DNA from: Mesorhizobium sp. M7A.F.Ca.US.006.01.1.1
GTDB lineage: Bacteria > Pseudomonadota > Alphaproteobacteria > Rhizobiales > Rhizobiaceae
Direction: 5' to 3'
DNA: 64,000 nt
Assembly: GCF_003997935.1 (NCBI RefSeq)
Contig: NZ_RZQL01000007.1
Span: forward strand, 1 to 64,000
The position numbers were made by a program, and so were the translations under genes. Positions within the stretch are counted from its first letter, which is position 1. Every line of letters begins with the position of its first letter. Below are positions 1-64,000 of this stretch, piece after piece. The notes under the pieces were generated by a model. That model worked only from the letters and a program-made list of their open reading frames with translations. It was not told where the DNA came from and searched no databases.

Positions 1-1
1 G

Positions 2-406
2 GCGCTGATCGTGCCGCCGCTGTTCAATTCGCTCGGCGTGCTGTTCATGCGGCAGAGTTTTTCGATGATGCCGGACGACCTCTTCGATGCGGCGCGCGTC
101 GAAGGCGTCAAGGAATGGCGCATCTTCCTCTTCGTCGCGCTGCCTTTGGCGCGGCCGATGCTGGCCGCACTCGCCATCATCCTGTTTCTCGCCTCCTGGA
201 ACAATTATCTGTGGCCGCTTTTGATCAACAGCCAGCCGGGTTCGATGACAGCACCGGTGGCGCTCGGCACGCTGATCGGCCTCACCAAGGTGTCATGGGG
301 CGGCATCATGGCGGGCGCGGTGATGCTGACGGTGCCGATGCTCGTCGTCTTCGTGCTGCTGCAGCGTCATTTCATCGCCGGCATCGCCGCCGGCGCGGTC
401 AAGTAA
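2..406 (+). CDS. Carbohydrate ABC transporter permease, C-terminal part (UgpE/MalG type)
   Basis: Only the last 134 residues are in the window; the gene begins to the left and the frame is open to base 2. The visible part holds the EAA-loop region of a MalG/UgpE-type inner-membrane permease (residues [14 protein letters not shown], then LPLARPMLA), which contacts the cytoplasmic ATPase. Two or three hydrophobic helices follow, and it ends AGIAAGAVK, a typical end for this family. It stops 8 bp before the ATPase gene at 415, so the two are co-transcribed. By family it imports a sugar or sugar derivative together with an upstream permease and binding protein not seen here. The substrate cannot be named; the following dehydrogenase/aldo-keto reductase fusion suggests a sugar or polyol that is oxidised after uptake. 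Confidence 0.93.
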
Positions 407-414
407 GGGGCAGC

Positions 415-1509
<1,095 letters not shown>

Positions 1510-1544
1510 CCGCCGGCCCCTTCCAGCCTTCAAGGAGAATGACA

Positions 1545-3572
1545 ATGACCGCAACCACGCCCATTCGCTGGGGCATTCTCGGCCCGGGCAGCATCGCCCA
1601 GTCCTTTGCCGGTGGCGTGGCCGCTTCGCGCACCGGAAAGCTGGTCGCCATCGGCGCACGCAATCCCGCCAAGCCCGGCCTTGCCGAGAGTTTTCCCGGT
1701 GCCCGTATCCTCGACGGCTACGACGCGCTGCTCGCCGAACCCGATATCGACGCCGTCTACATTTCGATACCGCATCCCGGCCATGCGCAATGGGCGATCA
1801 AGGCGGCCGAGGCCGGAAAGCATGTGCTCTGCGAAAAGCCGCTGGCGCTGACCGCCTTCGAGGCCGACGCCATGATGCATGCCGCGCGCAAGGCCGGCAC
1901 ATTCCTCGGCGAGGCCTTCATGTACAGGTTGCACCCGCAGACCAAGAAGCTGGTGGAGCTGATCAGGTCCGGCGTCATCGGCGAGATCAGGATGATCAAG
2001 TCGAGCTTTGGTTTCGCCATGCCGGGCTTCATGCCGCAGCACCGGCTCTATGCCAACGATCTCGCCGGCGGCGGCATTCTCGACGTTGGCGGCTATCCCG
2101 TCTCGATGGTGCGGCTGATTGCCGGCGCGGCAGTCGGAAAGCCCTTCGGCGAGCCCGACAAGGTGATCGGCACCGCCCATCTGGGCCAGTCCGGCGTCGA
2201 CGAATGGGCCTCCGCGCTGCTGCATTTCCCAGGCGGCATTGTCGCCGAGGTCTCCTGCAGCATTTCGCTCAACCAGGACAATGTGCTGCGCATCCTGGGC
2301 ACCAAGGGCCGCATCGAAGTGCCGGACTTCTGGTTCGCCGGCGGCAACCGCGACGTCGGCTTGGGCCGGATCGACGTCATCGCCTCCGATGGCGCGCGCG
2401 AGACAATCAGCGTCGACGAGAAGCGCCATCTCTATTCCTTCGAGGTCGACGCAGCCGGTGAGGCGATCCGCGCCGGCGGCCAAGAATTCGCCTGGCCGGG
2501 CATGGCGTGGGCGGAAAGCCTCGGCACCTTGCGTGTACTGGACAAATGGCGGGCGGCCGCCGGCCTCGAATACGGCATCGAGAAGGCTCAGCAGCGTACC
2601 AACACCATCTCCGGCCGGCCTTTGCGGTCCGGCGGCACGGCGATCGCCAAGCGCACCATTCCTGGCCTGTCGAAGCCGGCGTCGGTGGTGGCGCTCGGCT
2701 TCGAGGATTTCCGTACCTTTTCCTCAGGCTCGATCCTGCTCGATGCCTTTTTCGAGGCCGGCGGCAATCTCTTCGATACCGGCTATGTCTATGGCGGCGG
2801 CTATACCGAGAAGCTGCTTGGCGAGTGGTTGAAAAACCGTGGCGTACGCGCGCAATCGGTGGTCATCGCCAAGGGCGCGCACTCGCCGCTCTGCTATCCC
2901 GATGTGATCGGCAAGCAGCTCGACCAGTCGCTCGAACGCCTGCAGACCGACCATGTCGATGTCTACTTCATGCACCGCGACAATCTCGATGTGCCGGTCG
3001 GCGAATTCGTCGATGCGATGGATCGTGAGGTCAAGGCCGGCCGCATCCGCGGCCCGTTCGGCGGCTCGAACTGGACGATGGAACGCATGGATGAGGCGAT
3101 CGCCTATGCCGAACGCACCGGCAAGCAAAAGCCCGGCGCGCTGTCCAACAATTTCTCGCTGGCTGAAATGCTGGAGCCGATCTGGGCCGGCTGTGTCACG
3201 TCCTCCACGGATGCATGGAAGGCCTGGCTGACATCCAGGCAGATGCCGAATTTCGCTTGGTCGAGCCAGGGGCGCGGCTTCTTCACCGATCGCGCGGGTC
3301 GCGACAAGCAAGACAATGAGGAACTGGTGCGGGTCTGGTACTCCGAGCGGAATTTCGGCCGCCGCGACCGGGCGATCGAACTTGCCGCAAGACTGGGCAA
3401 GAGCCCGATCCATATTGCGCTGGCCTATGTGCTCGCTCAGCCATTCCCATCCATCCCGCTGATCGGGCCACGCACGCTGGATGAGTTGGACGACAGCCTG
3501 CGCGCTCTCGACATCACGCTGTCGCAAGCCGATCTCGAATGGCTGGATGGCGGCAGTCTGCGCGCTGCCTAG
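1545..3572 (+). CDS. Gfo/Idh/MocA oxidoreductase fused to aldo/keto reductase
   Basis: A 675-residue two-domain cytoplasmic oxidoreductase. Residues 1-330 are a Gfo/Idh/MocA dehydrogenase: nucleotide-binding GPGSIA at 13-18, EKP at 97-99 and the GGGILDVGGYP segment. Residues 370-675 are an aldo/keto reductase with the tetrad visible as D411 and Y416 (FDTGYVYGGG), K443 (VIAKG) and H477 (FMHRD). Both halves look catalytically complete. ATG 1545 is preferred over ATG 1539 because AAGGAG at 1532-1537 sits 7 bp from the former and only 1 bp from the latter. The gene lies 35 bp after the sugar ATPase and closes that operon, so coupled oxidation and reduction of the imported sugar, for example epimerisation through a keto intermediate, is plausible. 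That role is inference. Confidence 0.9.
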   Translation: MTATTPIRWGILGPGSIAQSFAGGVAASRTGKLVAIGARNPAKPGLAESFPGARILDGYDALLAEPDIDAVYISIPHPGHAQWAIKAAEAGKHVLCEKPLALTAFEADAMMHAARKAGTFLGEAFMYRLHPQTKKLVELIRSGVIGEIRMIKSSFGFAMPGFMPQHRLYANDLAGGGILDVGGYPVSMVRLIAGAAVGKPFGEPDKVIGTAHLGQSGVDEWASALLHFPGGIVAEVSCSISLNQDNVLRILGTKGRIEVPDFWFAGGNRDVGLGRIDVIASDGARETISVDEKRHLYSFEVDAAGEAIRAGGQEFAWPGMAWAESLGTLRVLDKWRAAAGLEYGIEKAQQRTNTISGRPLRSGGTAIAKRTIPGLSKPASVVALGFEDFRTFSSGSILLDAFFEAGGNLFDTGYVYGGGYTEKLLGEWLKNRGVRAQSVVIAKGAHSPLCYPDVIGKQLDQSLERLQTDHVDVYFMHRDNLDVPVGEFVDAMDREVKAGRIRGPFGGSNWTMERMDEAIAYAERTGKQKPGALSNNFSLAEMLEPIWAGCVTSSTDAWKAWLTSRQMPNFAWSSQGRGFFTDRAGRDKQDNEELVRVWYSERNFGRRDRAIELAARLGKSPIHIALAYVLAQPFPSIPLIGPRTLDELDDSLRALDITLSQADLEWLDGGSLRAA

Positions 3573-3599
3573 CTGGCTGCCAGCTTAACCGTCGCGGCG

Positions 3600-4508
3600 T
3601 CAGGTCTCGTCATCAGGCGCCCTGACGCCGCGCCTGGCCGGAGTCCGCAAATTGGCATACATGCCGGTGGTGCGGAATTGGCTCGGCGTGATGCCGTAAC
3701 AGCGGCGGAAGACCTTTGAAAAATAGTTCGCGTCCTCGAAACCGCACAGGATGGCGACCTCCTTCACCGGCAGGAAATCCGCCTTGGTCAGCAGCTTCGC
3801 CGCGCGTTGCAGGCGCTGCTGCAGCACGAACTCGGCCGGAGGCAGGCCTTCGCTTTCGGCGAAACAGCGTGAGAAATGGGCCCGGCTGAGGCCGCTGATC
3901 TGGACCAGGTCCGCCACCGGCAGCGGCCTGTCGAGATTGGCATTGATGTGATCGATGACCGGCTGCATGGCGCTCAGTTTTTCGGCAAAGGCATGGGAGC
4001 CGAAGACATCGTCATAGAGCGCCATCGCAGCCTCATAGGCGACCGCCGAAGCAGCCCCCGGCGAAGCGGCGCCTTTGATCAGGCGCAGGCTGCAATCGGC
4101 AAGATGATCGATTGTCGCCGGCTGCAGCCGAAATACAGGACCCGAGACGCTCAGGATCGACTTGTGGATGCGCAGCGCCTCCTCGCCGTTCATCGAGATC
4201 CAGAAATATTCCCAGCGCTCATCCCCGGCCAGCCAGTAGCGGTGGTTGTGCGGCACCAGCACCAGCAGCGTATCGTTCTTCTGCAGGCGGTAATTGCGGT
4301 TCTCGTAGCGCAGCCGGCCAGTCCCGCTGATCGTGTGCTGGAGCACGGTGAACGGTGTCTGGCCGCGCTTGCGGCCGTCCCAGTCGTAGATTTCGTCCTC
4401 GCGCACTTCATAGCCGGTGCTCGTCGGCATGGCATGCAGGCGCTGGCGGCCGCGCGGCAGCGAGATCGTACGCATGGACTGTCCGTTTTCTATCAGATCC
4501 TGCAGCAC
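3600..4508 (-). CDS. agpT: AraC-family regulator of alpha-galactoside uptake (AgpT-like)
   Basis: A 302-residue AraC/XylS-type activator. The N-terminal half is a cupin-like effector domain. The C-terminal 100 residues carry two helix-turn-helix motifs (PVADLVQISGLSRAHFSRCF and the stretch PVKEVAILCGFEDANYFSKV). It is divergent from agaL1-agpABCD-agaL2, the arrangement known for agpT in Sinorhizobium meliloti, where the regulator switches on the operon in response to alpha-galactosides such as melibiose or raffinose. The GTG at 4508 is chosen because AAGGGTAA lies 7 bp upstream; an ATG at 4475 with a weaker site is the alternative. A 10-bp direct repeat just upstream may be its binding site. 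Assignment rests on domain architecture plus synteny. Confidence 0.85.
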   Translation of the reverse strand: MLQDLIENGQSMRTISLPRGRQRLHAMPTSTGYEVREDEIYDWDGRKRGQTPFTVLQHTISGTGRLRYENRNYRLQKNDTLLVLVPHNHRYWLAGDERWEYFWISMNGEEALRIHKSILSVSGPVFRLQPATIDHLADCSLRLIKGAASPGAASAVAYEAAMALYDDVFGSHAFAEKLSAMQPVIDHINANLDRPLPVADLVQISGLSRAHFSRCFAESEGLPPAEFVLQQRLQRAAKLLTKADFLPVKEVAILCGFEDANYFSKVFRRCYGITPSQFRTTGMYANLRTPARRGVRAPDDET

Positions 4509-4524
4509 AAAATTACCCTTGAAA

Positions 4525-4569
4525 GCATAATCCTTCTCTGGTCGCGCTCGCGAATAAGCGCATAATCCT
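4525..4569. promoter_or_regulatory. 10-bp direct repeat, candidate AgpT operator
   Basis: GCATAATCCT occurs at 4525-4534 and again at 4560-4569, exactly 35 bp apart, in the 213-bp region between agpT and agaL1. AraC-family proteins typically bind two direct repeats in the divergent promoter region. The first copy lies just upstream of the agpT ribosome-binding site, which would suit autoregulation. The same region also holds an inverted repeat ACATG-6-CATGT at 4647-4662 and a short hairpin, AGCCGG-att-CCGGCT, at 4622-4636. Function is inferred. Confidence 0.4.
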
Positions 4570-4721
4570 CATCGAAAAGCGAGAGAGATCCGCAGTCGAG
4601 GAGCGGACAGGGAGATTGGCGAGCCGGATTCCGGCTTGTCCTGCATACATGTCGCGGCATGTGGCTACAGCTTCCCATTGTCATTCCTTGCCTGCAATTC
4701 GAATGGAATGAGGTGCGGCTG

Positions 4722-6188
4722 ATGAGTTTCAAAATCGCTATCATCGGTGCCGGCAGCGTCGGCTTCACCAAGAAATTGTTCACCGACATCCTGTGCGTGC
4801 CCGAATTCACCGACATCGAATTCGCGCTGACCGACGTCAGCGAGCACAATCTCCAGATGATCAAGGCGATCCTCGACAGGATCGTCGAGGCAAACAGGTT
4901 GCCCACCAGGGTGACGGCGACGACCGACCGCCGCAAGGCGCTCGAAGGCGCTCGCTACGTCATCAGCTGCGTGCGGGTCGGCGGCCTCGAAGCCTATGCC
5001 GACGATATCCGCATTCCCCTGAAATACGGCATCGACCAATGCGTCGGCGATACCATCTGCGCCGGCGGTATTCTCTATGGCCAGCGCAACATTCCAGTGA
5101 TCCTGGATTTCTGCAAGGACATAAGCGAGGTCGCCGAGACCAACGTCAAATTCCTGAACTACGCCAACCCGATGGCGATGAACACCTGGGCAGCGATCGA
5201 ATACGGCAAGGTCGATACTGTCGGGCTTTGCCACGGCGTCCAGCACGGCGCCGAGCAGATCGCCGAGGTGCTTGGCGCGAAGTCGGCGCAGGAGCTCGAC
5301 TATGTCTGTTCCGGCATCAACCACCAGACCTGGTTCATCGACCTGCGCCTGAACGGCCGCCCAATCGGCAAGGACGAACTGGTGGCCGCCTTCGAGGCGC
5401 ACCCGGTCTATTCGCAACAGGAGAAGCTGCGCATCGACGTTTTGAAGCGCTTCGGCGTCTACTCGACCGAAAGCAACGGCCATCTTTCCGAATATCTGCC
5501 CTGGTACCGCAAACGTCCCGACGAGATCACGCGCTGGATCGATATGTCCGACTGGATTCACGGCGAGACGGGCGGCTATCTCCGCTACTCCACCGAAACC
5601 CGCAACTGGTTCGAGACGGAATATCCGCAGTTCCTCGAAGCGGCGTCAAAGCCGATCGATCAGGAGAAGCGCTCCAACGAGCATGCCAGCCACATATTGG
5701 AGGCGCTGGAGACTAACCGGGTCTATCGCGGCCACTTCAACGTCAAGAACAATGGCGTGATCACCAACCTGCCGCAGGACGCCATCATCGAGTCGCCGGG
5801 CTTCGTCGACCGTTTTGGCATCAACATGGCCGCCGGCATCACCCTGCCGGAAGCCTGCGCCGCCACTTGCATCGCTTCGATCAACGTCCAGCGCATGTCG
5901 GTGCATGCCGCTATATCAGGCGACATCGATCTTCTGAAGCTCGCCGTGCTGCATGACCCGCTGGTCGGCGCGGTTTCGACGCCGGAGGAGGTCTGGCAGA
6001 TGGTCGACGAAATGGTCGTCGCCCAGGCAGCCTGGCTGCCGCAATATGCCCATGCGGTTCCGGCCGCCAGGGAGCGGCTGTCGACATCTCAGGTGAAGAC
6101 CCGCGAATGGGCCGGCGCCGCACGGCGCAGTGTTCGCTCGATCGAGGAATTGCGCGCCGAAAAAGCCGCGCTGAAGCAAGCCGGCTGA
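4722..6188 (+). CDS. agaL1: GH4 alpha-galactosidase (AgaL1/MelA type)
   Basis: A 488-residue glycoside hydrolase family 4 enzyme that hydrolyses alpha-galactosides by an NAD- and divalent-metal-dependent redox mechanism in the cytoplasm. The NAD-binding GAGSVGF is at residues 9-15. The metal-ligand Cys and His are visible as C170 in CHGVQH and H201 in GINHQTW. ATG 4722 follows TGAGGTGC by 6 bp and gives the family N-terminus MSFKIAIIGAGS; the longer upstream frame has no support. First gene of the operon transcribed away from agpT. A second family-4 paralogue closes the operon. The CHG rather than CHS motif makes the exact substrate less certain than for agaL2; another alpha-hexoside is possible. 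Confidence 0.88.
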   Translation: MSFKIAIIGAGSVGFTKKLFTDILCVPEFTDIEFALTDVSEHNLQMIKAILDRIVEANRLPTRVTATTDRRKALEGARYVISCVRVGGLEAYADDIRIPLKYGIDQCVGDTICAGGILYGQRNIPVILDFCKDISEVAETNVKFLNYANPMAMNTWAAIEYGKVDTVGLCHGVQHGAEQIAEVLGAKSAQELDYVCSGINHQTWFIDLRLNGRPIGKDELVAAFEAHPVYSQQEKLRIDVLKRFGVYSTESNGHLSEYLPWYRKRPDEITRWIDMSDWIHGETGGYLRYSTETRNWFETEYPQFLEAASKPIDQEKRSNEHASHILEALETNRVYRGHFNVKNNGVITNLPQDAIIESPGFVDRFGINMAAGITLPEACAATCIASINVQRMSVHAAISGDIDLLKLAVLHDPLVGAVSTPEEVWQMVDEMVVAQAAWLPQYAHAVPAARERLSTSQVKTREWAGAARRSVRSIEELRAEKAALKQAG

Positions 6189-6320
6189 GACGGGCCGGCT
6201 GGAAATTCATGCGGTGATGGTGGATCCATGGGAGGCGGATCCACTGCCACGAAGCCGTTTGAATTCGAGGAGAGGCGGAGCGGGTGCAAACGCTCCGGAC
6301 AAACAAGAGGGAGAGAGACC

Positions 6321-8406
6321 GTGAGGAATTTACGCAATATCGGCCTTGCTGCCGGACTGACGCTGAGCGTCTCGGTCTCGGCTCTCAGTGCTTACGCTTC
6401 CGAGCCGACGGTTCCGCCGGCGCCGACACCGTTTCCCGCCGAAGGCAAGATCAACTATGTCGCGCGAGACTCGATCCTGGAGTTCAAGGCGCTCCCCGAA
6501 TATCACGAGCCCGACTGGGTCACCGAGAAATACGTCAAGACCGGCAAGCTGCCGCCGGTGAAAGACAGGCTGCCGAAAGAGCCGCTGGTCTTCAAGACGG
6601 GCAATATGCAGGACGGCATCGGCGTCTATGGCGATACGATGCGCCACGTCATCGGCGGGCGGCCGGAAGGCTGGAACTACGGCGCCGGGCAGACGCAAGG
6701 CTGGGGCGGTATCGACATCGGCCTCTCCGAATGCCTGACGCGCACAGCCCCGCTGTTCCAGGTCGAGGCCAAGGACACCGAGCCGCTGCCGAACCTGGCC
6801 AGGAGCTGGGATTGGTCGAGCGATGGCCACAAGCTGACCATGCACCTCATCGAAGGAGCGAAGTGGTCGGACGGCGTGCCGTTCAATGCCGACGATGTCA
6901 TGTTCTACTGGGACGATGAGGTGGTCGACCCGAACGTCTCGCCGCTGAACGGCGCCACGCCGGAAACCTTCGGCGTCGGCACGACGCTGAAGAAGGTCGA
7001 CGACTACACCGTCGAATGGACCTTCAAGGATGCCTTCCCGAAGCAGTACCTGTATGCCATGGCCTACGGCACCTTCTGTCCGGGCCCCGCGCACATGCTG
7101 AAGCCGCAGCATCCGAAATACTCGAAGAACACCTACGATCAGTTCAAGAATGCCTTCCCGCCGGAATTCATGAACATGCCGGTGATGGGTGGCTGGGTGC
7201 CGGTCGAGTACCGGCCGGACGACATCATCGTCATGCGCCGCAATCCCTATTACTGGAAGGTCGACGAAAAGGGCAATCAACTGCCCTATCTCAACGAACT
7301 GCACTACAAGCTGTCGACCTGGGCCGATCGCGACGTCCAGGCGGTGGCCGGCGCGGCCGATTTTTTCCAATCTGGAACAGCCGGAAAACTTCGTCGCCTC
7401 GCTGAAGCGTGCGGCAGAGGCGAACGCACCGGCCCGTCTTGCTTTCGGCCCGCGGCTCATCGGCTACAATCTGCGCTTTAATTTTTCCGCCAATGGCTGG
7501 GGCAATCCGGACGAACGCGGCCAGGCGATCCGCGAGCTGAACCGCAACGAGGATTTCCGCAAGGCCGTCACCATGGCGCTCGACCGCAAGGCGCTCGGTG
7601 ACTCGCTGGTCAAGGGGCCGTTCACCGCCATCTATCCCGGCGGCCTGTCATCCGGAACCAGCTTCTACGACCGCGCTTCGACGGTCTACTACCCCTTCGA
7701 CCTCGAGGGCGCCAAGGCCGAACTCGCCAAGGCCGGCCTCAAGGATACGGATGGCGACGGCTTCGTAAATTTCCCTTCCGGCACCGCCGGCGGCAAGAAT
7801 GTCGAGATCGTGATGCTGGTCAACAACGACTACACGACCGACAAGAGCCTTGCCGAAGGCGTCGTCGCCCAGATGGAAAAGCTCGGGCTTCGGGTCGTGC
7901 TCAACGGCCTCAACGGCACCCAGCGCGACGCTTCACAATATTCCGGCCGCTTCGATTGGCTGGTCCGGCGCAACGAACAGGAACTGACGTCGGTGGTGCA
8001 GAACACCGTACAGCTTGCCCCGGTCGGTCCGCGCACCAGCTGGGACCATCGTGCGCCGGAAAATGGCGAGGTCGATGTGATGCCGTTCGAAAAGGACCTC
8101 GTCGACATCGTCAACAAGTTCGTCTCCACGCAGGACAATGACCAGCGCGCCAGCCTGATGAAACAATTCCAGAAGATCTCGACGGAGCACGTCTACAATG
8201 TCGGCCTGACGGAATATCCCGGCGCGCTGATCGTCAACAAGCGCTTCTCGAACATTCCGCAGGGCACGCCGATCTTCATGTTCAACTGGGCCGAAGATTC
8301 GATCGTCCGCGAACGGGTCTTTGTCGCGGCCGACAAGCAGGCGAAATACGAATTGTTCCCCGATGAGCTGCCCGGCAAACCCGGAGAGAAGGGGCCGATG
8401 AATTAG
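6321..8406 (+). pseudogene. agpA: Alpha-galactoside ABC binding protein AgpA, split by a frameshift
   Basis: Periplasmic substrate-binding protein of the oligopeptide/SBP_bac_5 family, read in two frames: 6321 to about 7361, then about 7363 to 8406. GTG 6321 follows AAGAGGGAGAGA and starts a signal peptide (hydrophobic core IGLAAGLTLSVSVSAL, ending near AYA). At 7361-7366 there is a run of six T. With five T the frame would read continuously as GAADFSNLEQPENF, and everything after is a well-formed binding-protein C-terminus ending GEKGPMN. The reading frame that carries on unshifted stops at 7481. The gene precedes agpB and agpC, as in S. meliloti, where AgpA binds alpha-galactosides. Either a real single-base insertion inactivates it, or the extra T is a sequencing error, or polymerase slippage on T6 restores some product. 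Confidence 0.85.
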
Positions 8407-8430
8407 GTTTACCTCCCTGACTGAGAGACC

Positions 8431-8457
8431 TCCGGCCGCGCCGCTGGCGCGGCCGGA
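8431..8457 (+). terminator. Perfect GC hairpin between agpA and agpB
   Basis: A 12-bp perfect inverted repeat (TCCGGCCGCGCC at 8431-8442 and its complement at 8446-8457) separated by a 3-base loop GCT. There is no following T run, so it is not a full intrinsic terminator. Its place between a binding-protein gene and the permease genes matches the mRNA-stabilising or attenuating hairpins known in comparable operons such as malE-malF, which give excess binding protein over permease. Function inferred. Confidence 0.6.
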
Positions 8458-8517
8458 CAAACCCACCTCCGGACGCAACCAAGGGCGCGATCGGCGAGAT
8501 AAGGAAACGAACCGTCC

Positions 8518-9525
8518 ATGCTGCGATTCCTGCTCACGCGCATAGCGTCGGCAATCCCGGTCCTCGCCATTTTGAGCCTGGCCACCTTTGCCATCATCCA
8601 GGCGCCGCCGGGCGATTATGCCGACTACATCCGCTCGCAGGCGATTAACCAGGGTGGAGCCTCCTTCGCCGAGGCCGACGCGCAGGCAAAGGCCTATCGC
8701 GTCGAGCATGGTCTCGATAAGCCGCTGCCTCTCCAGTATCTCAACTGGATCGGCGGCATCGTCACCCGAGGCGATTTCGGCTACAGCCTCTACTACAACA
8801 AACCGGTCGCCGATGTGGTCGGAGAGCGCCTGCCGCGCACGCTCCTCCTGGCGCTGGTCTGCCATCTGCTGGCCTCGGTGCTGGGCATTACATTCGGCAT
8901 ATGGGCGGCGACCCGGCAATACACCTGGATCGACTCGACACTGTCGGCCATCTCTTTTCTCGGCATGACGGTGCCGCGCTTCCTGATGGCGCTGATCATC
9001 GTCTATCTCCTGGTCTTCCAGTTCAACGTGTCGGAGATCGGCTCATTCTTCTCGCCGCAATATGGTGGCGCGCCGTGGTCGTGGGCCAAATTCGTCGATC
9101 TGGTCAAGCATGTCTGGCCGGTGGTGGCGATCGCGACTTTCGGCGGGCTCGCCTACAATATGCGCGTCATGCGCGGCAATCTACTCGATACGCTGAACGC
9201 GCAATATGTCGAGACGGCAAGAGCCAAGGGGCTGACGGGTGCCGCCGTCGTCATGCGCCACGCCGTGCCCAACGCGCTGCATCCGCTCATCATGTATCAG
9301 GGCGTTGTGCTGCCCTATATGCTGACCGGCGAGATCGAGACCGCGATCATCTTCGCGCTGCCGACGGTCGGCCCGGCAATCGTCGGCTCCATGGCTGTCG
9401 GCGACGTCTATGTCACCGCCACCTTCATGATGGTGCTGTCGGCGACGCTGATCGTCGGCAACATCATCGCCGACATGCTGCTCGTCCTGCTCGATCCGCG
9501 CGTGCGCCAGTTCGGGGAGGGTTGA
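8518..9525 (+). CDS. agpB: Alpha-galactoside ABC transporter permease (DppB/OppB type)
   Basis: A 335-residue inner-membrane permease of the peptide/DppB class. The N-terminal helix LTRIASAIPVLAILSLATFA, a long periplasmic segment and then about five helices are visible. The EAA-type loop is around YVETARAKGLTGAAVVMRHA, where the ATPase docks. ATG 8518 follows ATAAGGAAACG. It pairs with AgpC, whose gene starts one base after this one ends. Oligopeptide-type permeases are used for alpha-galactosides in the S. meliloti agp system, so family alone does not imply peptide transport; neighbouring alpha-galactosidase genes decide the assignment. Confidence 0.9.
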   Translation: MLRFLLTRIASAIPVLAILSLATFAIIQAPPGDYADYIRSQAINQGGASFAEADAQAKAYRVEHGLDKPLPLQYLNWIGGIVTRGDFGYSLYYNKPVADVVGERLPRTLLLALVCHLLASVLGITFGIWAATRQYTWIDSTLSAISFLGMTVPRFLMALIIVYLLVFQFNVSEIGSFFSPQYGGAPWSWAKFVDLVKHVWPVVAIATFGGLAYNMRVMRGNLLDTLNAQYVETARAKGLTGAAVVMRHAVPNALHPLIMYQGVVLPYMLTGEIETAIIFALPTVGPAIVGSMAVGDVYVTATFMMVLSATLIVGNIIADMLLVLLDPRVRQFGEG

Positions 9526-9526
9526 T

Positions 9527-10666
9527 ATGCTGGCGCGCGATCCATCCCCTTCACCGCTGCCGGCCGAAGGCCCCATCGTCGCCAAACCGGCGCGCGGCAA
9601 CGAAAGCTACATCGCGCTTGCCTGGCGCCGGTTGAAGCGTTCCTGGACCGGTATGGCCGGGCTCTGGCTCGTCGTGCTGCTGCTGGTGATGGCCGTGTTC
9701 GCCGAGTTCATCGCGCCAATGGACCCGAAGGTCACGGATGTCGGCTTCGCTCCGCCGCAGGTGCCAAGGTTCCATGACAGAGACGGCGGTTTCACCGCAC
9801 GGCCGAGGGTCTATGCGCTGGCCGATTCGGCGGACCTCGATCCGGTCACTTTCCAGCCCGTCGTCGGTCCCGACTACGACCATCCAAGGCTGCTTGGTTT
9901 CTTCGTGCATGGCGCGCCCTACAAGCTGTTTGGGCTGCTGCCGGCGGACCGACATCTGTTCGGCTCGCTGGACGGCCAGCCGGTGCATTTCCTGGGCACC
10001 GACAAGTTCGGCCGTGACGTGCTGTCGCGTGCCATCCACGGCTCGCGCGTCTCGCTGATGATTGCGCTGACGGTCGTCTTCATCATCACCGTCATCGGCA
10101 CCACCGTCGGCATGGTCTCCGGTTACTTCGGCGGCAGGTTCGATGTCTGGATGCAGCGCTTCGTCGAACTGGTGCTCGCCTTCCCGCAGCTGCCGCTCTA
10201 TCTGGCGCTGACGACGCTGATCCCGGTCACCGCTCCCACCAACGTCTTCCTCGCTTTCGTCATCATCGTCATGTCGGCCTTGGGCTGGGCGCAGATGTCT
10301 CGCGAGGTTCGCGGCAAGACGCTGGCGCTGGCGCGGATCGAGTATGTGCGCGCCGCCATGGCGGTCGGCGCCACCGACCGGCGCATCATCATGCAGCACA
10401 TCTTCCCCAATGTGATGAGCCACGTGATCGTCGCCGTGACGCTGGCGATCCCGACGGTGGTGCTGCTCGAATCCTTCCTCGGGTTCCTCGGCTTCGCCGT
10501 CAAGCCGCCGCTGATCTCGTGGGGCCTGATGCTGCAGGACACCGCGACCTATTCCGTCATCGGCACCTATCCCTGGATCCTGTCGCCGGTCGGTTTCGTG
10601 CTCGTCACCGTCTTTGCCTTCAACGCGCTGGGCGACGGCCTGCGCGACGCCGTAGACCCCTATTGA
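9527..10666 (+). CDS. agpC: Alpha-galactoside ABC transporter permease (DppC/OppC type)
   Basis: A 379-residue partner permease to AgpB. The first helix is near residues 44-62 (GLWLVVLLLVMAVFAEFI). It is followed by an unusually long soluble insert of about 100 residues before FLGTDKFGRDVLSR, the sequence that marks the start of the conserved OppC core. Five further helices and an EAA loop (EYVRAAMAVGATDRRIIMQH) follow. The start ATG lies one base after the agpB stop, behind GGGGAGG. Length exceeds the usual 290-310 residues for this family because of the insert, which resembles the large periplasmic region seen in YejE-like members. Confidence 0.9.
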   Translation: MLARDPSPSPLPAEGPIVAKPARGNESYIALAWRRLKRSWTGMAGLWLVVLLLVMAVFAEFIAPMDPKVTDVGFAPPQVPRFHDRDGGFTARPRVYALADSADLDPVTFQPVVGPDYDHPRLLGFFVHGAPYKLFGLLPADRHLFGSLDGQPVHFLGTDKFGRDVLSRAIHGSRVSLMIALTVVFIITVIGTTVGMVSGYFGGRFDVWMQRFVELVLAFPQLPLYLALTTLIPVTAPTNVFLAFVIIVMSALGWAQMSREVRGKTLALARIEYVRAAMAVGATDRRIIMQHIFPNVMSHVIVAVTLAIPTVVLLESFLGFLGFAVKPPLISWGLMLQDTATYSVIGTYPWILSPVGFVLVTVFAFNALGDGLRDAVDPY

Positions 10667-10676
10667 GGTGGCACAG

Positions 10677-12344
<1,668 letters not shown>

Positions 12345-12363
12345 ACAGATGCCGGAGGTTAGC

Positions 12364-13737
12364 ATGGCAAGAAATCCCAAGATCACGTTTATCGGCGCCG
12401 GCTCGACGGTGTTCATGAAAAACATTGTCGGCGACGTGCTGCAGCGCCCGTCACTTTCGGGCGCGACGATCGCGCTGATGGACATCAATCCGCAGCGGCT
12501 GGAAGAGAGCGCCATCGTCGTCAACAAGCTGATCGCGACGCTCGGCGTCAAGGCGAAGACCGAGACCCATTCGGACCAGCGCAAGGCGCTGGCCGGCGCC
12601 GATTTCGTCGTCGTCGCCTTCCAGATCGGCGGCTACGAACCCTGCACGGTCACCGACTTCGAAGTGCCGAAGAAATACGGCCTGCGCCAGACGATCGCCG
12701 ACACGCTGGGCGTCGGCGGCATCATGCGCGGCCTCCGGACCGTGCCGCATCTGTGGAAGGTGTGCGAAGATATGCTCGCTGTCTGCCCGCAGGCGATCAT
12801 GCTACAATATGTCAACCCGATGGCGATCAACACCTGGGCGATATCGGAGAGATATCCTGAGATCAGGCAGGTCGGCCTCTGCCATTCGGTGCAGGGCACG
12901 GCGATGGAACTGGCTGAAGACCTCGACATTCCCTACGAAGACATCCGCTATCGCTCGGCCGGCGTCAACCACATGGCGTTTTATCTGAAGTTCGAGCATC
13001 GCCAGCCGGACGGCTCCTATCGCGACCTCTATCCCGATCTCGTGCGCGCCTATCGCGAAGGCCGCGCGCCCAAGCCCGGCTGGAACCCGCGCTGCCCCAA
13101 CAAGGTACGCTACGAGATGCTGACCCGGCTCGGCTATTTCGTCACCGAGAGCTCGGAACATTTCGCCGAATACACGCCCTATTTCATCAAGGAAGGCCGC
13201 CCGGACCTGATCGAGAAATACGGCATCCCGCTGGACGAGTATCCCAAGCGCTGCGTCGAGCAGATCGAGCGCTGGAAGGGGCAGGCTGAGGCCTATCGCT
13301 CGGCCGATCGCATCGAGGTCGAGCAGTCCCGGGAATATGCCTCCTCGATCATGAATTCGGTCTGGACCGGCGAGCCGTCGGTGATCTACGGCAATGTCCG
13401 CAACAATGGCTGCATCACCTCGCTGCCCCGCGATTGTGCCGCCGAAGTGCCGTGCCTGGTCGATGCCTCCGGCATCCAGCCGACCTATATCGGCGAGCTG
13501 CCGCCGCAATTGACCGCGCTGATGCGCACCAACATCAACGTACAGGAGCTGACGGTGCGGGCGTTGATGACGGAAAACCGCGAGCACATCTACCACGCGG
13601 CGATGATGGATCCGCATACATCAGCCGAACTCGATCTCGACCAGATCTGGTCACTGGTCGATGATCTCCTGGCCGCTCACGGCGACTGGCTGCCGGGCTG
13701 GGCGCGCACAAACCGCAAGAGCGAGGCCGCCGCCTGA
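12364..13737 (+). CDS. agaL2: GH4 alpha-galactosidase (AgaL2/MelA type)
   Basis: A 457-residue family-4 glycosidase, paralogous to agaL1. GAGST is at residues 11-15 for NAD binding, C173 in CHSVQG and H203 in GVNHMAF are the expected metal ligands. CHSVQ is the form seen in MelA-type alpha-galactosidases, so this is the better match to melibiase of the two. ATG 12364 lies 5 bp after GGAGG; ATG 12349 is also in frame but has no site. It is the last gene of the agp operon and converges on yacG 14 bp further on. Together with AgaL1 it would release galactose from imported melibiose, raffinose or stachyose. Confidence 0.9.
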   Translation: MARNPKITFIGAGSTVFMKNIVGDVLQRPSLSGATIALMDINPQRLEESAIVVNKLIATLGVKAKTETHSDQRKALAGADFVVVAFQIGGYEPCTVTDFEVPKKYGLRQTIADTLGVGGIMRGLRTVPHLWKVCEDMLAVCPQAIMLQYVNPMAINTWAISERYPEIRQVGLCHSVQGTAMELAEDLDIPYEDIRYRSAGVNHMAFYLKFEHRQPDGSYRDLYPDLVRAYREGRAPKPGWNPRCPNKVRYEMLTRLGYFVTESSEHFAEYTPYFIKEGRPDLIEKYGIPLDEYPKRCVEQIERWKGQAEAYRSADRIEVEQSREYASSIMNSVWTGEPSVIYGNVRNNGCITSLPRDCAAEVPCLVDASGIQPTYIGELPPQLTALMRTNINVQELTVRALMTENREHIYHAAMMDPHTSAELDLDQIWSLVDDLLAAHGDWLPGWARTNRKSEAAA

Positions 13738-13751
13738 TCGCGGCGCTCGGC

Positions 13752-13949
13752 CTATTTCGGAGTGTCCGGGTCCGTCTCTTCCTCGTCGTCGCGGGCCGAG
13801 ATGACATAGGCGCCCTTCAGCCAGCGGTTGAGGTCGATGTCTTTGCAGCGTGTCGAGCAGAACGGAAAGGTGTCGCGCGCCGAGGGCTTGCCGCATTCGG
13901 GGCAGGGGCGCTTCGGGCGCAAGGGCGTGACTTTGGGATCGGAATTCAC
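13752..13949 (-). CDS. yacG: DNA gyrase inhibitor YacG, zinc protein
   Basis: A 65-residue zinc-finger protein. The four cysteines are in CPECGK (near residue 16) and [14 protein letters not shown] (near 31), the complete YacG signature, and it ends with an acidic tail [10 protein letters not shown]. In Escherichia coli YacG binds GyrB and inhibits gyrase. Its start overlaps the maf stop by 4 bp (ATGA), so the two are translationally coupled, as is common in rhizobia. Confidence 0.93.
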
Positions 13950-14575
13950 AGCCGAGGTCCCGCCAGCCAGCCACCATGCACCTTGAAGCCTTCGCCGCTC
14001 AACAGCGCGACGGTCTCATAGAGCGGCAGGCCGACGATGTTGGTGTAGGAGCCGACCAGCTTGACGACGAAGGCGCCGGCGAGGCCCTGGACGGCGTAGC
14101 CACCGGCCTTGCCGCGCCATTCACCCGAGGCGACATAGGCGTCGATTTCTTCGCGCGGCAGCCGCTTGAAGCGCACCCGCGTCTCGACCAGCCGCTGGCG
14201 CAGCTTGCCGCCCGGGGTGATCAGGCAGATGCCGGAATAGACCCGGTGCGAACGGCCCGACAACAGCCCGAGGCAGTTGGCGGCGTCGTCGAGGGTTTCA
14301 GCCTTGGGCAGGATACGCCGTCCGACGGCAACCACCGTGTCCGCGGCCAGCACGAAGCCCGGCACATAGTCGGCTTCGGTCTGCAGCGAGGCGAACGCCT
14401 TCTCGGCCTTTTCCTTCGACAGCCGCTTGGCCAGCGAGCGCGGATGCTCGGCACGCAGCGGCGTTTCGTCGACATCGGCCGGCAGCACGCGGTCCGGCTC
14501 GATGCCTGCCTGCTGCAAGAGTTCGATCCGGCGCGGCGAACCCGAGGCAAGCACCAGCTTCTGCAAAATGCTCAT
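13946..14575 (-). CDS. maf: Maf/YhdE-type nucleoside triphosphate pyrophosphatase
   Basis: A 209-residue cytoplasmic Maf-family enzyme; the family hydrolyses non-canonical nucleoside triphosphates and prevents their use in nucleic acids. LASGSPRR at residues 9-16 is the phosphate-binding motif, followed by ADVDETPL and [10 protein letters not shown] with the catalytic Asp. It lies 21 bp after infA and overlaps yacG by 4 bp, giving the rhizobial infA-maf-yacG order. Length is usual for the family. Substrate preference (dTTP/UTP versus 7-methyl-GTP subfamily) was not resolved. Confidence 0.93.
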
Positions 14576-14596
14576 CGCGGACCAGTCGGGCTTTGC

Positions 14597-14815
14597 TTAC
14601 TTGAAACGATAGGTGATGCGGCCCTTGGTCAGGTCGTAGGGCGTCATCTCGACCAGAACCTTGTCGCCGGTCAGCACGCGGATGCGGTTCTTGCGCATGC
14701 GGCCGGCTGTATGGGCGATGATTTCGTGTTCGTTTTCGAGCTTTACCCGGAACATCGCGTTCGGCAACAATTCCGTCACGACACCCGGAAACTCGAGGAC
14801 TTCTTCCTTCGGCAT
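14597..14815 (-). CDS. infA: Translation initiation factor IF-1
   Basis: A 72-residue S1-like OB-fold protein that binds the ribosomal A site during initiation. The sequence [13 protein letters not shown] to KGRITYRFK is the full-length alphaproteobacterial IF-1 with DLTKGRI near the end. ATG 14815 is chosen over the in-frame upstream start at 14848 because IF-1 is normally 72 residues and AAAGGT lies just upstream. First of the infA-maf-yacG set; 87 bp separate it from the phosphatase gene, enough for its own promoter. Confidence 0.96.
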
Positions 14816-14902
14816 TCGATACCTTTGCTTGGATGGTAGTTCCAGCACCCTGGCCGGAATTTCGGCGGAACCTATATGATAATCGTCCGCTTGTGAACAC
14901 GC

Positions 14903-15358
14903 TTAATCCGTCGCGTTTTTTGCTTCAGGGTGCAAAAAACGTCGGCCTATGCGCACCTTCAGCCGCTCGCGCACGTCGCGATAACTGGCCATGATCTGTT
15001 CGCGGGTGCCGCTGGCGTCGGTCGGGTCCGGCGTCGGCCAGTATTCGACCTCGACCGCGAGCGAGCGGGTGAGTTCAAGTGCGGCGTGGTGCGCTTCCGG
15101 CGCCAGCGTGACGATGAGGTCGAAATAATCGTCCTCAAGATCGTCCATGGTCCTTGGGTGGCGCTCGCCCAGCGTGAGACCTTCTTCGGCAAGCACCGCA
15201 TCGACGAATGGATCGCGCTCGCCGGCGCGAACACCGGCCGAAGCGACGAAGATGGTTGCGGGCAGCATCCGGCGCGCCAGTTGCTCCGCCATCGGCGAGC
15301 GCACGGCATTCATGCCGCACAGGAACAGGATCGAACGGGGCAGGGCGCCGGGCGACAG
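14903..15358 (-). CDS. Low-molecular-weight phosphatase family protein, probable CTG start
   Basis: A low-molecular-weight protein-tyrosine phosphatase/ArsC-fold protein. The catalytic loop C-x5-R-S is visible as CGMNAVRS, and the general acid region is DPTD near WPTPDPTD. The first ATG (15313) falls inside that loop and would remove the catalytic Cys, so translation must begin upstream. No ATG, GTG or TTG exists in frame for at least 40 codons upstream. The best candidate is CTG at 15356-15358, 6 bp after GGCGGGG, giving 151 residues with Cys14 and Arg20. That start lies 2 bp after the UPF0262 stop. The sequence is intact otherwise. Its partner (a kinase, or a stress or envelope function) is not evident. 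Confidence 0.8.
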   Translation of the reverse strand: MSPGALPRSILFLCGMNAVRSPMAEQLARRMLPATIFVASAGVRAGERDPFVDAVLAEEGLTLGERHPRTMDDLEDDYFDLIVTLAPEAHHAALELTRSLAVEVEYWPTPDPTDASGTREQIMASYRDVRERLKVRIGRRFLHPEAKNATD

Positions 15359-15360
15359 GG

Positions 15361-15846
15361 CTAGCCCCGCCAGTGCAGCACGCAGACCAGCGTGAACAGC
15401 CGGCGCGCCGTGTCGAAGTCGATGTCGATCTTGCCGGACAGCCGGTCCATCAGCGTTTGCGAACCCTCATTGTGCAAACCGCGGCGGCCCATGTCGATCG
15501 CCTCGATGTGGCTCGGCGTCGAGGAACGGATGGCGTCGTAATAGCTTTCGCAGATCATGTAGTAGTCCTTGACGATGCGCCTGAGCGGCGTCAGCGACAG
15601 GATATGGGTGACGACGGCGGCACCATCCTCGCGCGCCACGGCAAACACCAGGCGCTGCTCGGCCAGCGACAGTTTCAGCCGGTAAGGGCCGTCGCCGCTG
15701 TCATTGACGGGCTGAAAACTGTTCTCCTCGATCAGGTCGAAGATCGCCACCGCGCGTTCATGCTCGACATCGGGTGTCGAACGGCCGATCGATTCATCGA
15801 GTTCGACATCGATCAGCCTGGCACGGTTATGATCGGAGCCAGACAT
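15361..15846 (-). CDS. UPF0262 family protein
   Basis: A 161-residue conserved alphaproteobacterial protein of unknown function, recognised by [20 protein letters not shown] near the N-terminus and [20 protein letters not shown] in the middle. No signal peptide or membrane segment; probably cytoplasmic. It sits 6 bp after hisD and 2 bp before the phosphatase, the order kept in many Rhizobiales, which suggests co-regulation but gives no biochemical role. Confidence 0.92.
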
Positions 15847-15852
15847 CGCCGC

Positions 15853-17145
15853 CTACATGTTCAGCCGTATGGCGACGGAGCGTCCGTGCGCGTCGAGGCC
15901 CTCCGCCTTGGCGAGCGCAATCGCCGCCGGCGCCAGGAACCGCAACTGTTCCGGTCCAAGTTTGAGGATCGAGGTGCGCTTGACGAAATCGAGCACGGAA
16001 AGGCCGGACGAGAAGCGCGCCGAGCGCGCCGTCGGCAACACATGGTTGGAGCCGCCGACATAGTCGCCGATGGCTTCCGGCGTATGGCGGCCGAGAAACA
16101 CGGCACCCGCATTGCGCATCCGCGACAGGAAACCCTCGGCATCGTCGATCGCCAATTCGACATGTTCGGCGGCGATGCGGTTGACCAGCGGCAGCGAGGA
16201 TTCAATGGTTGGAACCAGGATCACGGCGCCAAAATCGCGCCAGCTCGCCGCAGCCGTTTCGGCCCGCGGCAGGCTCTGCAGCTGGCGCTCGACCGCTTGT
16301 TCGACCGCGATGCCGAAAGCCGCATCGTCGGTCATCAGGATCGACTGCGCCGACGCATCGTGCTCGGCCTGGGCCAGAAGGTCGGCGGCGATCCAGTCCG
16401 GATCGTTGCTGCCGTCGGCCACCACAAGCACTTCCGAGGGACCGGCGATCATGTCGATGCCGACGGTGCCGAACACCTGGCGCTTGGCCGCCGCGACATA
16501 GGCATTGCCCGGGCCGACGATCTTGGCGACCGGCCGGATTGTCTCGGTGCCGTAGGCAAGGGCTGCGATGGCCTGCGCGCCGCCGACGCGGTAGATTTCC
16601 GACACGCCTGCAATATCGGCGGCCACCAGCACCAGCGGATTGATGATGCCGCCCGGCGCCGGCACCACCATGACGATGCGCTCGACGCCGGCCACCCTGG
16701 CCGGCACGGCGTTCATCAGCACCGAGCTCGGATAGCTTGCCGTGCCGCCCGGCACATAGAGCCCGACGGCTTCGATCGCCGTCCAGCGCCAGCCGAGCTC
16801 GACACCGGAGGCATCCGTATAGCGGTCGTCCTTCGGCCGCTGCCGCTCATGATGCGAGCGGATGCGGTCGCGCGCGAATTCCAGCGCCTCGATCGTCTTT
16901 GGGTCGGCCGTTTCGTAGGCGGTTGCGATGTCTTCCTTAGACACGGCAATGCCGAGGCCGGTCAAATCGGCCCGATCGAGTTTCCGTGAATAGTCGATCA
17001 GCGCCGCGTCGCCCTCGGCGCGCACGCGCGCGATGATATCGCGCACCGCGGCATCGACATCGGCGGAGACTTCCCGCTTGGTCGTGAGGAAGGCGGCGAA
17101 ACGTTGCTCGAAATCGGCATCGGACTGACGAAGCGTAGTGGCCAT
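15853..17145 (-). CDS. hisD: Histidinol dehydrogenase
   Basis: A 430-residue zinc-dependent enzyme carrying out the last two steps of histidine synthesis, L-histidinol to L-histidine with two NAD. Family hallmarks are VPGGTASYPSSVLMNAVPA, VGPGNAYVAAAK, GPSEVLVVAD, AEHVELAIDD and GGSNHVLPT, which carry the metal- and substrate-binding residues. ATG 17145 gives the expected N-terminus MATTLRQSD and normal length; the upstream extension overlaps the DUF2948 gene. It lies 7 bp after that gene in the murA-DUF2948-hisD-UPF0262 run, away from other his genes, as is usual in rhizobia. Confidence 0.96.
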   Translation of the reverse strand: MATTLRQSDADFEQRFAAFLTTKREVSADVDAAVRDIIARVRAEGDAALIDYSRKLDRADLTGLGIAVSKEDIATAYETADPKTIEALEFARDRIRSHHERQRPKDDRYTDASGVELGWRWTAIEAVGLYVPGGTASYPSSVLMNAVPARVAGVERIVMVVPAPGGIINPLVLVAADIAGVSEIYRVGGAQAIAALAYGTETIRPVAKIVGPGNAYVAAAKRQVFGTVGIDMIAGPSEVLVVADGSNDPDWIAADLLAQAEHDASAQSILMTDDAAFGIAVEQAVERQLQSLPRAETAAASWRDFGAVILVPTIESSLPLVNRIAAEHVELAIDDAEGFLSRMRNAGAVFLGRHTPEAIGDYVGGSNHVLPTARSARFSSGLSVLDFVKRTSILKLGPEQLRFLAPAAIALAKAEGLDAHGRSVAIRLNM

Positions 17146-17152
17146 CGGACGC

Positions 17153-17584
17153 TCAGGCCTTGTGGATGGGGCGCGAGGTGGCTTCCCACGCCCCGCCGAT
17201 GTCGGCAAGACGGGCCTCGATGCATTCGACGTCGAGCATGATCGCGCCGCCGCCCGCAAAGATCAGCTCGACGATGCCGGCCGGCTTGCTGATCTCGATG
17301 AAGCTGATCGCCAGCAGCGACAGGACTTCGGCAGGCTTGTCGCGGTCGATACCGCTGGTCTTGGCGCCGAGCACGCGGTCGAAATGCAGCACGGCCTGCC
17401 GCCGCTCATTATGCTGGCGAAACAGGCCGGATTTTGCCTCCCAGACGAAACGGTTCATGGTCAGCAGGAAACGCTTGGCCGAGGGCAGGAATTCGAGGTC
17501 GCTGACTTTCAGCACGGCATCCTGGACATGAGCCGAAACGATGCTCAGATCCTGATCGTCGAGCGCGATAAGCTTAAGGGCCAT
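17153..17584 (-). CDS. DUF2948 family protein
   Basis: A 143-residue protein recognised by MALKLIALDDQDLSIVSAHV at the start and the LEFLPSAKRFLLTMNRFVWE segment. DUF2948 is confined to alphaproteobacteria and has no established function. No membrane segments or obvious catalytic motif. It lies between murA (91 bp upstream) and hisD (7 bp downstream), the conserved position for this family. Confidence 0.9.
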   Translation of the reverse strand: MALKLIALDDQDLSIVSAHVQDAVLKVSDLEFLPSAKRFLLTMNRFVWEAKSGLFRQHNERRQAVLHFDRVLGAKTSGIDRDKPAEVLSLLAISFIEISKPAGIVELIFAGGGAIMLDVECIEARLADIGGAWEATSRPIHKA

Positions 17585-17675
17585 GCGGATTTCGCACCTG
17601 AAGGTTGATAACTGAACCTTCTGTTAGGCGGTCTTTCCCGTCCGCGCAACCGCACCGCAAGGCCTTGCGATTTGC

Positions 17676-18968
17676 CTAAGCCGAAATCCGTTCGATCACC
17701 GCGCCGCAGTTGGACAGCTTTTCTTCCAGCCGCTCGAAGCCGCGATCGAGGTGGTAGACGCGGTTGACCGTGGTCTCGCCTTCCGCCGCCAGGCCGGCGA
17801 TGACCAGCGACACCGAAGCGCGAAGATCGGTCGCCATGACCGGCGCGCCCTTCAGCTTCGGCACGCCTTCGACGATCGCCGTCTGGCCCGAAAGCGTGAT
17901 GTGGGCGCCGAGCCGCGCCAGTTCCTGCACATGCATGAAGCGGTTTTCGAAGATCGTTTCGGTGATGCGCGACTTGCCCTTGGCCATGGTCATCAGGCCC
18001 ATGAACTGCGCCTGCAAATCGGTCGGGAAGGCCGGGAACGGCGCTGTCGTCACGTCGACCGGCGAAATGCCGGCGCCGTTGCGCCTCACCCGGATGCCGG
18101 AATTGGTCGGCGTGATCTCCGCACCCGTCTGAGCGATCACGTCCAGTGCGGTCTGCAGCAGGTCCGGCCGCGCGCCTTCGAGCACGACGTCGCCGCCGGT
18201 CATGGCGACGGCCATGGCATAGGTGCCGGTCTCGATGCGGTCGGGGATGACGCGCACGCGCGCGCCCGACAGCGATTCGACGCCGTCGATGGTGATGGTC
18301 GGGGTTCCGGCGCCATGAATCTTGGCGCCCATGGCGTTGAGGCATTCGGCGAGGTTGACGATCTCGGGCTCGCAGGCGGCATTTTCCAGCACCGTCTCGC
18401 CCTTGGCGAGTGCCGCGGCCATCATCAGCACATGGGTGGCGCCGACCGAGACCTTCGGGAAGATGTAGCGGTTGCCGACAAGGCGGCCATTCCGGGTCTT
18501 GGCGATGACATAGCCGGTGTCGACGTCGATATCGGCGCCCAGCGCCTGCAGGCCTTCGAGGAACAGATCGACCGGGCGCGTACCGATGGCGCAACCGCCC
18601 GGCAGCGACACTTTGGCCTCGCCCATGCGGGCCAGCAGCGGGCCGATCACCCAGAACGAGGCGCGCATCTTCGACACCAGCTCGTAAGGCGCCGTGGTGT
18701 CGACGATGTTGCGGGCGGAGAAGTTGATGGTGCGCGAATAGCCCTCATTCTGCTTCTCGCGGCGGCCATTGACCGAATAATCGACGCCGTGATTGCCCAG
18801 AATGCGGATCAGCTGCTCGACATCGGCCAGATGCGGCACGTTTTCCAGCGTCAGCGTGTCGTCGGTCAAAAGCGAGGCGATCATCAGGGGCAGCGCCGCG
18901 TTTTTCGCGCCCGAGATCGGAATGCTTCCGGAGAGCTTGTTGCCCCCGACAATTCTGATGCGATCCAT
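17676..18968 (-). CDS. murA: UDP-N-acetylglucosamine 1-carboxyvinyltransferase
   Basis: A 430-residue cytoplasmic enzyme for the first committed step of peptidoglycan synthesis, transfer of enolpyruvate from PEP to UDP-GlcNAc. [10 protein letters not shown] carries K22 and N23, and the catalytic Cys is C126 in [10 protein letters not shown], so fosfomycin sensitivity at the target is expected from the usual Cys. ATG 18968 gives [14 protein letters not shown]; the longer upstream frame is not credible. Length is normal. A 66-codon conserved hypothetical gene lies 129 bp upstream in the same direction. Confidence 0.96.
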
Positions 18969-19097
18969 GGAAGAACGTCCCTCTCGGCCGAAAAGGGCCG
19001 GTTCAATCGTTTGAGTAGCGGCCCGTCTAGACCATTGGCCAATCTGGTTCAAGGAATAGGATTTCGCCCACCCCGGTCCAAGAGTGGTCGATTTGAG

Positions 19098-19298
19098 TTA
19101 ATCTTTTTGTATTTCCTTCGAGGCTGCGAGCCCATCCGGGCGCAGGTCGGCCTCCCCGGCGCGCCGCTTGTCGGCGTCGCCACTCCGCCGCGAGCGCGAC
19201 TGCGCCTTGCGCTTCTGCAGATTGGCGCGCAATTGTTCGGCAAGCCGGTCCTTGCGGATTGTTGCGCTGTTTTTCGGTGGAATTGTCTTGTCGTCCAT
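19098..19298 (-). CDS. Small basic conserved hypothetical protein
   Basis: A 66-residue, strongly basic protein (MDDKTIPPKNSATIRKDRLA, then LRANLQKRKAQSRSRR and a charged tail). No cysteine, membrane segment or signal. The middle segment RLAEQLRANLQKRKAQ resembles small rhizobial proteins often found upstream of murA; that resemblance is recalled, not searched. It is in the murA direction and could be co-transcribed. A DNA- or RNA-binding role would fit the charge but nothing more can be said. Confidence 0.6.
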   Translation of the reverse strand: MDDKTIPPKNSATIRKDRLAEQLRANLQKRKAQSRSRRSGDADKRRAGEADLRPDGLAASKEIQKD

Positions 19299-19459
19299 CG
19301 CCCCGTCCCCGCCGGCGACCCACCAGCTTGCTGTTCAGGGATAGCCAACATTGTGGCACGGCCATGTCATTAAAAGCTATCCGGCAAAGCCTTTCACAGA
19401 AGCGTTGCACTTGGCCTTGCGCTTGCCGGTTCGATATGGCAGAAGCCCCGCCATCAGCG

Positions 19460-19534
<75 letters not shown>

Positions 19535-19550
19535 GTCTATCCCGTTGAAA

Positions 19551-19832
19551 TCATTCAAGCCACTGATACACAACGGTTTCTGTCCGTTCTGACGTTGCAA
19601 ATACCGTAACATTCGGATGGAACCGATGGCGGGCCGTATTCGAAATGGTGCTGTCGCCACTCTTCAGCATGACATAGCACTTGGCGAGCGCCGCACCGTC
19701 GCGGCTGGCGAACAGTCCATCACTGTTGGCCGCTATCCACTTCTTCCACCACAAACAGCCTGTCGAGACTGTCAAATCCGCCCGGCCGACGATGCAGAGA
19801 TCCGGGCGCACCACCATCAACATGTCAGACAT
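19551..19832 (-). CDS. Hypothetical protein, doubtful
   Basis: A possible 93-residue protein starting MSDMLMVVRPDLCIVGRADL, with a central CLWWKKWIAANSDGLFASRD stretch. Amino-acid composition is more protein-like than the reading frame on the opposite strand (19617-19844), and there is no clear ribosome-binding site. It lies between the tRNA and the accessory operon in AT-richer DNA, and could be a gene remnant. No family recognised. Confidence 0.3.
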   Translation of the reverse strand: MSDMLMVVRPDLCIVGRADLTVSTGCLWWKKWIAANSDGLFASRDGAALAKCYVMLKSGDSTISNTARHRFHPNVTVFATSERTETVVYQWLE

Positions 19833-19902
19833 TGTCCATGTTGATGGGCATCACAATCTCTACAAAGCGTCTTGTAAATTGTTGATTTTGCTAATTGAAC
19901 TC

Positions 19903-19916
19903 AGAGTTCAATCCTC
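19903..19916 (+). repeat. 14-bp copy of the tRNA-Thr T-arm sequence
   Basis: AGAGTTCAATCCTC is identical to tRNA-Thr positions 19508-19521 and is followed by CCAGCGCC rather than the tRNA end. Such partial 3' tRNA copies can be attachment-site remnants of integrated elements, but 14 bp is short and T-arm sequence is widely conserved among tRNAs. Confidence 0.4.
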
Positions 19917-20002
19917 CCAGCGCCTACTTATTTCCATTGAGTTGCGAAGCTCTTGCGAAGATTCTGGTCGCGCCTAGACCAATGAGTCCACAGCAATCCA
20001 CG

Positions 20003-21517
20003 TCATGCCTTCAGCACAAGTGCCCCGGTTGTCCTCCTAGCCTCCAGGTCGCGATGAGCGTCGGCAGCTTGCGCCAGATCATACTGCGTGGGCGCGTCAA
20101 TCCTGATGACAGCTTGGCGTAAAGCAGCGAAAAACCGGTTGATGTGAGGGCCAAGCTTTTCAGGGCTGTCTGTGTAATGGGCGTAGTTCGGACGGGAAAT
20201 GGTGATCGACTTCGAAGAGAACCTACCGATGTCCCAATTTCCCACAGGTCCAGAGGCCTGACCGAAACTGACGAGATGGCCACGGATACCCAATGCGGCC
20301 AACGATCCACCGAACGTGTCATTGCCGACGGCGTCATAGGCGACATCTGCGCCCTTGCCTTCGGTCAAACGCATGACGGCCTCGGCGAAATTCTCTCTGG
20401 AGTAGACGATCACGTGATGGGCGCCGAGGCGTTCCACGATCCGGGCCTTGTCGTCGCTCGAGACGGTCGCGATCACCGTCGCGCCAAGATGGCGTGCCCA
20501 TTGCACCAGCAACTGGCCGACCCCGCCAGCTGCCGCATGGATGAGCACGACGGACCCGGGCTTCACGGAATAGACGTCGTGGAGCAGGAAGCTCGCAGTA
20601 ATGCCTTTCAACAGACCTGCCGCGGCAGTTGCATCGGCAATATCGTCCGACAAGTGAACCAAAAGGTCCGGTGCCATGTTGCGTCGTTCGCAGTATGAGC
20701 CGACCGGCGGGCATGCATAGGCAATCCGGTCGCCGACTGAAAAGCCCGAAACTTCGGGGCCGACCGCTGCGATGACGCCTGCGGCTTCCATGCCCGGAAC
20801 GCCTGGCGGCTGCAGGAGATCGAAATAGCCGGTCCTGCAATAGACATCGATGAAGTTGACCCCAATGAATGTGTGACGGATCTGGACCTCGCCAAGCGAT
20901 GGCGGCGCCAAGCCGATCTCCGCAAGCTGCAGAACCTCCGGTCCTCCGTGTCGCTCGACGAGGATTGCCTTGGTCCGTGTGCCCTGGGCGCTGGCTCCAG
21001 GCGGCTCCAGCTGGCGCCTCTCGGGGATCAACTGCGCCACTGGTTGCTCTGGCGTGGCCCCGGTTGGCTCGGCAACAGGCCTTCCGTTTAAGAGCCGGCG
21101 AACGGACTCAAAGCCGGCTTGGTAGATGCTTTCGGTGACGAGCTTGACCAGTTCATCACGGCGATGCGCCGGCGGATGGAACTCCGAGGACCATTCCCAG
21201 AAGGTGGCGTTGCCGTCCGTTACCGGCTTCAGCCGGATCGAGGCGACATAACCCATCAACGGCAACGGCGCTTCCAGCAGACAATAGCTCAGCCGCCGGT
21301 CCTTGTCGGATAAGGCCAGGAGTTGTTCACGCAACTCGCTGCCATCCGTAAGCCGGAAATGACGCACCGCGCCGATCGCATCGGCCGTATCACCGCCCTC
21401 GATCTCGCTGAAGGAGATTGCCGGATGCCAGCGCTCGTGCCCGTTGAAATCGCGCAGGACAGACCAGACGTCCTGGACAGGCGCGTTGATGATCGTGCTC
21501 TGGCAAACCTTGACCAT
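20003..21517 (-). CDS. SRPBCC domain fused to NADPH:quinone reductase-like domain
   Basis: A 504-residue two-domain protein. Residues 1-145 are an SRPBCC/polyketide-cyclase-like ligand-binding fold (INAPVQDVWSVLRDFNGHER, LLEAPLPLMGY, AFWEWSSEFHPP-type end). A 35-residue Pro/Gln-rich linker follows. Residues 182-504 are a medium-chain reductase of the QOR/zeta-crystallin class: VGVNFIDVYCRTG-like segment, GMEAAGVI, and the NADPH-binding HAAAGGVGQLLVQWARHLGA. No zinc ligands, as expected for QOR. Last gene of the long minus-strand run, 9 bp after a free-standing SRPBCC paralogue. The fusion suggests a hydrophobic or aromatic substrate delivered to the reductase; this is inference. Confidence 0.85.
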   Translation of the reverse strand: MVKVCQSTIINAPVQDVWSVLRDFNGHERWHPAISFSEIEGGDTADAIGAVRHFRLTDGSELREQLLALSDKDRRLSYCLLEAPLPLMGYVASIRLKPVTDGNATFWEWSSEFHPPAHRRDELVKLVTESIYQAGFESVRRLLNGRPVAEPTGATPEQPVAQLIPERRQLEPPGASAQGTRTKAILVERHGGPEVLQLAEIGLAPPSLGEVQIRHTFIGVNFIDVYCRTGYFDLLQPPGVPGMEAAGVIAAVGPEVSGFSVGDRIAYACPPVGSYCERRNMAPDLLVHLSDDIADATAAAGLLKGITASFLLHDVYSVKPGSVVLIHAAAGGVGQLLVQWARHLGATVIATVSSDDKARIVERLGAHHVIVYSRENFAEAVMRLTEGKGADVAYDAVGNDTFGGSLAALGIRGHLVSFGQASGPVGNWDIGRFSSKSITISRPNYAHYTDSPEKLGPHINRFFAALRQAVIRIDAPTQYDLAQAADAHRDLEARRTTGALVLKA

Positions 21518-21526
21518 TCGTCGATG

Positions 21527-21964
21527 TCAGCGGGCGAAGCGCTGCTTGAGCGCCGTGAAGGCGCTCTGGAATACACCTGTGCCGATCTGTTGCACCAATG
21601 CGCTTTCACGCTCGGGTGCACAGTCGAACTCGGCCTGCCACTCGGCGAACGTCATGTTGCCATCGGTTACAGGGGTCAGGGAGAGTGTGGCTATGTAGTT
21701 CTCGACCGCCATCGGGCTCTCCAGCATCGCATAGCTGCAGGAGAGGTCGTAGTCAGACAAAGCCAGCAGTTTCTCCCTGATCCGGCCGCCGTCCTTCAGC
21801 ATGAAATTGCGAATGCAGCCGATTTGGTCCGGATGCGCGTTCTGTTCGATGCGGCTCTCGGCGACAAACGGTGTCCAGCTCGGCAAGCCATTGAAGCTTC
21901 GGACAAGTTTCCAGACGTCCACAGCTGGCGCATTGATCGTCGACGACACATAGATCTTCGGCAT
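21527..21964 (-). CDS. SRPBCC family protein
   Basis: A 145-residue stand-alone SRPBCC (START/Bet v1-like) protein, clearly paralogous to the N-terminal domain of the next gene: both share INAPxxDVWxxxRxFNG, a REKLLALSD/REQLLALSD strand, LxPVTDGNxTFxEWxxEF and a C-terminal helix. The fold has a deep pocket for hydrophobic ligands. No signal peptide, so cytoplasmic. It is 17 bp after the flotillin gene and 9 bp before the fusion. Ligand unknown. Confidence 0.87.
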   Translation of the reverse strand: MPKIYVSSTINAPAVDVWKLVRSFNGLPSWTPFVAESRIEQNAHPDQIGCIRNFMLKDGGRIREKLLALSDYDLSCSYAMLESPMAVENYIATLSLTPVTDGNMTFAEWQAEFDCAPERESALVQQIGTGVFQSAFTALKQRFAR

Positions 21965-21981
21965 CGGGTGATCCTAAACCT

Positions 21982-24171
21982 TCACTGGTCGCGATCGTCA
22001 TCGTCGGTATCCTTGCCGCTCTTTGCCTTGCCTTTCTTGTCGCGGCTCAGGCTGGCTATGTCCTTGGCGTCTCGCAAAACGTCCGTCATGCGGCCGAGCG
22101 ATCCGCCCTCGATGCCGATCTCCTTCATCAGATTGTCGATCATCGGCGCCTGCACCCTGTAACGCAGCGCTGAATCGATGACCTCGTCGGTGACGTTGCG
22201 GCTGCCGCCCTGGCCACCGTTGATGCCGTCGACATGCAGAATCTTGATGCCTTCGATCTTCTCCATCGGCTTGACGCTCTCGCGGATGATGCCTTCCATA
22301 TGGTCCAGCAACTTGCCGCGCAGGCGCCCGGCGCGGGCTTCGTCGGAAAGTAGGTTCTCGGCCTCGTTGAGCTGTCTGTGACCGGCGGCGTCGACCTCGT
22401 AGCGCTGGGCTGCGGCCAGGGCATGGATCTTCTCCGCTTCCGCCGAAGCGACAGCAGCGATCTTCTGCGCTTCCGCCAGACTCTTGGCCGCCTTCATCTC
22501 GGCGTCGGCGGCCGAGATAATGCGCAGGGCATCGCGCTCGGCTTCCCGGGCGGCACCGATGAGGTCGGTCAGCTTGCGACGCTCGGCAATCTCGCGCTCG
22601 CGGGCGGTGAAGGCCTGTTCCTCGGCCTGAATGGCCTTTGCACGAACGGCTTCCGATGCGGCGATCGCGGACGAACGCTCCTGTGTTTTCTTGGCGATGT
22701 CGATGGCCTTCTGGATCTCGGCGATCTCGATCTTCTGGTCACGGTCGACCCCGAGCTGTCGCATGTCGCGGTCCTTGATCAGGCGGGCTTCCTCAAGACC
22801 GCGTTCTGTGGTGATGCGGGCACGTTCCACCTCTTCGCCGGCAGAGATCTCCGCTTCCTCGAACGCTTGGCGCTTTGCAATTTGCAGCGCTTCAAGGTGA
22901 CGCTCGCGCGCAATCCTCACCTCGTCGATGGCACGCTCTTGGCCAATGCGCGCGGTTTCCGTGGCCTGGTTCTCAACAATCTCGGCGCGGCGCTTTTCAG
23001 CCTCTGCCTTCGTGACTTCCAAGGCCTTCTCCGCCAAGGCGATCTGACGCTCAAGCTCCGCGATCTCGAGCACCTTCTTGCGCTCGATCTCCAGTCCGCT
23101 CTGCGCACCTTCGCGCTCGATGCGAGCCTTTTCCAGGGACAATTCCAGGGCGATCTGCTCCCGCTCGGTCAGTTCGCGCATTTTCATCTCGGTCTCGTCG
23201 AGGGACCGCCGGCGGGCGATTTCACGGCGCTGCGTGTCCTCTTCGCTCTTGATGCGCTCCTCGGTGATGTTTCGTTCCTGATTGAGGCGCGATTTCTCGA
23301 CGGCTTCGCGCGATGACAGCTGCGCCTGTTCGGATTCCTGGTCGCGGAGCGCGCGCTCGATGGCCAGCTCAGAGCGCTGCGAGGCACGGCGGATTTCGAC
23401 CTCGCGTTCCTGTTCGAGCCGCGCATATTCGGTGTCACGGTCGATCTCGAGCACCTTGCGCTGCGTATCGAGGTTCTGGTTGCGGATATCGACGAGGGTG
23501 CGCTGTTCAATCTCGTTGCGCATCCGGCGGCGAGTTTCGATGGACTCCGTTAGTTGCGTCAGACCCTCGGCATCGAAAGCGTTGGACGGATCAAAATACT
23601 CAAGGCTGGTCTGGTCGAGGTCGACGATAGCGACACTCTCAAGTTCGAGACCGTTAGCAGCAAGCGATTCAGAGGCGAGGGTGCGGACCTTGGCCGCGTA
23701 GTCGCCGCGCAGCTCGTGCATTTCCTCCAGGCTCATCTGCGCAGCGATCGTGCGCATGGCGCCGGCGAATTTTCCCTCAAGCAATTCGCGCAGGCTTTCA
23801 GGTTGCAATGTGCGCCGACCAAGTGTCTGCGCGGCGGCGGCGACCAATTCGCGACTTGCTCCCACGCGCACGAAGAATTCCGCGATCAGGTCGACCCGCA
23901 TCCGGTTCTTGGTGATCAACGCATGAGCGTCTTCGCGACGCACCTCGATGCGCAGCACGTTCATGTTGACGGGAGTTATTTCGTGCAGCACCGGTATGAC
24001 GAAAGCGCCGCCATTGACGACCACTTTCTCGCCCATGAAACCGGTTCGCACGAACGCTGTTTCCTTGGTGGAGCGGCGATACAGCCATCGCAGGATATAG
24101 ACAGCAATCACAACGATGATCGCTATGACGATCAACCACAAAAGGAACGTGCCAAAAGTCTGCGCGGCCAT
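21982..24171 (-). CDS. Flotillin-like SPFH protein with long coiled coil (YqiK type)
   Basis: A 729-residue membrane-anchored scaffold protein. One membrane helix lies at about residues 6-28 (TFGTFLLWLIVIAIIVVIAV), an SPFH/band-7 domain at about 45-215, and then an almost unbroken charged coiled coil to about residue 590, rich in Glu, Arg and Ala. The C-terminal part (near 600-680) is the conserved flotillin tail, followed by a Lys/Asp-rich end (KSGKDTDDDDRDQ). It resembles E. coli YqiK. Flotillins organise membrane domains; usually an NfeD-like partner is adjacent, and none is here. It sits between the transporter-fusion gene and SRPBCC genes. Confidence 0.88.
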   Translation of the reverse strand: MAAQTFGTFLLWLIVIAIIVVIAVYILRWLYRRSTKETAFVRTGFMGEKVVVNGGAFVIPVLHEITPVNMNVLRIEVRREDAHALITKNRMRVDLIAEFFVRVGASRELVAAAAQTLGRRTLQPESLRELLEGKFAGAMRTIAAQMSLEEMHELRGDYAAKVRTLASESLAANGLELESVAIVDLDQTSLEYFDPSNAFDAEGLTQLTESIETRRRMRNEIEQRTLVDIRNQNLDTQRKVLEIDRDTEYARLEQEREVEIRRASQRSELAIERALRDQESEQAQLSSREAVEKSRLNQERNITEERIKSEEDTQRREIARRRSLDETEMKMRELTEREQIALELSLEKARIEREGAQSGLEIERKKVLEIAELERQIALAEKALEVTKAEAEKRRAEIVENQATETARIGQERAIDEVRIARERHLEALQIAKRQAFEEAEISAGEEVERARITTERGLEEARLIKDRDMRQLGVDRDQKIEIAEIQKAIDIAKKTQERSSAIAASEAVRAKAIQAEEQAFTAREREIAERRKLTDLIGAAREAERDALRIISAADAEMKAAKSLAEAQKIAAVASAEAEKIHALAAAQRYEVDAAGHRQLNEAENLLSDEARAGRLRGKLLDHMEGIIRESVKPMEKIEGIKILHVDGINGGQGGSRNVTDEVIDSALRYRVQAPMIDNLMKEIGIEGGSLGRMTDVLRDAKDIASLSRDKKGKAKSGKDTDDDDRDQ

Positions 24172-24252
24172 TTTTCTACCCTCCCAAACAGGATGCGATC
24201 GACCGAAGCCGACCGGCTTGATTTTCTTGAAGCTGTCGAACTGCAGATCGGG

Positions 24253-26460
24253 TCATGCGCGCCTCTGCAGTTTCGGTGCGATTGCATGGAATGCAGTGAT
24301 CACCGCATCGATGAATGGCGCATCGTTGATGTTGGATCGGACCCGCTGAACCACACGCAGTGAGGTCTGGCGCACGGTTTTCTCGATCGCCTCAAACAGC
24401 GCATTGTCGGCTTCCTGATCGTGGAATGGCTGGCCGGGTGCGTCGAGCATCGAGACGCCGCCTTCGGGCAGGAGAAAGCGCACAGGCCCGTTCATGGAAT
24501 TCAGCCGCGCGCCGATCCATTCGCCAAACTGCCGGTTTTCGTCCCTGGTGGTGCGCATCAGGGTGACGTTGGGATTGTGGACGACGAACTTCCGGCTTTT
24601 GAATTTCTCCGGCACACTGTCGCGCGGACCGAAATTGACCATGTCCAGCGCGCCGGTGGATCCGACATAGGGCAAGCCCGTGCGTATCGCCGCACCGAAG
24701 CGATCATCGCTTGCCGGGAACACGCCGCCGACCACCATATCGGCTATTTCCGTCGTAGTCAGGTCGATGAAGGCTGACAGCATTCGGGAATCGGCGAGGT
24801 TCTCCATGGCCCGGCCACCAATGCCTGTCGCGTGGAAAACCAGGCAGTCATAATCCGCTTCCAAACGTTTGGTCACGGCCTGCACGGCGGGCGTGGTGAC
24901 GCCAAACATGGTGATGCCGACAGCCGGACGTGCCAGCTTTCGCTTGGCCTCCCAGGCTTCGCCGGAAGGCAGCTGCGCGACCATACCCGCCATAGCGTGC
25001 GCAGCGTTGCCCAGGACGGCCTCGGTGATCGAGTTGAGGCCCTGAACATCTGCGACCGAGTGGAACATCATGATATCGGCGCCACCGACATATTTGCCGA
25101 CGTCGCCGGCTGCGACGGTGGACACCATCAGTTTGGGGATGCCTACCGGCAGGACGCGCATGCCTGCGGTGGCCATAGTCGTTCCACCTGAGCCGCCGGC
25201 CGAAATCACCCCGCCGAGACGTGGCTCGCGTTCGATCCAGCGGGCGAAGGCCTCGGCCATTGCCGCGACCGAGCTGCCGCGCTCATTCGAAAACACCGCC
25301 GATGATCCTCGCGCATGCATGCCTGCGACCTGCATAGCGGGAACGTCCGCGCTCGACGGCCTTCCCGAGGTGGAGAGGTCGACTGTGCGAACGGGGATCC
25401 CCAGCGATTTCAGACGATCGGCCACGAACCGCAATTCCTTCGCCTTCGTATCGAACGTGCCGGCGACAAGAACGGTGCGGCCGATCCGTTCGGCGAGGGG
25501 GATGGCAAAGACCTTTTTCAGTTCGTCTTGAGGATTGTGTTTTTCGACAGCCGCTTGCCGCATGGCTGCAACCGGGACGTTCCATCGGTTTGGCAGCTCA
25601 GTGACCGGACGATAGATCCCATTCTGAACCACCGGCTCGGTGCGTGTGCCCAATCGGTCAATGCGGTAGACTTCCGCCAGTTGCTCTTGTGCTTCGGCGA
25701 TTGCGGCTGGAGTAACACCAGGTTCATCGGAGTGGCGGCCAACGCCCAGCAGGCGTTGCTGCAAGTCGCGATCGGCGGCAAGCGCCGAGGCTTCCATGAC
25801 CCGGTTGATGCGCCCGTTGACCATGATCGCGACGCGGTCCGACACGGCCGTTGCCACACCGATATTCTGTTCGATGACGAGGATCGCCATCTCGCCTTCT
25901 TCCGCCAGGCTGACGAGCATGCGCTCGACCTGTTCGACAATGACCGGCGCCAGCCCTTCGGTCGGCTCATCCATGACCAGCAGTTTGGGGTCGCTGAGCA
26001 GGGCACGCGAAATGGCCAGCATCTGCTGCTCGCCACCGGACAGTTGAGAGCCGCCATTGCTCTTGCGTTCCGCCAGGCGCGGAAAGGTCTGGTAGACACG
26101 CTCGACCGTCCAGTTGGCGTCGCGTTTCGACGACATCCGCAAATGCTCATCCACGGACAGGCTTGGCCAGACTCGCCTGCCCTGCGGGACGTAGCCGACG
26201 CCGAGGCGATGGATCTCGTGCGGTTCGAGCGAGGATATCTCTCTACCGTTGACCCGAATGGAACCGGATTGTGCGCGCTTCAGGCCAGTGATGGTGTTGC
26301 ACAGTGTCGTCTTGCCCATGCCATTGCGGCCGACGACCGACAACACGCCGGTTTCCAAAGTCAGCGACACGCCCTGCAGCGCGTGACTTTGGCCATAGTA
26401 GACCTGAAGGTCCTCGATCTTGAGAACCGCTTTGCCTGAGGAAGCAGCGCGCTCAGCCAT
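24253..26460 (-). CDS. LivF-type ABC ATPase fused to Tm-1-like (UPF0261) domain
   Basis: A 735-residue fusion. Residues 10-242 are a LivF-type ATPase: Walker A GRNGMGKTT at 44-52, LSGGEQQ at 140-146, Walker B LLVMDEPTEGLAP near 160-172. After an 85-residue linker, residues 329-735 are a complete Tm-1-like/UPF0261 protein: VLVAGTFDTKAKEL, SAGGSGGTT, TVAAGDVGKYVGGADIMM, MFGVTTPAV and FHATGIGGRAMENL. ATG 26460 overlaps the LivG gene by 8 bp and gives MAERAASSGK; the longer frame is not needed. UPF0261 proteins bind nucleotide but lack an established reaction; tomato Tm-1 is a relative. The fusion suggests a UPF0261 function coupled to uptake. Confidence 0.9.
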   Translation of the reverse strand: MAERAASSGKAVLKIEDLQVYYGQSHALQGVSLTLETGVLSVVGRNGMGKTTLCNTITGLKRAQSGSIRVNGREISSLEPHEIHRLGVGYVPQGRRVWPSLSVDEHLRMSSKRDANWTVERVYQTFPRLAERKSNGGSQLSGGEQQMLAISRALLSDPKLLVMDEPTEGLAPVIVEQVERMLVSLAEEGEMAILVIEQNIGVATAVSDRVAIMVNGRINRVMEASALAADRDLQQRLLGVGRHSDEPGVTPAAIAEAQEQLAEVYRIDRLGTRTEPVVQNGIYRPVTELPNRWNVPVAAMRQAAVEKHNPQDELKKVFAIPLAERIGRTVLVAGTFDTKAKELRFVADRLKSLGIPVRTVDLSTSGRPSSADVPAMQVAGMHARGSSAVFSNERGSSVAAMAEAFARWIEREPRLGGVISAGGSGGTTMATAGMRVLPVGIPKLMVSTVAAGDVGKYVGGADIMMFHSVADVQGLNSITEAVLGNAAHAMAGMVAQLPSGEAWEAKRKLARPAVGITMFGVTTPAVQAVTKRLEADYDCLVFHATGIGGRAMENLADSRMLSAFIDLTTTEIADMVVGGVFPASDDRFGAAIRTGLPYVGSTGALDMVNFGPRDSVPEKFKSRKFVVHNPNVTLMRTTRDENRQFGEWIGARLNSMNGPVRFLLPEGGVSMLDAPGQPFHDQEADNALFEAIEKTVRQTSLRVVQRVRSNINDAPFIDAVITAFHAIAPKLQRRA

Positions 26461-27238
26461 GCTTGCCTCCAAGGTAGATTTCCTGGACCTCAGGATCGGC
26501 CTCGATCTCCTGGGGCGTGCCTTCCTTGAACAGTCGGCCATTGTGCATCATCGAGACATATTCGGAGACACGAAGCGCCACGTCGAGATCATGCTCGATG
26601 ATGACATAGCCGATGTGCTTGGGAAGGCCGTTGAGGATCGCTACCAGATCACGCCGCTCTGTCGGCGACAGACCCGCTGCGGGTTCGTCGAACAATATGA
26701 ACCGGGGTGCGCCGGCGAGCGCCAGCGCAATTTCCAGCTGTCGCTGCTGGCCGTGGCTGAGTGTCGCCACCAACGCGTCGCGGTCGCTGTCCAAATGCAC
26801 GGCGTGGAGGATCGACTCGGCCTGAACTCTGTTGACGTCATTCAACCGCGGCCGAAGCAATGAGAACCGGCGGCGCGACACTCCGCGGCACGCCAGGAAG
26901 ATTGAATCGAGAACCGACAGCCCCTTGAACAGCTGCGAAATCTGGTAGGTCCGCCGCAAGCCACGCCTGATGCGTTCATGTGGGGGCAGATCGGTTATGT
27001 CTTCGCCGAAGAAACGGATGCGCCCGGCGGTCGGCAAGAAGTCGCCGGTCACCGCGTTGAAAAGCGTCGTCTTGCCGGCACCATTCGAGCCGAGGACCGC
27101 GCGCCGTTCACCGGCCGCGATCCTCATATTGATGCCGGAGAGCGCCACCAGAGCACCGAAGTGACGCGCGACGCCGTCCAGTTCCAGTGCGTAAGCACCA
27201 GTTCCTTGCAGACGGGAAGCCATGTCATTCTCGGCCAC
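26453..27238 (-). CDS. livG: Branched-chain-amino-acid-type ABC ATPase (LivG)
   Basis: A 261-residue cytoplasmic ATPase of the LivG type. Walker A GSNGAGKTT is at 50-58, the signature is LSHGQQRQ near 168, Walker B is FILFDEPAAGLSP, and the switch region is IIEHDLDV. It ends with the LivG-like VQEIYLGGKHG. GTG 27238 is preferred because AGGAG lies 9 bp upstream; ATG 27223 is also possible. Follows the binding-protein gene by 26 bp and overlaps the LivF-fusion gene. The symbol denotes family; the substrate of this transporter is unlikely to be leucine given its enzyme neighbours. Confidence 0.92.
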   Translation of the reverse strand: MAENDMASRLQGTGAYALELDGVARHFGALVALSGINMRIAAGERRAVLGSNGAGKTTLFNAVTGDFLPTAGRIRFFGEDITDLPPHERIRRGLRRTYQISQLFKGLSVLDSIFLACRGVSRRRFSLLRPRLNDVNRVQAESILHAVHLDSDRDALVATLSHGQQRQLEIALALAGAPRFILFDEPAAGLSPTERRDLVAILNGLPKHIGYVIIEHDLDVALRVSEYVSMMHNGRLFKEGTPQEIEADPEVQEIYLGGKHG

Positions 27239-27264
27239 TGGTGCGCGCTCCTGCGTTCGACCGA

Positions 27265-28512
27265 TTATGGGCAGCTCGGATTGTCGCGGCTCACTGCGCC
27301 CAGCGCCGTGAAGTCCGCTTCGGCAATGCCGAGTGTCTGGTTTACCTGCGGAACCACCTTGATCAGCTTGTTCAACAGCGTCCCGTCTGCGTTTTCAGTC
27401 ACTTCCGTCAGGAAGATGTCGGCAATCGCATTGCGGTTCTTGTCGAGCGAAACCTTGCCCGTCGGCGTCTCAAAAGACAGCGACGAAAGGGTTTCGCGGA
27501 GCTTCGCACCACCATCGGACACATCGCCACCGACCTTGTCGAGGCCAAGCAGCGCGGCTTTCATGTTGATGTAGTAGGCATGGGCAAACAGCGACGGCGA
27601 CGGGAATGCACCTGGCTGCTTTTTGTAAGCCTCGACAAACTTGGTCCAGGAAGGGGTGTCGTTCGTGTCAGCCGTCGGACCGGCCGAAGGCGTTCCAACG
27701 AGCACGTCACGCAGCTTGCCCTTGGCCGTGAGCACTGTCTGATCGACAGTGATCGAGCCACCGATCAGCGGGGCCGCACCGCCGGACTGTTGGTATTGAG
27801 TCAGGAAGTTCACGGCATCTGCACCGCCAAGTGCCACATAGATTGCGTCGACATTGTCGGGGATGGCAGCGATGACCGAGGAGAAATCCTTGTTGCCGAT
27901 CGGCACCCAGGACTTCGACGGCACGTGTCCACCTGCCTTGCAGAATTCAGCCATGAAGCCGAACACCTGCGTGTAGGGAAACGAATAGTCCTCCGCGACG
28001 GTTGCTACGGTCTTGTAGCCCTTGTCCTTGAAGGCGTAAGTGCCGAGGCCTGCCATCCATTGCGCGCCATCGGTTCCAAAGCGGAAGAAGTTCGGGGCAG
28101 GATCCCTGAAGGTCGTGTCCTGGGCAGCAGAGGCGCCATTCAGGAACGTGACCGTCGGCTGGGTCTTGGCATAGTCCTTGACGGCCAGGCCTTCGTCGCC
28201 AGAAAGTGGGCCGATCAGAACCTTGACGCCATCCTGTTCGACCAGCTTGCGGGCCGCGCGCACCGCACTGTCGGGCGACGCGTCGGACGACCCCTTGACG
28301 ATCTCGATCTTTTTGCCGGCCACGGTGCCGGCGACCTCTTCCACGGCAGTCATTGCGCCGCGCTCGCTGTCTTCGCCAAGCACCGTGAAGGGCCCTTCGA
28401 AGGTCGCAAGCAGACCGATCTTGATGGTGTCGTCGGCGGCGAGAGCCAAGGACGGAGCGGTCAGTCCGCTCGCCAGTGCCAAGGCCAGTAATGTGCGTCT
28501 GTGCATCCTCAT
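27265..28512 (-). CDS. ABC transporter substrate-binding protein (type 1 periplasmic fold, LivJ-like)
   Basis: A 415-residue periplasmic binding protein of the branched-chain-amino-acid class (Peripla_BP_6). A signal peptide spans the first 25 residues ([21 protein letters not shown]), then IKIGLLATFEGPFTVLGEDSERGA, the usual ligand-cleft start. ATG 28512 follows GGGAGGAAATA. The gene is between LivM and LivG of the same transporter. Related binding proteins take up aromatic acids, amides or short-chain compounds as well as amino acids; the ligand here is not readable from sequence. Confidence 0.92.
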   Translation of the reverse strand: MRMHRRTLLALALASGLTAPSLALAADDTIKIGLLATFEGPFTVLGEDSERGAMTAVEEVAGTVAGKKIEIVKGSSDASPDSAVRAARKLVEQDGVKVLIGPLSGDEGLAVKDYAKTQPTVTFLNGASAAQDTTFRDPAPNFFRFGTDGAQWMAGLGTYAFKDKGYKTVATVAEDYSFPYTQVFGFMAEFCKAGGHVPSKSWVPIGNKDFSSVIAAIPDNVDAIYVALGGADAVNFLTQYQQSGGAAPLIGGSITVDQTVLTAKGKLRDVLVGTPSAGPTADTNDTPSWTKFVEAYKKQPGAFPSPSLFAHAYYINMKAALLGLDKVGGDVSDGGAKLRETLSSLSFETPTGKVSLDKNRNAIADIFLTEVTENADGTLLNKLIKVVPQVNQTLGIAEADFTALGAVSRDNPSCP

Positions 28513-28561
28513 TATTTCCTCCCTTGATTGACAGAGTTATGCAGTTCATTCCGCCCGGCCG

Positions 28562-29590
28562 TCACAGGCCGGGGCGCAAGGACTCCTGAGAAAAGTTGGG
28601 CTTGAACTTTGCCCACAACCCAAGAATTCCGTCTGGTGAAATGAAGACGATCACCAGGAAGACGAGGCCGATCAGCGTGTTGAAACGCTGCGCACCGACG
28701 AGATCGATCGCGAACGTCTGCATCAGGACGACGACGAGGGCGCCAAGAAAGGGTCCGATCGGATGCCGCAGGCCGCCAATGACAGCGATGATCAGAACAT
28801 CGATTGCAGCGTCCACACCGATGGTGCCGGGCGAGACGCGGCCGTTGAACCAGACCAGGAGCACCCCGGCCAACCCACCTATGATGCCGGCCAGGAACCA
28901 GGCGAACACCTTGTGGGCGGTGACGTTGAAGCCCAGAGCGCGCATCCGGCGCGGATTGTCACGGATCGCCTGCAGGGTCAGCCCGAACGTTGACCTGGAG
29001 CCGTAGAGGATCGCGGCATAGGCGAGCACCGAGAACCCAAGGCACAGGTAATAGAACGCCTTCGGATCGCGCCAGTTCACGCCCCAGAAAGCTGGCGCGC
29101 GTATGCCGGCATAGCCCGAATGGCCATTGAAGATCGCGTAGTTCTGCTGCGCGAAGTAGAAGGTGGCGGTGGCAATCGCCAGCGTGATCATGATGGTGTA
29201 GATGCCTTCGGTGCGGACCGATATCCATCCGATCAGGGACGAGGCGATCGCCGCGATCAGGATCGCAACCGGGGCCGCAATCCACCAGGGCCAGCCAAAG
29301 CCAAGAAGGTGGCTGTTGTTGTCGCCGAAGATCGCGATGCAATAGGCAGCGATGCCGGCAACGGTGATCTGCGCCAGGCTGACCATGCCGCCATAGCCGG
29401 CGAGCATCATCAGCGAAAGCCCAAGCATGCCAAAGATCAAGGAGTAGCCGCCGATCTGCGTCAGGAAGAAATCCGACGCCACCAACGGATACAGAACCAG
29501 CGCGATGCCGAGGAGAATGTGGCCCGCGCCAATTTTGTCCAGCCAGTTTGGCTGGGTTGCGAGGGGCGTGGATTGGAGGCTCATGGTCAT
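28562..29590 (-). CDS. livM: Branched-chain-amino-acid-type ABC permease (LivM)
   Basis: A 342-residue inner-membrane permease with about ten hydrophobic helices. LivM hallmarks are GYGGMVSLAQITVAGIAAYC and RTEGIYTIMITLAIATATFYF, followed by LQAIRDNPRRMRALGFNV, the ATPase-contact region. ATG 29590 overlaps the livH stop as ATGA, supporting translational coupling; a second in-frame ATG is at 29584. The longer reading frame reaching upstream lies inside livH and is discarded. Pairs with LivH encoded just before it. Confidence 0.92.
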   Translation of the reverse strand: MTMSLQSTPLATQPNWLDKIGAGHILLGIALVLYPLVASDFFLTQIGGYSLIFGMLGLSLMMLAGYGGMVSLAQITVAGIAAYCIAIFGDNNSHLLGFGWPWWIAAPVAILIAAIASSLIGWISVRTEGIYTIMITLAIATATFYFAQQNYAIFNGHSGYAGIRAPAFWGVNWRDPKAFYYLCLGFSVLAYAAILYGSRSTFGLTLQAIRDNPRRMRALGFNVTAHKVFAWFLAGIIGGLAGVLLVWFNGRVSPGTIGVDAAIDVLIIAVIGGLRHPIGPFLGALVVVLMQTFAIDLVGAQRFNTLIGLVFLVIVFISPDGILGLWAKFKPNFSQESLRPGL

Positions 29591-30636
29591 CGTGATTTGC
29601 CCATGATGCCTTGCGGCCGGATCGCAAGCGTCACGACCATGATGATGAAGGTCAGCACGACGCCGTAGGTCGGGAAGTAGACGAGACCGAGCTGCTCGGC
29701 CAGGCCAATGAGAAGCGCACCTATGGCTGCGCCTGATATCGAGCCCATGCCGCCAACGATGACGACGACGAGCGAGGCCAGCAGGTAACGAATGTCTTCG
29801 CCCGGCGCGACGGACAGCGCCGATCCACCGACGACTCCGGCAAAGCCGGCAAGTCCGGCGCCGACCGCAAAGACGATGGCAAAGACCGCATGCACGTTGA
29901 CTCCAGACGCCGAGAGCATCGCGCGGTCGTCGACGCCGGCGCGGATCATCATGCCGACGCGGGTTTTGTTCAGCATCAGCCACAGGCCGATGCCAATGAC
30001 GATAGCCGCGGCCAGGACAGCTATCCGATAAAATGGGTAGGTCAGAAAGACCGATGCGCCGTTGGATCGGACCGCCGTTATGACGGGCAAGGTCACTGCA
30101 CCATCCAGCCATTCCGGCACGGCGATCTGGTACGTGCCGCCGGCCCAGACGGCCAGCATCAGGTCGGCCGCGACAATGGAAATGCCGATGCTGACCAGGG
30201 TCTGCCTGAGATCGTCACCTTCCAGGCGGCGGAAGACGACGACCTGCATGACGACACCGATCGCCGCCAGCACGATGAAGCCGGCCGCGACCCCCAGCAA
30301 CCAGTAACCTGTGCGGTTCGCCACTTCGTAGCCGATATAGGCGCCGAGCAGATAGAGCGAGCCATGCGCCAGGTTGACGTTGCGCATGAGGCCGAAGATC
30401 AATGTGAAACCGCTGGCAACCAGAAAGTAGAGACCTGCCAGGGTGATGCCATTGAGGACGGCGCTGACGAAGGCTTTCTTCGATATCAGGATGGCGTTGA
30501 GCCAATCCGGCCAGGCGGCAAAAACCAGCCATGCGACGAGCGCGGCGACCAGAAGCCAGAAAAGGCCCCACGCCTGCCGGCGCGACACGCCGCCGCCCGA
30601 GATCCCGGACGAAGATGGCCGGTCCAGGATGCTCAT
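29587..30636 (-). CDS. livH: Branched-chain-amino-acid-type ABC permease (LivH)
   Basis: A 349-residue permease, longer than the usual 290-300 because of an extra N-terminal extension with one membrane helix (WGLFWLLVAALVAWLVFAAW at about 23-42). The LivH core follows: LNGITLAGLYFLVASGFTLIFGLMRNVNLAHGSLYLLGAY, interrupted here only by description, then NKTRVGMMIRAGVDDRAM as the ATPase-contact loop. It starts in ATGA overlap with the amidohydrolase gene before it, showing that the transporter and the enzymes belong to one operon. Confidence 0.91.
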   Translation of the reverse strand: MSILDRPSSSGISGGGVSRRQAWGLFWLLVAALVAWLVFAAWPDWLNAILISKKAFVSAVLNGITLAGLYFLVASGFTLIFGLMRNVNLAHGSLYLLGAYIGYEVANRTGYWLLGVAAGFIVLAAIGVVMQVVVFRRLEGDDLRQTLVSIGISIVAADLMLAVWAGGTYQIAVPEWLDGAVTLPVITAVRSNGASVFLTYPFYRIAVLAAAIVIGIGLWLMLNKTRVGMMIRAGVDDRAMLSASGVNVHAVFAIVFAVGAGLAGFAGVVGGSALSVAPGEDIRYLLASLVVVIVGGMGSISGAAIGALLIGLAEQLGLVYFPTYGVVLTFIIMVVTLAIRPQGIMGKSR

Positions 30637-31961
30637 GCAGTCAGCCGCCGGCGCTGTTCGTTGATGCGCGGCGCCTTATGGAATTTGCCGTCCTTCATGA
30701 TGGCGAGGATGCGGTTCTTGTCCTGGAGAATCCGGACGTCTGATATCGGATCGCCGTCGATCAGCAGCAGGTCGGCGAGATAGCCTTCCTTGATCAGACC
30801 GAGCTCGTCGCCCATGCCCATGATCTGGCCGCCAAACTTGGTTCCGGCCTGGATCGCCTCCATCGGTGAGTAGCCAAGCATCTCGACGAACGTCTGGATG
30901 TCCTTGGCATTGGTGCCTTGCGGCGTCCACGCAAAACCATAGTCGCCGCCGATGCAGACGCGGATACCACGCCGATGCATCTTCTTCATCGTATCGATGC
31001 ACATTTCGAGCTCGCGCTCATATTCGAGCGAAAGTGGCGAGCCCGGCTTGATGCCCCATTGCTCGGCATGGCGAGCAGTGTTGATGAGCCAGGCGATGCC
31101 GGGCGCAACGAAGTGCTTGTCCTTGGCTGCTTCAAGCATGTCGAGTGCCTCTTCGTCGGCGAAAGAGGCATGGTAGATGTTCTGGATGCCGTGCCTGATG
31201 CACTGCTTGACCGATCCGGATGAGCGCGCGTGCGCCGACAACACCTTGTTGCGGCAGCGTGCCTCCGAGGCCGCCATGGCGACCTCCTCCTCGGACATCG
31301 GTGTCTCTTCGGCGCCCATGCCGGTGATGCTTTCACCGGACAGGTTGAGCTTGATCGAGTCGACGCCGTATTTGATCAGCTGGCGCACGGTGCGGCGGAT
31401 TTCTTCCGGCCCCGAGACGACGATGCCGAGGTTGAGACCTTCATGCGGGATATGAGACGGCGACGAATCTCCGAGGCCTCCCACCGTGGTGATCTCGGGT
31501 CCAGCTGCAAGGTAGCGCGGGCCAGGAAATCGACCCTGGTTGATGAACTTCTTGCATACGACATCCAGCCTGGGCTTGGCTGCCGCAGCACCTCGACCGG
31601 CTGTAAAGCCCGCGTCCAGCACGAGCTTGGCCATTTCCATGGTGACCAGCATATGCTCCTCGATCTCCATCATCTGGATCGGGTCGATGCCGGGCGCATT
31701 GTTCCAGGACAGGTGCAAGTGGGCATCGATCATGCCGGGCATCAGCGTCGCGCCCATGCCGTCGATGACCGTCGCACCGCCACCATATGACGGTGACGAT
31801 GATGAGCCAAAACGTGACGAACCCTTGGTGATCTGCTTGATGCGGTTGCCCTGCACCAGCACTTCCCCGGTATAGGGATACTCACCGGTCGCGTCGAGCA
31901 CACGCACATTGGTGAAGAGCGTGCCGCCCGAACTGTTTCCGTTCCAGCTGTCTTCTGCCAT
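30633..31961 (-). CDS. Amidohydrolase-superfamily metal-dependent hydrolase
   Basis: A 442-residue enzyme of the amidohydrolase superfamily (imidazolonepropionase/prolidase-like group). Metal ligands: H81 and H83 in DAHLHLSW, the probable carboxylated Lys in IKLNLSGE, His in SAHARS and IYHASF, and Asp in IGGDYGFAW. An odd Ser/Gly-rich insert (near residues 48-62) lies before the metal site. No signal peptide. It is in ATGA overlap with livH and 51 bp after the alpha/beta hydrolase. It probably opens a cyclic amide, lactam or amide bond in the imported compound; the substrate is not identifiable. Confidence 0.9.
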   Translation of the reverse strand: MAEDSWNGNSSGGTLFTNVRVLDATGEYPYTGEVLVQGNRIKQITKGSSRFGSSSSPSYGGGATVIDGMGATLMPGMIDAHLHLSWNNAPGIDPIQMMEIEEHMLVTMEMAKLVLDAGFTAGRGAAAAKPRLDVVCKKFINQGRFPGPRYLAAGPEITTVGGLGDSSPSHIPHEGLNLGIVVSGPEEIRRTVRQLIKYGVDSIKLNLSGESITGMGAEETPMSEEEVAMAASEARCRNKVLSAHARSSGSVKQCIRHGIQNIYHASFADEEALDMLEAAKDKHFVAPGIAWLINTARHAEQWGIKPGSPLSLEYERELEMCIDTMKKMHRRGIRVCIGGDYGFAWTPQGTNAKDIQTFVEMLGYSPMEAIQAGTKFGGQIMGMGDELGLIKEGYLADLLLIDGDPISDVRILQDKNRILAIMKDGKFHKAPRINEQRRRLTA

Positions 31962-32012
31962 CTTATCCTCCCAAAACTTTCGAACGCGCAGTTTTACGCG
32001 CTGTTCAGGTCC

Positions 32013-32792
32013 TCACCTATCAACGCGTCGCAAAAAATCGGCGAGCTTCTGGCTGCTTTCGCGGGGGCACTCAATGGTAGCCCAGTGTCCGCACCGATCG
32101 AGCGACGAGATTACGGCTCCCTTGATCCCATCGGCAAGCGCCTGGCCGACGCTCATCGGATTGACCGTGTCGGCGTCGCCGGTAACCAACAGGGTAGGGG
32201 CCGCAATGCGCCTGGGGTCGGCCGCCACCGCCTTCGCCAGTGCCTCGCAAGTGCGCGCATAGGACTCCGGATCCTGACGCGTTATCGACTCGCGCACAAA
32301 GGCGACCGCCGCAGGTGACGTCTCTCTTGTATGCGCCGACAGCGCATTGGCGACGATCTGATCGGCAATGTCGGCAATGCCGCCGGACCTGGCCAGTTGG
32401 GCTCGCTTGGCGAGGCCCACCCGTGTCGCTTCGGCAGGTTCGGCCAAGGCGCCGAACAATGCCAGCGAGGCGACCAGCGCAGGATGTTTGGCAGCGATCT
32501 GCTGACAGACGATGGTGCCCATCGAATGGCCGATGAAATGAGCCCGCGTTACGCCCATGCCGTCCATGGCGCGGGCAACGGCCTCGCTCATCATTTCCAT
32601 CGTCAATGGCTCGAACGGCCTTGGCGAGCGCCCCGAGCCAGGCAAATCGAGCCGGACCACACGATAGCTGGAAAGTGCGGCCATCTGGGGCTGGAACATG
32701 TTCGACGTTCCGCCAAGACCATGGATCATCACCACCGGCATCCCTTCGCCGGTGACCTCGGCAACGATCGGTCCGATCGTCACGGTCGTCAT
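32013..32792 (-). CDS. Alpha/beta hydrolase
   Basis: A 259-residue alpha/beta-hydrolase-fold enzyme. The oxyanion segment is MIHGLGG (near 22-28), the nucleophile Ser90 is in GHSMG, the acid Asp is in VTGDADTVN (near 205) and the catalytic His is in DRCGHWATIE (near 233). No signal peptide. Resembles enol-lactone hydrolases such as PcaD and aromatic ring-cleavage product hydrolases; next to a fumarylacetoacetase-family gene this points to a ring-cleavage type pathway. Starts in ATGA overlap with that gene. Confidence 0.9.
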   Translation of the reverse strand: MTTVTIGPIVAEVTGEGMPVVMIHGLGGTSNMFQPQMAALSSYRVVRLDLPGSGRSPRPFEPLTMEMMSEAVARAMDGMGVTRAHFIGHSMGTIVCQQIAAKHPALVASLALFGALAEPAEATRVGLAKRAQLARSGGIADIADQIVANALSAHTRETSPAAVAFVRESITRQDPESYARTCEALAKAVAADPRRIAAPTLLVTGDADTVNPMSVGQALADGIKGAVISSLDRCGHWATIECPRESSQKLADFLRRVDR

Positions 32793-33667
32793 TGCGCACG
32801 CTCCGCGAAGCGGTTCTCCAGAGACCCAATGCCGTCGATCTCGACGCGCACGACGTCGCCGGCCTTCAGGTATCTCGGCGGATCAAACCCGATACCGACT
32901 CCCGCTGGTGTGCCCGTCGCAATGATATCGCCCGGGTTCAGTGTGATGCCTTGCGACAGTGTCGAGATGATCGTCGGGATATCGAAAATGAGCAGCGAAA
33001 TCTTCGAGTTCTGGCGCAGGTCATCATTGACGAAACAGCGGATAGAAGCACTATCGAGGTCGAGTTCATCCTTGGTTATGGCCCAAGGCCCCATGGGGCA
33101 AAAAGTGTCCTGGGACTTGCCTATCAGCCACTGACTGTATTTGCCCTGCAAATCGCGGGCGGTGACGTCATTGACGATCGTGTAGCCCCAAACGTGATCG
33201 TAAGCGTTTTCTTTCGAGATTCCGCGCCCGCCCTTGCCGACGATGACGGCAAGCTCAGCCTCATAGTCGATGGCCGTCGATACAGAGGAGTCGATCAACA
33301 CATTGGTGTTGGTCGGTATCACCGACTCTGGAACCTTGGTGAAGATAATCGGGTGCTTGGGGATGGTCCCTGCGGCCGCACTTGAGTCAAAACCGCTACG
33401 GGAGAATTCGTGGGCGTGCTCATGATAGTTCTTGCCGACACAGAAAATGTTGCGGGCCGGCAGCGGGATTGGCGCTTCGATCTCGACCTGGGCAAGCGGG
33501 ACCGGCGAAAGCGTGCGCGGCATCCCGGCGCCATTGCGACGGATCAACGCCAGAAGACCTGTCTGCGCCTGTTCGACGGGCAGATCAAAAGGCGAAATGG
33601 TCTGCTTTTCGAGATCGATGATGCCGACGCGACGCTCTCCGGCGATCGCGAATGTCGCAATTTTCAT
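32789..33667 (-). CDS. Fumarylacetoacetate hydrolase family protein
   Basis: A 292-residue FAH-superfamily enzyme. The core begins about residue 70 with NIFCVGKNYHEHAHEF, then TKVPESVIP, YEAELAVIVGKGGRGI with metal-binding acidic residues, and GDIIATGTPAGVGIG. This family cleaves C-C bonds or decarboxylates/isomerises products of aromatic catabolism, using Mg or Mn. ATG 33667 gives MKIATFAIAGERR after an AGGGAGAGG-like site; a longer frame passes the divergent promoter and is rejected. It is the first gene of the long minus-strand operon, divergent from the GntR regulator. Confidence 0.91.
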   Translation of the reverse strand: MKIATFAIAGERRVGIIDLEKQTISPFDLPVEQAQTGLLALIRRNGAGMPRTLSPVPLAQVEIEAPIPLPARNIFCVGKNYHEHAHEFSRSGFDSSAAAGTIPKHPIIFTKVPESVIPTNTNVLIDSSVSTAIDYEAELAVIVGKGGRGISKENAYDHVWGYTIVNDVTARDLQGKYSQWLIGKSQDTFCPMGPWAITKDELDLDSASIRCFVNDDLRQNSKISLLIFDIPTIISTLSQGITLNPGDIIATGTPAGVGIGFDPPRYLKAGDVVRVEIDGIGSLENRFAERAQ

Positions 33668-33809
33668 GCCTCTCTCCCTGAACCTTTTGTGAGCCAATAT
33701 GTGGCCTTTTAAGACACGATAGCCACGATTGGTTGGACTGGCAATGGGTGCCCTGCAAAATTTCCAGGTGATCTGGACAGAAAAGCGCATTTTTGGGTTC
33801 CGGACACTA

Positions 33810-33847
33810 GACCAATCGCATATAGCCTGATACCATTGGTCCACAAT
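33810..33847. promoter_or_regulatory. Inverted repeats between FAH operon and GntR gene, candidate operator
   Basis: GACCAAT at 33810-33816 is repeated inverted as ATTGGTC at 33835-33841. Overlapping the right arm, ATTGGTCCACAAT at 33835-33847 has the ATTG-5-CAAT symmetry typical of FCD-type GntR sites. The elements lie 22-59 bp before the regulator start in the 201-bp divergent region. Binding by the adjacent regulator is inference. Confidence 0.45.
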
Positions 33848-33868
33848 TGGATCAGATAGAAGCCGCTT

Positions 33869-34540
33869 ATGCCTAAGCTCGTTGCGAACGATATTGCCAC
33901 AATGCTCAAAAAGCGGATTTCGTCCGGTGAATGGCTTGAAGACGGCCGGATGCCGCCGGAGCGTGACTTGGCGGTCGAGTTTGGGGTGGCGCGCAACACC
34001 GTGCGGCGTGCAGTTGGGTTTCTCGAAGACGATGGGACAGTTGTCCGTCACGTCGGACGTGGGACGTTCCTAACGGCAAAAGATACCTCGTCGATTGCCT
34101 CGATGGTGGCCCGCATGGAAGGCACCAGCCCGGCCGATATGATGGAGATCAGGCAATTGCTGGAACCGGCTGCCGCGGCTTTTGCCGCGACCAATGCAAG
34201 TGCGGCCGAGCTGAATGCAGTGCGCGAAGCACATAAGACCGCCTGCGAGTCGCAAGACATGCCCACATTTGAGCATTGGGACGCGGAATTCCATCACCGC
34301 GTGTTCGCATGCTGCCGCAATGATTTTTTGAAGGAAATCCACAATCTCATGCGTGCGATCCGAAACCAGTCGCCCTGGTTCGAGATGAAGAAGCGGTCAT
34401 TCTCCGAAGAGCGCCGCCTGGTGTATTGCGAGGAGCATCAGGCGCTTCTGGATGCATTGCTCCGTCGCGATCCGGATGGCGCCAAGACAGCGATGCTGGT
34501 CCATCTCGGAACCGTCGGGAAGAACCTTCTGGGACGTTGA
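33869..34540 (+). CDS. GntR-family (FCD/FadR-type) transcriptional regulator
   Basis: A 223-residue regulator. The N-terminal winged helix is clear (RDLAVEFGVARNTVRRAVGF, then GTVVRHVGRGTFL); the C-terminal 140 residues are the all-helical FCD ligand domain, with metal-type His residues in HWDAEFHHRVF and HQALLDALLRRD. Such regulators commonly repress divergent catabolic operons and are released by the substrate or an intermediate. It faces the FAH-amidohydrolase-transporter operon, which is its likely target. Confidence 0.9.
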   Translation: MPKLVANDIATMLKKRISSGEWLEDGRMPPERDLAVEFGVARNTVRRAVGFLEDDGTVVRHVGRGTFLTAKDTSSIASMVARMEGTSPADMMEIRQLLEPAAAAFAATNASAAELNAVREAHKTACESQDMPTFEHWDAEFHHRVFACCRNDFLKEIHNLMRAIRNQSPWFEMKKRSFSEERRLVYCEEHQALLDALLRRDPDGAKTAMLVHLGTVGKNLLGR

Positions 34541-34879
34541 CTATCGGTGCCTGACTGCGCCAAATCCCCAGAGATCGGCCGCCTGCCTGATCCGGCATTT
34601 GCGAGGGCGAGGCGGGTACATGGGGTGGCGCGGCCCTCGTGCTGGCGGACCTCATCAGCGGTTCATTGCTTCAGAAAATGGCTGCCACAGGCAAATCAAG
34701 CCGAAGCGCATTCCCGGCAAGACACGATTCGTTAACCAAGATGCTGTTCATCGACATGACGTATTGTGGCATGGAGGCCCGCCTGCGCCGGTCAAGTCCA
34801 TGCTTGTCAGGAAGAGGGCCGAAAGGCTCCTGATCTGGGCGGAACCTGAAACCGCCCGAAACAAAAGAACGTGCAAGGC
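34541..34879. other. 339-bp stretch without a convincing gene
   Basis: Frames here have shadow-like composition and no ribosome-binding sites. The only structure noted is an inverted repeat GGGCGG/CCGCCC (34837-34842 and 34852-34857) shortly before the M15-like gene, which could be a weak hairpin in its leader. No promoter was clear. Confidence 0.5.
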
Positions 34880-36514
34880 ATGAACGTGAGCGAAAACGTG
34901 CAAAACGCCCCCGGTGCTTCCCGTCTTTGGACACTGCCTGCCATCATCGCAGCGTTCCTTTGCCTGTGCGTTACGGGCGCGTTCGCGGAGACGCGTGCTT
35001 TGAAGATTCAACATCTCCATACGGGCGAGAAGGCTGAAATCGTCTTCAAGCGCAATGGGCGCTATGATCCGGCGGGATTGAAGAAGATCAATCTCATGCT
35101 GCGCGACTGGCGTCGCAACGAACCGACGAAGATGGATCCGCGCCTGCTCGATCTTGTCTGGCAGGCCTATCGCGCCAGCGGTTCGACCGCCTATATCCAT
35201 GTGGTCAGTGCCTATCGGTCGCCGGCGACGAACGCCATGCTGCGCAGTCGCTCGAAGGGTGTGGCTCGGGAGAGCCAACACATGGTTGGCCGCGCGATGG
35301 ACTTCTTCCTGCCGGATGTGCCGCTGAAGAAACTGCGCGACATCGGCCTCAAGATGCAGGGCGGCGGCGTAGGCTATTACCCGACCTCCGGCTCGCCTTT
35401 CATACATATGGATGTCGGCAATGTTCGGCATTGGCCTGGCATCAGCCGCCAGGAACTCGCAAGGGTATTCCCGAACGGCAATACGCTGCATGTGCCGAGC
35501 GACGGCAAACCGCTGCCCGGCTATGAGCAGGCGTTTGCCGCCTACAAATCTCGCAAGGGCGCCGGCACGCCCAATATCGAACTGGCAAGCTCCGACGCCA
35601 GCCAACGCAGGCCGCGCGGCCTGCTGGCGACGCTTTTGGGTGGGCGCGGCGCGGACGAGGCCGACGATGTCGTCGAAGCGGTGCCGGCGCCACGCAAGCC
35701 GGCCAAGTCCGTTGCACCCAGGCCTGCCGGCATTGCTATCGTGCCGCCGCAGGATGCCCAGCGCGCCGACGTCCAGATGGCTTCCGTCGATCGGGCCGAA
35801 GACTCGCCGATTGGAGCGGAGACGCCTGAAGCAATCGTCATGGCGATGGCGCCGGGCTCAGTGCCGCTGCCAGCCTTCGCCCCGCGCACCGGGCCAACGA
35901 CCAGCATTCCGACCCCGCAAATCGCGCCACTTGCAACAGCCGACGCTTCCACGGCGCGGGCCGAACTGGCCAATCCAGCAGCAACCGGTGCTGAAATTCC
36001 CTCGGGCAAGTCGGAGGCCGGTCCCGCGAGCGGCGCGCCGGGCCTGGTGGCGCTCAACATCCCGTTGCCGATATGGCGACCGGAAAGCCTGACAAGCCCG
36101 ACGCGCAAGCCTGAAGCAGACAAATCCGGCGATGCGGTCGCTGCCTTGCTGGCCTTGAACCACGCCGATGACGGCCTTGATGGGTTGGCCGGCCAGCGGG
36201 TCTCGGTTGCCCAGCCGAAGCCCGAAGATCGCGTCAGGACCAGCCCGAAGGCCGACCGTGTCCAGCCAAATCTCGATCCCGAAGCCACTGCGGTCATCGT
36301 GCCGACGGCGCTGTCCGGCCGGTTGATCGGGACAGGTCGCGGCATCGCCGGCGGAGCCAGCCCCGTGACGGCGCCCGTCATTGCCGCCAATCTCATCCGC
36401 ACGGCGCCGGAGCACATCTATCTCGACGGATTCCAGCCGCGAGGACAGACCTCCGATCACCGACGCTTCACCGGTTCCGCGGTCAGGTTCTTGCCCATCG
36501 CCAGCTTCAAATAG
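34880..36514 (+). CDS. DUF882/M15-type secreted peptidase-like protein
   Basis: A 544-residue exported protein. Signal peptide about residues 15-37 (LWTLPAIIAAFLCLCVTGAFA). A DUF882/peptidase M15 domain spans about 40-195 with the zinc site visible: H134 and D141 in SQHMVGRAMD and H176 in FIHMDVG. This family (E. coli MepK/YcbK relatives) cleaves peptidoglycan cross-links. The last 330 residues are low-complexity, Ala/Pro/Arg-rich and probably disordered, common in rhizobial members. ATG 34880 is preferred; GTG 34871 is in frame. Stands alone, between two regulators. Confidence 0.87.
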   Translation: MNVSENVQNAPGASRLWTLPAIIAAFLCLCVTGAFAETRALKIQHLHTGEKAEIVFKRNGRYDPAGLKKINLMLRDWRRNEPTKMDPRLLDLVWQAYRASGSTAYIHVVSAYRSPATNAMLRSRSKGVARESQHMVGRAMDFFLPDVPLKKLRDIGLKMQGGGVGYYPTSGSPFIHMDVGNVRHWPGISRQELARVFPNGNTLHVPSDGKPLPGYEQAFAAYKSRKGAGTPNIELASSDASQRRPRGLLATLLGGRGADEADDVVEAVPAPRKPAKSVAPRPAGIAIVPPQDAQRADVQMASVDRAEDSPIGAETPEAIVMAMAPGSVPLPAFAPRTGPTTSIPTPQIAPLATADASTARAELANPAATGAEIPSGKSEAGPASGAPGLVALNIPLPIWRPESLTSPTRKPEADKSGDAVAALLALNHADDGLDGLAGQRVSVAQPKPEDRVRTSPKADRVQPNLDPEATAVIVPTALSGRLIGTGRGIAGGASPVTAPVIAANLIRTAPEHIYLDGFQPRGQTSDHRRFTGSAVRFLPIASFK

Positions 36515-36614
36515 ACGCAAGCCCTCGTTCGACCCGACGTGGATGTGTTGCACGACGGATGGCTTGGCCGTCACGGGATTGCAAGCCATGCCGAACTCTC
36601 GGATGGCTCTGTAA

Positions 36615-36656
36615 GGAAATTTCCAAATTTGACAAACGTGTGCGAAATTGTAAGAT
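36615..36656 (+). promoter_or_regulatory. Promoter with upstream palindrome for the RpiR gene
   Basis: TTGACA at 36629-36634 and TAAGAT at 36651-36656, 16 bp apart, form a good sigma-70-type promoter 33 bp before the RpiR start. A perfect 10-bp palindrome GGAAATTTCC at 36615-36624 abuts the -35 box, a suitable position for autoregulation. Inferred from sequence only. Confidence 0.5.
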
Positions 36657-36688
36657 AATTGTCTTTCCGTCGACGATAGGCGATGACA

Positions 36689-37594
36689 ATGTCGATCCGC
36701 GAAGAACTGGCCAACACGACCGTGGCGTTCACCTCCGCGGAAGAGAAGATCGTCCAGGTCCTGCTCGCCGATTACCCGATGTCGGGGCTGGGCACCGCGA
36801 CCCGGCTGGCACGGCGCGCTGGCGTCAGTGACCCGAGCGTGACGCGGCTGATGACCAAGCTTGGCTATGTCGGCTTTGCCGACTTCCAGGCACGCCTGCT
36901 CACCGAAGTCGAATCCAGACTGCATTCGCCGCTTTTGATGATGGAGGCCAAGCGTCCGGGCGGCTCCAGCGAAGGCACTGCACTTGCCTATTTCCATTCG
37001 GTTTCCGACAGCCTGGAGCGCACGCGCACGGCGGTGCCGGTGCAGGCTTATACGCGCGCCGTCAACATGCTGCTCGAGAGCAAGGGCCAGGTCGTCCTGC
37101 TGGGCGGCCGGTTCAGCCGGCATATCGCCTCCATGCTGGCCGGCTACCTCCTGCAGTTCCGCTCCGGCGTGCGCGACATCGGTTCGTTGAGCCCCGCCGA
37201 TTTCGACCTGTTGATCGACCTTGGCAAGCGCGACCTCCTCGTCGTGTTCGACTACCGGCGCTACCAGTCGGACGTGGTGAGCTTTGCCCAGCAGGCCAAG
37301 GAGCGCGGCGTCTCCATCCTGCTGTTCACCGATGTCTGGCTGTCGCCGATATCAGAGGTCGCCGACCTGACCATGGTCGCGGCGATCGACGCCAACTCGC
37401 CATTCGACACGCTGGCGACGGCGGTTGCCCAGATGGAAACCGTGTTCGCCCACGCGCTGGAGGGCCATGGCGCCGGGGTGCGCAAGCGCATCGAGGACAT
37501 CGAGAGGATCCGCAGCGCCAACGCGGTCACGCTCGATACCGCCCTGTCGTCATCGGCCGACGACGCCGCCAAGTCCAAAACCACAAGGAAATAG
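36689..37594 (+). CDS. MurR/RpiR-family transcriptional regulator
   Basis: A 301-residue regulator. The N-terminal HTH_6 domain (about 1-77; LARRAGVSDPSVTRLMTKLG as recognition region) is followed by a SIS sugar-isomerase-like domain (about 120-260) containing VVLLGGRFSRHIASMLAGYL. RpiR proteins usually sense phosphosugars or related ligands. ATG 36689 is 8 bp from AGG; ATG 36683 is an alternative. It lies 57 bp before an M20 deacylase gene and near a Liv-type transporter, which it probably controls. Confidence 0.9.
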   Translation: MSIREELANTTVAFTSAEEKIVQVLLADYPMSGLGTATRLARRAGVSDPSVTRLMTKLGYVGFADFQARLLTEVESRLHSPLLMMEAKRPGGSSEGTALAYFHSVSDSLERTRTAVPVQAYTRAVNMLLESKGQVVLLGGRFSRHIASMLAGYLLQFRSGVRDIGSLSPADFDLLIDLGKRDLLVVFDYRRYQSDVVSFAQQAKERGVSILLFTDVWLSPISEVADLTMVAAIDANSPFDTLATAVAQMETVFAHALEGHGAGVRKRIEDIERIRSANAVTLDTALSSSADDAAKSKTTRK

Positions 37595-37651
37595 TGTCGT
37601 TGCGCCAAGTGCAGCGATGCAAAGCGCCCCGACGCAGAGAAGGAAGCGACA

Positions 37652-38968
37652 ATGCCCGACAACCAGACCATCATCGATGCCGTGCAGGCTGAGATCGAGA
37701 CCGATCGCGACTGGTTGATCGGCCTGACCCGCGACATGGTTCGCATCCCTTCGGTCAATCCCAAATTCGAGCCCAATCCGGCGATCAACCGCGAGGCGGA
37801 TGTCCAGGCGCTGCTCGAGCCGATCCTCAAGCAGGACGGGTTCAGGACCGAGCAATGGGATGCCTTGCCCGGGCGGCCCAATCTGGTCGGCGAATGGGCG
37901 GGAGACGAGGATCGCAGCCTGATCCTGTGCGGCCATATCGACGTCGTGCCGGTCGGCGCGATGAAGGACTGGTCGGTCGACCCGTTCGGCGGCGAGATCG
38001 CCAATGGCCGGCTCTATGGCCGTGGCGCCGTCGACATGAAGGGCGGCGTCGCCGCTTGCATCGCCGCCGCGCGCGCGATCCGCAAGGCGGGCATCACGTT
38101 GCAGGGCCGGCTCGCCATTCACTCGGTCGTCGACGAGGAAGCCGGCGGCTTCGGCGCCATGGATGCGGTCAAGAAGGGCAAGCTGGCCAAGGCGGTGCTG
38201 GTCGCCGAACCGACCTGGGGCGATGTCCTGCCGGTCGAAGGCGGGCTCGAATGGGCGCGGGTGACGATCCGCGGGCGCAACGCCCATTCGGCGCTGCGCT
38301 ACAACGAGATCTATCCGCAGCGCCACGACAAGGACCGGCTGGAGCCGGGCGTCAACGCGATCGAAATCGCCGCCCGTTTCATCGCCGCCGTGCGCCAGTA
38401 TGAGCTGGACCGCACGCGGGCGAAATCCCATCCGCTGCTGCCGCTCGGCATGAACACCATCAACATCGGCGTCATGCATGGCGGCACCGGCCTTGGCGAA
38501 CACGGCCTGCCGACTGTCATGACCAACCCGGCCATCATTCCCGATGTCGCCGTGCTCGACCTCGACATGAAATTCCTGCCGGATGAGAACTCGGCCGACT
38601 ATCGCCGCGACTTCGAGGCTTTCGTCCATCATTTCGCGCAGACCGATGCATGGCTGCGTGACAATCCGCCTGCGATCCAGTGGGAACTCGGCGGCCTGTA
38701 TTTCCCGCCGATGAACACGCCGGTCGATCATCCGCTGGTGACCTCGCTGATGAAGCGCAAGGCAATGGTCGGCAAGGCGCCGCAGGCGCGCGGCTTCGTC
38801 GCCGTCTGCGATGCCGCGCATTATGCCGGCGCCGGTGTCGACGGTGTTATCTTCGGCCCGTCGGGCGACGGTTTTCACGGTTCCGACGAATATGTCGAGG
38901 TCGAATCGGTGGTCGAGACCGCCAAGGTGATTGCGGCGTCCGTCATCGATTGGTGCGGCATCCGCTGA
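37652..38968 (+). CDS. M20 family ArgE/DapE-type deacylase
   Basis: A 438-residue metallo-hydrolase of the M20 family. Metal ligands and catalytic residues are seen in CGHIDVVP (H95, D97), GRGAVDMKGG (D128), DEEAGG (E162/E163) and, near the C-terminus, GFHGSDEYV (His). It hydrolyses an N-acyl amino acid or amide; length and the MKGGVAACIAAARAI stretch fit the ArgE/DapE/CPG2 group. Preceded by the RpiR gene and convergent with the second Liv transporter, so it may process that transporter's substrate. Confidence 0.9.
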   Translation: MPDNQTIIDAVQAEIETDRDWLIGLTRDMVRIPSVNPKFEPNPAINREADVQALLEPILKQDGFRTEQWDALPGRPNLVGEWAGDEDRSLILCGHIDVVPVGAMKDWSVDPFGGEIANGRLYGRGAVDMKGGVAACIAAARAIRKAGITLQGRLAIHSVVDEEAGGFGAMDAVKKGKLAKAVLVAEPTWGDVLPVEGGLEWARVTIRGRNAHSALRYNEIYPQRHDKDRLEPGVNAIEIAARFIAAVRQYELDRTRAKSHPLLPLGMNTINIGVMHGGTGLGEHGLPTVMTNPAIIPDVAVLDLDMKFLPDENSADYRRDFEAFVHHFAQTDAWLRDNPPAIQWELGGLYFPPMNTPVDHPLVTSLMKRKAMVGKAPQARGFVAVCDAAHYAGAGVDGVIFGPSGDGFHGSDEYVEVESVVETAKVIAASVIDWCGIR

Positions 38969-38992
38969 GGCGGAGCCGCTATTCCGAAACGG

Positions 38993-40027
38993 TCAGGCCG
39001 GGCGTTTCAGGCGTCCGGCGACGGCGCCCCATGAAGCCTTGATCATGCCGGCCAGTCCGCTCGGGTAGGCCAGCATCACGCCGATGATCAGCACCGCCGT
39101 GATCATCGGCCGCCACGCGCCGAAATCGGCCATCCATTCGGCGAAGATCGTCAGCACGAAAGAGGCGATGATGGCGCCGTAAATGGTGCTGGTGCCGCCA
39201 AGCAGCACCATCGACAGGATGATGGTCGCCAGACTCATGCCGAAGACGTCGATTGAGGCATTGCGCTGGTAGGCGGCATAGAAGGCGCCGGCGATGCCGG
39301 TGAAGAAGGCGCTCGCGGCAAGCGTCAGCATGCGCTGGCGCACGATCGAGACGCCGCGGCTGATGGCGTATTCCTCATTGTCGCGCAGCGCGACGATGCT
39401 GGCCCCGGCGCGTGAGCGCACGAACACGCGCAGGAACAGGGTGCTCGCCACCAGCAGCGCCAGCGCGATGTAGAAATAGGCTGACTTGCCGTCGCGGACC
39501 ATGTTGTGGTCGAACACGTACAGCCCGGGAATGCGCACCAGCCCCTGCGTGCCGCCGGTGATGGCGGACTGGCTGATGATCACCTGCATGACCAGTTGCG
39601 CAAAGCCGAAAGTGACCAGGATGATGTAGATGCCTTTCAGCCGCAGGATCGGGATGGTCACCAGGATCGCTGCCAGCGTGGCGATGACACCGCTGGCAAA
39701 CAGCGCAACCCATGGGTCGAATTCGGCCAGCTTGGTGAGCAGGCTGTAGGCATAGACGCCGATGCCGAACAGCGCCAGATGGCCGAAGTTGAAGACGCCG
39801 CCATAACCGAGGCTGAGGTCCCAGTTCGAGGCGACGATCGCATAGATGAAGGCCATGATCAGGATGTGGCGGGCATAGGTGTCGCCGAAGATCAGTGGCA
39901 GCAATGCCAGCAAGGCGAAGCCGAGCACGAAGCCGATGGCCTCCTGCTTCCACGGCGTGCGGCCTGGAGCGATCGGGGTTGCCGCCTCCGCGTGGCCAAG
40001 GGTGATCGGCGATGTCGTGTCGGTCAT
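38993..40027 (-). CDS. livM: Second Liv-type ABC permease (LivM)
   Basis: A 344-residue membrane permease. After a soluble N-terminus, LivM hallmarks GYGGVFNFGHLALFGIGVYA and RLKGIYIILVTFGFAQLVMQ are visible, followed by IVALRDNEEYAISRGVSI as the ATPase-contact loop, in about ten helices. Its start overlaps the livH gene by 4 bp (ATGA). Last gene of the SBP-livG-livF-livH-livM operon, convergent on the M20 deacylase with a 24-bp gap. Substrate unknown. Confidence 0.92.
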   Translation of the reverse strand: MTDTTSPITLGHAEAATPIAPGRTPWKQEAIGFVLGFALLALLPLIFGDTYARHILIMAFIYAIVASNWDLSLGYGGVFNFGHLALFGIGVYAYSLLTKLAEFDPWVALFASGVIATLAAILVTIPILRLKGIYIILVTFGFAQLVMQVIISQSAITGGTQGLVRIPGLYVFDHNMVRDGKSAYFYIALALLVASTLFLRVFVRSRAGASIVALRDNEEYAISRGVSIVRQRMLTLAASAFFTGIAGAFYAAYQRNASIDVFGMSLATIILSMVLLGGTSTIYGAIIASFVLTIFAEWMADFGAWRPMITAVLIIGVMLAYPSGLAGMIKASWGAVAGRLKRPA

Positions 40028-40899
40028 GCTAGGCCTCGGGAACGGCTGGCAAAGATGCCCTCGGGGCGCACCATCAGGGTCAGGATGAGCACGCCGAACA
40101 GCAGCGCCGGCGTCCAGTACAAGCCGAAATAATAGCTGCAGGCGGCTTCGAAGAAGCCGATCAGATAGGCGGCGAAGATCGGGCCGGATATGCTCGATAT
40201 ACCGCCGAAGACGACGACGATCAGCGCCTTCAGCAGCGGATCGCTGCCCATCACCGGCGACATGAAACGGTAGCCGCCCATGAAGATGCCGGCGAGACCG
40301 GCGAGCGAGGCGGCAATGGCGAAGGCCAGCCCATAGAGCGCGGTGACGTTCAGCCCGACAAGATGGCTGGCATCTTCATTCTGCGCCACGGCGCGCAGCG
40401 CAAGCCCGAGCCGCGTGCGGTTGAGGAACATCCAAAGTGCGGCCAGGATCAGCGGCGTGATGACGATGATGGCGATCTGGTGCAGGGAGACGCCGACGCC
40501 GCCGATGGTGGTGTTGCCGGCGATCAGCGCCGGGATCTGTTTCGAGCGCGGTCCCCAGATGGTCAGCGCGCCGTTCTCGATCAGCGACCCGGCTGCCAGC
40601 GTGGTGATGACGACGACCAGCACGATGTTGGGCCGGCCGATCAGCGGCCGCACGACGCTGGCCTGCAGGATCCAGCCGACGCCGGCCATGACGACGACGG
40701 CGATCGGAAAGGCAACCGCCGCCGGCAGGCCGAGTTCGACCAGCTGCCAGGCGATGTAGGCGCCCAGCATCATGAACACGCCATGGCTGAAATTGAACAC
40801 GCCGATCGTCGTCCAGACGAGTGCCAGGCCGACCGCCATCATGGCGTAGAGCGAGCCCTGGAATAGGCCGCCGAACAGGATTTCCGCCAATGCGCTCAT
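40024..40899 (-). CDS. livH: Second Liv-type ABC permease (LivH)
   Basis: A 291-residue permease of usual length. It begins ILFGGLFQGSLYAMMAVGLA with the LivH NFSHGVFMMLGAYIA segment, and the ATPase-contact loop is NRTRLGLALRAVAQNEDASH. Eight or nine helices. It starts 12 bp after livF and overlaps livM. Pairs with the LivM above. The substrate is unknown. Confidence 0.92.
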   Translation of the reverse strand: MSALAEILFGGLFQGSLYAMMAVGLALVWTTIGVFNFSHGVFMMLGAYIAWQLVELGLPAAVAFPIAVVVMAGVGWILQASVVRPLIGRPNIVLVVVITTLAAGSLIENGALTIWGPRSKQIPALIAGNTTIGGVGVSLHQIAIIVITPLILAALWMFLNRTRLGLALRAVAQNEDASHLVGLNVTALYGLAFAIAASLAGLAGIFMGGYRFMSPVMGSDPLLKALIVVVFGGISSISGPIFAAYLIGFFEAACSYYFGLYWTPALLFGVLILTLMVRPEGIFASRSRGLA

Positions 40900-40911
40900 C
40901 TTCGGATTTTC

Positions 40912-41625
40912 CTAATGGCCAAAATACATCGACATGATCTCGCCGTGGTCGAGGCTTTCGCCCGGCTTGATCTCGGTCGCCACGGCGCCATGGTTGACGA
41001 GGTAGAGTTGCTGTGTCAGCTCCAGCAGGAATTCGATGTCCTGCTCGACGACGATGAGCGGCACGCCGCCGCGCGAAATGTCCATGACGGAGGCGCAGAG
41101 CTCGTCCTTGATCTTGGGCGCCAGCCCCAGCGTCGGCTCGTCCAGGATCAGCAGGCGCGGATGGCTCATCAACGCCGTGCCGATCGACACCATCTGGCGC
41201 TCGCCGCCCGACAATGTGCGCACGCGCTGGCGCCAGCGTTCCGCCAGTTTCGGAAACAGCTTGATCACCTTCTCGCGGTTCTCCGCCTCATGCGGCCGGG
41301 CCCGCGGCGAATAGGCGCCGAGCGCCATGCAGTCGGCGATCGAGAGATCGGGAAACAGCCGGTTGCCTTGCGGCACATGGATCAGGCCGGCGCCGACGAT
41401 GGCGCGTGCGCTGTGGCCGGCAATGTCCTGCCCGTCGAACAGGATGCGGCCGCTCTTCGGCTGCAGCAGCCCGGAGACTGCGCGCAGCAGCGTCGTCTTG
41501 CCATGGCCGTTGGGGCCGAACAGGCCGACATTGCCGAAGCGGCCGGCCTCCATCGAGATATCGTGCAGCACGGTGACGCGGCCATAGCCGGCGGTGACGC
41601 CTTCGACGCTGAGAATGGGGTTCAC
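40912..41625 (-). CDS. livF: Second Liv-type ABC ATPase (LivF)
   Basis: A 237-residue ATPase. Walker A GPNGHGKTT lies near residues 35-43, LSGGERQM near 134, Walker B LLILDEPTLGLAP follows, and the switch is VVEQDIEFLL. GTG 41625 is chosen: AGGAGG lies 8 bp upstream, it overlaps the livG stop as GTGA, and it gives the family N-terminus VNPILSVEGV. The longer upstream frame lies inside livG. Intact, unlike its partner livG. Confidence 0.92.
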   Translation of the reverse strand: MNPILSVEGVTAGYGRVTVLHDISMEAGRFGNVGLFGPNGHGKTTLLRAVSGLLQPKSGRILFDGQDIAGHSARAIVGAGLIHVPQGNRLFPDLSIADCMALGAYSPRARPHEAENREKVIKLFPKLAERWRQRVRTLSGGERQMVSIGTALMSHPRLLILDEPTLGLAPKIKDELCASVMDISRGGVPLIVVEQDIEFLLELTQQLYLVNHGAVATEIKPGESLDHGEIMSMYFGH

Positions 41626-42352
41626 GCCGCCGACCTCCTCGTGCCGAGATAGGCCTCGATGACGCGCGGATCGGCGATGACGGCTGCCGGATCGCCGGCG
41701 GCCAGGACGCGGCCATTGTTGAGCACCAGGAGATGCTGCGAAAGGCTCATCAGGAAGGTCAGCACGTGCTCGATCAACAGGATGGTGATGCCGCGTTCGG
41801 CGGTGCGGCGGATCAGGCCGATCGACGTCTCGATCTCGGGCTTGGTCAGGCTCGATGCCGGCTCGTCGAGCAAGAGCATGCGCGGCTGCATGGCGATCGC
41901 GGTGGCAAGCATCAGGCACTTGCGCTCGAACACGGACAATTCGCCGGCGAGCCGGCCGAACGACTGGGATCCCAGGCCGACGAACTCCAGCGCCTCGGCG
42001 GCCACATTGCGGGCCATAGCCGCCGTCTTTTCCTGCTTGCCGTAGCTGGCGCCGATCAGCGCGTTCTCGAACACGGTCAGCCCGTCGAAGCTGGTCTCGC
42101 GCTGAAACGTACGGGCAAGGCCGAGGCGCGCGATGGCGTGTCCCGATTTGCCGTTGATGGCATTTCCGTCAAACCGGATGTTGCCCCGGTCCGGGCCGAA
42201 CGGGATGCCGGTGATGATGTTGAACAGCGTGCTCTTACCGCTGCCGTTCGGGCCGGCGAGATCTCGCCGGCCTCGACCTTGAACGACACGCCGTCGACGG
42301 CCTTTAGCGAACCGAAGGCCTTCGACACGTCGTCCAGTTCAAGCAGGGCCAT
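41622..42352 (-). pseudogene. livG: Second Liv-type ABC ATPase (LivG), frameshifted at the P-loop
   Basis: Read in two frames. From ATG 42352 the normal LivG start MALLELDDVSKAFGSLKAVD continues to VEAGEI, then goes out of frame. From about 42257 down, another frame resumes with LAGPNGSGKSTLFNIITG and runs intact through LARTFQRE, LSVFERKCLMLATA, LLLDEPASSL and IEHVLTFL to 41622. Between GEI and GPNG the family normally has four residues (12 bases); only five bases are present, so seven appear to be missing just before Walker A. Translation from 42352 ends near 42077. Either the transporter lacks one ATPase, or the lesion is a sequencing error in a 22-bp perfect palindrome located exactly there. 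Confidence 0.82.
42251..42272. repeat. 22-bp perfect palindrome at the livG lesion
   Basis: Positions 42251-42272 are a perfect inverted repeat with no loop (outer arms GGCCGGCGAGA and its complement; central GAGATCTC). It coincides with the frameshift in livG. Removing seven bases between short CTCG repeats in an ancestral sequence would both create the palindrome and shift the frame. Confidence 0.85.
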
Positions 42353-42355
42353 TCC

Positions 42356-43609
42356 CTATTGCATCCAGGGCTGCAGCTTGAAGGCGCCTGTGGCGTATTT
42401 CTCCGGCGAAATCAGCGCGCGCTTGCCGTCCCAGATCTGGAAGAAGGTGATCGGGATATAGTCGTCGCCCTGCGTGGCAAGGTGGGTGGCGGGATCGAAT
42501 TTCAGCCGCCCTTCCGCGACCTGCTTGTCGGTCTCCGACAGCGCCTTCATGATCGCCGCATGGTCGGATGCGCCGCCGACCTTCTTGACCGCGTCGAAAT
42601 AGACATTGGTCATTTCGTAGAGGCCGACGCCGTAGGTGCCGCTCTCGACGCCGTATTTTGCCTTGAACTTGGCCGCCACCTCATCGGCGCGCGGGTTCTT
42701 CGGCGTGGTCAGCGCGCCGCCGAGCAGGTTGTAGATGACACCATCCGACTTCTTGCCGGTCAGCTCGACGAATTCCGGAACGCTCGGTGCGTATTGCAGG
42801 AAGACGAGGCTCTTGGTCGGCTGCTCGAGGAACTGGTTCAGGAACGACGCCGAATTGCCGGGCAGATAGTCGGTGTTGATGACGACATCGGGAACGTTCT
42901 CGCGCACCTTGGCGAGGATCGAGCGCCAGTCGGTCACTTCGCCGAAGGGCACGATCTCGTCGACGGTGATGGTCCAGCCCTTCTCCTTGAAGGTCTTCTT
43001 CATGCCTTCGGAGATGGTCTTCGAATAGGCGTTGTCGGACGAGATGATGGCGACCTTCTTGGCCGGCAGAGTGATCTTGCCATCCGCCGCGAGCTTCTCG
43101 ACGAACAGGGTTACGTCGGTGTTGTAGGCGTCGAAGGAAGGCGTCAGCGACCAGCAGCACATATATTTGTCGGGGCTCGGCGCGATGATGTCCCTGGTCT
43201 GCTGCGAGGTGGCCGCCAGCATGTAGGGCATTTCCGCCTCGGCCATGTTGTCGATCTCGAAATTGGTCAGGCTGGCATAGCCGGTCAGCATGAAGTGCAC
43301 GCCCGGATCGCCAAGCAGGCGCTCGACGGCGCTGGTGACGTTGCCAGCGGACTGATCCTTGACGTCGCCGACCACCAGTTCGAACGTATCCCCGGCAACG
43401 CCGCCGGCTGCGTTGGCCTCGTCGATGGCCATCTGCACGCCGCGCTGGAATTCCTGGCCGTCCGCCGCGGCAGGGCCGGTGAGCGGCGCAAGCAGGCCGA
43501 TCTTGACGACATCGGCAAAGGCGGGGGCGGCTGATGCGGCAAACATGCCGATCAGCGTCGTGCTCATCAGCATATGGCGGATTCGACTTGCGGCGGATTT
43601 GGGCTTCAT
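42356..43609 (-). CDS. Second Liv-type ABC substrate-binding protein
   Basis: A 417-residue periplasmic binding protein of the type-1 fold (LivJ-like). The signal peptide spans about residues 1-32 (HMLMSTTLIGMFAASAAPAF then ADV), followed by VKIGLLAPLTGPAAADGQEF. ATG 43609 follows a purine-rich GGGAGGAAAACAGGGAA stretch; upstream extension is unsupported. First gene of its operon, 3 bp before livG, and divergent from an alpha/beta hydrolase. Ligand unknown; a nearby M20 deacylase hints at an acylated amino compound. Confidence 0.92.
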   Translation of the reverse strand: MKPKSAASRIRHMLMSTTLIGMFAASAAPAFADVVKIGLLAPLTGPAAADGQEFQRGVQMAIDEANAAGGVAGDTFELVVGDVKDQSAGNVTSAVERLLGDPGVHFMLTGYASLTNFEIDNMAEAEMPYMLAATSQQTRDIIAPSPDKYMCCWSLTPSFDAYNTDVTLFVEKLAADGKITLPAKKVAIISSDNAYSKTISEGMKKTFKEKGWTITVDEIVPFGEVTDWRSILAKVRENVPDVVINTDYLPGNSASFLNQFLEQPTKSLVFLQYAPSVPEFVELTGKKSDGVIYNLLGGALTTPKNPRADEVAAKFKAKYGVESGTYGVGLYEMTNVYFDAVKKVGGASDHAAIMKALSETDKQVAEGRLKFDPATHLATQGDDYIPITFFQIWDGKRALISPEKYATGAFKLQPWMQ

Positions 43610-43798
43610 CGTGCTGTTCCCTGTTTTCCTCCCGTTCATCGGGAGTTGGATAATTGACAATCTACGCATAATTGTTCTTATTTGAAAAGGATTTTTCAAC
43701 GCAACCTGGCCGGGAAGATGGTTCCCGCAAAGGTATGGAAGCCGTGGCGTTTTGCTGCGCAACTGCATTAAAACAGGCAATTCCCGACGGAGCGGACA

Positions 43799-44617
43799 AT
43801 GACGATCTCGCAGAAGACCCTTGAAACCAGCCACGGCAAGATCGCTGTTCGCCAGACCAGCGGCCAGGGCACCGCTGTCCTGCTGATCCACGGCAATTCA
43901 TCTTCCAGTGCCGTTTTCCGCAACCAGTTGGACGGCCCGTTGGGCGAGCGCTACCACCTCATCGCTCCCGACCTGCCCGGGCATGGAGCATCCGGCGATG
44001 CGATCGATCCAGAGCGTTCCTACAGCATGGAAGGCTATGCCGATGCTATGACCGAAGTGCTTGGGCTGCTTGGCATCGACAGGGCCATCGTCTTCGGCTG
44101 GTCGCTCGGCGGCCATATCGGGCTTGAGATGATCGACCGCTTTCCCGGCCTGCTTGGCTTGATGATCACCGGCACGCCGCCCGTCTCGCCCGAGGAGGTC
44201 GGCAACGGATTCAAGCCGAGCCCGCATATGCACCTCGCCGGGCAGGAAACCTTCACCGGCGCCGATGTCGAGGCCTATGCACGCAGCACTTGCGGCGAGC
44301 CGTTCGAGCCGTTTCTCATCGACACGGTGGCGCGCACCGATGGACGGGCGCGGCGCCTGATGTTCGAAAAGTTCGCGGCCGGCACCGGCCGGAACCAGCG
44401 CGAAATCGTGGCCGGCAAGACGCGGCCGATCGCCGTTCTGAACGGCATCGACGAGCCATTCGTCAACACCGATTTCGTCTCCGCTGTGAAATTCTCCAAT
44501 CTATGGGAAGGCAAGGCCCATCTGCTCGACAAATCCGGCCACGCGCCGTTCTGGGATTCGCCGGATCGCTTCAATCCGGTCTTCGCCCGCTTCCTAGCAA
44601 GCGTCGACAGAGCGTAG
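43799..44617 (+). CDS. Alpha/beta hydrolase
   Basis: A 272-residue alpha/beta-hydrolase. LLIHGNSSSS (oxyanion region, near 29-37), nucleophile S102 in FGWSLGGH, Asp in NGIDEPF (near 220) and His in SGHAPFWD (near 252) form a complete triad. The PDLPGHGAS segment is typical. No signal peptide. It is divergent from the Liv binding-protein operon across 189 bp that contain TTGACA at 43654-43659, and 129 bp upstream of metH, with which it is unlikely to share function. Substrate unknown. Confidence 0.9.
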   Translation: MTISQKTLETSHGKIAVRQTSGQGTAVLLIHGNSSSSAVFRNQLDGPLGERYHLIAPDLPGHGASGDAIDPERSYSMEGYADAMTEVLGLLGIDRAIVFGWSLGGHIGLEMIDRFPGLLGLMITGTPPVSPEEVGNGFKPSPHMHLAGQETFTGADVEAYARSTCGEPFEPFLIDTVARTDGRARRLMFEKFAAGTGRNQREIVAGKTRPIAVLNGIDEPFVNTDFVSAVKFSNLWEGKAHLLDKSGHAPFWDSPDRFNPVFARFLASVDRA

Positions 44618-44692
44618 GTCCGTCGGAAAACCGGCGCCACGGACCCGCTTTCGCGGTAGGTAGTGACAATCACGCGCATCTATCGTATATTG

Positions 44693-44712
44693 ACATAAAG
44701 ATATCCTTATGT
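44693..44712. promoter_or_regulatory. Imperfect 20-bp palindrome before metH, candidate SahR operator
   Basis: ACATAAAGATATCCTTATGT at 44693-44712 is symmetric about GATATC with one mismatched pair. It lies 34 bp before the metH start. ArsR-family SahR regulators control methionine-cycle genes in alphaproteobacteria through AT-rich palindromes of this length; I recall a motif of this style but could not compare it. No SAM-riboswitch fold was recognised in the same leader. Confidence 0.5.
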
Positions 44713-44746
44713 GACATGAACAGACTTGTCGCCAAAGGGATAAGAA

Positions 44747-48556
<3,810 letters not shown>

Positions 48557-48641
48557 CTGATGCCGGCACGCCTGATGGAAGCGACAGGCGAATGCCAATC
48601 GCTTCTCCATTGTCATCCTGGCCCGCTTCGATTCCGGTGGG

Positions 48642-49046
48642 CTATTGCATGGCGGACGGGTTCATCCACAGCAGCTCCCAGACGTTGCCGTCCGGATCTT
48701 CGATGTGACGGTTGAACATGAAACCGAGATCCTGCACCGGGTTGGGATCAGCACGACCGCCTGCCGCCACGCCCTTCTCGATTACGGCATTGACCTCCTC
48801 CTTGCTGTCGGTGGTGAGCGCGATCAGCATCTGGCTGTCGCGCTTGGGGTCGCCGATCTGCCGCGCTGTGAACTGGCTGTAATGCTGGTGCGTAAGCAAC
48901 ATGACCCCAATGGAGTCTGAGAACATGATCGAGCTGGCTTGGTCGCTCGAGAACTGCGGGTTCAGCGTGCCCCCGATCGCGAGATAGAACTTGGTCGCCA
49001 CCTGCAGATCGCGTACCGGTAGATTGAGGAAGATCATTTTGGTCAT
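48642..49046 (-). CDS. VOC (glyoxalase-like) family protein
   Basis: A 134-residue vicinal-oxygen-chelate protein with one double-module fold: MIFLNLPVRDLQVATKFYLA at the start and FNRHIEDPDGNVWELLWMNP at the end, which holds the usual Asp-Pro-Asp-Gly and a metal-type Glu. Related proteins are annotated as lactoylglutathione lyase-like or resistance proteins; the reaction is unknown. It converges on metH and is divergent from a TetR regulator 102 bp away, with palindromes between, so regulation by that TetR protein is likely. Confidence 0.88.
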   Translation of the reverse strand: MTKMIFLNLPVRDLQVATKFYLAIGGTLNPQFSSDQASSIMFSDSIGVMLLTHQHYSQFTARQIGDPKRDSQMLIALTTDSKEEVNAVIEKGVAAGGRADPNPVQDLGFMFNRHIEDPDGNVWELLWMNPSAMQ

Positions 49047-49074
49047 CGGTCTAAGCCTTGCTGCCGTTGATGGG

Positions 49075-49126
49075 TACTAGTCAGTCTAGTACTGTAGCCA
49101 TGGCTACCATGCGGGAACGGTACCGT
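49075..49126. promoter_or_regulatory. Cluster of palindromes between VOC and TetR genes
   Basis: Three symmetric elements lie in the divergent region: TACTAG-5-CTAGTA (49075-49091), the perfect 14-bp GTAGCCATGGCTAC (49094-49107) and the perfect 10-bp ACGGTACCGT (49117-49126). In addition GTCTAGTACTG appears twice, at 49084-49094 and 49125-49135. The density fits a TetR-type operator controlling both genes. Confidence 0.6.
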
Positions 49127-49148
49127 CTAGTACTGGTTGAGAGGTGCT

Positions 49149-49781
49149 ATGAAAATTGATGGTGAGACCAGGGCGGCTCGCAAGGATCGTGAAATCATCG
49201 AAGCGGCCACAGCCGCGTTCATCGCTAAGGGTTATGATGGAACCAGCATGGAAGAGATCGCCACCAAGGCGGGGGCTTCCAAGCAGACCGTCTACAAGCA
49301 TTTCAGGGACAAGGAGACGCTTTTCTGCGAAGTCGTCGAGTCCACCGCGAGCCAGACCAACGATGTTGTCGAGTCCGTGACGATGCTGCTTTCCGAGGCG
49401 CAATTCATGGAGGGCGGTTTGCAGCAGCTTGCCCGACGCATGACAACGACGCTGATGGACGACGATTTGCTGAAGCTGCGGCGTCTGATTATCGCCAACG
49501 CGGATCGAATGCCGCAGCTTGGCCGCAGCTGGTATGAAAAAGGTTTTGAGCGCATGCTTGCCTCGGTGGCATCATGCTTTCAGAAGCTTACCAGTCGAGG
49601 CCTGTTGCAGACCGGCGATCCCCGTTTGGCAGCCAGCCATCTCTTTGGAATGCTTCTCTGGATCCCTATGAACGAAGCCATGTTCACCGGAAGCAACCCG
49701 CGCTCGAAGGCTGACCTTGAGCGGCACGCCGATGCTTCGGTCGAAGCGTTCCTTGCCGCCTATGGGGCGCGGTTGAAATAG
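49149..49781 (+). CDS. TetR/AcrR-family transcriptional regulator
   Basis: A 210-residue repressor. The N-terminal helix-turn-helix is clear (AATAAFIAKGYDGTSMEEIA then AGASKQTVYKHFRDKETLF); the C-terminal domain is helical and of the AefR-like type, with RRLIIANADRMPQLGRSWYE. ATG 49149 follows TTGAGAGGTG; an in-frame TTG at 49137 overlaps that site and is rejected. Divergent from the VOC gene across a palindrome cluster, its probable target. Ligand unknown. Confidence 0.9.
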   Translation: MKIDGETRAARKDREIIEAATAAFIAKGYDGTSMEEIATKAGASKQTVYKHFRDKETLFCEVVESTASQTNDVVESVTMLLSEAQFMEGGLQQLARRMTTTLMDDDLLKLRRLIIANADRMPQLGRSWYEKGFERMLASVASCFQKLTSRGLLQTGDPRLAASHLFGMLLWIPMNEAMFTGSNPRSKADLERHADASVEAFLAAYGARLK

Positions 49782-50002
49782 TCTCATTCCTCTCCGCCAG
49801 CGATGCTTCCTGTGGTCGATTGTCCGTCCGCGCCTGTCGTCTTTTGCTTAAGGTGCCCGTCTACATCGGCTGGTATCTTGAGGAGATCTGCCGCGCCAGA
49901 AACAGCTTCAACTGCCAGCAAGCCGGTTTTGCACAGGCTGCTCGCTTACGATCCAAGGCTGCGATAAACCCAAGGCAGCCGTCTTTGCAGTTGGAGCGCC
50001 GA

Positions 50003-51397
50003 ATGACTGTACTCACACGCCGCAGGCTTTTGAAAACGGCTGCGGTTGCCGGCGCGGGCGGGATCGGGCTTTCGGCCATGGGCCGGCTTGGCGGCTGGGC
50101 CGCCGCCACAGCTGAGCCTGTGGTTTTGCAGACGGCAAAAATCCAGGCGAAGCTGATGGATGTCGGCCAGACCAGGGATGTGCTGACCTATGGCAACGCT
50201 GGCATGCCGCCCGTGCTCAGGATGAAAAAAGGCGAGCCCTTTGCCGCGCGTCTCGTCAATGCCATCGACGACCCGACGACGATCCACTGGCACGGCATTC
50301 GCGTTCCAAACAAGATGGACGGCGTGCCGTTCCTGGTCCAGCCCTACGTCTACACCGGCGACCATTTCGACTACGCCTTCACGCCGCCTGACGCCGGCAC
50401 CTTCTGGTATCATCCGCACTGCAACACGCTGGAGCAGATGGGCCACGGCCTGACGGGAGTGATCGTGGTCGAGAACCCCAGCGATCCGAAATTCGATGCC
50501 GAAATGGTCGTCAATCTGCGCGACTGGCGCCTCGGCGACGACGGCCAGTTCATCGATCAGTTCCGACCGCGCGATGCCGCAAGAACCGGCACTTACGGCA
50601 CGGTGCGCACCGCAAACTGGCTCGATCAGCCGCAATATGACGCGCCGGCCGGAGGGCTGGTGCGGCTCAGGGTCGCCATCACCGACGTCACCCGGATCTA
50701 TGCCTTTCGCGTCGATGGCGCCGAAGCGTCAGTCATCGCACTGGACGGCAATCCGGTGCCGCAGCGTTTTTCCCCCGATGCCTTGCTGCTTGGACCGGGA
50801 CAGCGCATGGAGTTGGCCATCCGCATGCCCGACGACGAAGGCGCGATCGTCAGCTTGAGGGACGTCAGGGGCACCAAGCCAAAAATCCTGGCAACCCTGC
50901 GCGCGACAGGAAACTCGCTCAAGCGGGACATTCGTGATCTTGCTCTGCTGGAGGTCAATCCGGTGGCGGAAGTGGATCTCGCCAGCGCCCAACATATTTC
51001 CCTGGCGCTCAGCGCCACGGCGGAAAACGTCCCGAGCGATGGCATCTGCGGTTCGCTTGGCTACAGTTTTTGGGCCATCAACAAGGTGCCGTGGCCCGGC
51101 GATACGCCGGATCCGACCGCGCCGCTGGCCGAATTGAAGCTTGGCAGGAGCTATGTCATCGATATGGAGAACCTAACGCCGCAATCCCATCCGATGCATC
51201 TGCACGGCATGAGCTTCAAGGTGCTGTCGTCCTCGACGCGCCAGGTTCAGCCTTTCATTTCCGACACCTATCTCATCCAGCCCAACGAGAAGGTTCAGCT
51301 CGGTTTCGTCGCCGACAATCCCGGCGACTGGCTGCTGCACTGCCACATCATCGAGCATCAGAAATCGGGCATGACGAGCTACGTCACGGTGGTGTGA
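50003..51397 (+). CDS. Tat-exported multicopper oxidase
   Basis: A 464-residue periplasmic multicopper oxidase. A Tat-type signal is present (TRRRLLKTAAVAGAGGIGLS from residue 5). All four copper motifs are seen: HWHG, WYHPHC, HPMHLHG and HCHIIEHQKSGM, the last carrying the type-1 copper Cys and axial Met, so the enzyme should be active. Three cupredoxin domains at usual length. No Met-rich loop typical of CueO was seen, leaving copper or phenolic oxidation both possible. ATG 50003 follows TTGGAG; longer frames upstream lack sites. It converges on the PTS genes. Confidence 0.92.
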   Translation: MTVLTRRRLLKTAAVAGAGGIGLSAMGRLGGWAAATAEPVVLQTAKIQAKLMDVGQTRDVLTYGNAGMPPVLRMKKGEPFAARLVNAIDDPTTIHWHGIRVPNKMDGVPFLVQPYVYTGDHFDYAFTPPDAGTFWYHPHCNTLEQMGHGLTGVIVVENPSDPKFDAEMVVNLRDWRLGDDGQFIDQFRPRDAARTGTYGTVRTANWLDQPQYDAPAGGLVRLRVAITDVTRIYAFRVDGAEASVIALDGNPVPQRFSPDALLLGPGQRMELAIRMPDDEGAIVSLRDVRGTKPKILATLRATGNSLKRDIRDLALLEVNPVAEVDLASAQHISLALSATAENVPSDGICGSLGYSFWAINKVPWPGDTPDPTAPLAELKLGRSYVIDMENLTPQSHPMHLHGMSFKVLSSSTRQVQPFISDTYLIQPNEKVQLGFVADNPGDWLLHCHIIEHQKSGMTSYVTVV

Positions 51398-51430
51398 AGC
51401 CGCGTCAGCCTGCGCGTCGCGTCTGGGCCG

Positions 51431-51718
51431 TCACTTGCGCAATTGCGCCTCGATCTCGTCGAGCACTTTGTCCTTGCCGATGCCGGTGAGGAAGGCGAGG
51501 CCCTTGATGACCGGCTTGGTCACCGAAGCGGAGATCGGGGTGGTTGAGACGATGAAGTCGACATTGTCGGCCAGTCCGGGCACTTCGGTGGCCTTTGCCT
51601 GCTGGGCGTTGAAGGTGAGGCCGCGTTTCTTCATTTCCTCGGTGACGGCGACATTGACCGCGGTCGAGGTGGCGATGCCCGTGCCGCAGGCAAAGAGAAT
51701 GGTTTTCTGTCTGGACAT
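51431..51718 (-). CDS. gatB: PTS EIIB component, galactitol type
   Basis: A 95-residue soluble PTS IIB subunit. The phosphoacceptor is C11 in FACGTGIATSTAV, the P-loop-like sequence of the galactitol/SgaB class; the rest matches length and VDFIVSTTPIS. It would take phosphate from IIA and pass it to the sugar during transport through the IIC. Last gene of IIC-IIA-IIB, 18 bp after IIA. The substrate (galactitol or another alditol) is inferred only from family. Confidence 0.9.
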   Translation of the reverse strand: MSRQKTILFACGTGIATSTAVNVAVTEEMKKRGLTFNAQQAKATEVPGLADNVDFIVSTTPISASVTKPVIKGLAFLTGIGKDKVLDEIEAQLRK

Positions 51719-51736
51719 CTCTGCTTTCTCCTTGTT

Positions 51737-52198
51737 TCAGCCGAGTACGGCTCGCACGTCTTCGAGGGTTCTGGCCGCCCTCAAATCATCCAAGGCTTGC
51801 GGGTTCTGGATGGTGGCCATGACGGCCTGCAGCGCCTCAATCTGCTTGTCCTTGTCGTTGATGGCAAGCAGGAAGACGAAGCCGACCGGCAGCATCTCGT
51901 CGGGATCCTCCATATTGGCGAAGGTCACTGGTTGCTTCAATGTGCCCATCGCGATCCCAGGCTTCAGCACATGCTCCGGATCGGTATGCGGCACCGCGAC
52001 GTTGTCGGAGCGTTCCAGCGGCAGTCCGGTCGGGATGGTCAATTCGCGGCGCACGACCGCGTCGGCATAGGAGCTTTTGACATAGCCAAGTGTCTCCAGC
52101 CGGCCCGCCAGGATGCGGATGATCTCCTCATTGGTCGAGGCATCGGATCCGAGCACGATCGCGTCGGGGTCCAGAAGCTGCATGAGGCCGTCGGACAT
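51737..52198 (-). CDS. gatA: PTS EIIA component, fructose/galactitol type
   Basis: A 153-residue PTS IIA of the mannitol-fructose-galactitol fold. The phosphorylated His is H71 in NVAVPHTDPEHV, and GFVFLLAINDKDKQIEALQA is the conserved segment after it. It accepts phosphate from HPr and gives it to GatB. No EI or HPr gene is present in the window; a rhizobial EI-Ntr/HPr pair elsewhere would have to supply phosphate. Between gatC (75 bp) and gatB (18 bp). Confidence 0.9.
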   Translation of the reverse strand: MSDGLMQLLDPDAIVLGSDASTNEEIIRILAGRLETLGYVKSSYADAVVRRELTIPTGLPLERSDNVAVPHTDPEHVLKPGIAMGTLKQPVTFANMEDPDEMLPVGFVFLLAINDKDKQIEALQAVMATIQNPQALDDLRAARTLEDVRAVLG

Positions 52199-52273
52199 TC
52201 TTTGCTCCGTCTATGAAATCGTGCGCCCCGAGGTAGGGCGCACGATCGGTTTGAAGGGTAGACGCTATCAGGT

Positions 52274-53680
52274 TCAGGCCGTCTCTTCGGCCGGCTCGTC
52301 CTCGGCGCCCGCGGCCCGTTCCCAGCCGAGCGGATTGCGGCGGTAGAGGACAAACAATGCCGCGATGACCACCGCGATCACGATGATGCCGACAAGTCCA
52401 AGCCCCTGGATCGCCTCGATGACCACGTAAGGCACCCACAGGAAGCCGTCGACCACCGAGGTGATCTGCAGCGCGTCCGCCGGCAGCTTGAAGCCCGACG
52501 AGACTGCTGCGCTTGTGAACAGCGGCGCCAGCGCGTTGGCGACGTAGAAGCCGATGGCCAGCGTCACCGTGCCGATCACCACCATGCGGAACACGTTGCC
52601 TTTGACCAGCGGCGCGGTCATGGCGACGATGAAGGGGATAACCGCAAGGTCGGCGAACAGGATGACGCGGTTGCCAGGCAGGATGATGGACAGGATGATC
52701 GCGATCGGCACCAGGATCAGCGACGACGAGATCGCGGCCGGATGGCCGATCAGGATCGCGGAATCGAGGCCAACAAGAAGCTCGCGATCGCCCGTGCGCT
52801 TGCGCACGAATGCCTGGGCTGCGTCGGAAACCGGCAGCAGGCCTTCCATCAGGATCTTGACCATGCGCGGTAGCAGCAGCATCACCGCGGCCAGCGTCAT
52901 GCCGGTGCCCAGAACCTTGGCCAGCACCACGCTGAGATCACCCGCATTGTAGAAGGCGATCGCACCAAGCACGAGGCCGATGATGAGGCCCATCACGACA
53001 GGTTCGCCGAACACGCCGAACCTGCGCTCGATCGTATCGGTGTTGATGTTGATGCGGTTGATCCCGGGAATGCGGTCCATGATCCAGTTGAGCACAATGG
53101 CGATCGGCAGGATTTGCGCCGAGGCGAGATGCGGCACGGAAATGCCGGGCACGCCGTAGAACTGCTGTACCGCGCGCGCCGACCAGTCGGCGAACAGCAG
53201 CGAGAGTGCTGCGACAAGTGCTGCGACCGCAATGCCATAGGCCAGATTGTCGGTTGCGGCGACGACCAGCGAGCCGACAAAGGCGAAGTGCCAGAAATTC
53301 CAGACGTCGACATTGAGCGTGCGCGTCATGCGTGTCAGCAACAGCACGATGTTGACGAGGATACCGACCGGAATGACCCAAAGGCCGACCGACGAGCCGA
53401 AGGCGATCGCGGCCGCTGAAGGCCAGCCGACATCGATGATGTCGCGATGAATGCCGGTGTTGGTGACGATGGCCTTGGCGACGTCGCCAATCGACGTGAA
53501 CATGAGGCCAAGCACCAGATTGATGCCGATGAAGGCGACGCCGATGGTGACGGCGGCGCGAAAAGCCTTGCTGACCTTGGCGCCCAGAACCACGGCGATG
53601 ATGAAAATGACAATTGGCAGCAGGATCGTCGGGCCAAGCGTGTCGATGGCCCCTTTTAGGCCCGCGAGAACAGTATCCAT
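52274..53680 (-). CDS. gatC: PTS EIIC component, galactitol type
   Basis: A 468-residue membrane transporter of the galactitol PTS IIC family with about eleven helices. It starts MDTVLAGLKGAIDTLGPTIL, and IGHPAAISSSLILVPIAIIL and the ATDNLAYGIAVAALVAALSL stretch are typical of GatC. ATG 53680 follows GGGGAGGAAAA, a strong site, which excludes the longer frame. First gene of the operon, divergent from an SAF-domain oxidoreductase. It would import and phosphorylate a polyol or sugar. Confidence 0.9.
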   Translation of the reverse strand: MDTVLAGLKGAIDTLGPTILLPIVIFIIAVVLGAKVSKAFRAAVTIGVAFIGINLVLGLMFTSIGDVAKAIVTNTGIHRDIIDVGWPSAAAIAFGSSVGLWVIPVGILVNIVLLLTRMTRTLNVDVWNFWHFAFVGSLVVAATDNLAYGIAVAALVAALSLLFADWSARAVQQFYGVPGISVPHLASAQILPIAIVLNWIMDRIPGINRININTDTIERRFGVFGEPVVMGLIIGLVLGAIAFYNAGDLSVVLAKVLGTGMTLAAVMLLLPRMVKILMEGLLPVSDAAQAFVRKRTGDRELLVGLDSAILIGHPAAISSSLILVPIAIILSIILPGNRVILFADLAVIPFIVAMTAPLVKGNVFRMVVIGTVTLAIGFYVANALAPLFTSAAVSSGFKLPADALQITSVVDGFLWVPYVVIEAIQGLGLVGIIVIAVVIAALFVLYRRNPLGWERAAGAEDEPAEETA

Positions 53681-54018
53681 TTTTCCTCCCCTGGAGCCGC
53701 GAGCCTTCGCTCGACGCCTCGCAATGATGCTCCATCCAGCCTTGACGCCGTGGCGCAAAGACACTCCCCAATTTGCCCTCGAGGTGAATGCTTCCCGACT
53801 GTCGCGTCGGTGAACATTTGCCTTTGCTGACAAACGAATGTTTTATTGGGGTTGTTCGCTGCAATGTCAATTGGTTGCGCTTCGGCCAATCGAGCCTCGG
53901 CGGACGTCCATTCCGAGACGATTTCGTGGGAAATTGCCGGTCGCGTCCGGTTTCGTTGGCAAATAGAGCCCGTTCCCTGCTATCCGACCCCAAATCACGA
54001 AGCTGTGGACATTCCTGC
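53681..54018. other. 338-bp divergent promoter region, PTS operon/oxidoreductase
   Basis: No credible gene; reading frames that extend here are upstream overhangs. An interrupted inverted repeat AACATT/AATGTT (53813-53818 and 53837-53842), with TTTG and CAAACG inside, is a possible operator for a DeoR-type or similar sugar regulator. No such regulator gene is adjacent. Confidence 0.4.
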
Positions 54019-55335
54019 ATGACCAACGTCGCCCTGACCGGGCTTGCCCGTGATCTCGCCAAGCGTGCCGCCGAAGGCCGCCCAGTGCGCATCGGTGTCA
54101 TCGGTTCGGGCGAAATGGGCACGGATCTGGTCACACAGGGCATGCTGATGCCGGGTATTTCGGTCTGCGCCGTCTCGACGCGCCGCCCGCACACCGCGCG
54201 CGATGCCATCCGCATCGCCTATGGCGACGAAGCCATGGCGGTCGAAGCCGATACCGCGTCGAAAGTCACCGGCGCCATCGAGAGCGGCAAGCTCGCCATC
54301 ACATCCAACGAGATGCTGGTCACCAACCCGCTGATCGACGTCGTCATCGACGCCACCGGCAAGCCGGGCGTCGCCGCCGATTTCGACCTCATGGCGATGG
54401 AGCACGGCAAGCATCTGGTGATGATGAACGTCGAGGCCGACGTCACCATCGGCTGCTATCTCAAGCAGCAGGCCGACCGGCTTGGCGTCGTCTATTCGGT
54501 GGGTGCGGGCGACGAGCCGTCGAGCTGCATGGAACTGATCGAATTCGCGTCGGCACTCGGGCTGACCATCGTCTCGGCCGGCAAGGGCAAGAACAACCCG
54601 CTTAACCACGATGCTGTGCCGGACGACTATCGCGCCGAAGCGATCCGCCGCAACATGAACCCGCGCATGCTGGTCGAGTTCGTCGACGGCTCCAAGACCA
54701 TGGTCGAGATGTGCGCCATCGCCAACGCCACCGGGCTGGTGCCCGATGTGCCCGGCATGCACGGCCCCAAGGCCGACCGCGATGACCTCGCCAAGGTGCT
54801 GATCCCGCGCGAGGATGGCGGGCTTTTGCTGAAGAAGGGCGTCGTCGACTACACGGTCGGCAAGGGCGTCGCGCCCGGCGTCTTCGTCATCGTCGAGGCG
54901 ACGCATCCGCGCATCATCGAGCGCATGGACGATCTGCATATCGGCCACGGCCCTTATTACAGCCTGTTCCGGCCCTATCATCTGACCTCGCTGGAGGTAC
55001 CGCTGACCGCCGCCCGCATCGTGCTTTTCGGCAAGCCCGACATGGTGCCGCTGCCGCGGCCCGTTGCCGAAGTGTGCGCCATCGCCAAGCGCGACCTTGC
55101 CTCCGGCGAGACCTTCGATGCGATCGGCGAGACCTGCTACCGTTCCTGGACGATGACCGTCGGCGAAGCCCGTGCCCGGCGCGCCGTGCCGGTCGGCCTG
55201 CTCGAGGGCGGCAAGGTGCTGAAACCGGTCAAGAAAGGCGAGTTGCTGACGTCAGACAATGCGTCGCCCGACCAGACGACGAGGCTGTTCGCCTTGCGCC
55301 GGCTGCAGGATGAGATGCTGTACGGGGCAAGCTGA
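54019..55335 (+). CDS. SAF-domain NAD(P)-dependent oxidoreductase
   Basis: A 438-residue protein. The N-terminal Rossmann domain begins near residue 24 (RIGVIGSGEMGTDLV), is homoserine-dehydrogenase-like, and continues with VVIDATGKPGVAADFDLMAM. A C-terminal SAF-type segment (about 355-430: AKRDLASGETFDAIG, ending KPVKKGELLTSDNA) is fused. Homologues are found next to sugar or polyol transport genes; some take part in branched or four-carbon sugar catabolism, but the reaction here is not known. ATG 54019 is chosen as first start matching the conserved N-terminus. Divergent from gatCAB, so it may act on the phosphorylated import product. Confidence 0.85.
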   Translation: MTNVALTGLARDLAKRAAEGRPVRIGVIGSGEMGTDLVTQGMLMPGISVCAVSTRRPHTARDAIRIAYGDEAMAVEADTASKVTGAIESGKLAITSNEMLVTNPLIDVVIDATGKPGVAADFDLMAMEHGKHLVMMNVEADVTIGCYLKQQADRLGVVYSVGAGDEPSSCMELIEFASALGLTIVSAGKGKNNPLNHDAVPDDYRAEAIRRNMNPRMLVEFVDGSKTMVEMCAIANATGLVPDVPGMHGPKADRDDLAKVLIPREDGGLLLKKGVVDYTVGKGVAPGVFVIVEATHPRIIERMDDLHIGHGPYYSLFRPYHLTSLEVPLTAARIVLFGKPDMVPLPRPVAEVCAIAKRDLASGETFDAIGETCYRSWTMTVGEARARRAVPVGLLEGGKVLKPVKKGELLTSDNASPDQTTRLFALRRLQDEMLYGAS

Positions 55336-55340
55336 GGAAT

Positions 55341-56156
55341 TTACTTCCCCAATTCAACCGACCTGAGCCGCGCAGCCTCCACCGCCTCTGTGAGAAGGCG
55401 CGTCAGCCGATCCTCGCCCATCAACACGTCCAGCGCCGCGGCCGTCGTCCCCTTGGGGCTGGTGACCTGCTGGCGCAGCACGGCCGGTTCCTCGCCGCTT
55501 TCGGCGGCGAGCGAGGCGGCGCCATAGACGGTCTGCATGGCGAGCAGCTTGGCGGTCGCCGTCGGCAGACCGGCCTTCTCGGCTGCCACGGTCAGCGCTT
55601 CGATGAAATGGAAGATATAGGCCGGCCCTGATCCGGACACGGCGGTCACCGCATCCATCAGGCCTTCATCGTCGATGGTGGCCACTTCGCCGCTTGCCGA
55701 CAAAAGGTCGGCGACGAAGCGCTTGGTGTCATCGGACACGAGCTTGTTGGAGAACACCACCATCATGCCCTTGCCGATCGCCGCGGGCGTGTTGGGCATG
55801 CAGCGCACGATCGGCGCGCGGTTGCCCAAGATTTCCTCGAAGGTGGCGGCAGGCGTGCCGGCAGCGATGCTGACAAAGGTGGTGCGGCCGTCGCCGAAAC
55901 GCTTGTAGGCGGCCGTGACGTCGCGGATTACCTGCGGCTTCACCGCGATGACGACGAGATCGGGCACGGCATCGGCCGGAATGCTACCGGCATCGGCTGA
56001 TGTCGCGCAGCCCAGCGCTGCCGCGCGATTGCGCAGATCGGCATTGGGCTCGACCACGAAAACCGCCGACGGCGCAAGCTTGCCGGATTTCAGCCAGCCC
56101 GAGAGCATAGCGTAGCCCATATTGCCGCAGCCGGCGAGAACAAGCCTGATCGTCAT
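55341..56156 (-). CDS. proC: Pyrroline-5-carboxylate reductase
   Basis: A 271-residue enzyme for the last step of proline synthesis, reduction of 1-pyrroline-5-carboxylate with NAD(P)H. GCGNMG at 9-14 binds the cofactor, and AVSGSGPAYIFHFIEAL and QVTSPKGTTAAALDVL are diagnostic. Normal length, cytoplasmic. It converges on the SAF oxidoreductase with a 5-bp gap and is probably transcribed alone. Confidence 0.96.
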   Translation of the reverse strand: MTIRLVLAGCGNMGYAMLSGWLKSGKLAPSAVFVVEPNADLRNRAAALGCATSADAGSIPADAVPDLVVIAVKPQVIRDVTAAYKRFGDGRTTFVSIAAGTPAATFEEILGNRAPIVRCMPNTPAAIGKGMMVVFSNKLVSDDTKRFVADLLSASGEVATIDDEGLMDAVTAVSGSGPAYIFHFIEALTVAAEKAGLPTATAKLLAMQTVYGAASLAAESGEEPAVLRQQVTSPKGTTAAALDVLMGEDRLTRLLTEAVEAARLRSVELGK

Positions 56157-56216
56157 CGAAAGCCCTCCGAATGAAGGCCTTCACATAGACGCTGGCGCTT
56201 CCCTGGGGAAGCCCTG

Positions 56217-57551
56217 TCAGGATCGCGAGCCACGATCGGGATCGCGCACCGCGATTGGCCGCAGCGACACTTGCCTGAGGCCGAGCACGCCGAGCACGAA
56301 GAACAGCCAGACCGGGTCGCCGCGATGGAAGAAGAAGCTTTCGAGGAAGGCGTTCAGCGCCGTGAACAACACCACCATCATGAAGAAGTCGCCGAGAAAG
56401 ATGTTTTCCCTGCGCAACGGAATGCGCATGTAGTCGCGCAGCGGCGCGATGAGGAAGGTGTAGACCGCCACGCATAGTGCCGGAATGCCCATCAGCACGG
56501 CGATGTCGAGATAACCGTCATGGCCATGCACGATGGTTCTGATATCCCACGGCCGGTCGAAGGGCTGGTCCTGGTTGAGCAAGAGCGGCGTGCCCCAGAA
56601 GCTCTCATAGCCGTAGCCGGTCCACGGCTTCTTCGCCAGCATGCTGCCGGCGAACTCCCACAGCGTCGTGCGGCCGGTATAGGTCATGCCGGGGAAGTAG
56701 ATCGCCGCCAGATGTTTTACCGGCGGCAGGAAGACGATGCCCAGCGTGCCGACCGCCGTGGCGATGATCGCCAGCGCAAACAGGATCGGCGTGCCGAGCC
56801 GCATGCCTATCAGGCTCGGGAACATCACGATCAGGATCGAGAACGGCACCAGGCCGGCGGTCGTCTTGGAGCCGGTGTGCAGCATGAAGATCATCGCCGC
56901 GAAGAAGATCCCGGCGCCCCAGTAGCGCTGTCCGCGCCGGTAGAGATAGAGGCCTGCGAAGCTGAGGCAGGCCATGATCGGCCCGGCGATGTTCTTGTGG
57001 GTGAACACGCCGCGCCACAGGCCGGCATGCTCGGGCTCCTGCGAGTCGGCGGTGTGCATTGCCTCGTGCGGAAAGACGATGAGGCCGAGATAGGAAAGGC
57101 CCATGATCACGACAGCGGTGAAGATGATCACCTTCGAGAAGGCCTCGGCGTCGCGCGGCAGCACCAGGATCGTCGCCATCGTCAGGATGCCGATCAGCGT
57201 GAAGGAGGCGGCGCGCATCGCCGAAGGCGGATCGGTCGACAGGATCACCGAGAGGAAAAAGAAGCCCAGCATCAGCACCCAGGACGGGCTGAGCAGCGAG
57301 CGCACCACGCGCGGATCGGCAAAGGCCATCAGCGAGAAGATCGACATGGCGCCGAGCGAACCGAAGCCAAGCTGGTTGACGATGTCGCCACCTTGACCGG
57401 TGAGTTCGGCGCCGCCCGGCTGGAACGGCCTGAAGGACACCATGATGACGGTGAACAGCAGCGCGGCAATGGCGGTGGCCACGCCTTCGCGCGTGAACGC
57501 GTCGCTGAGCGGCGCGCGCTCAGTTTTTCTCAGGCTGGCGGTATTGCTCAT
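56217..57551 (-). CDS. O-antigen ligase/polymerase-family membrane protein
   Basis: A 444-residue membrane protein with about eleven helices, of the O-antigen ligase/Wzy (ExoQ-like) family. The large periplasmic loop carries GRTTLWEFAGSMLAKKPWTG and HGHDGYLDIAVLMG, corresponding to the Wzy_C signature region. It probably polymerises or ligates polysaccharide repeat units in the inner membrane. ATG 57551 gives MSNTASLRKTERAPL; an ATG at 57557 is the alternative. It overlaps the preceding glycosyltransferase gene by 32 bp. Whether polymerase or ligase cannot be decided from sequence. Confidence 0.88.
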   Translation of the reverse strand: MSNTASLRKTERAPLSDAFTREGVATAIAALLFTVIMVSFRPFQPGGAELTGQGGDIVNQLGFGSLGAMSIFSLMAFADPRVVRSLLSPSWVLMLGFFFLSVILSTDPPSAMRAASFTLIGILTMATILVLPRDAEAFSKVIIFTAVVIMGLSYLGLIVFPHEAMHTADSQEPEHAGLWRGVFTHKNIAGPIMACLSFAGLYLYRRGQRYWGAGIFFAAMIFMLHTGSKTTAGLVPFSILIVMFPSLIGMRLGTPILFALAIIATAVGTLGIVFLPPVKHLAAIYFPGMTYTGRTTLWEFAGSMLAKKPWTGYGYESFWGTPLLLNQDQPFDRPWDIRTIVHGHDGYLDIAVLMGIPALCVAVYTFLIAPLRDYMRIPLRRENIFLGDFFMMVVLFTALNAFLESFFFHRGDPVWLFFVLGVLGLRQVSLRPIAVRDPDRGSRS

Positions 57552-58518
57552 TGGCATATCCGAATTCGGCCAGCACGCGGCCCAGCGCCACATGGACGGG
57601 GTAGATGGCGATATCAGGCGATCCGGTCCGCGCCAGCCGGATCAGGCCGCGAAACGGCGAGGCGGCAAGCAGTGCCAGGCTCTTCAGCAACACTTTGGCG
57701 CCGGCCATTGGCGTGCCGGCGCGCTTCTTCTTTTCGACCAGTGTCGAGATGACGCCGTTGCGCAGGCTGCGGGCACGGATCCAGTCGGCTTCGATACGCC
57801 GCGCCGGAACGGTTTCCAGCACCTTGGCCTCGGCGCACCAACCCAGAACAAAGCCCTTTTGCGCCGACCGGCTGAGAAAGTCGGAATCGCCGCCGCCCAT
57901 GAAGTTGAATCTGAGATCGAGAAAGGGCGGACCCATGGCGATCAGCACGTTGCGCCCGACCAGAAGATTGCCGGACGAATAGAGCGCCGGCACGCGTCCG
58001 GTTTCCCGATAAGGCGGCGCGAACACCGGATGCTCGGCCCATCGCGCATGGGCGGGGTCGGCAAACACGGGCACCTGTGGGCCGCCGACAATATCGGCGC
58101 CGAGCGTTTCGGCAGCCCGGCACATCCGCTCCAGCCACTGCGGATCGGCGATCTCGTCATCGTCGATGACCAGCAGATGCCTGAAGTTCGGGAATTGCAG
58201 GATCGCCGTCTGCCAACCGGCATTGTAGGCGCTGCAATTGCCGCGCTCATGCGCGATGATCACCAGGCCCGACATTTCGCCCCGCTCGAACAGCGGCAGC
58301 GCCGCCTTGGCGCCGGCCCGCGCCTCGGCTTCGTTTTCCATGACGATCACGGCAAAGCGCCTGCCGGTTTGCTGCGCGCGCAGAGACGCCAGCGTTTCCA
58401 GCACTTGCTCGGGACGCTTGAAGGTCGGCAAGGTGACGACGGCTTCGACGGCCTCGACGTCAAGCCGCGGCGAGCGTCCCGCGACCGATACCGAACCGTC
58501 CGATGGCAAAGGGATCAT
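57520..58518 (-). CDS. Family 2 glycosyltransferase
   Basis: A 332-residue GT2-type glycosyltransferase. VVTLPTFKRPEQVLETLASL begins the GT-A fold, the metal-binding acidic triplet is in LLVIDDDEIADPQWLERM, and GGGDSDFLSRS lies in the acceptor region. ATG 58518 starts close to the fold; GTG 58584 would add 22 unconvincing residues. Neither has a strong ribosome-binding site. Transcribed with the ligase gene, which it overlaps. It adds a sugar to a lipid-linked repeat unit; sugar unknown. Confidence 0.87.
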   Translation of the reverse strand: MIPLPSDGSVSVAGRSPRLDVEAVEAVVTLPTFKRPEQVLETLASLRAQQTGRRFAVIVMENEAEARAGAKAALPLFERGEMSGLVIIAHERGNCSAYNAGWQTAILQFPNFRHLLVIDDDEIADPQWLERMCRAAETLGADIVGGPQVPVFADPAHARWAEHPVFAPPYRETGRVPALYSSGNLLVGRNVLIAMGPPFLDLRFNFMGGGDSDFLSRSAQKGFVLGWCAEAKVLETVPARRIEADWIRARSLRNGVISTLVEKKKRAGTPMAGAKVLLKSLALLAASPFRGLIRLARTGSPDIAIYPVHVALGRVLAEFGYANEQYRQPEKN

Positions 58519-58690
58519 CCGTGTCCAGCCACATGGTGAGTTGGGCTCTGGTAGCACCACGGTTGATAAGGTTTCGTTAATCACCTTGCACGGAGAACGC
58601 CTGCAAGCAGAGGCTTTCGGTCGTCGAATGTGCTGGCTTAATCAAGGGTTCACCGCGCTTTGCTACCGGCTACACCACAGGATAGGTGAG

Positions 58691-59863
58691 ATGCATCTGC
58701 TGTTCGCCACATCGATCGTGCCTGACGGCGCTCTCGCCTCGGGCTACGAGATCGCCAACGCTGCGATCATCGCTGCCTTGCGGCGCGCTGGCGCGCGCGT
58801 AACCGTCATCGGCTTCACCTGGCCGGGGAAGCCGGCGGCCGACCCCGAAAACACCGTGGTGCTGGGTGCCATCGACGTGCGCACGGACAATGCCTCCGCG
58901 CGCCAAAAGCTGGCCTGGGTCGGCAAGGCGCTGCTTTCGGGCCTTACCTTCGCGTCGGTCAAGCTGCGCGCCGTGTCCGACAGCGATGTGCTCGCTGCCA
59001 TCGAGCGCGCTGGACCGGTTGATGGCTATGTCTTGAATTCCGTGCAGTTCGCCGGTGCCTTTGAAAAGCTTTTCACTGGGCGGCCTTCGATCTTCGTTGC
59101 CCACAATGTCGAGCATCTTTCGGCGCGGGAGAACGCCGCTGCCGCCGGCAGCCTCTTCCAGCGCCTGCTGTTTCGCCGCGAGGCAAGGCTGCTCAAGACC
59201 GTCGAAGAGCGTCTCTGCCGCCGGGCGCGCTTCGTCTTCACCCTGGCCGAGGAAGACCGCGCCGCTCTCGGTGTCGCCTCCGACAACCGCTCGGCGGTGC
59301 TGCCGCTGGTGACCGGGGTCCACGCGCTAACCCTGAAAGGCCCGCGCCGCATCGACTGCGACGCCGCCCTGATCGGCACCTGGACCTGGCAGCCGAACCG
59401 CATCGGCCTCGACTGGTTCCTGGGCAAGGTCGTGCCGCATCTGCGGCCCGATTTCCGCATCCGCATCGCCGGCCACATGCCTTCCGGCGTCGCGTCGAGG
59501 CATCCGGGTGTGGAATTTGTCGGCCGCGTGCCCGACGCGCAGGCTTTCGTGCGCGGCGCCGCCGTCATCCCGCTGATCAGCACCGCCGGCAGCGGCGTCC
59601 AGTTGAAGACAATCGAAACCTTCGAGCTCGGCCTGCCTTCGGTCGCCACCAGCCGTTCGCTGCGCGGCATCGACCACCGTCCGGCCAATTGCGTCGTCAC
59701 CGACGATCCCGTTGCCTTCGCCAGGGCTCTCGAGGCTGCCGCGGCCGACATCCATGACGTTGACGGCAGCGCGTTCCGGGGCTCGCAGGTCAAGGCGCTC
59801 GACGCTGCCATCCGGCTCGGCCTCGAAAAGCTCGCACCCGTCAGGCAGGAGGCGTTTGCATGA
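58691..59863 (+). CDS. Family 4 glycosyltransferase
   Basis: A 390-residue GT-B glycosyltransferase. The N-terminal domain starts MHLLFATSIVPDGALASGYE; the C-terminal nucleotide-sugar domain includes IGTWTWQPNRIGLDW and the stretch PLISTAGSGVQLKTIETFEL, the G-x-K-x-E type motif of GT4. ATG 58691 follows GATAGGTGAG. First of three overlapping plus-strand genes (ATGA with the next), divergent from the GT2-ligase pair. Cytoplasmic; donor and acceptor unknown. Confidence 0.88.
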   Translation: MHLLFATSIVPDGALASGYEIANAAIIAALRRAGARVTVIGFTWPGKPAADPENTVVLGAIDVRTDNASARQKLAWVGKALLSGLTFASVKLRAVSDSDVLAAIERAGPVDGYVLNSVQFAGAFEKLFTGRPSIFVAHNVEHLSARENAAAAGSLFQRLLFRREARLLKTVEERLCRRARFVFTLAEEDRAALGVASDNRSAVLPLVTGVHALTLKGPRRIDCDAALIGTWTWQPNRIGLDWFLGKVVPHLRPDFRIRIAGHMPSGVASRHPGVEFVGRVPDAQAFVRGAAVIPLISTAGSGVQLKTIETFELGLPSVATSRSLRGIDHRPANCVVTDDPVAFARALEAAAADIHDVDGSAFRGSQVKALDAAIRLGLEKLAPVRQEAFA

Positions 59864-60654
59864 ACATGCATTCCGCCCGCGCCGCGTTCGGGCTCGACAA
59901 GCTGAAGACGATCCTTGGCATCCCGGTGGTTGCGGTCCCCTGGAACGATGCCATCGCCCTGCTGAACCGGTTGATTGCCGAGCGGCGCTTCACCAAGGTC
60001 AGTTTCCTCAACGCCCACAACGCCAACATCGCCTATACCGACCCGGTGTTCGCCCAAGCACTCGATGATTTCCTCATCCTGCCCGACGGCATCGGTATCG
60101 ATCTGGCGGCGAGGCTCCTCTACGGGGCGCCGTTTCCCGATAATCTGAACGGCACCGATTTCGTCCCGGCCTTCCTGCAGGCCTCGACGACGCCGCTGAC
60201 CGTCGGGCTGCTCGGCGCAACGCGCGTCAATGCCGAAGCGGCGTCGGTCAAGCTGGCGGCACTGGCCGTGCAGCACCGGTTCGTGGTGATCCATGACGGC
60301 TATTTCCCCGCTTCGCAGGAGCAGGAAATCGTCGACCGGATTGCCGCGCTTCGGCCCGACGTGCTGCTCGTCGCCATGGGCGTGCCGCGCCAGGAATTGT
60401 GGATCGAGCGCCATATCGACGCGCGTCATTGCACGCTGCCGATCGCCGTCGGCGCGTTGCTTGATTTCCTGAGCGGCGCGGTGCCCCGCGCGCCCTTGTG
60501 GATGCGCCGGCTGCGGCTCGAATGGCTGTTCCGGTTGGCTGTCGAACCGAGCCGCCTGTGGCGCCGTTATGTGGTCGGCAACCCACTGTTCCTGCTGCGC
60601 GTCGTCAGGCAGAAATTCTCGCTTGCGCCCGAAGCCGCGGGAGATACCAAATGA
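59860..60654 (+). CDS. WecG/TagA/CpsF-family glycosyltransferase
   Basis: A 264-residue GT26 enzyme. Diagnostic segments are VSFLNAHNANIAYTDPVFAQ, ILPDGIGIDLAAR with the catalytic-region Asp, NGTDFVPAFL, and LLVAMGVPRQELWIERH. The family transfers ManNAcA, glucose or related sugars from UDP donors to lipid-linked acceptors at the membrane face. Overlaps the GT4 stop by 4 bp and the next start by 4 bp, so all three are translated together. Sinorhizobial ExoM-like roles are not implied. Confidence 0.92.
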   Translation: MNMHSARAAFGLDKLKTILGIPVVAVPWNDAIALLNRLIAERRFTKVSFLNAHNANIAYTDPVFAQALDDFLILPDGIGIDLAARLLYGAPFPDNLNGTDFVPAFLQASTTPLTVGLLGATRVNAEAASVKLAALAVQHRFVVIHDGYFPASQEQEIVDRIAALRPDVLLVAMGVPRQELWIERHIDARHCTLPIAVGALLDFLSGAVPRAPLWMRRLRLEWLFRLAVEPSRLWRRYVVGNPLFLLRVVRQKFSLAPEAAGDTK

Positions 60655-61580
60655 ACAGCAGGTTCGTGCCAGGCGCCGCTGTCGAGCCAAGCCCGCTGCG
60701 GCAGACACCGACTGCGGCAATCGTGACGGCAAGCTACGCGCCCGACTTCGAGCGCTGCCGGTTGCTGTGCGAGACACTTGATCGCCATGTCTCCGGCGCG
60801 GCGCACCATTATATCCTGGTCGAACATCGCGACGTCAGGCTGTTTCGCCAATTGGAAACCGGCCGGCGCACGGTCGTCGACGAGCGTGAATTGCTGCCGC
60901 GCTGGCTGCACGCCTTCGACGATCCGCTCAGCCTGTTTCGCCGGCGCGTCTGGCTCAGCCTGAAGACCCAGCCCCTGCGCGGCTGGCATGTGCAGCAGTT
61001 GCGTCGCATCGCCATCTCGGCGCATGCCGGGGAAGACGTGCTCATCTTCTGCGATTCCGATGTTGCCTTCCTGAAACCTTTTGACTGCGGCGCCTTCTGG
61101 CGCGACGGCAAGGTGCGCCTGTTCCGCCGCGACGGTGTGCTGGCGGACGAAGGTCATGAGGAGCATCGCATCTGGTCGCGCAATGCGGGCTCGGCACTCG
61201 GCATCGACCCGTCCCGGACGTCGATCCATGACTATATCTCGACGCTGATCGCCTGGCGGCGCGACACTGTGCTGGCCATGTGCGGCGAGATCGAGAAGGT
61301 CCATGGCCGCGACTGGGTCGAGGTCGTCGGCTCGGCGCGCAAATTCTCCGAATGCATGATCTACGGCCGCTATGTCGACGATCTGCTGGACGGTGCCGGC
61401 CACTTCCACGGTTCCGAAGAGTTCTGCCGCGTCCACTGGACCGGCGAAGCGCTTTCGGATGACGAGTTCCGCCGCTTCGTTGCCGCCATGGCGCCGGAGC
61501 AGGTGGCGATCGGCATGCAATCCTTCATCGGCACCGATATCGGCCGCATCCGCCGCCTGATTGGGCTCGATCGCTCTTAG
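60651..61580 (+). CDS. DUF6492-type putative glycosyltransferase
   Basis: A 309-residue protein with a GT-A-like look: TAAIVTASYAPDFERCRLLC at the start, a DSDVAFLKPFDC acidic motif (near 140) of the D-x-D kind, and later HWTGEALSDDEF. It matches the DUF6492 polysaccharide-associated group as I recall it. ATG 60651 overlaps the WecG stop (ATGA), which settles the start against a longer frame inside that gene. Convergent with the flippase, overlapping its end by 4 bp. Exact activity unknown. Confidence 0.85.
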   Translation: MNSRFVPGAAVEPSPLRQTPTAAIVTASYAPDFERCRLLCETLDRHVSGAAHHYILVEHRDVRLFRQLETGRRTVVDERELLPRWLHAFDDPLSLFRRRVWLSLKTQPLRGWHVQQLRRIAISAHAGEDVLIFCDSDVAFLKPFDCGAFWRDGKVRLFRRDGVLADEGHEEHRIWSRNAGSALGIDPSRTSIHDYISTLIAWRRDTVLAMCGEIEKVHGRDWVEVVGSARKFSECMIYGRYVDDLLDGAGHFHGSEEFCRVHWTGEALSDDEFRRFVAAMAPEQVAIGMQSFIGTDIGRIRRLIGLDRS

Positions 61581-62872
61581 ATAGCTTTCGCCGGCTTGCG
61601 CATCGCCGAATAGGTGAGCAGCGTCGAGGCGAGATACAAAAGCAGGAAGACGACATTGAGCGACAGCACCAGGTTCGGCGTGTCGAGGATGGTCGTCAGC
61701 ACATAGGTCAAAAGCAGCGCCTTCAGTGCGGCGAGCAGGCCGAGGTTGAGCGCCCGCACCAGCGTCTGGCCGCGAGCGAACAGAAGCTCAGCCTGGTATT
61801 CGACCAGATTGCGCAGTCCCGGCACGCAGATCGCCAGCACAACCAGCGGGGCGGCCTCGGCGACATTCTTGCCGAGTGCGTTGGGGAAGAAATGCAGCAC
61901 GATGCCGAGCGTCAAGAGCGCCAGCGTCGACACCGCGAAAACGCCGCCTTCGATGCCGCTCTTGACCGTCAGCCGTGACAGCAGTTCCGGCGCGCGCATC
62001 ATGCGCTGCACCAGCATCATCGAGAAGGTGCGGATCGGAATGGCGGTCAGGTCGACCAGCCGCATGATGATGGCGTAGATGCCGGCCAGATGCGGGCCCC
62101 CGATTGCCAGCACCAGCAACTTGTCGAATTCCATCTGCAGGTAGAACAGCACTTCGGCGCCGGCCACATAGACGGAATCGGCCAATCGCCGAAGATACAG
62201 CGCGACGCGCAGCCGCAGCCTCTGGCGCGGGTAGAAGAAGCCGAAGGCAATCAGCAGCGAGGCGGCATTGGCGCCGATATAGAACCAGGACCATATCCAG
62301 ACGCTGTGTTGTGCCCAGAACATGAACAGCACCGCGCCGAGCGCCCGCAGCGCGGTCGCTAGGATGGCCAGCAGCGCGGCGCGGCCGAACTTGCCCAGGC
62401 CGTTGTTGACGATCAGCGCCACCTCCACCGGCCGCCACAACAGCGCTTCGGCAAAGACGATTGCAGCAAACACCGACAGCGGCACGGTGTCGGCGAAGAA
62501 AAGCAGATAGACGCCGAACGAGGCCGCGGCCAGCAGCGGCAGCGACAGCACACCGAGCAGCAGGAAGCCGGCGGAAAAAGTGCCGATCAGATTGGGGCGG
62601 ATGGTGGCGGTGCGGTAGAGCGCCGAGATGAACCCGAAGGCGAGGATGCGCGACAGCATGACACCGGCCGCCGATGCGGTGGCGAACATGCCGAATTCGG
62701 AAATGGACAGCGTGTTGGCCAGCGCGATGAAATAGGCGAGTGAAAACACCAGTCGTCCGCCGGCGCCGCTGATCGCAGAAAAATAGTCGCGAAGCAGCCC
62801 CCGTCGTTCGGCCAAAAAAGTGCCGATCCGGGCGAGGGGCCGCCTTTGCGGTATGTCACTGGCCTGCGTCAT
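61577..62872 (-). CDS. Polysaccharide flippase-like membrane protein (Wzx/MOP type)
   Basis: A 431-residue protein with about twelve hydrophobic helices and almost no soluble loops, typical of the MOP flippase superfamily. LVFSLAYFIALANTLSISEF near the start and FFPNALGKNVAEAAPLVVLA late resemble lipopolysaccharide-biosynthesis flippases. It would move lipid-linked repeat units from the cytoplasmic to the periplasmic face for the ligase/polymerase. Minus strand, with its own promoter in the 198-bp region shared with the Wzz gene. Confidence 0.88.
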   Translation of the reverse strand: MTQASDIPQRRPLARIGTFLAERRGLLRDYFSAISGAGGRLVFSLAYFIALANTLSISEFGMFATASAAGVMLSRILAFGFISALYRTATIRPNLIGTFSAGFLLLGVLSLPLLAAASFGVYLLFFADTVPLSVFAAIVFAEALLWRPVEVALIVNNGLGKFGRAALLAILATALRALGAVLFMFWAQHSVWIWSWFYIGANAASLLIAFGFFYPRQRLRLRVALYLRRLADSVYVAGAEVLFYLQMEFDKLLVLAIGGPHLAGIYAIIMRLVDLTAIPIRTFSMMLVQRMMRAPELLSRLTVKSGIEGGVFAVSTLALLTLGIVLHFFPNALGKNVAEAAPLVVLAICVPGLRNLVEYQAELLFARGQTLVRALNLGLLAALKALLLTYVLTTILDTPNLVLSLNVVFLLLYLASTLLTYSAMRKPAKAI

Positions 62873-63070
62873 GTCTCATGGAGAGCCTAGGCCGGAAAAC
62901 TTAACGTGCCGTTCTGGGGCCTAAGGTTGCGTCGAAAATAGATGCAACCGAAGAGGGAAATCGCAGCCCCGGCGCGGGAAAATTAACCTTTTGTTTTCCA
63001 TGCCTGTTTAGCGTGGCTTAACGAATGGCCAATCGCCGTTTGCAGGTCGCCAAAGGTAAAGCTCCAGACG

Positions 63071-64000
63071 ATGGTCGACAGGGAAAACCGCGAAGACTGG
63101 AAGCGCGAGCGCTCATTGCTGGCGCTTGGCCAGGCCGTGCGCGGCGACGAACCCGACGCGTCGCTGGTCTCGATAGGCGACCGGGCAGACCCGTCATGGC
63201 GCGAGGATGCCGCCACCCGTCATCGTCTCGCCCGCTCGCAGCGCGAGGCGCGCAACCCGAAACTGTCGGATCCGGTCGCGGCCGAGGGGGATCGTGAGCA
63301 AGCTTACCGCGCGCAAACCACGCCACGGACACAGCCTGGTGCCGCCGAAACCGCTGGCGCCCGTCGCGCCGATCGTGCATCGGAACCTTACGCTGCAGGC
63401 GACGCGTCGTTATCCCGAAACGACGGCATGGACAGCCAGCAGTGGAAGCCGCTGATCGATCCGATGCAGGTCGTGCGCGGTGTCGGCAAGTCGAAGCTGC
63501 TGATCGTGACGACGACACTACTGGGCGCCGCGCTCGGCGTCACCATCGCGCTGTCGACGCCGAAGAAATATGAGGCCACCACCGAACTGATCGTCGACCC
63601 GCGCGACCTGAAGCTAACCGATCGCGACCTCACCCAGTCGGTCGTCGCTTCCGACGCCACGCTGGCCATCGTCGAGAACCAGGTTCGGGTGCTGACCTCA
63701 GGCACCGTTCTCAATAAGGTCGTCGACAAGCTCAATCTGGTCAACGATCCGGAATTCAATGGGCAAGGCGGCGGCGGCCTCAGCGTCATGTCGCTCATCC
63801 GCTCCGTCCTGTCGCGCAATGACGGGCCGGGGGGTGTCGACGACACCCGCCGCCGTGCACTTGCTGTCGGCAATCTGGCCGAGACCCTTTCGGTCGAACG
63901 CGGCGGCAAGACCTTCGTCATCACCGTCAGCGCCACCACGCAGAATGGCGAGAAATCGGCCCTCATCGCCAACACGATGACGGATGTCTTCCTGCAGACC
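63071..64000 (+). CDS. ExoP/Wzz-type polysaccharide chain-length protein, N-terminal part
   Basis: The gene runs off the right edge; 310 codons are visible. ATG 63071 starts MVDRENREDWKRERSLLALG, a basic, Ala/Arg-rich and probably disordered 130-residue region. A membrane helix follows at about 141-161 (KLLIVTTTLLGAALGVTIAL), then the Wzz domain: STPKKYEATTELIVDPRDL, QVRVLTSGTVLNKVVDKLNL and FVITVSATTQNGEKSALIAN. By family it controls export and chain length with a C-terminal tyrosine-kinase domain in ExoP-like members, which would lie beyond the window. The unusually long cytoplasmic N-terminus is noteworthy. AAAGGT precedes by about 14 bp. Confidence 0.88.
   Translation, partial: MVDRENREDWKRERSLLALGQAVRGDEPDASLVSIGDRADPSWREDAATRHRLARSQREARNPKLSDPVAAEGDREQAYRAQTTPRTQPGAAETAGARRADRASEPYAAGDASLSRNDGMDSQQWKPLIDPMQVVRGVGKSKLLIVTTTLLGAALGVTIALSTPKKYEATTELIVDPRDLKLTDRDLTQSVVASDATLAIVENQVRVLTSGTVLNKVVDKLNLVNDPEFNGQGGGGLSVMSLIRSVLSRNDGPGGVDDTRRRALAVGNLAETLSVERGGKTFVITVSATTQNGEKSALIANTMTDVFLQT

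Follow-up and report, generated by a model that had tools for sequence, protein, structure and literature searches.

A LivF/UrtE-type importer ATPase and a UPF0261 (Tm-1-like) domain joined in one chain in Mesorhizobium and other bacteria

In the 64,000-nucleotide stretch of Mesorhizobium sp. M7A.F.Ca.US.006.01.1.1 analysed here (contig NZ_RZQL01000007.1, positions 1 to 64,000, hereafter the window), a single gene at 24253..26460 on the minus strand encodes a chain of 735 amino acids that unites a LivF/UrtE-type ATPase with a UPF0261 (Tm-1-like) domain. Judged from the open frame, the domain matches and the homologous one-frame chains of other genomes, this fusion of an importer ATPase and UPF0261 is real. 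The frame contains no internal stop, which bears out the coordinates, strand and reading frame proposed in an earlier note on this DNA. The ATPase half (residues 1-240; 25741..26460, minus strand) matches ABC_tran at 28-167 (Pfam, 2.4e-30) and carries the Walker A motif at 44-52 and LSGGE at 140-144, both at the positions claimed previously, together with Q93 of the Q-loop, D164-E165 of Walker B and Gln198 at the H-loop position. The claim of a full LivF ATPase holds for the completeness of the ATPase and fails for its assignment to LivF proper: the half is LivF/UrtE-like, scoring 171 bits against the LivF equivalog cut-off of 441 and 225 bits against the UrtE cut-off of 285.8 (NCBIfam), so that neither equivalog cut-off is reached. 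A linker of residues 241-328 (25477..25740, minus strand) leads to the UPF0261 half (residues 329-735; 24256..25476, minus strand), in which the N-domain PF06792 was matched at 329-495 (1.9e-56, 191 bits against a cut-off of 27) and the C-domain PF23189 at 511-727 (7.4e-89, 297 bits against a cut-off of 27). Both Pfam domains exceed their gathering scores and place the half within UPF0261, the NCBIfam UPF0261 equivalog NF002673 also exceeds its cut-off in this second half (554 against 520 bits), and the domain at 329-735 is thus full, as had been proposed. No match to PF09370 (TBST) was found in the fused chain with Pfam, so its architecture is not that of plant Tm-1, and no permease domain was found in the window's chain by the same search. 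In public records the fused chain is labelled 'ABC transporter permease' (Variovorax and Yoonia; L005:8980-11232 and L006:9311-11473), while the Shinella stretch is without annotation.

A sequencing error near residues 245-329 had been named as what could have joined two genes. A species-genome scan yielded 45 distinct loci, and among the 37 near-full-length ones (L009-L045) both halves share one open frame in 36, the exception being Mesorhizobium sp. AR07 (L042), whose frame is broken. Full fusions were present in 12 of 289 genomes of a class sample (11 from the whole-protein search plus G272, which that search matched through the UPF0261 half only and which was counted since both halves of its locus L102 share one frame), in 14 of 398 genomes of a phylum sample, three of them shared with the class sample, and in 20 of 198 genomes of family f24. 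Furthermore, fused copies were found in replicons of Shinella, Variovorax and Yoonia among the matches listed in a plasmid search. The same chain in 36 of 37 loci, 20 family f24 genomes and plasmid records leads us to reject an error of sequencing or assembly, a reading to which we attach practically no probability; L042 demonstrates that the frame can break in a single assembly, and nothing else was found in favour of an artefact. The fused set used below comprises 62 rows, of which at least two repeat a contig (L112 repeats L037 and L113 repeats L009). Genome G581 (L114) has both halves and stands outside the counts of 14, 20 and 62; G792 (L173), whose frame of 733 aa keeps 1 of 12 ATPase residues, and G825, with the halves at the ends of two contigs, were left out. 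A contig filed as a Terriglobia MAG (L046) carries a Mesorhizobium-like copy of the operon at 66-82% identity that ends inside the fused gene, and may reflect transfer or mis-binning. No description of the ATPase-UPF0261 architecture was found in the open-licence papers searched, and the words 'ABC' and 'transporter' do not occur in the main text of the Tm-1 paper (PMC5028733).

The fused gene overlaps the upstream gene of a LivG-type partner ATPase by 8 bases (26453..27238; ABC_tran, BCA_ABC_TP_C) and is followed after 81 bases by a flotillin gene (21982..24171; Flot, Band_7), both on the minus strand. On the same strand, further upstream, lie the genes of a periplasmic binding protein (27265..28512; PF13458), a UrtC-like LivM-type permease (28562..29587; PF02653), a UrtB-like LivH-type permease (29587..30636; PF02653), an amidohydrolase (30633..31961; PF01979), a PcaD-like alpha/beta hydrolase whose score is below the PcaD equivalog cut-off (32013..32792) and a fumarylacetoacetate (FAA)-hydrolase-family protein of uncertain start codon (32789..33700; PF01557), with a divergent GntR/FCD regulator on the plus strand (33869..34540; PF00392, PF07729). 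Downstream of flotillin, again on the minus strand, are a small SRPBCC protein, recognised by a blastp match to a Variovorax SRPBCC protein and given here as a stop-to-stop frame whose start is not settled (21527..21973), and an SRPBCC domain joined to a quinone-oxidoreductase-type dehydrogenase (20003..21517; PF10604, Polyketide_cyc2, at 1-143, ADH domains within 209-502). The latter is a second fusion in the operon, and homologues occur in the other type I operons as defined below.

This core is conserved: each of LivH, LivM, the binding protein and LivG occurs in 61 of the 62 fused rows, all 62 have flotillin near the fusion, and 60 encode the small SRPBCC protein. Over up to 12 kb on the strand of the fusion, and limited by the length of each locus, a type I module of amidohydrolase and alpha/beta hydrolase was found in 44/62 rows, with the FAA hydrolase in 42/62, and a type II module with a molybdenum-hydroxylase subunit in 14/62; no row had both. 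Neither module was seen in L035, L039, L041 and L102, loci that are short except for L039. The window operon, with its divergent GntR regulator, belongs to type I, and the type II operon L104 encodes an FAD_binding_5 protein, a 2Fe-2S protein, two molybdopterin-binding proteins and two SRPBCC proteins. The same core operon precedes two different enzyme sets. Moreover, Liv-type importer genes also neighbour UPF0261 genes that belong to other branches, on the opposite strand in L137 and L148 and together with TBST in L143, and the association of UPF0261 with Liv-type importers therefore recurs.

Both halves of the fusion are well conserved. Out of 18 ATPase positions compared, 17 are invariant in 63 rows, and the remaining one, T51, varies between T and S. 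All 63 rows have Gln198 at the H-loop position; Gln was likewise found in 14/14 other frames with LivF as best match, against His in 73/75 LivG-type frames, which is why we see in it a feature of LivF-type ATPases and no sign of damage. For UPF0261, 34 columns are identical across 53 aligned proteins: all of these residues are kept in the window and in 60 of the 62 fused rows, 33 in the remaining two, and 33 or 34 in each of the 20 fusions of family f24. The residues between window positions 240 and 329 number 79 to 119 in 61/62 fused rows and 212 in one. An AlphaFold model of the whole chain has a mean pLDDT of 77.8, with values below 50 at 241-250 and 255-318, on account of which the linker of about 90 residues is probably disordered and best viewed as a flexible tether. 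The UPF0261 half was modelled at pLDDT 93.9 and has the fold of the solved members, superposing on tomato Tm-1 (3WRW) with a VIA Z of 47.5 and an rmsd of 2.8 over 384 aligned residues, and on 9MPY with a Z of 34.3 and an rmsd of 7.2 over 386. Beyond these two, the best fold matches (PurE-, epimerase- and cutinase-type) cover the N-terminal part only at Z about 9-11 and were rejected as a guide to function, being too general.

As far as the phylogenetic trees can be read, a single event most likely joined two genes that were neighbours. In a UPF0261 tree of 57 of the 84 rows (27 loci, mostly near-identical Mesorhizobium, were left out and L114 was not included), all 36 fused rows fall in a clade (95*) of 38 that otherwise contains just the frame-broken L042 and the unfused L123. 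One fusion and one later separation explain such a single clade with an unfused member. The tree of the ATPases groups the fused halves with the LivF of the unfused L007, L116 and L122 in one clade (96*) of 37, which also takes in L046 and L114. The unfused operons of L007 (Thermomicrobium), L116 and L122 run LivH, LivM, binding protein, LivG, LivF, UPF0261 and TBST, and this shared order suggests that the LivF and UPF0261 genes were seemingly adjacent before they fused. Repeated independent fusions, considered as well, find no support in either tree; both trees were built quickly, leave many forks open and contain some long rows.

Judging from genome content, UPF0261 is tied to TBST, which is a separate gene in those fusion operons that have it. 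The gene after the fusion is TBST in 27/62 rows and flotillin in 35/62 including the window, the flotillin-next rows being those of Mesorhizobium and the window, except L027, L034 and L099. Among the 289 genomes of the class sample, UPF0261 exceeds its cut-off in 32 and TBST in 26, and 26/26 TBST genomes are among the 32; TBST over the cut-off is missing from the other six (G117, G185, G193, G203, G222, G252). Below the cut-off the sample holds a TBST match without UPF0261 in G015 and a UPF0261 match in G269. In family f24, TBST lies directly behind 20/20 full fusions. Leaving G581 aside, 31 genomes of the family gave a P0001 match at 1e-80, and TBST is present in every one of them as well as, without such a match, in G750, G762 and G806. 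Furthermore, TBST was found in 19 of 20 chosen genomes, including Mesorhizobium genomes whose fusion operon is without it; in the genome to which the window belongs, the single TBST gene sits on a different contig, next to a UPF0261 gene that is not fused.

The genome of G581 has no match to PF09370 anywhere, and its fused chain (L114:7500-10200) has intact ATPase motifs and only 11 of the 34 invariant UPF0261 residues. Its reading as a frame-broken copy was rejected, for the frame is open and the UPF0261 half has diverged. This single case agrees with what a dependence of UPF0261 on TBST predicts, and the retention of a decayed half would also suit a structural or regulatory role. Outside the fused operon, an unfused UPF0261 gene is followed by TBST and an SRPBCC protein in L124 and L125 (G462, G465), which links these three families there too. 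The third UPF0261 copy of the window's own genome (L003 / L130, G000:C111) falls in a separate clade of eight rows (100*), and TBST was not seen in the fetched loci of that clade. According to an excerpt of PMC8963296, the COG pair for UPF0261 and TBST ranked third in a fungal list obtained by phylogenetic profiling, and a portion of PMC5028733 describes UPF0261 and TBST in one chain in plants.

Hints to the chemistry come from solved relatives and from neighbouring genes. The entry 9MPY (PDB) is titled as Saro_1862, a UPF0261 domain protein of Novosphingobium aromaticivorans, with bound acetovanillone. MarK is reportedly a kinase of aromatic monomers that starts the breakdown of acetovanillone, and from species and ligand Saro_1862 is probably MarK. 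The earlier view that UPF0261 has no settled function would then no longer wholly hold. In a UPF0261 tree with the solved members, 9MPY stands on a long branch and does not join the window's domain and Tm-1 in their clade, and its identity to the window's domain, 31%, is not that of close kin, so that function can be transferred from it by distant homology only. No mention of MarK or Saro_1862 was found in PMC13406360, PMC11837543 and PMC12607616.

The best solved relatives of the operon's binding protein are 4zpj (143 bits), 4ey3/4eyg/4eyk (101 bits for 4ey3) and 4evq/4evr (82 bits for 4evq), against 42 bits for the LIVBP 1z15. We take 4ey3 and 4evq to bind aromatic acids. Among the genes of the unfused Thermomicrobium operon L007 are also those of a PPDK_N and a PEP-utilizers protein. 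As a weaker hint by analogy, this pair is similar to the two components, ATP-grasp and swivel, of the aryl kinase HpeHI as given in part of PMC12167813, and since L007 has such a separate kinase-like pair, UPF0261 may do another step. A free UPF0261 gene was also seen directly behind a short PPDK_N-type dikinase in L142 (8126-10738) and in L141 (near 8014-10668); the L142 dikinase has PPDK_N and PEP-utilizers domains in 443 aa with no recognised domain between them, and UPF0261 might be the acceptor-binding partner of these dikinases. Against the kinase reading, the fusion neighbours that were annotated or scanned included no biotin carboxylase, the enzyme that comes next in the known aryl-ketone pathway.

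We tentatively propose, with confidence somewhat short of even, that the protein is an importer ATPase carrying its own substrate kinase on a tether, by which the incoming, probably aromatic compound is captured and phosphorylated. A Liv/HAAT-type ABC importer has two ATPases, and the fused protein would be one of these, with the UPF0261 enzyme held at its C-terminus by the flexible linker on the cytoplasmic side. The imported substrate may be an aromatic or other ring-bearing hydroxy compound, which the tethered UPF0261 half would bind as it leaves the transporter and phosphorylate with ATP, thereby trapping it, as MarK would if MarK is Saro_1862. TBST, of a PEP-hydrolase-like family, could act on the product or in complex with UPF0261, its gene lying either in the operon or, for most Mesorhizobium, at another place in the genome. 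The 35/62 rows in which flotillin follows the fusion directly, and the six class genomes with UPF0261 and no TBST, speak against this part of the reading. Flotillin and the SRPBCC proteins might gather or carry hydrophobic intermediates, and breakdown would be finished by the amidohydrolase, hydrolase and FAA-hydrolase set in type I operons or by the molybdenum-hydroxylase set in type II. The modification of a substrate at the inner face of the membrane, put forward in the earlier note, fits the likely single and ancient fusion, the importer genes of 61/62 rows and the aromatic ligand of 9MPY, while the distance of 9MPY and the room left for a structural or regulatory role weigh on the other side. 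A bolder form, which we consider quite improbable, is group translocation, in which the ATPase's own substrate kinase would couple import to phosphorylation through a second ATP site in the same chain, within a membrane metabolon with flotillin and TBST.

The join could also serve plain co-expression, with UPF0261 as an enzyme of a catabolic pathway whose fusion fixes expression and stoichiometry without any hand-over from the transporter. We hold this to be possible, if rather doubtful: in L007, L116 and L122 the two genes stand in the same order without being fused, L123 is an unfused copy inside the fused clade and the linker is long, variable and probably disordered, whereas the join, apparently of one origin, persists in many lineages, even in G581, whose UPF0261 half lost most invariant residues. 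The fused half retained in G581 despite that loss would in turn suit a regulatory domain, through which ATP or a metabolite inside the cell is sensed and importer activity adjusted accordingly. In importer ATPases such as MalK and MetN the C-terminal domain controls activity in this way, and UPF0261 is placed in just this position. Such a role nevertheless appears unlikely to us, as the nearly complete set of invariant residues in the fused rows has the look of a working enzyme and not of a sensor, free-standing UPF0261 proteins and tomato Tm-1 keep the same residues, and the link with TBST likewise speaks against it.

The fusion matters beyond this operon. UPF0261 proteins occur in bacteria, archaea (Haloferax was matched as a control), fungi and plants, and one of them became a virus resistance gene in tomato, while their native job is nearly unknown. 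The probably single origin of the fusion and its wide retention, together with the TBST partner and one case of decay, suggest that this branch of UPF0261 handles small molecules taken up from outside, and the operon in which the substrate can be sought is now named. If import and phosphorylation are indeed coupled, this would be an unusual kind of ABC importer. Both halves come from known families; it is their union within an operon of importer, flotillin and SRPBCC genes for which the papers searched gave no description.

Compared with LivF and UrtE of the HAAT importers for branched-chain amino acids and urea, the ATPase half shares the ABC_tran domain and its motifs, Gln at the H-loop position and an operon with LivG, LivH, LivM and a binding protein, but the fused chain scores below the equivalog cut-offs and bears a whole UPF0261 at its C-terminus. 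Saro_1862 (9MPY) is of the same family and fold and keeps 29 of the 34 invariant residues, but is a free protein of about 406 residues, outside the TBST-linked clade. Tomato Tm-1 (3WRV-3WRY) falls in the same tree clade (99*) as the window's domain, keeps 34/34 invariant residues and shares the TBST partner; it differs as a plant virus resistance protein joined to TBST and not to an ATPase, as one portion of PMC5028733 has it. The two-component aryl-ketone kinases HpeHI and AcvAB offer a proposed analogy in the ATP-dependent phosphorylation of an aromatic compound as the entry step, while they belong, by the part of PMC12167813 consulted, to an unrelated family with ATP-grasp and swivel domains. 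The sugar phosphotransferase systems, finally, resemble the proposed reading in that import and phosphorylation would be coupled, with the difference that the transporter here is an ABC transporter.
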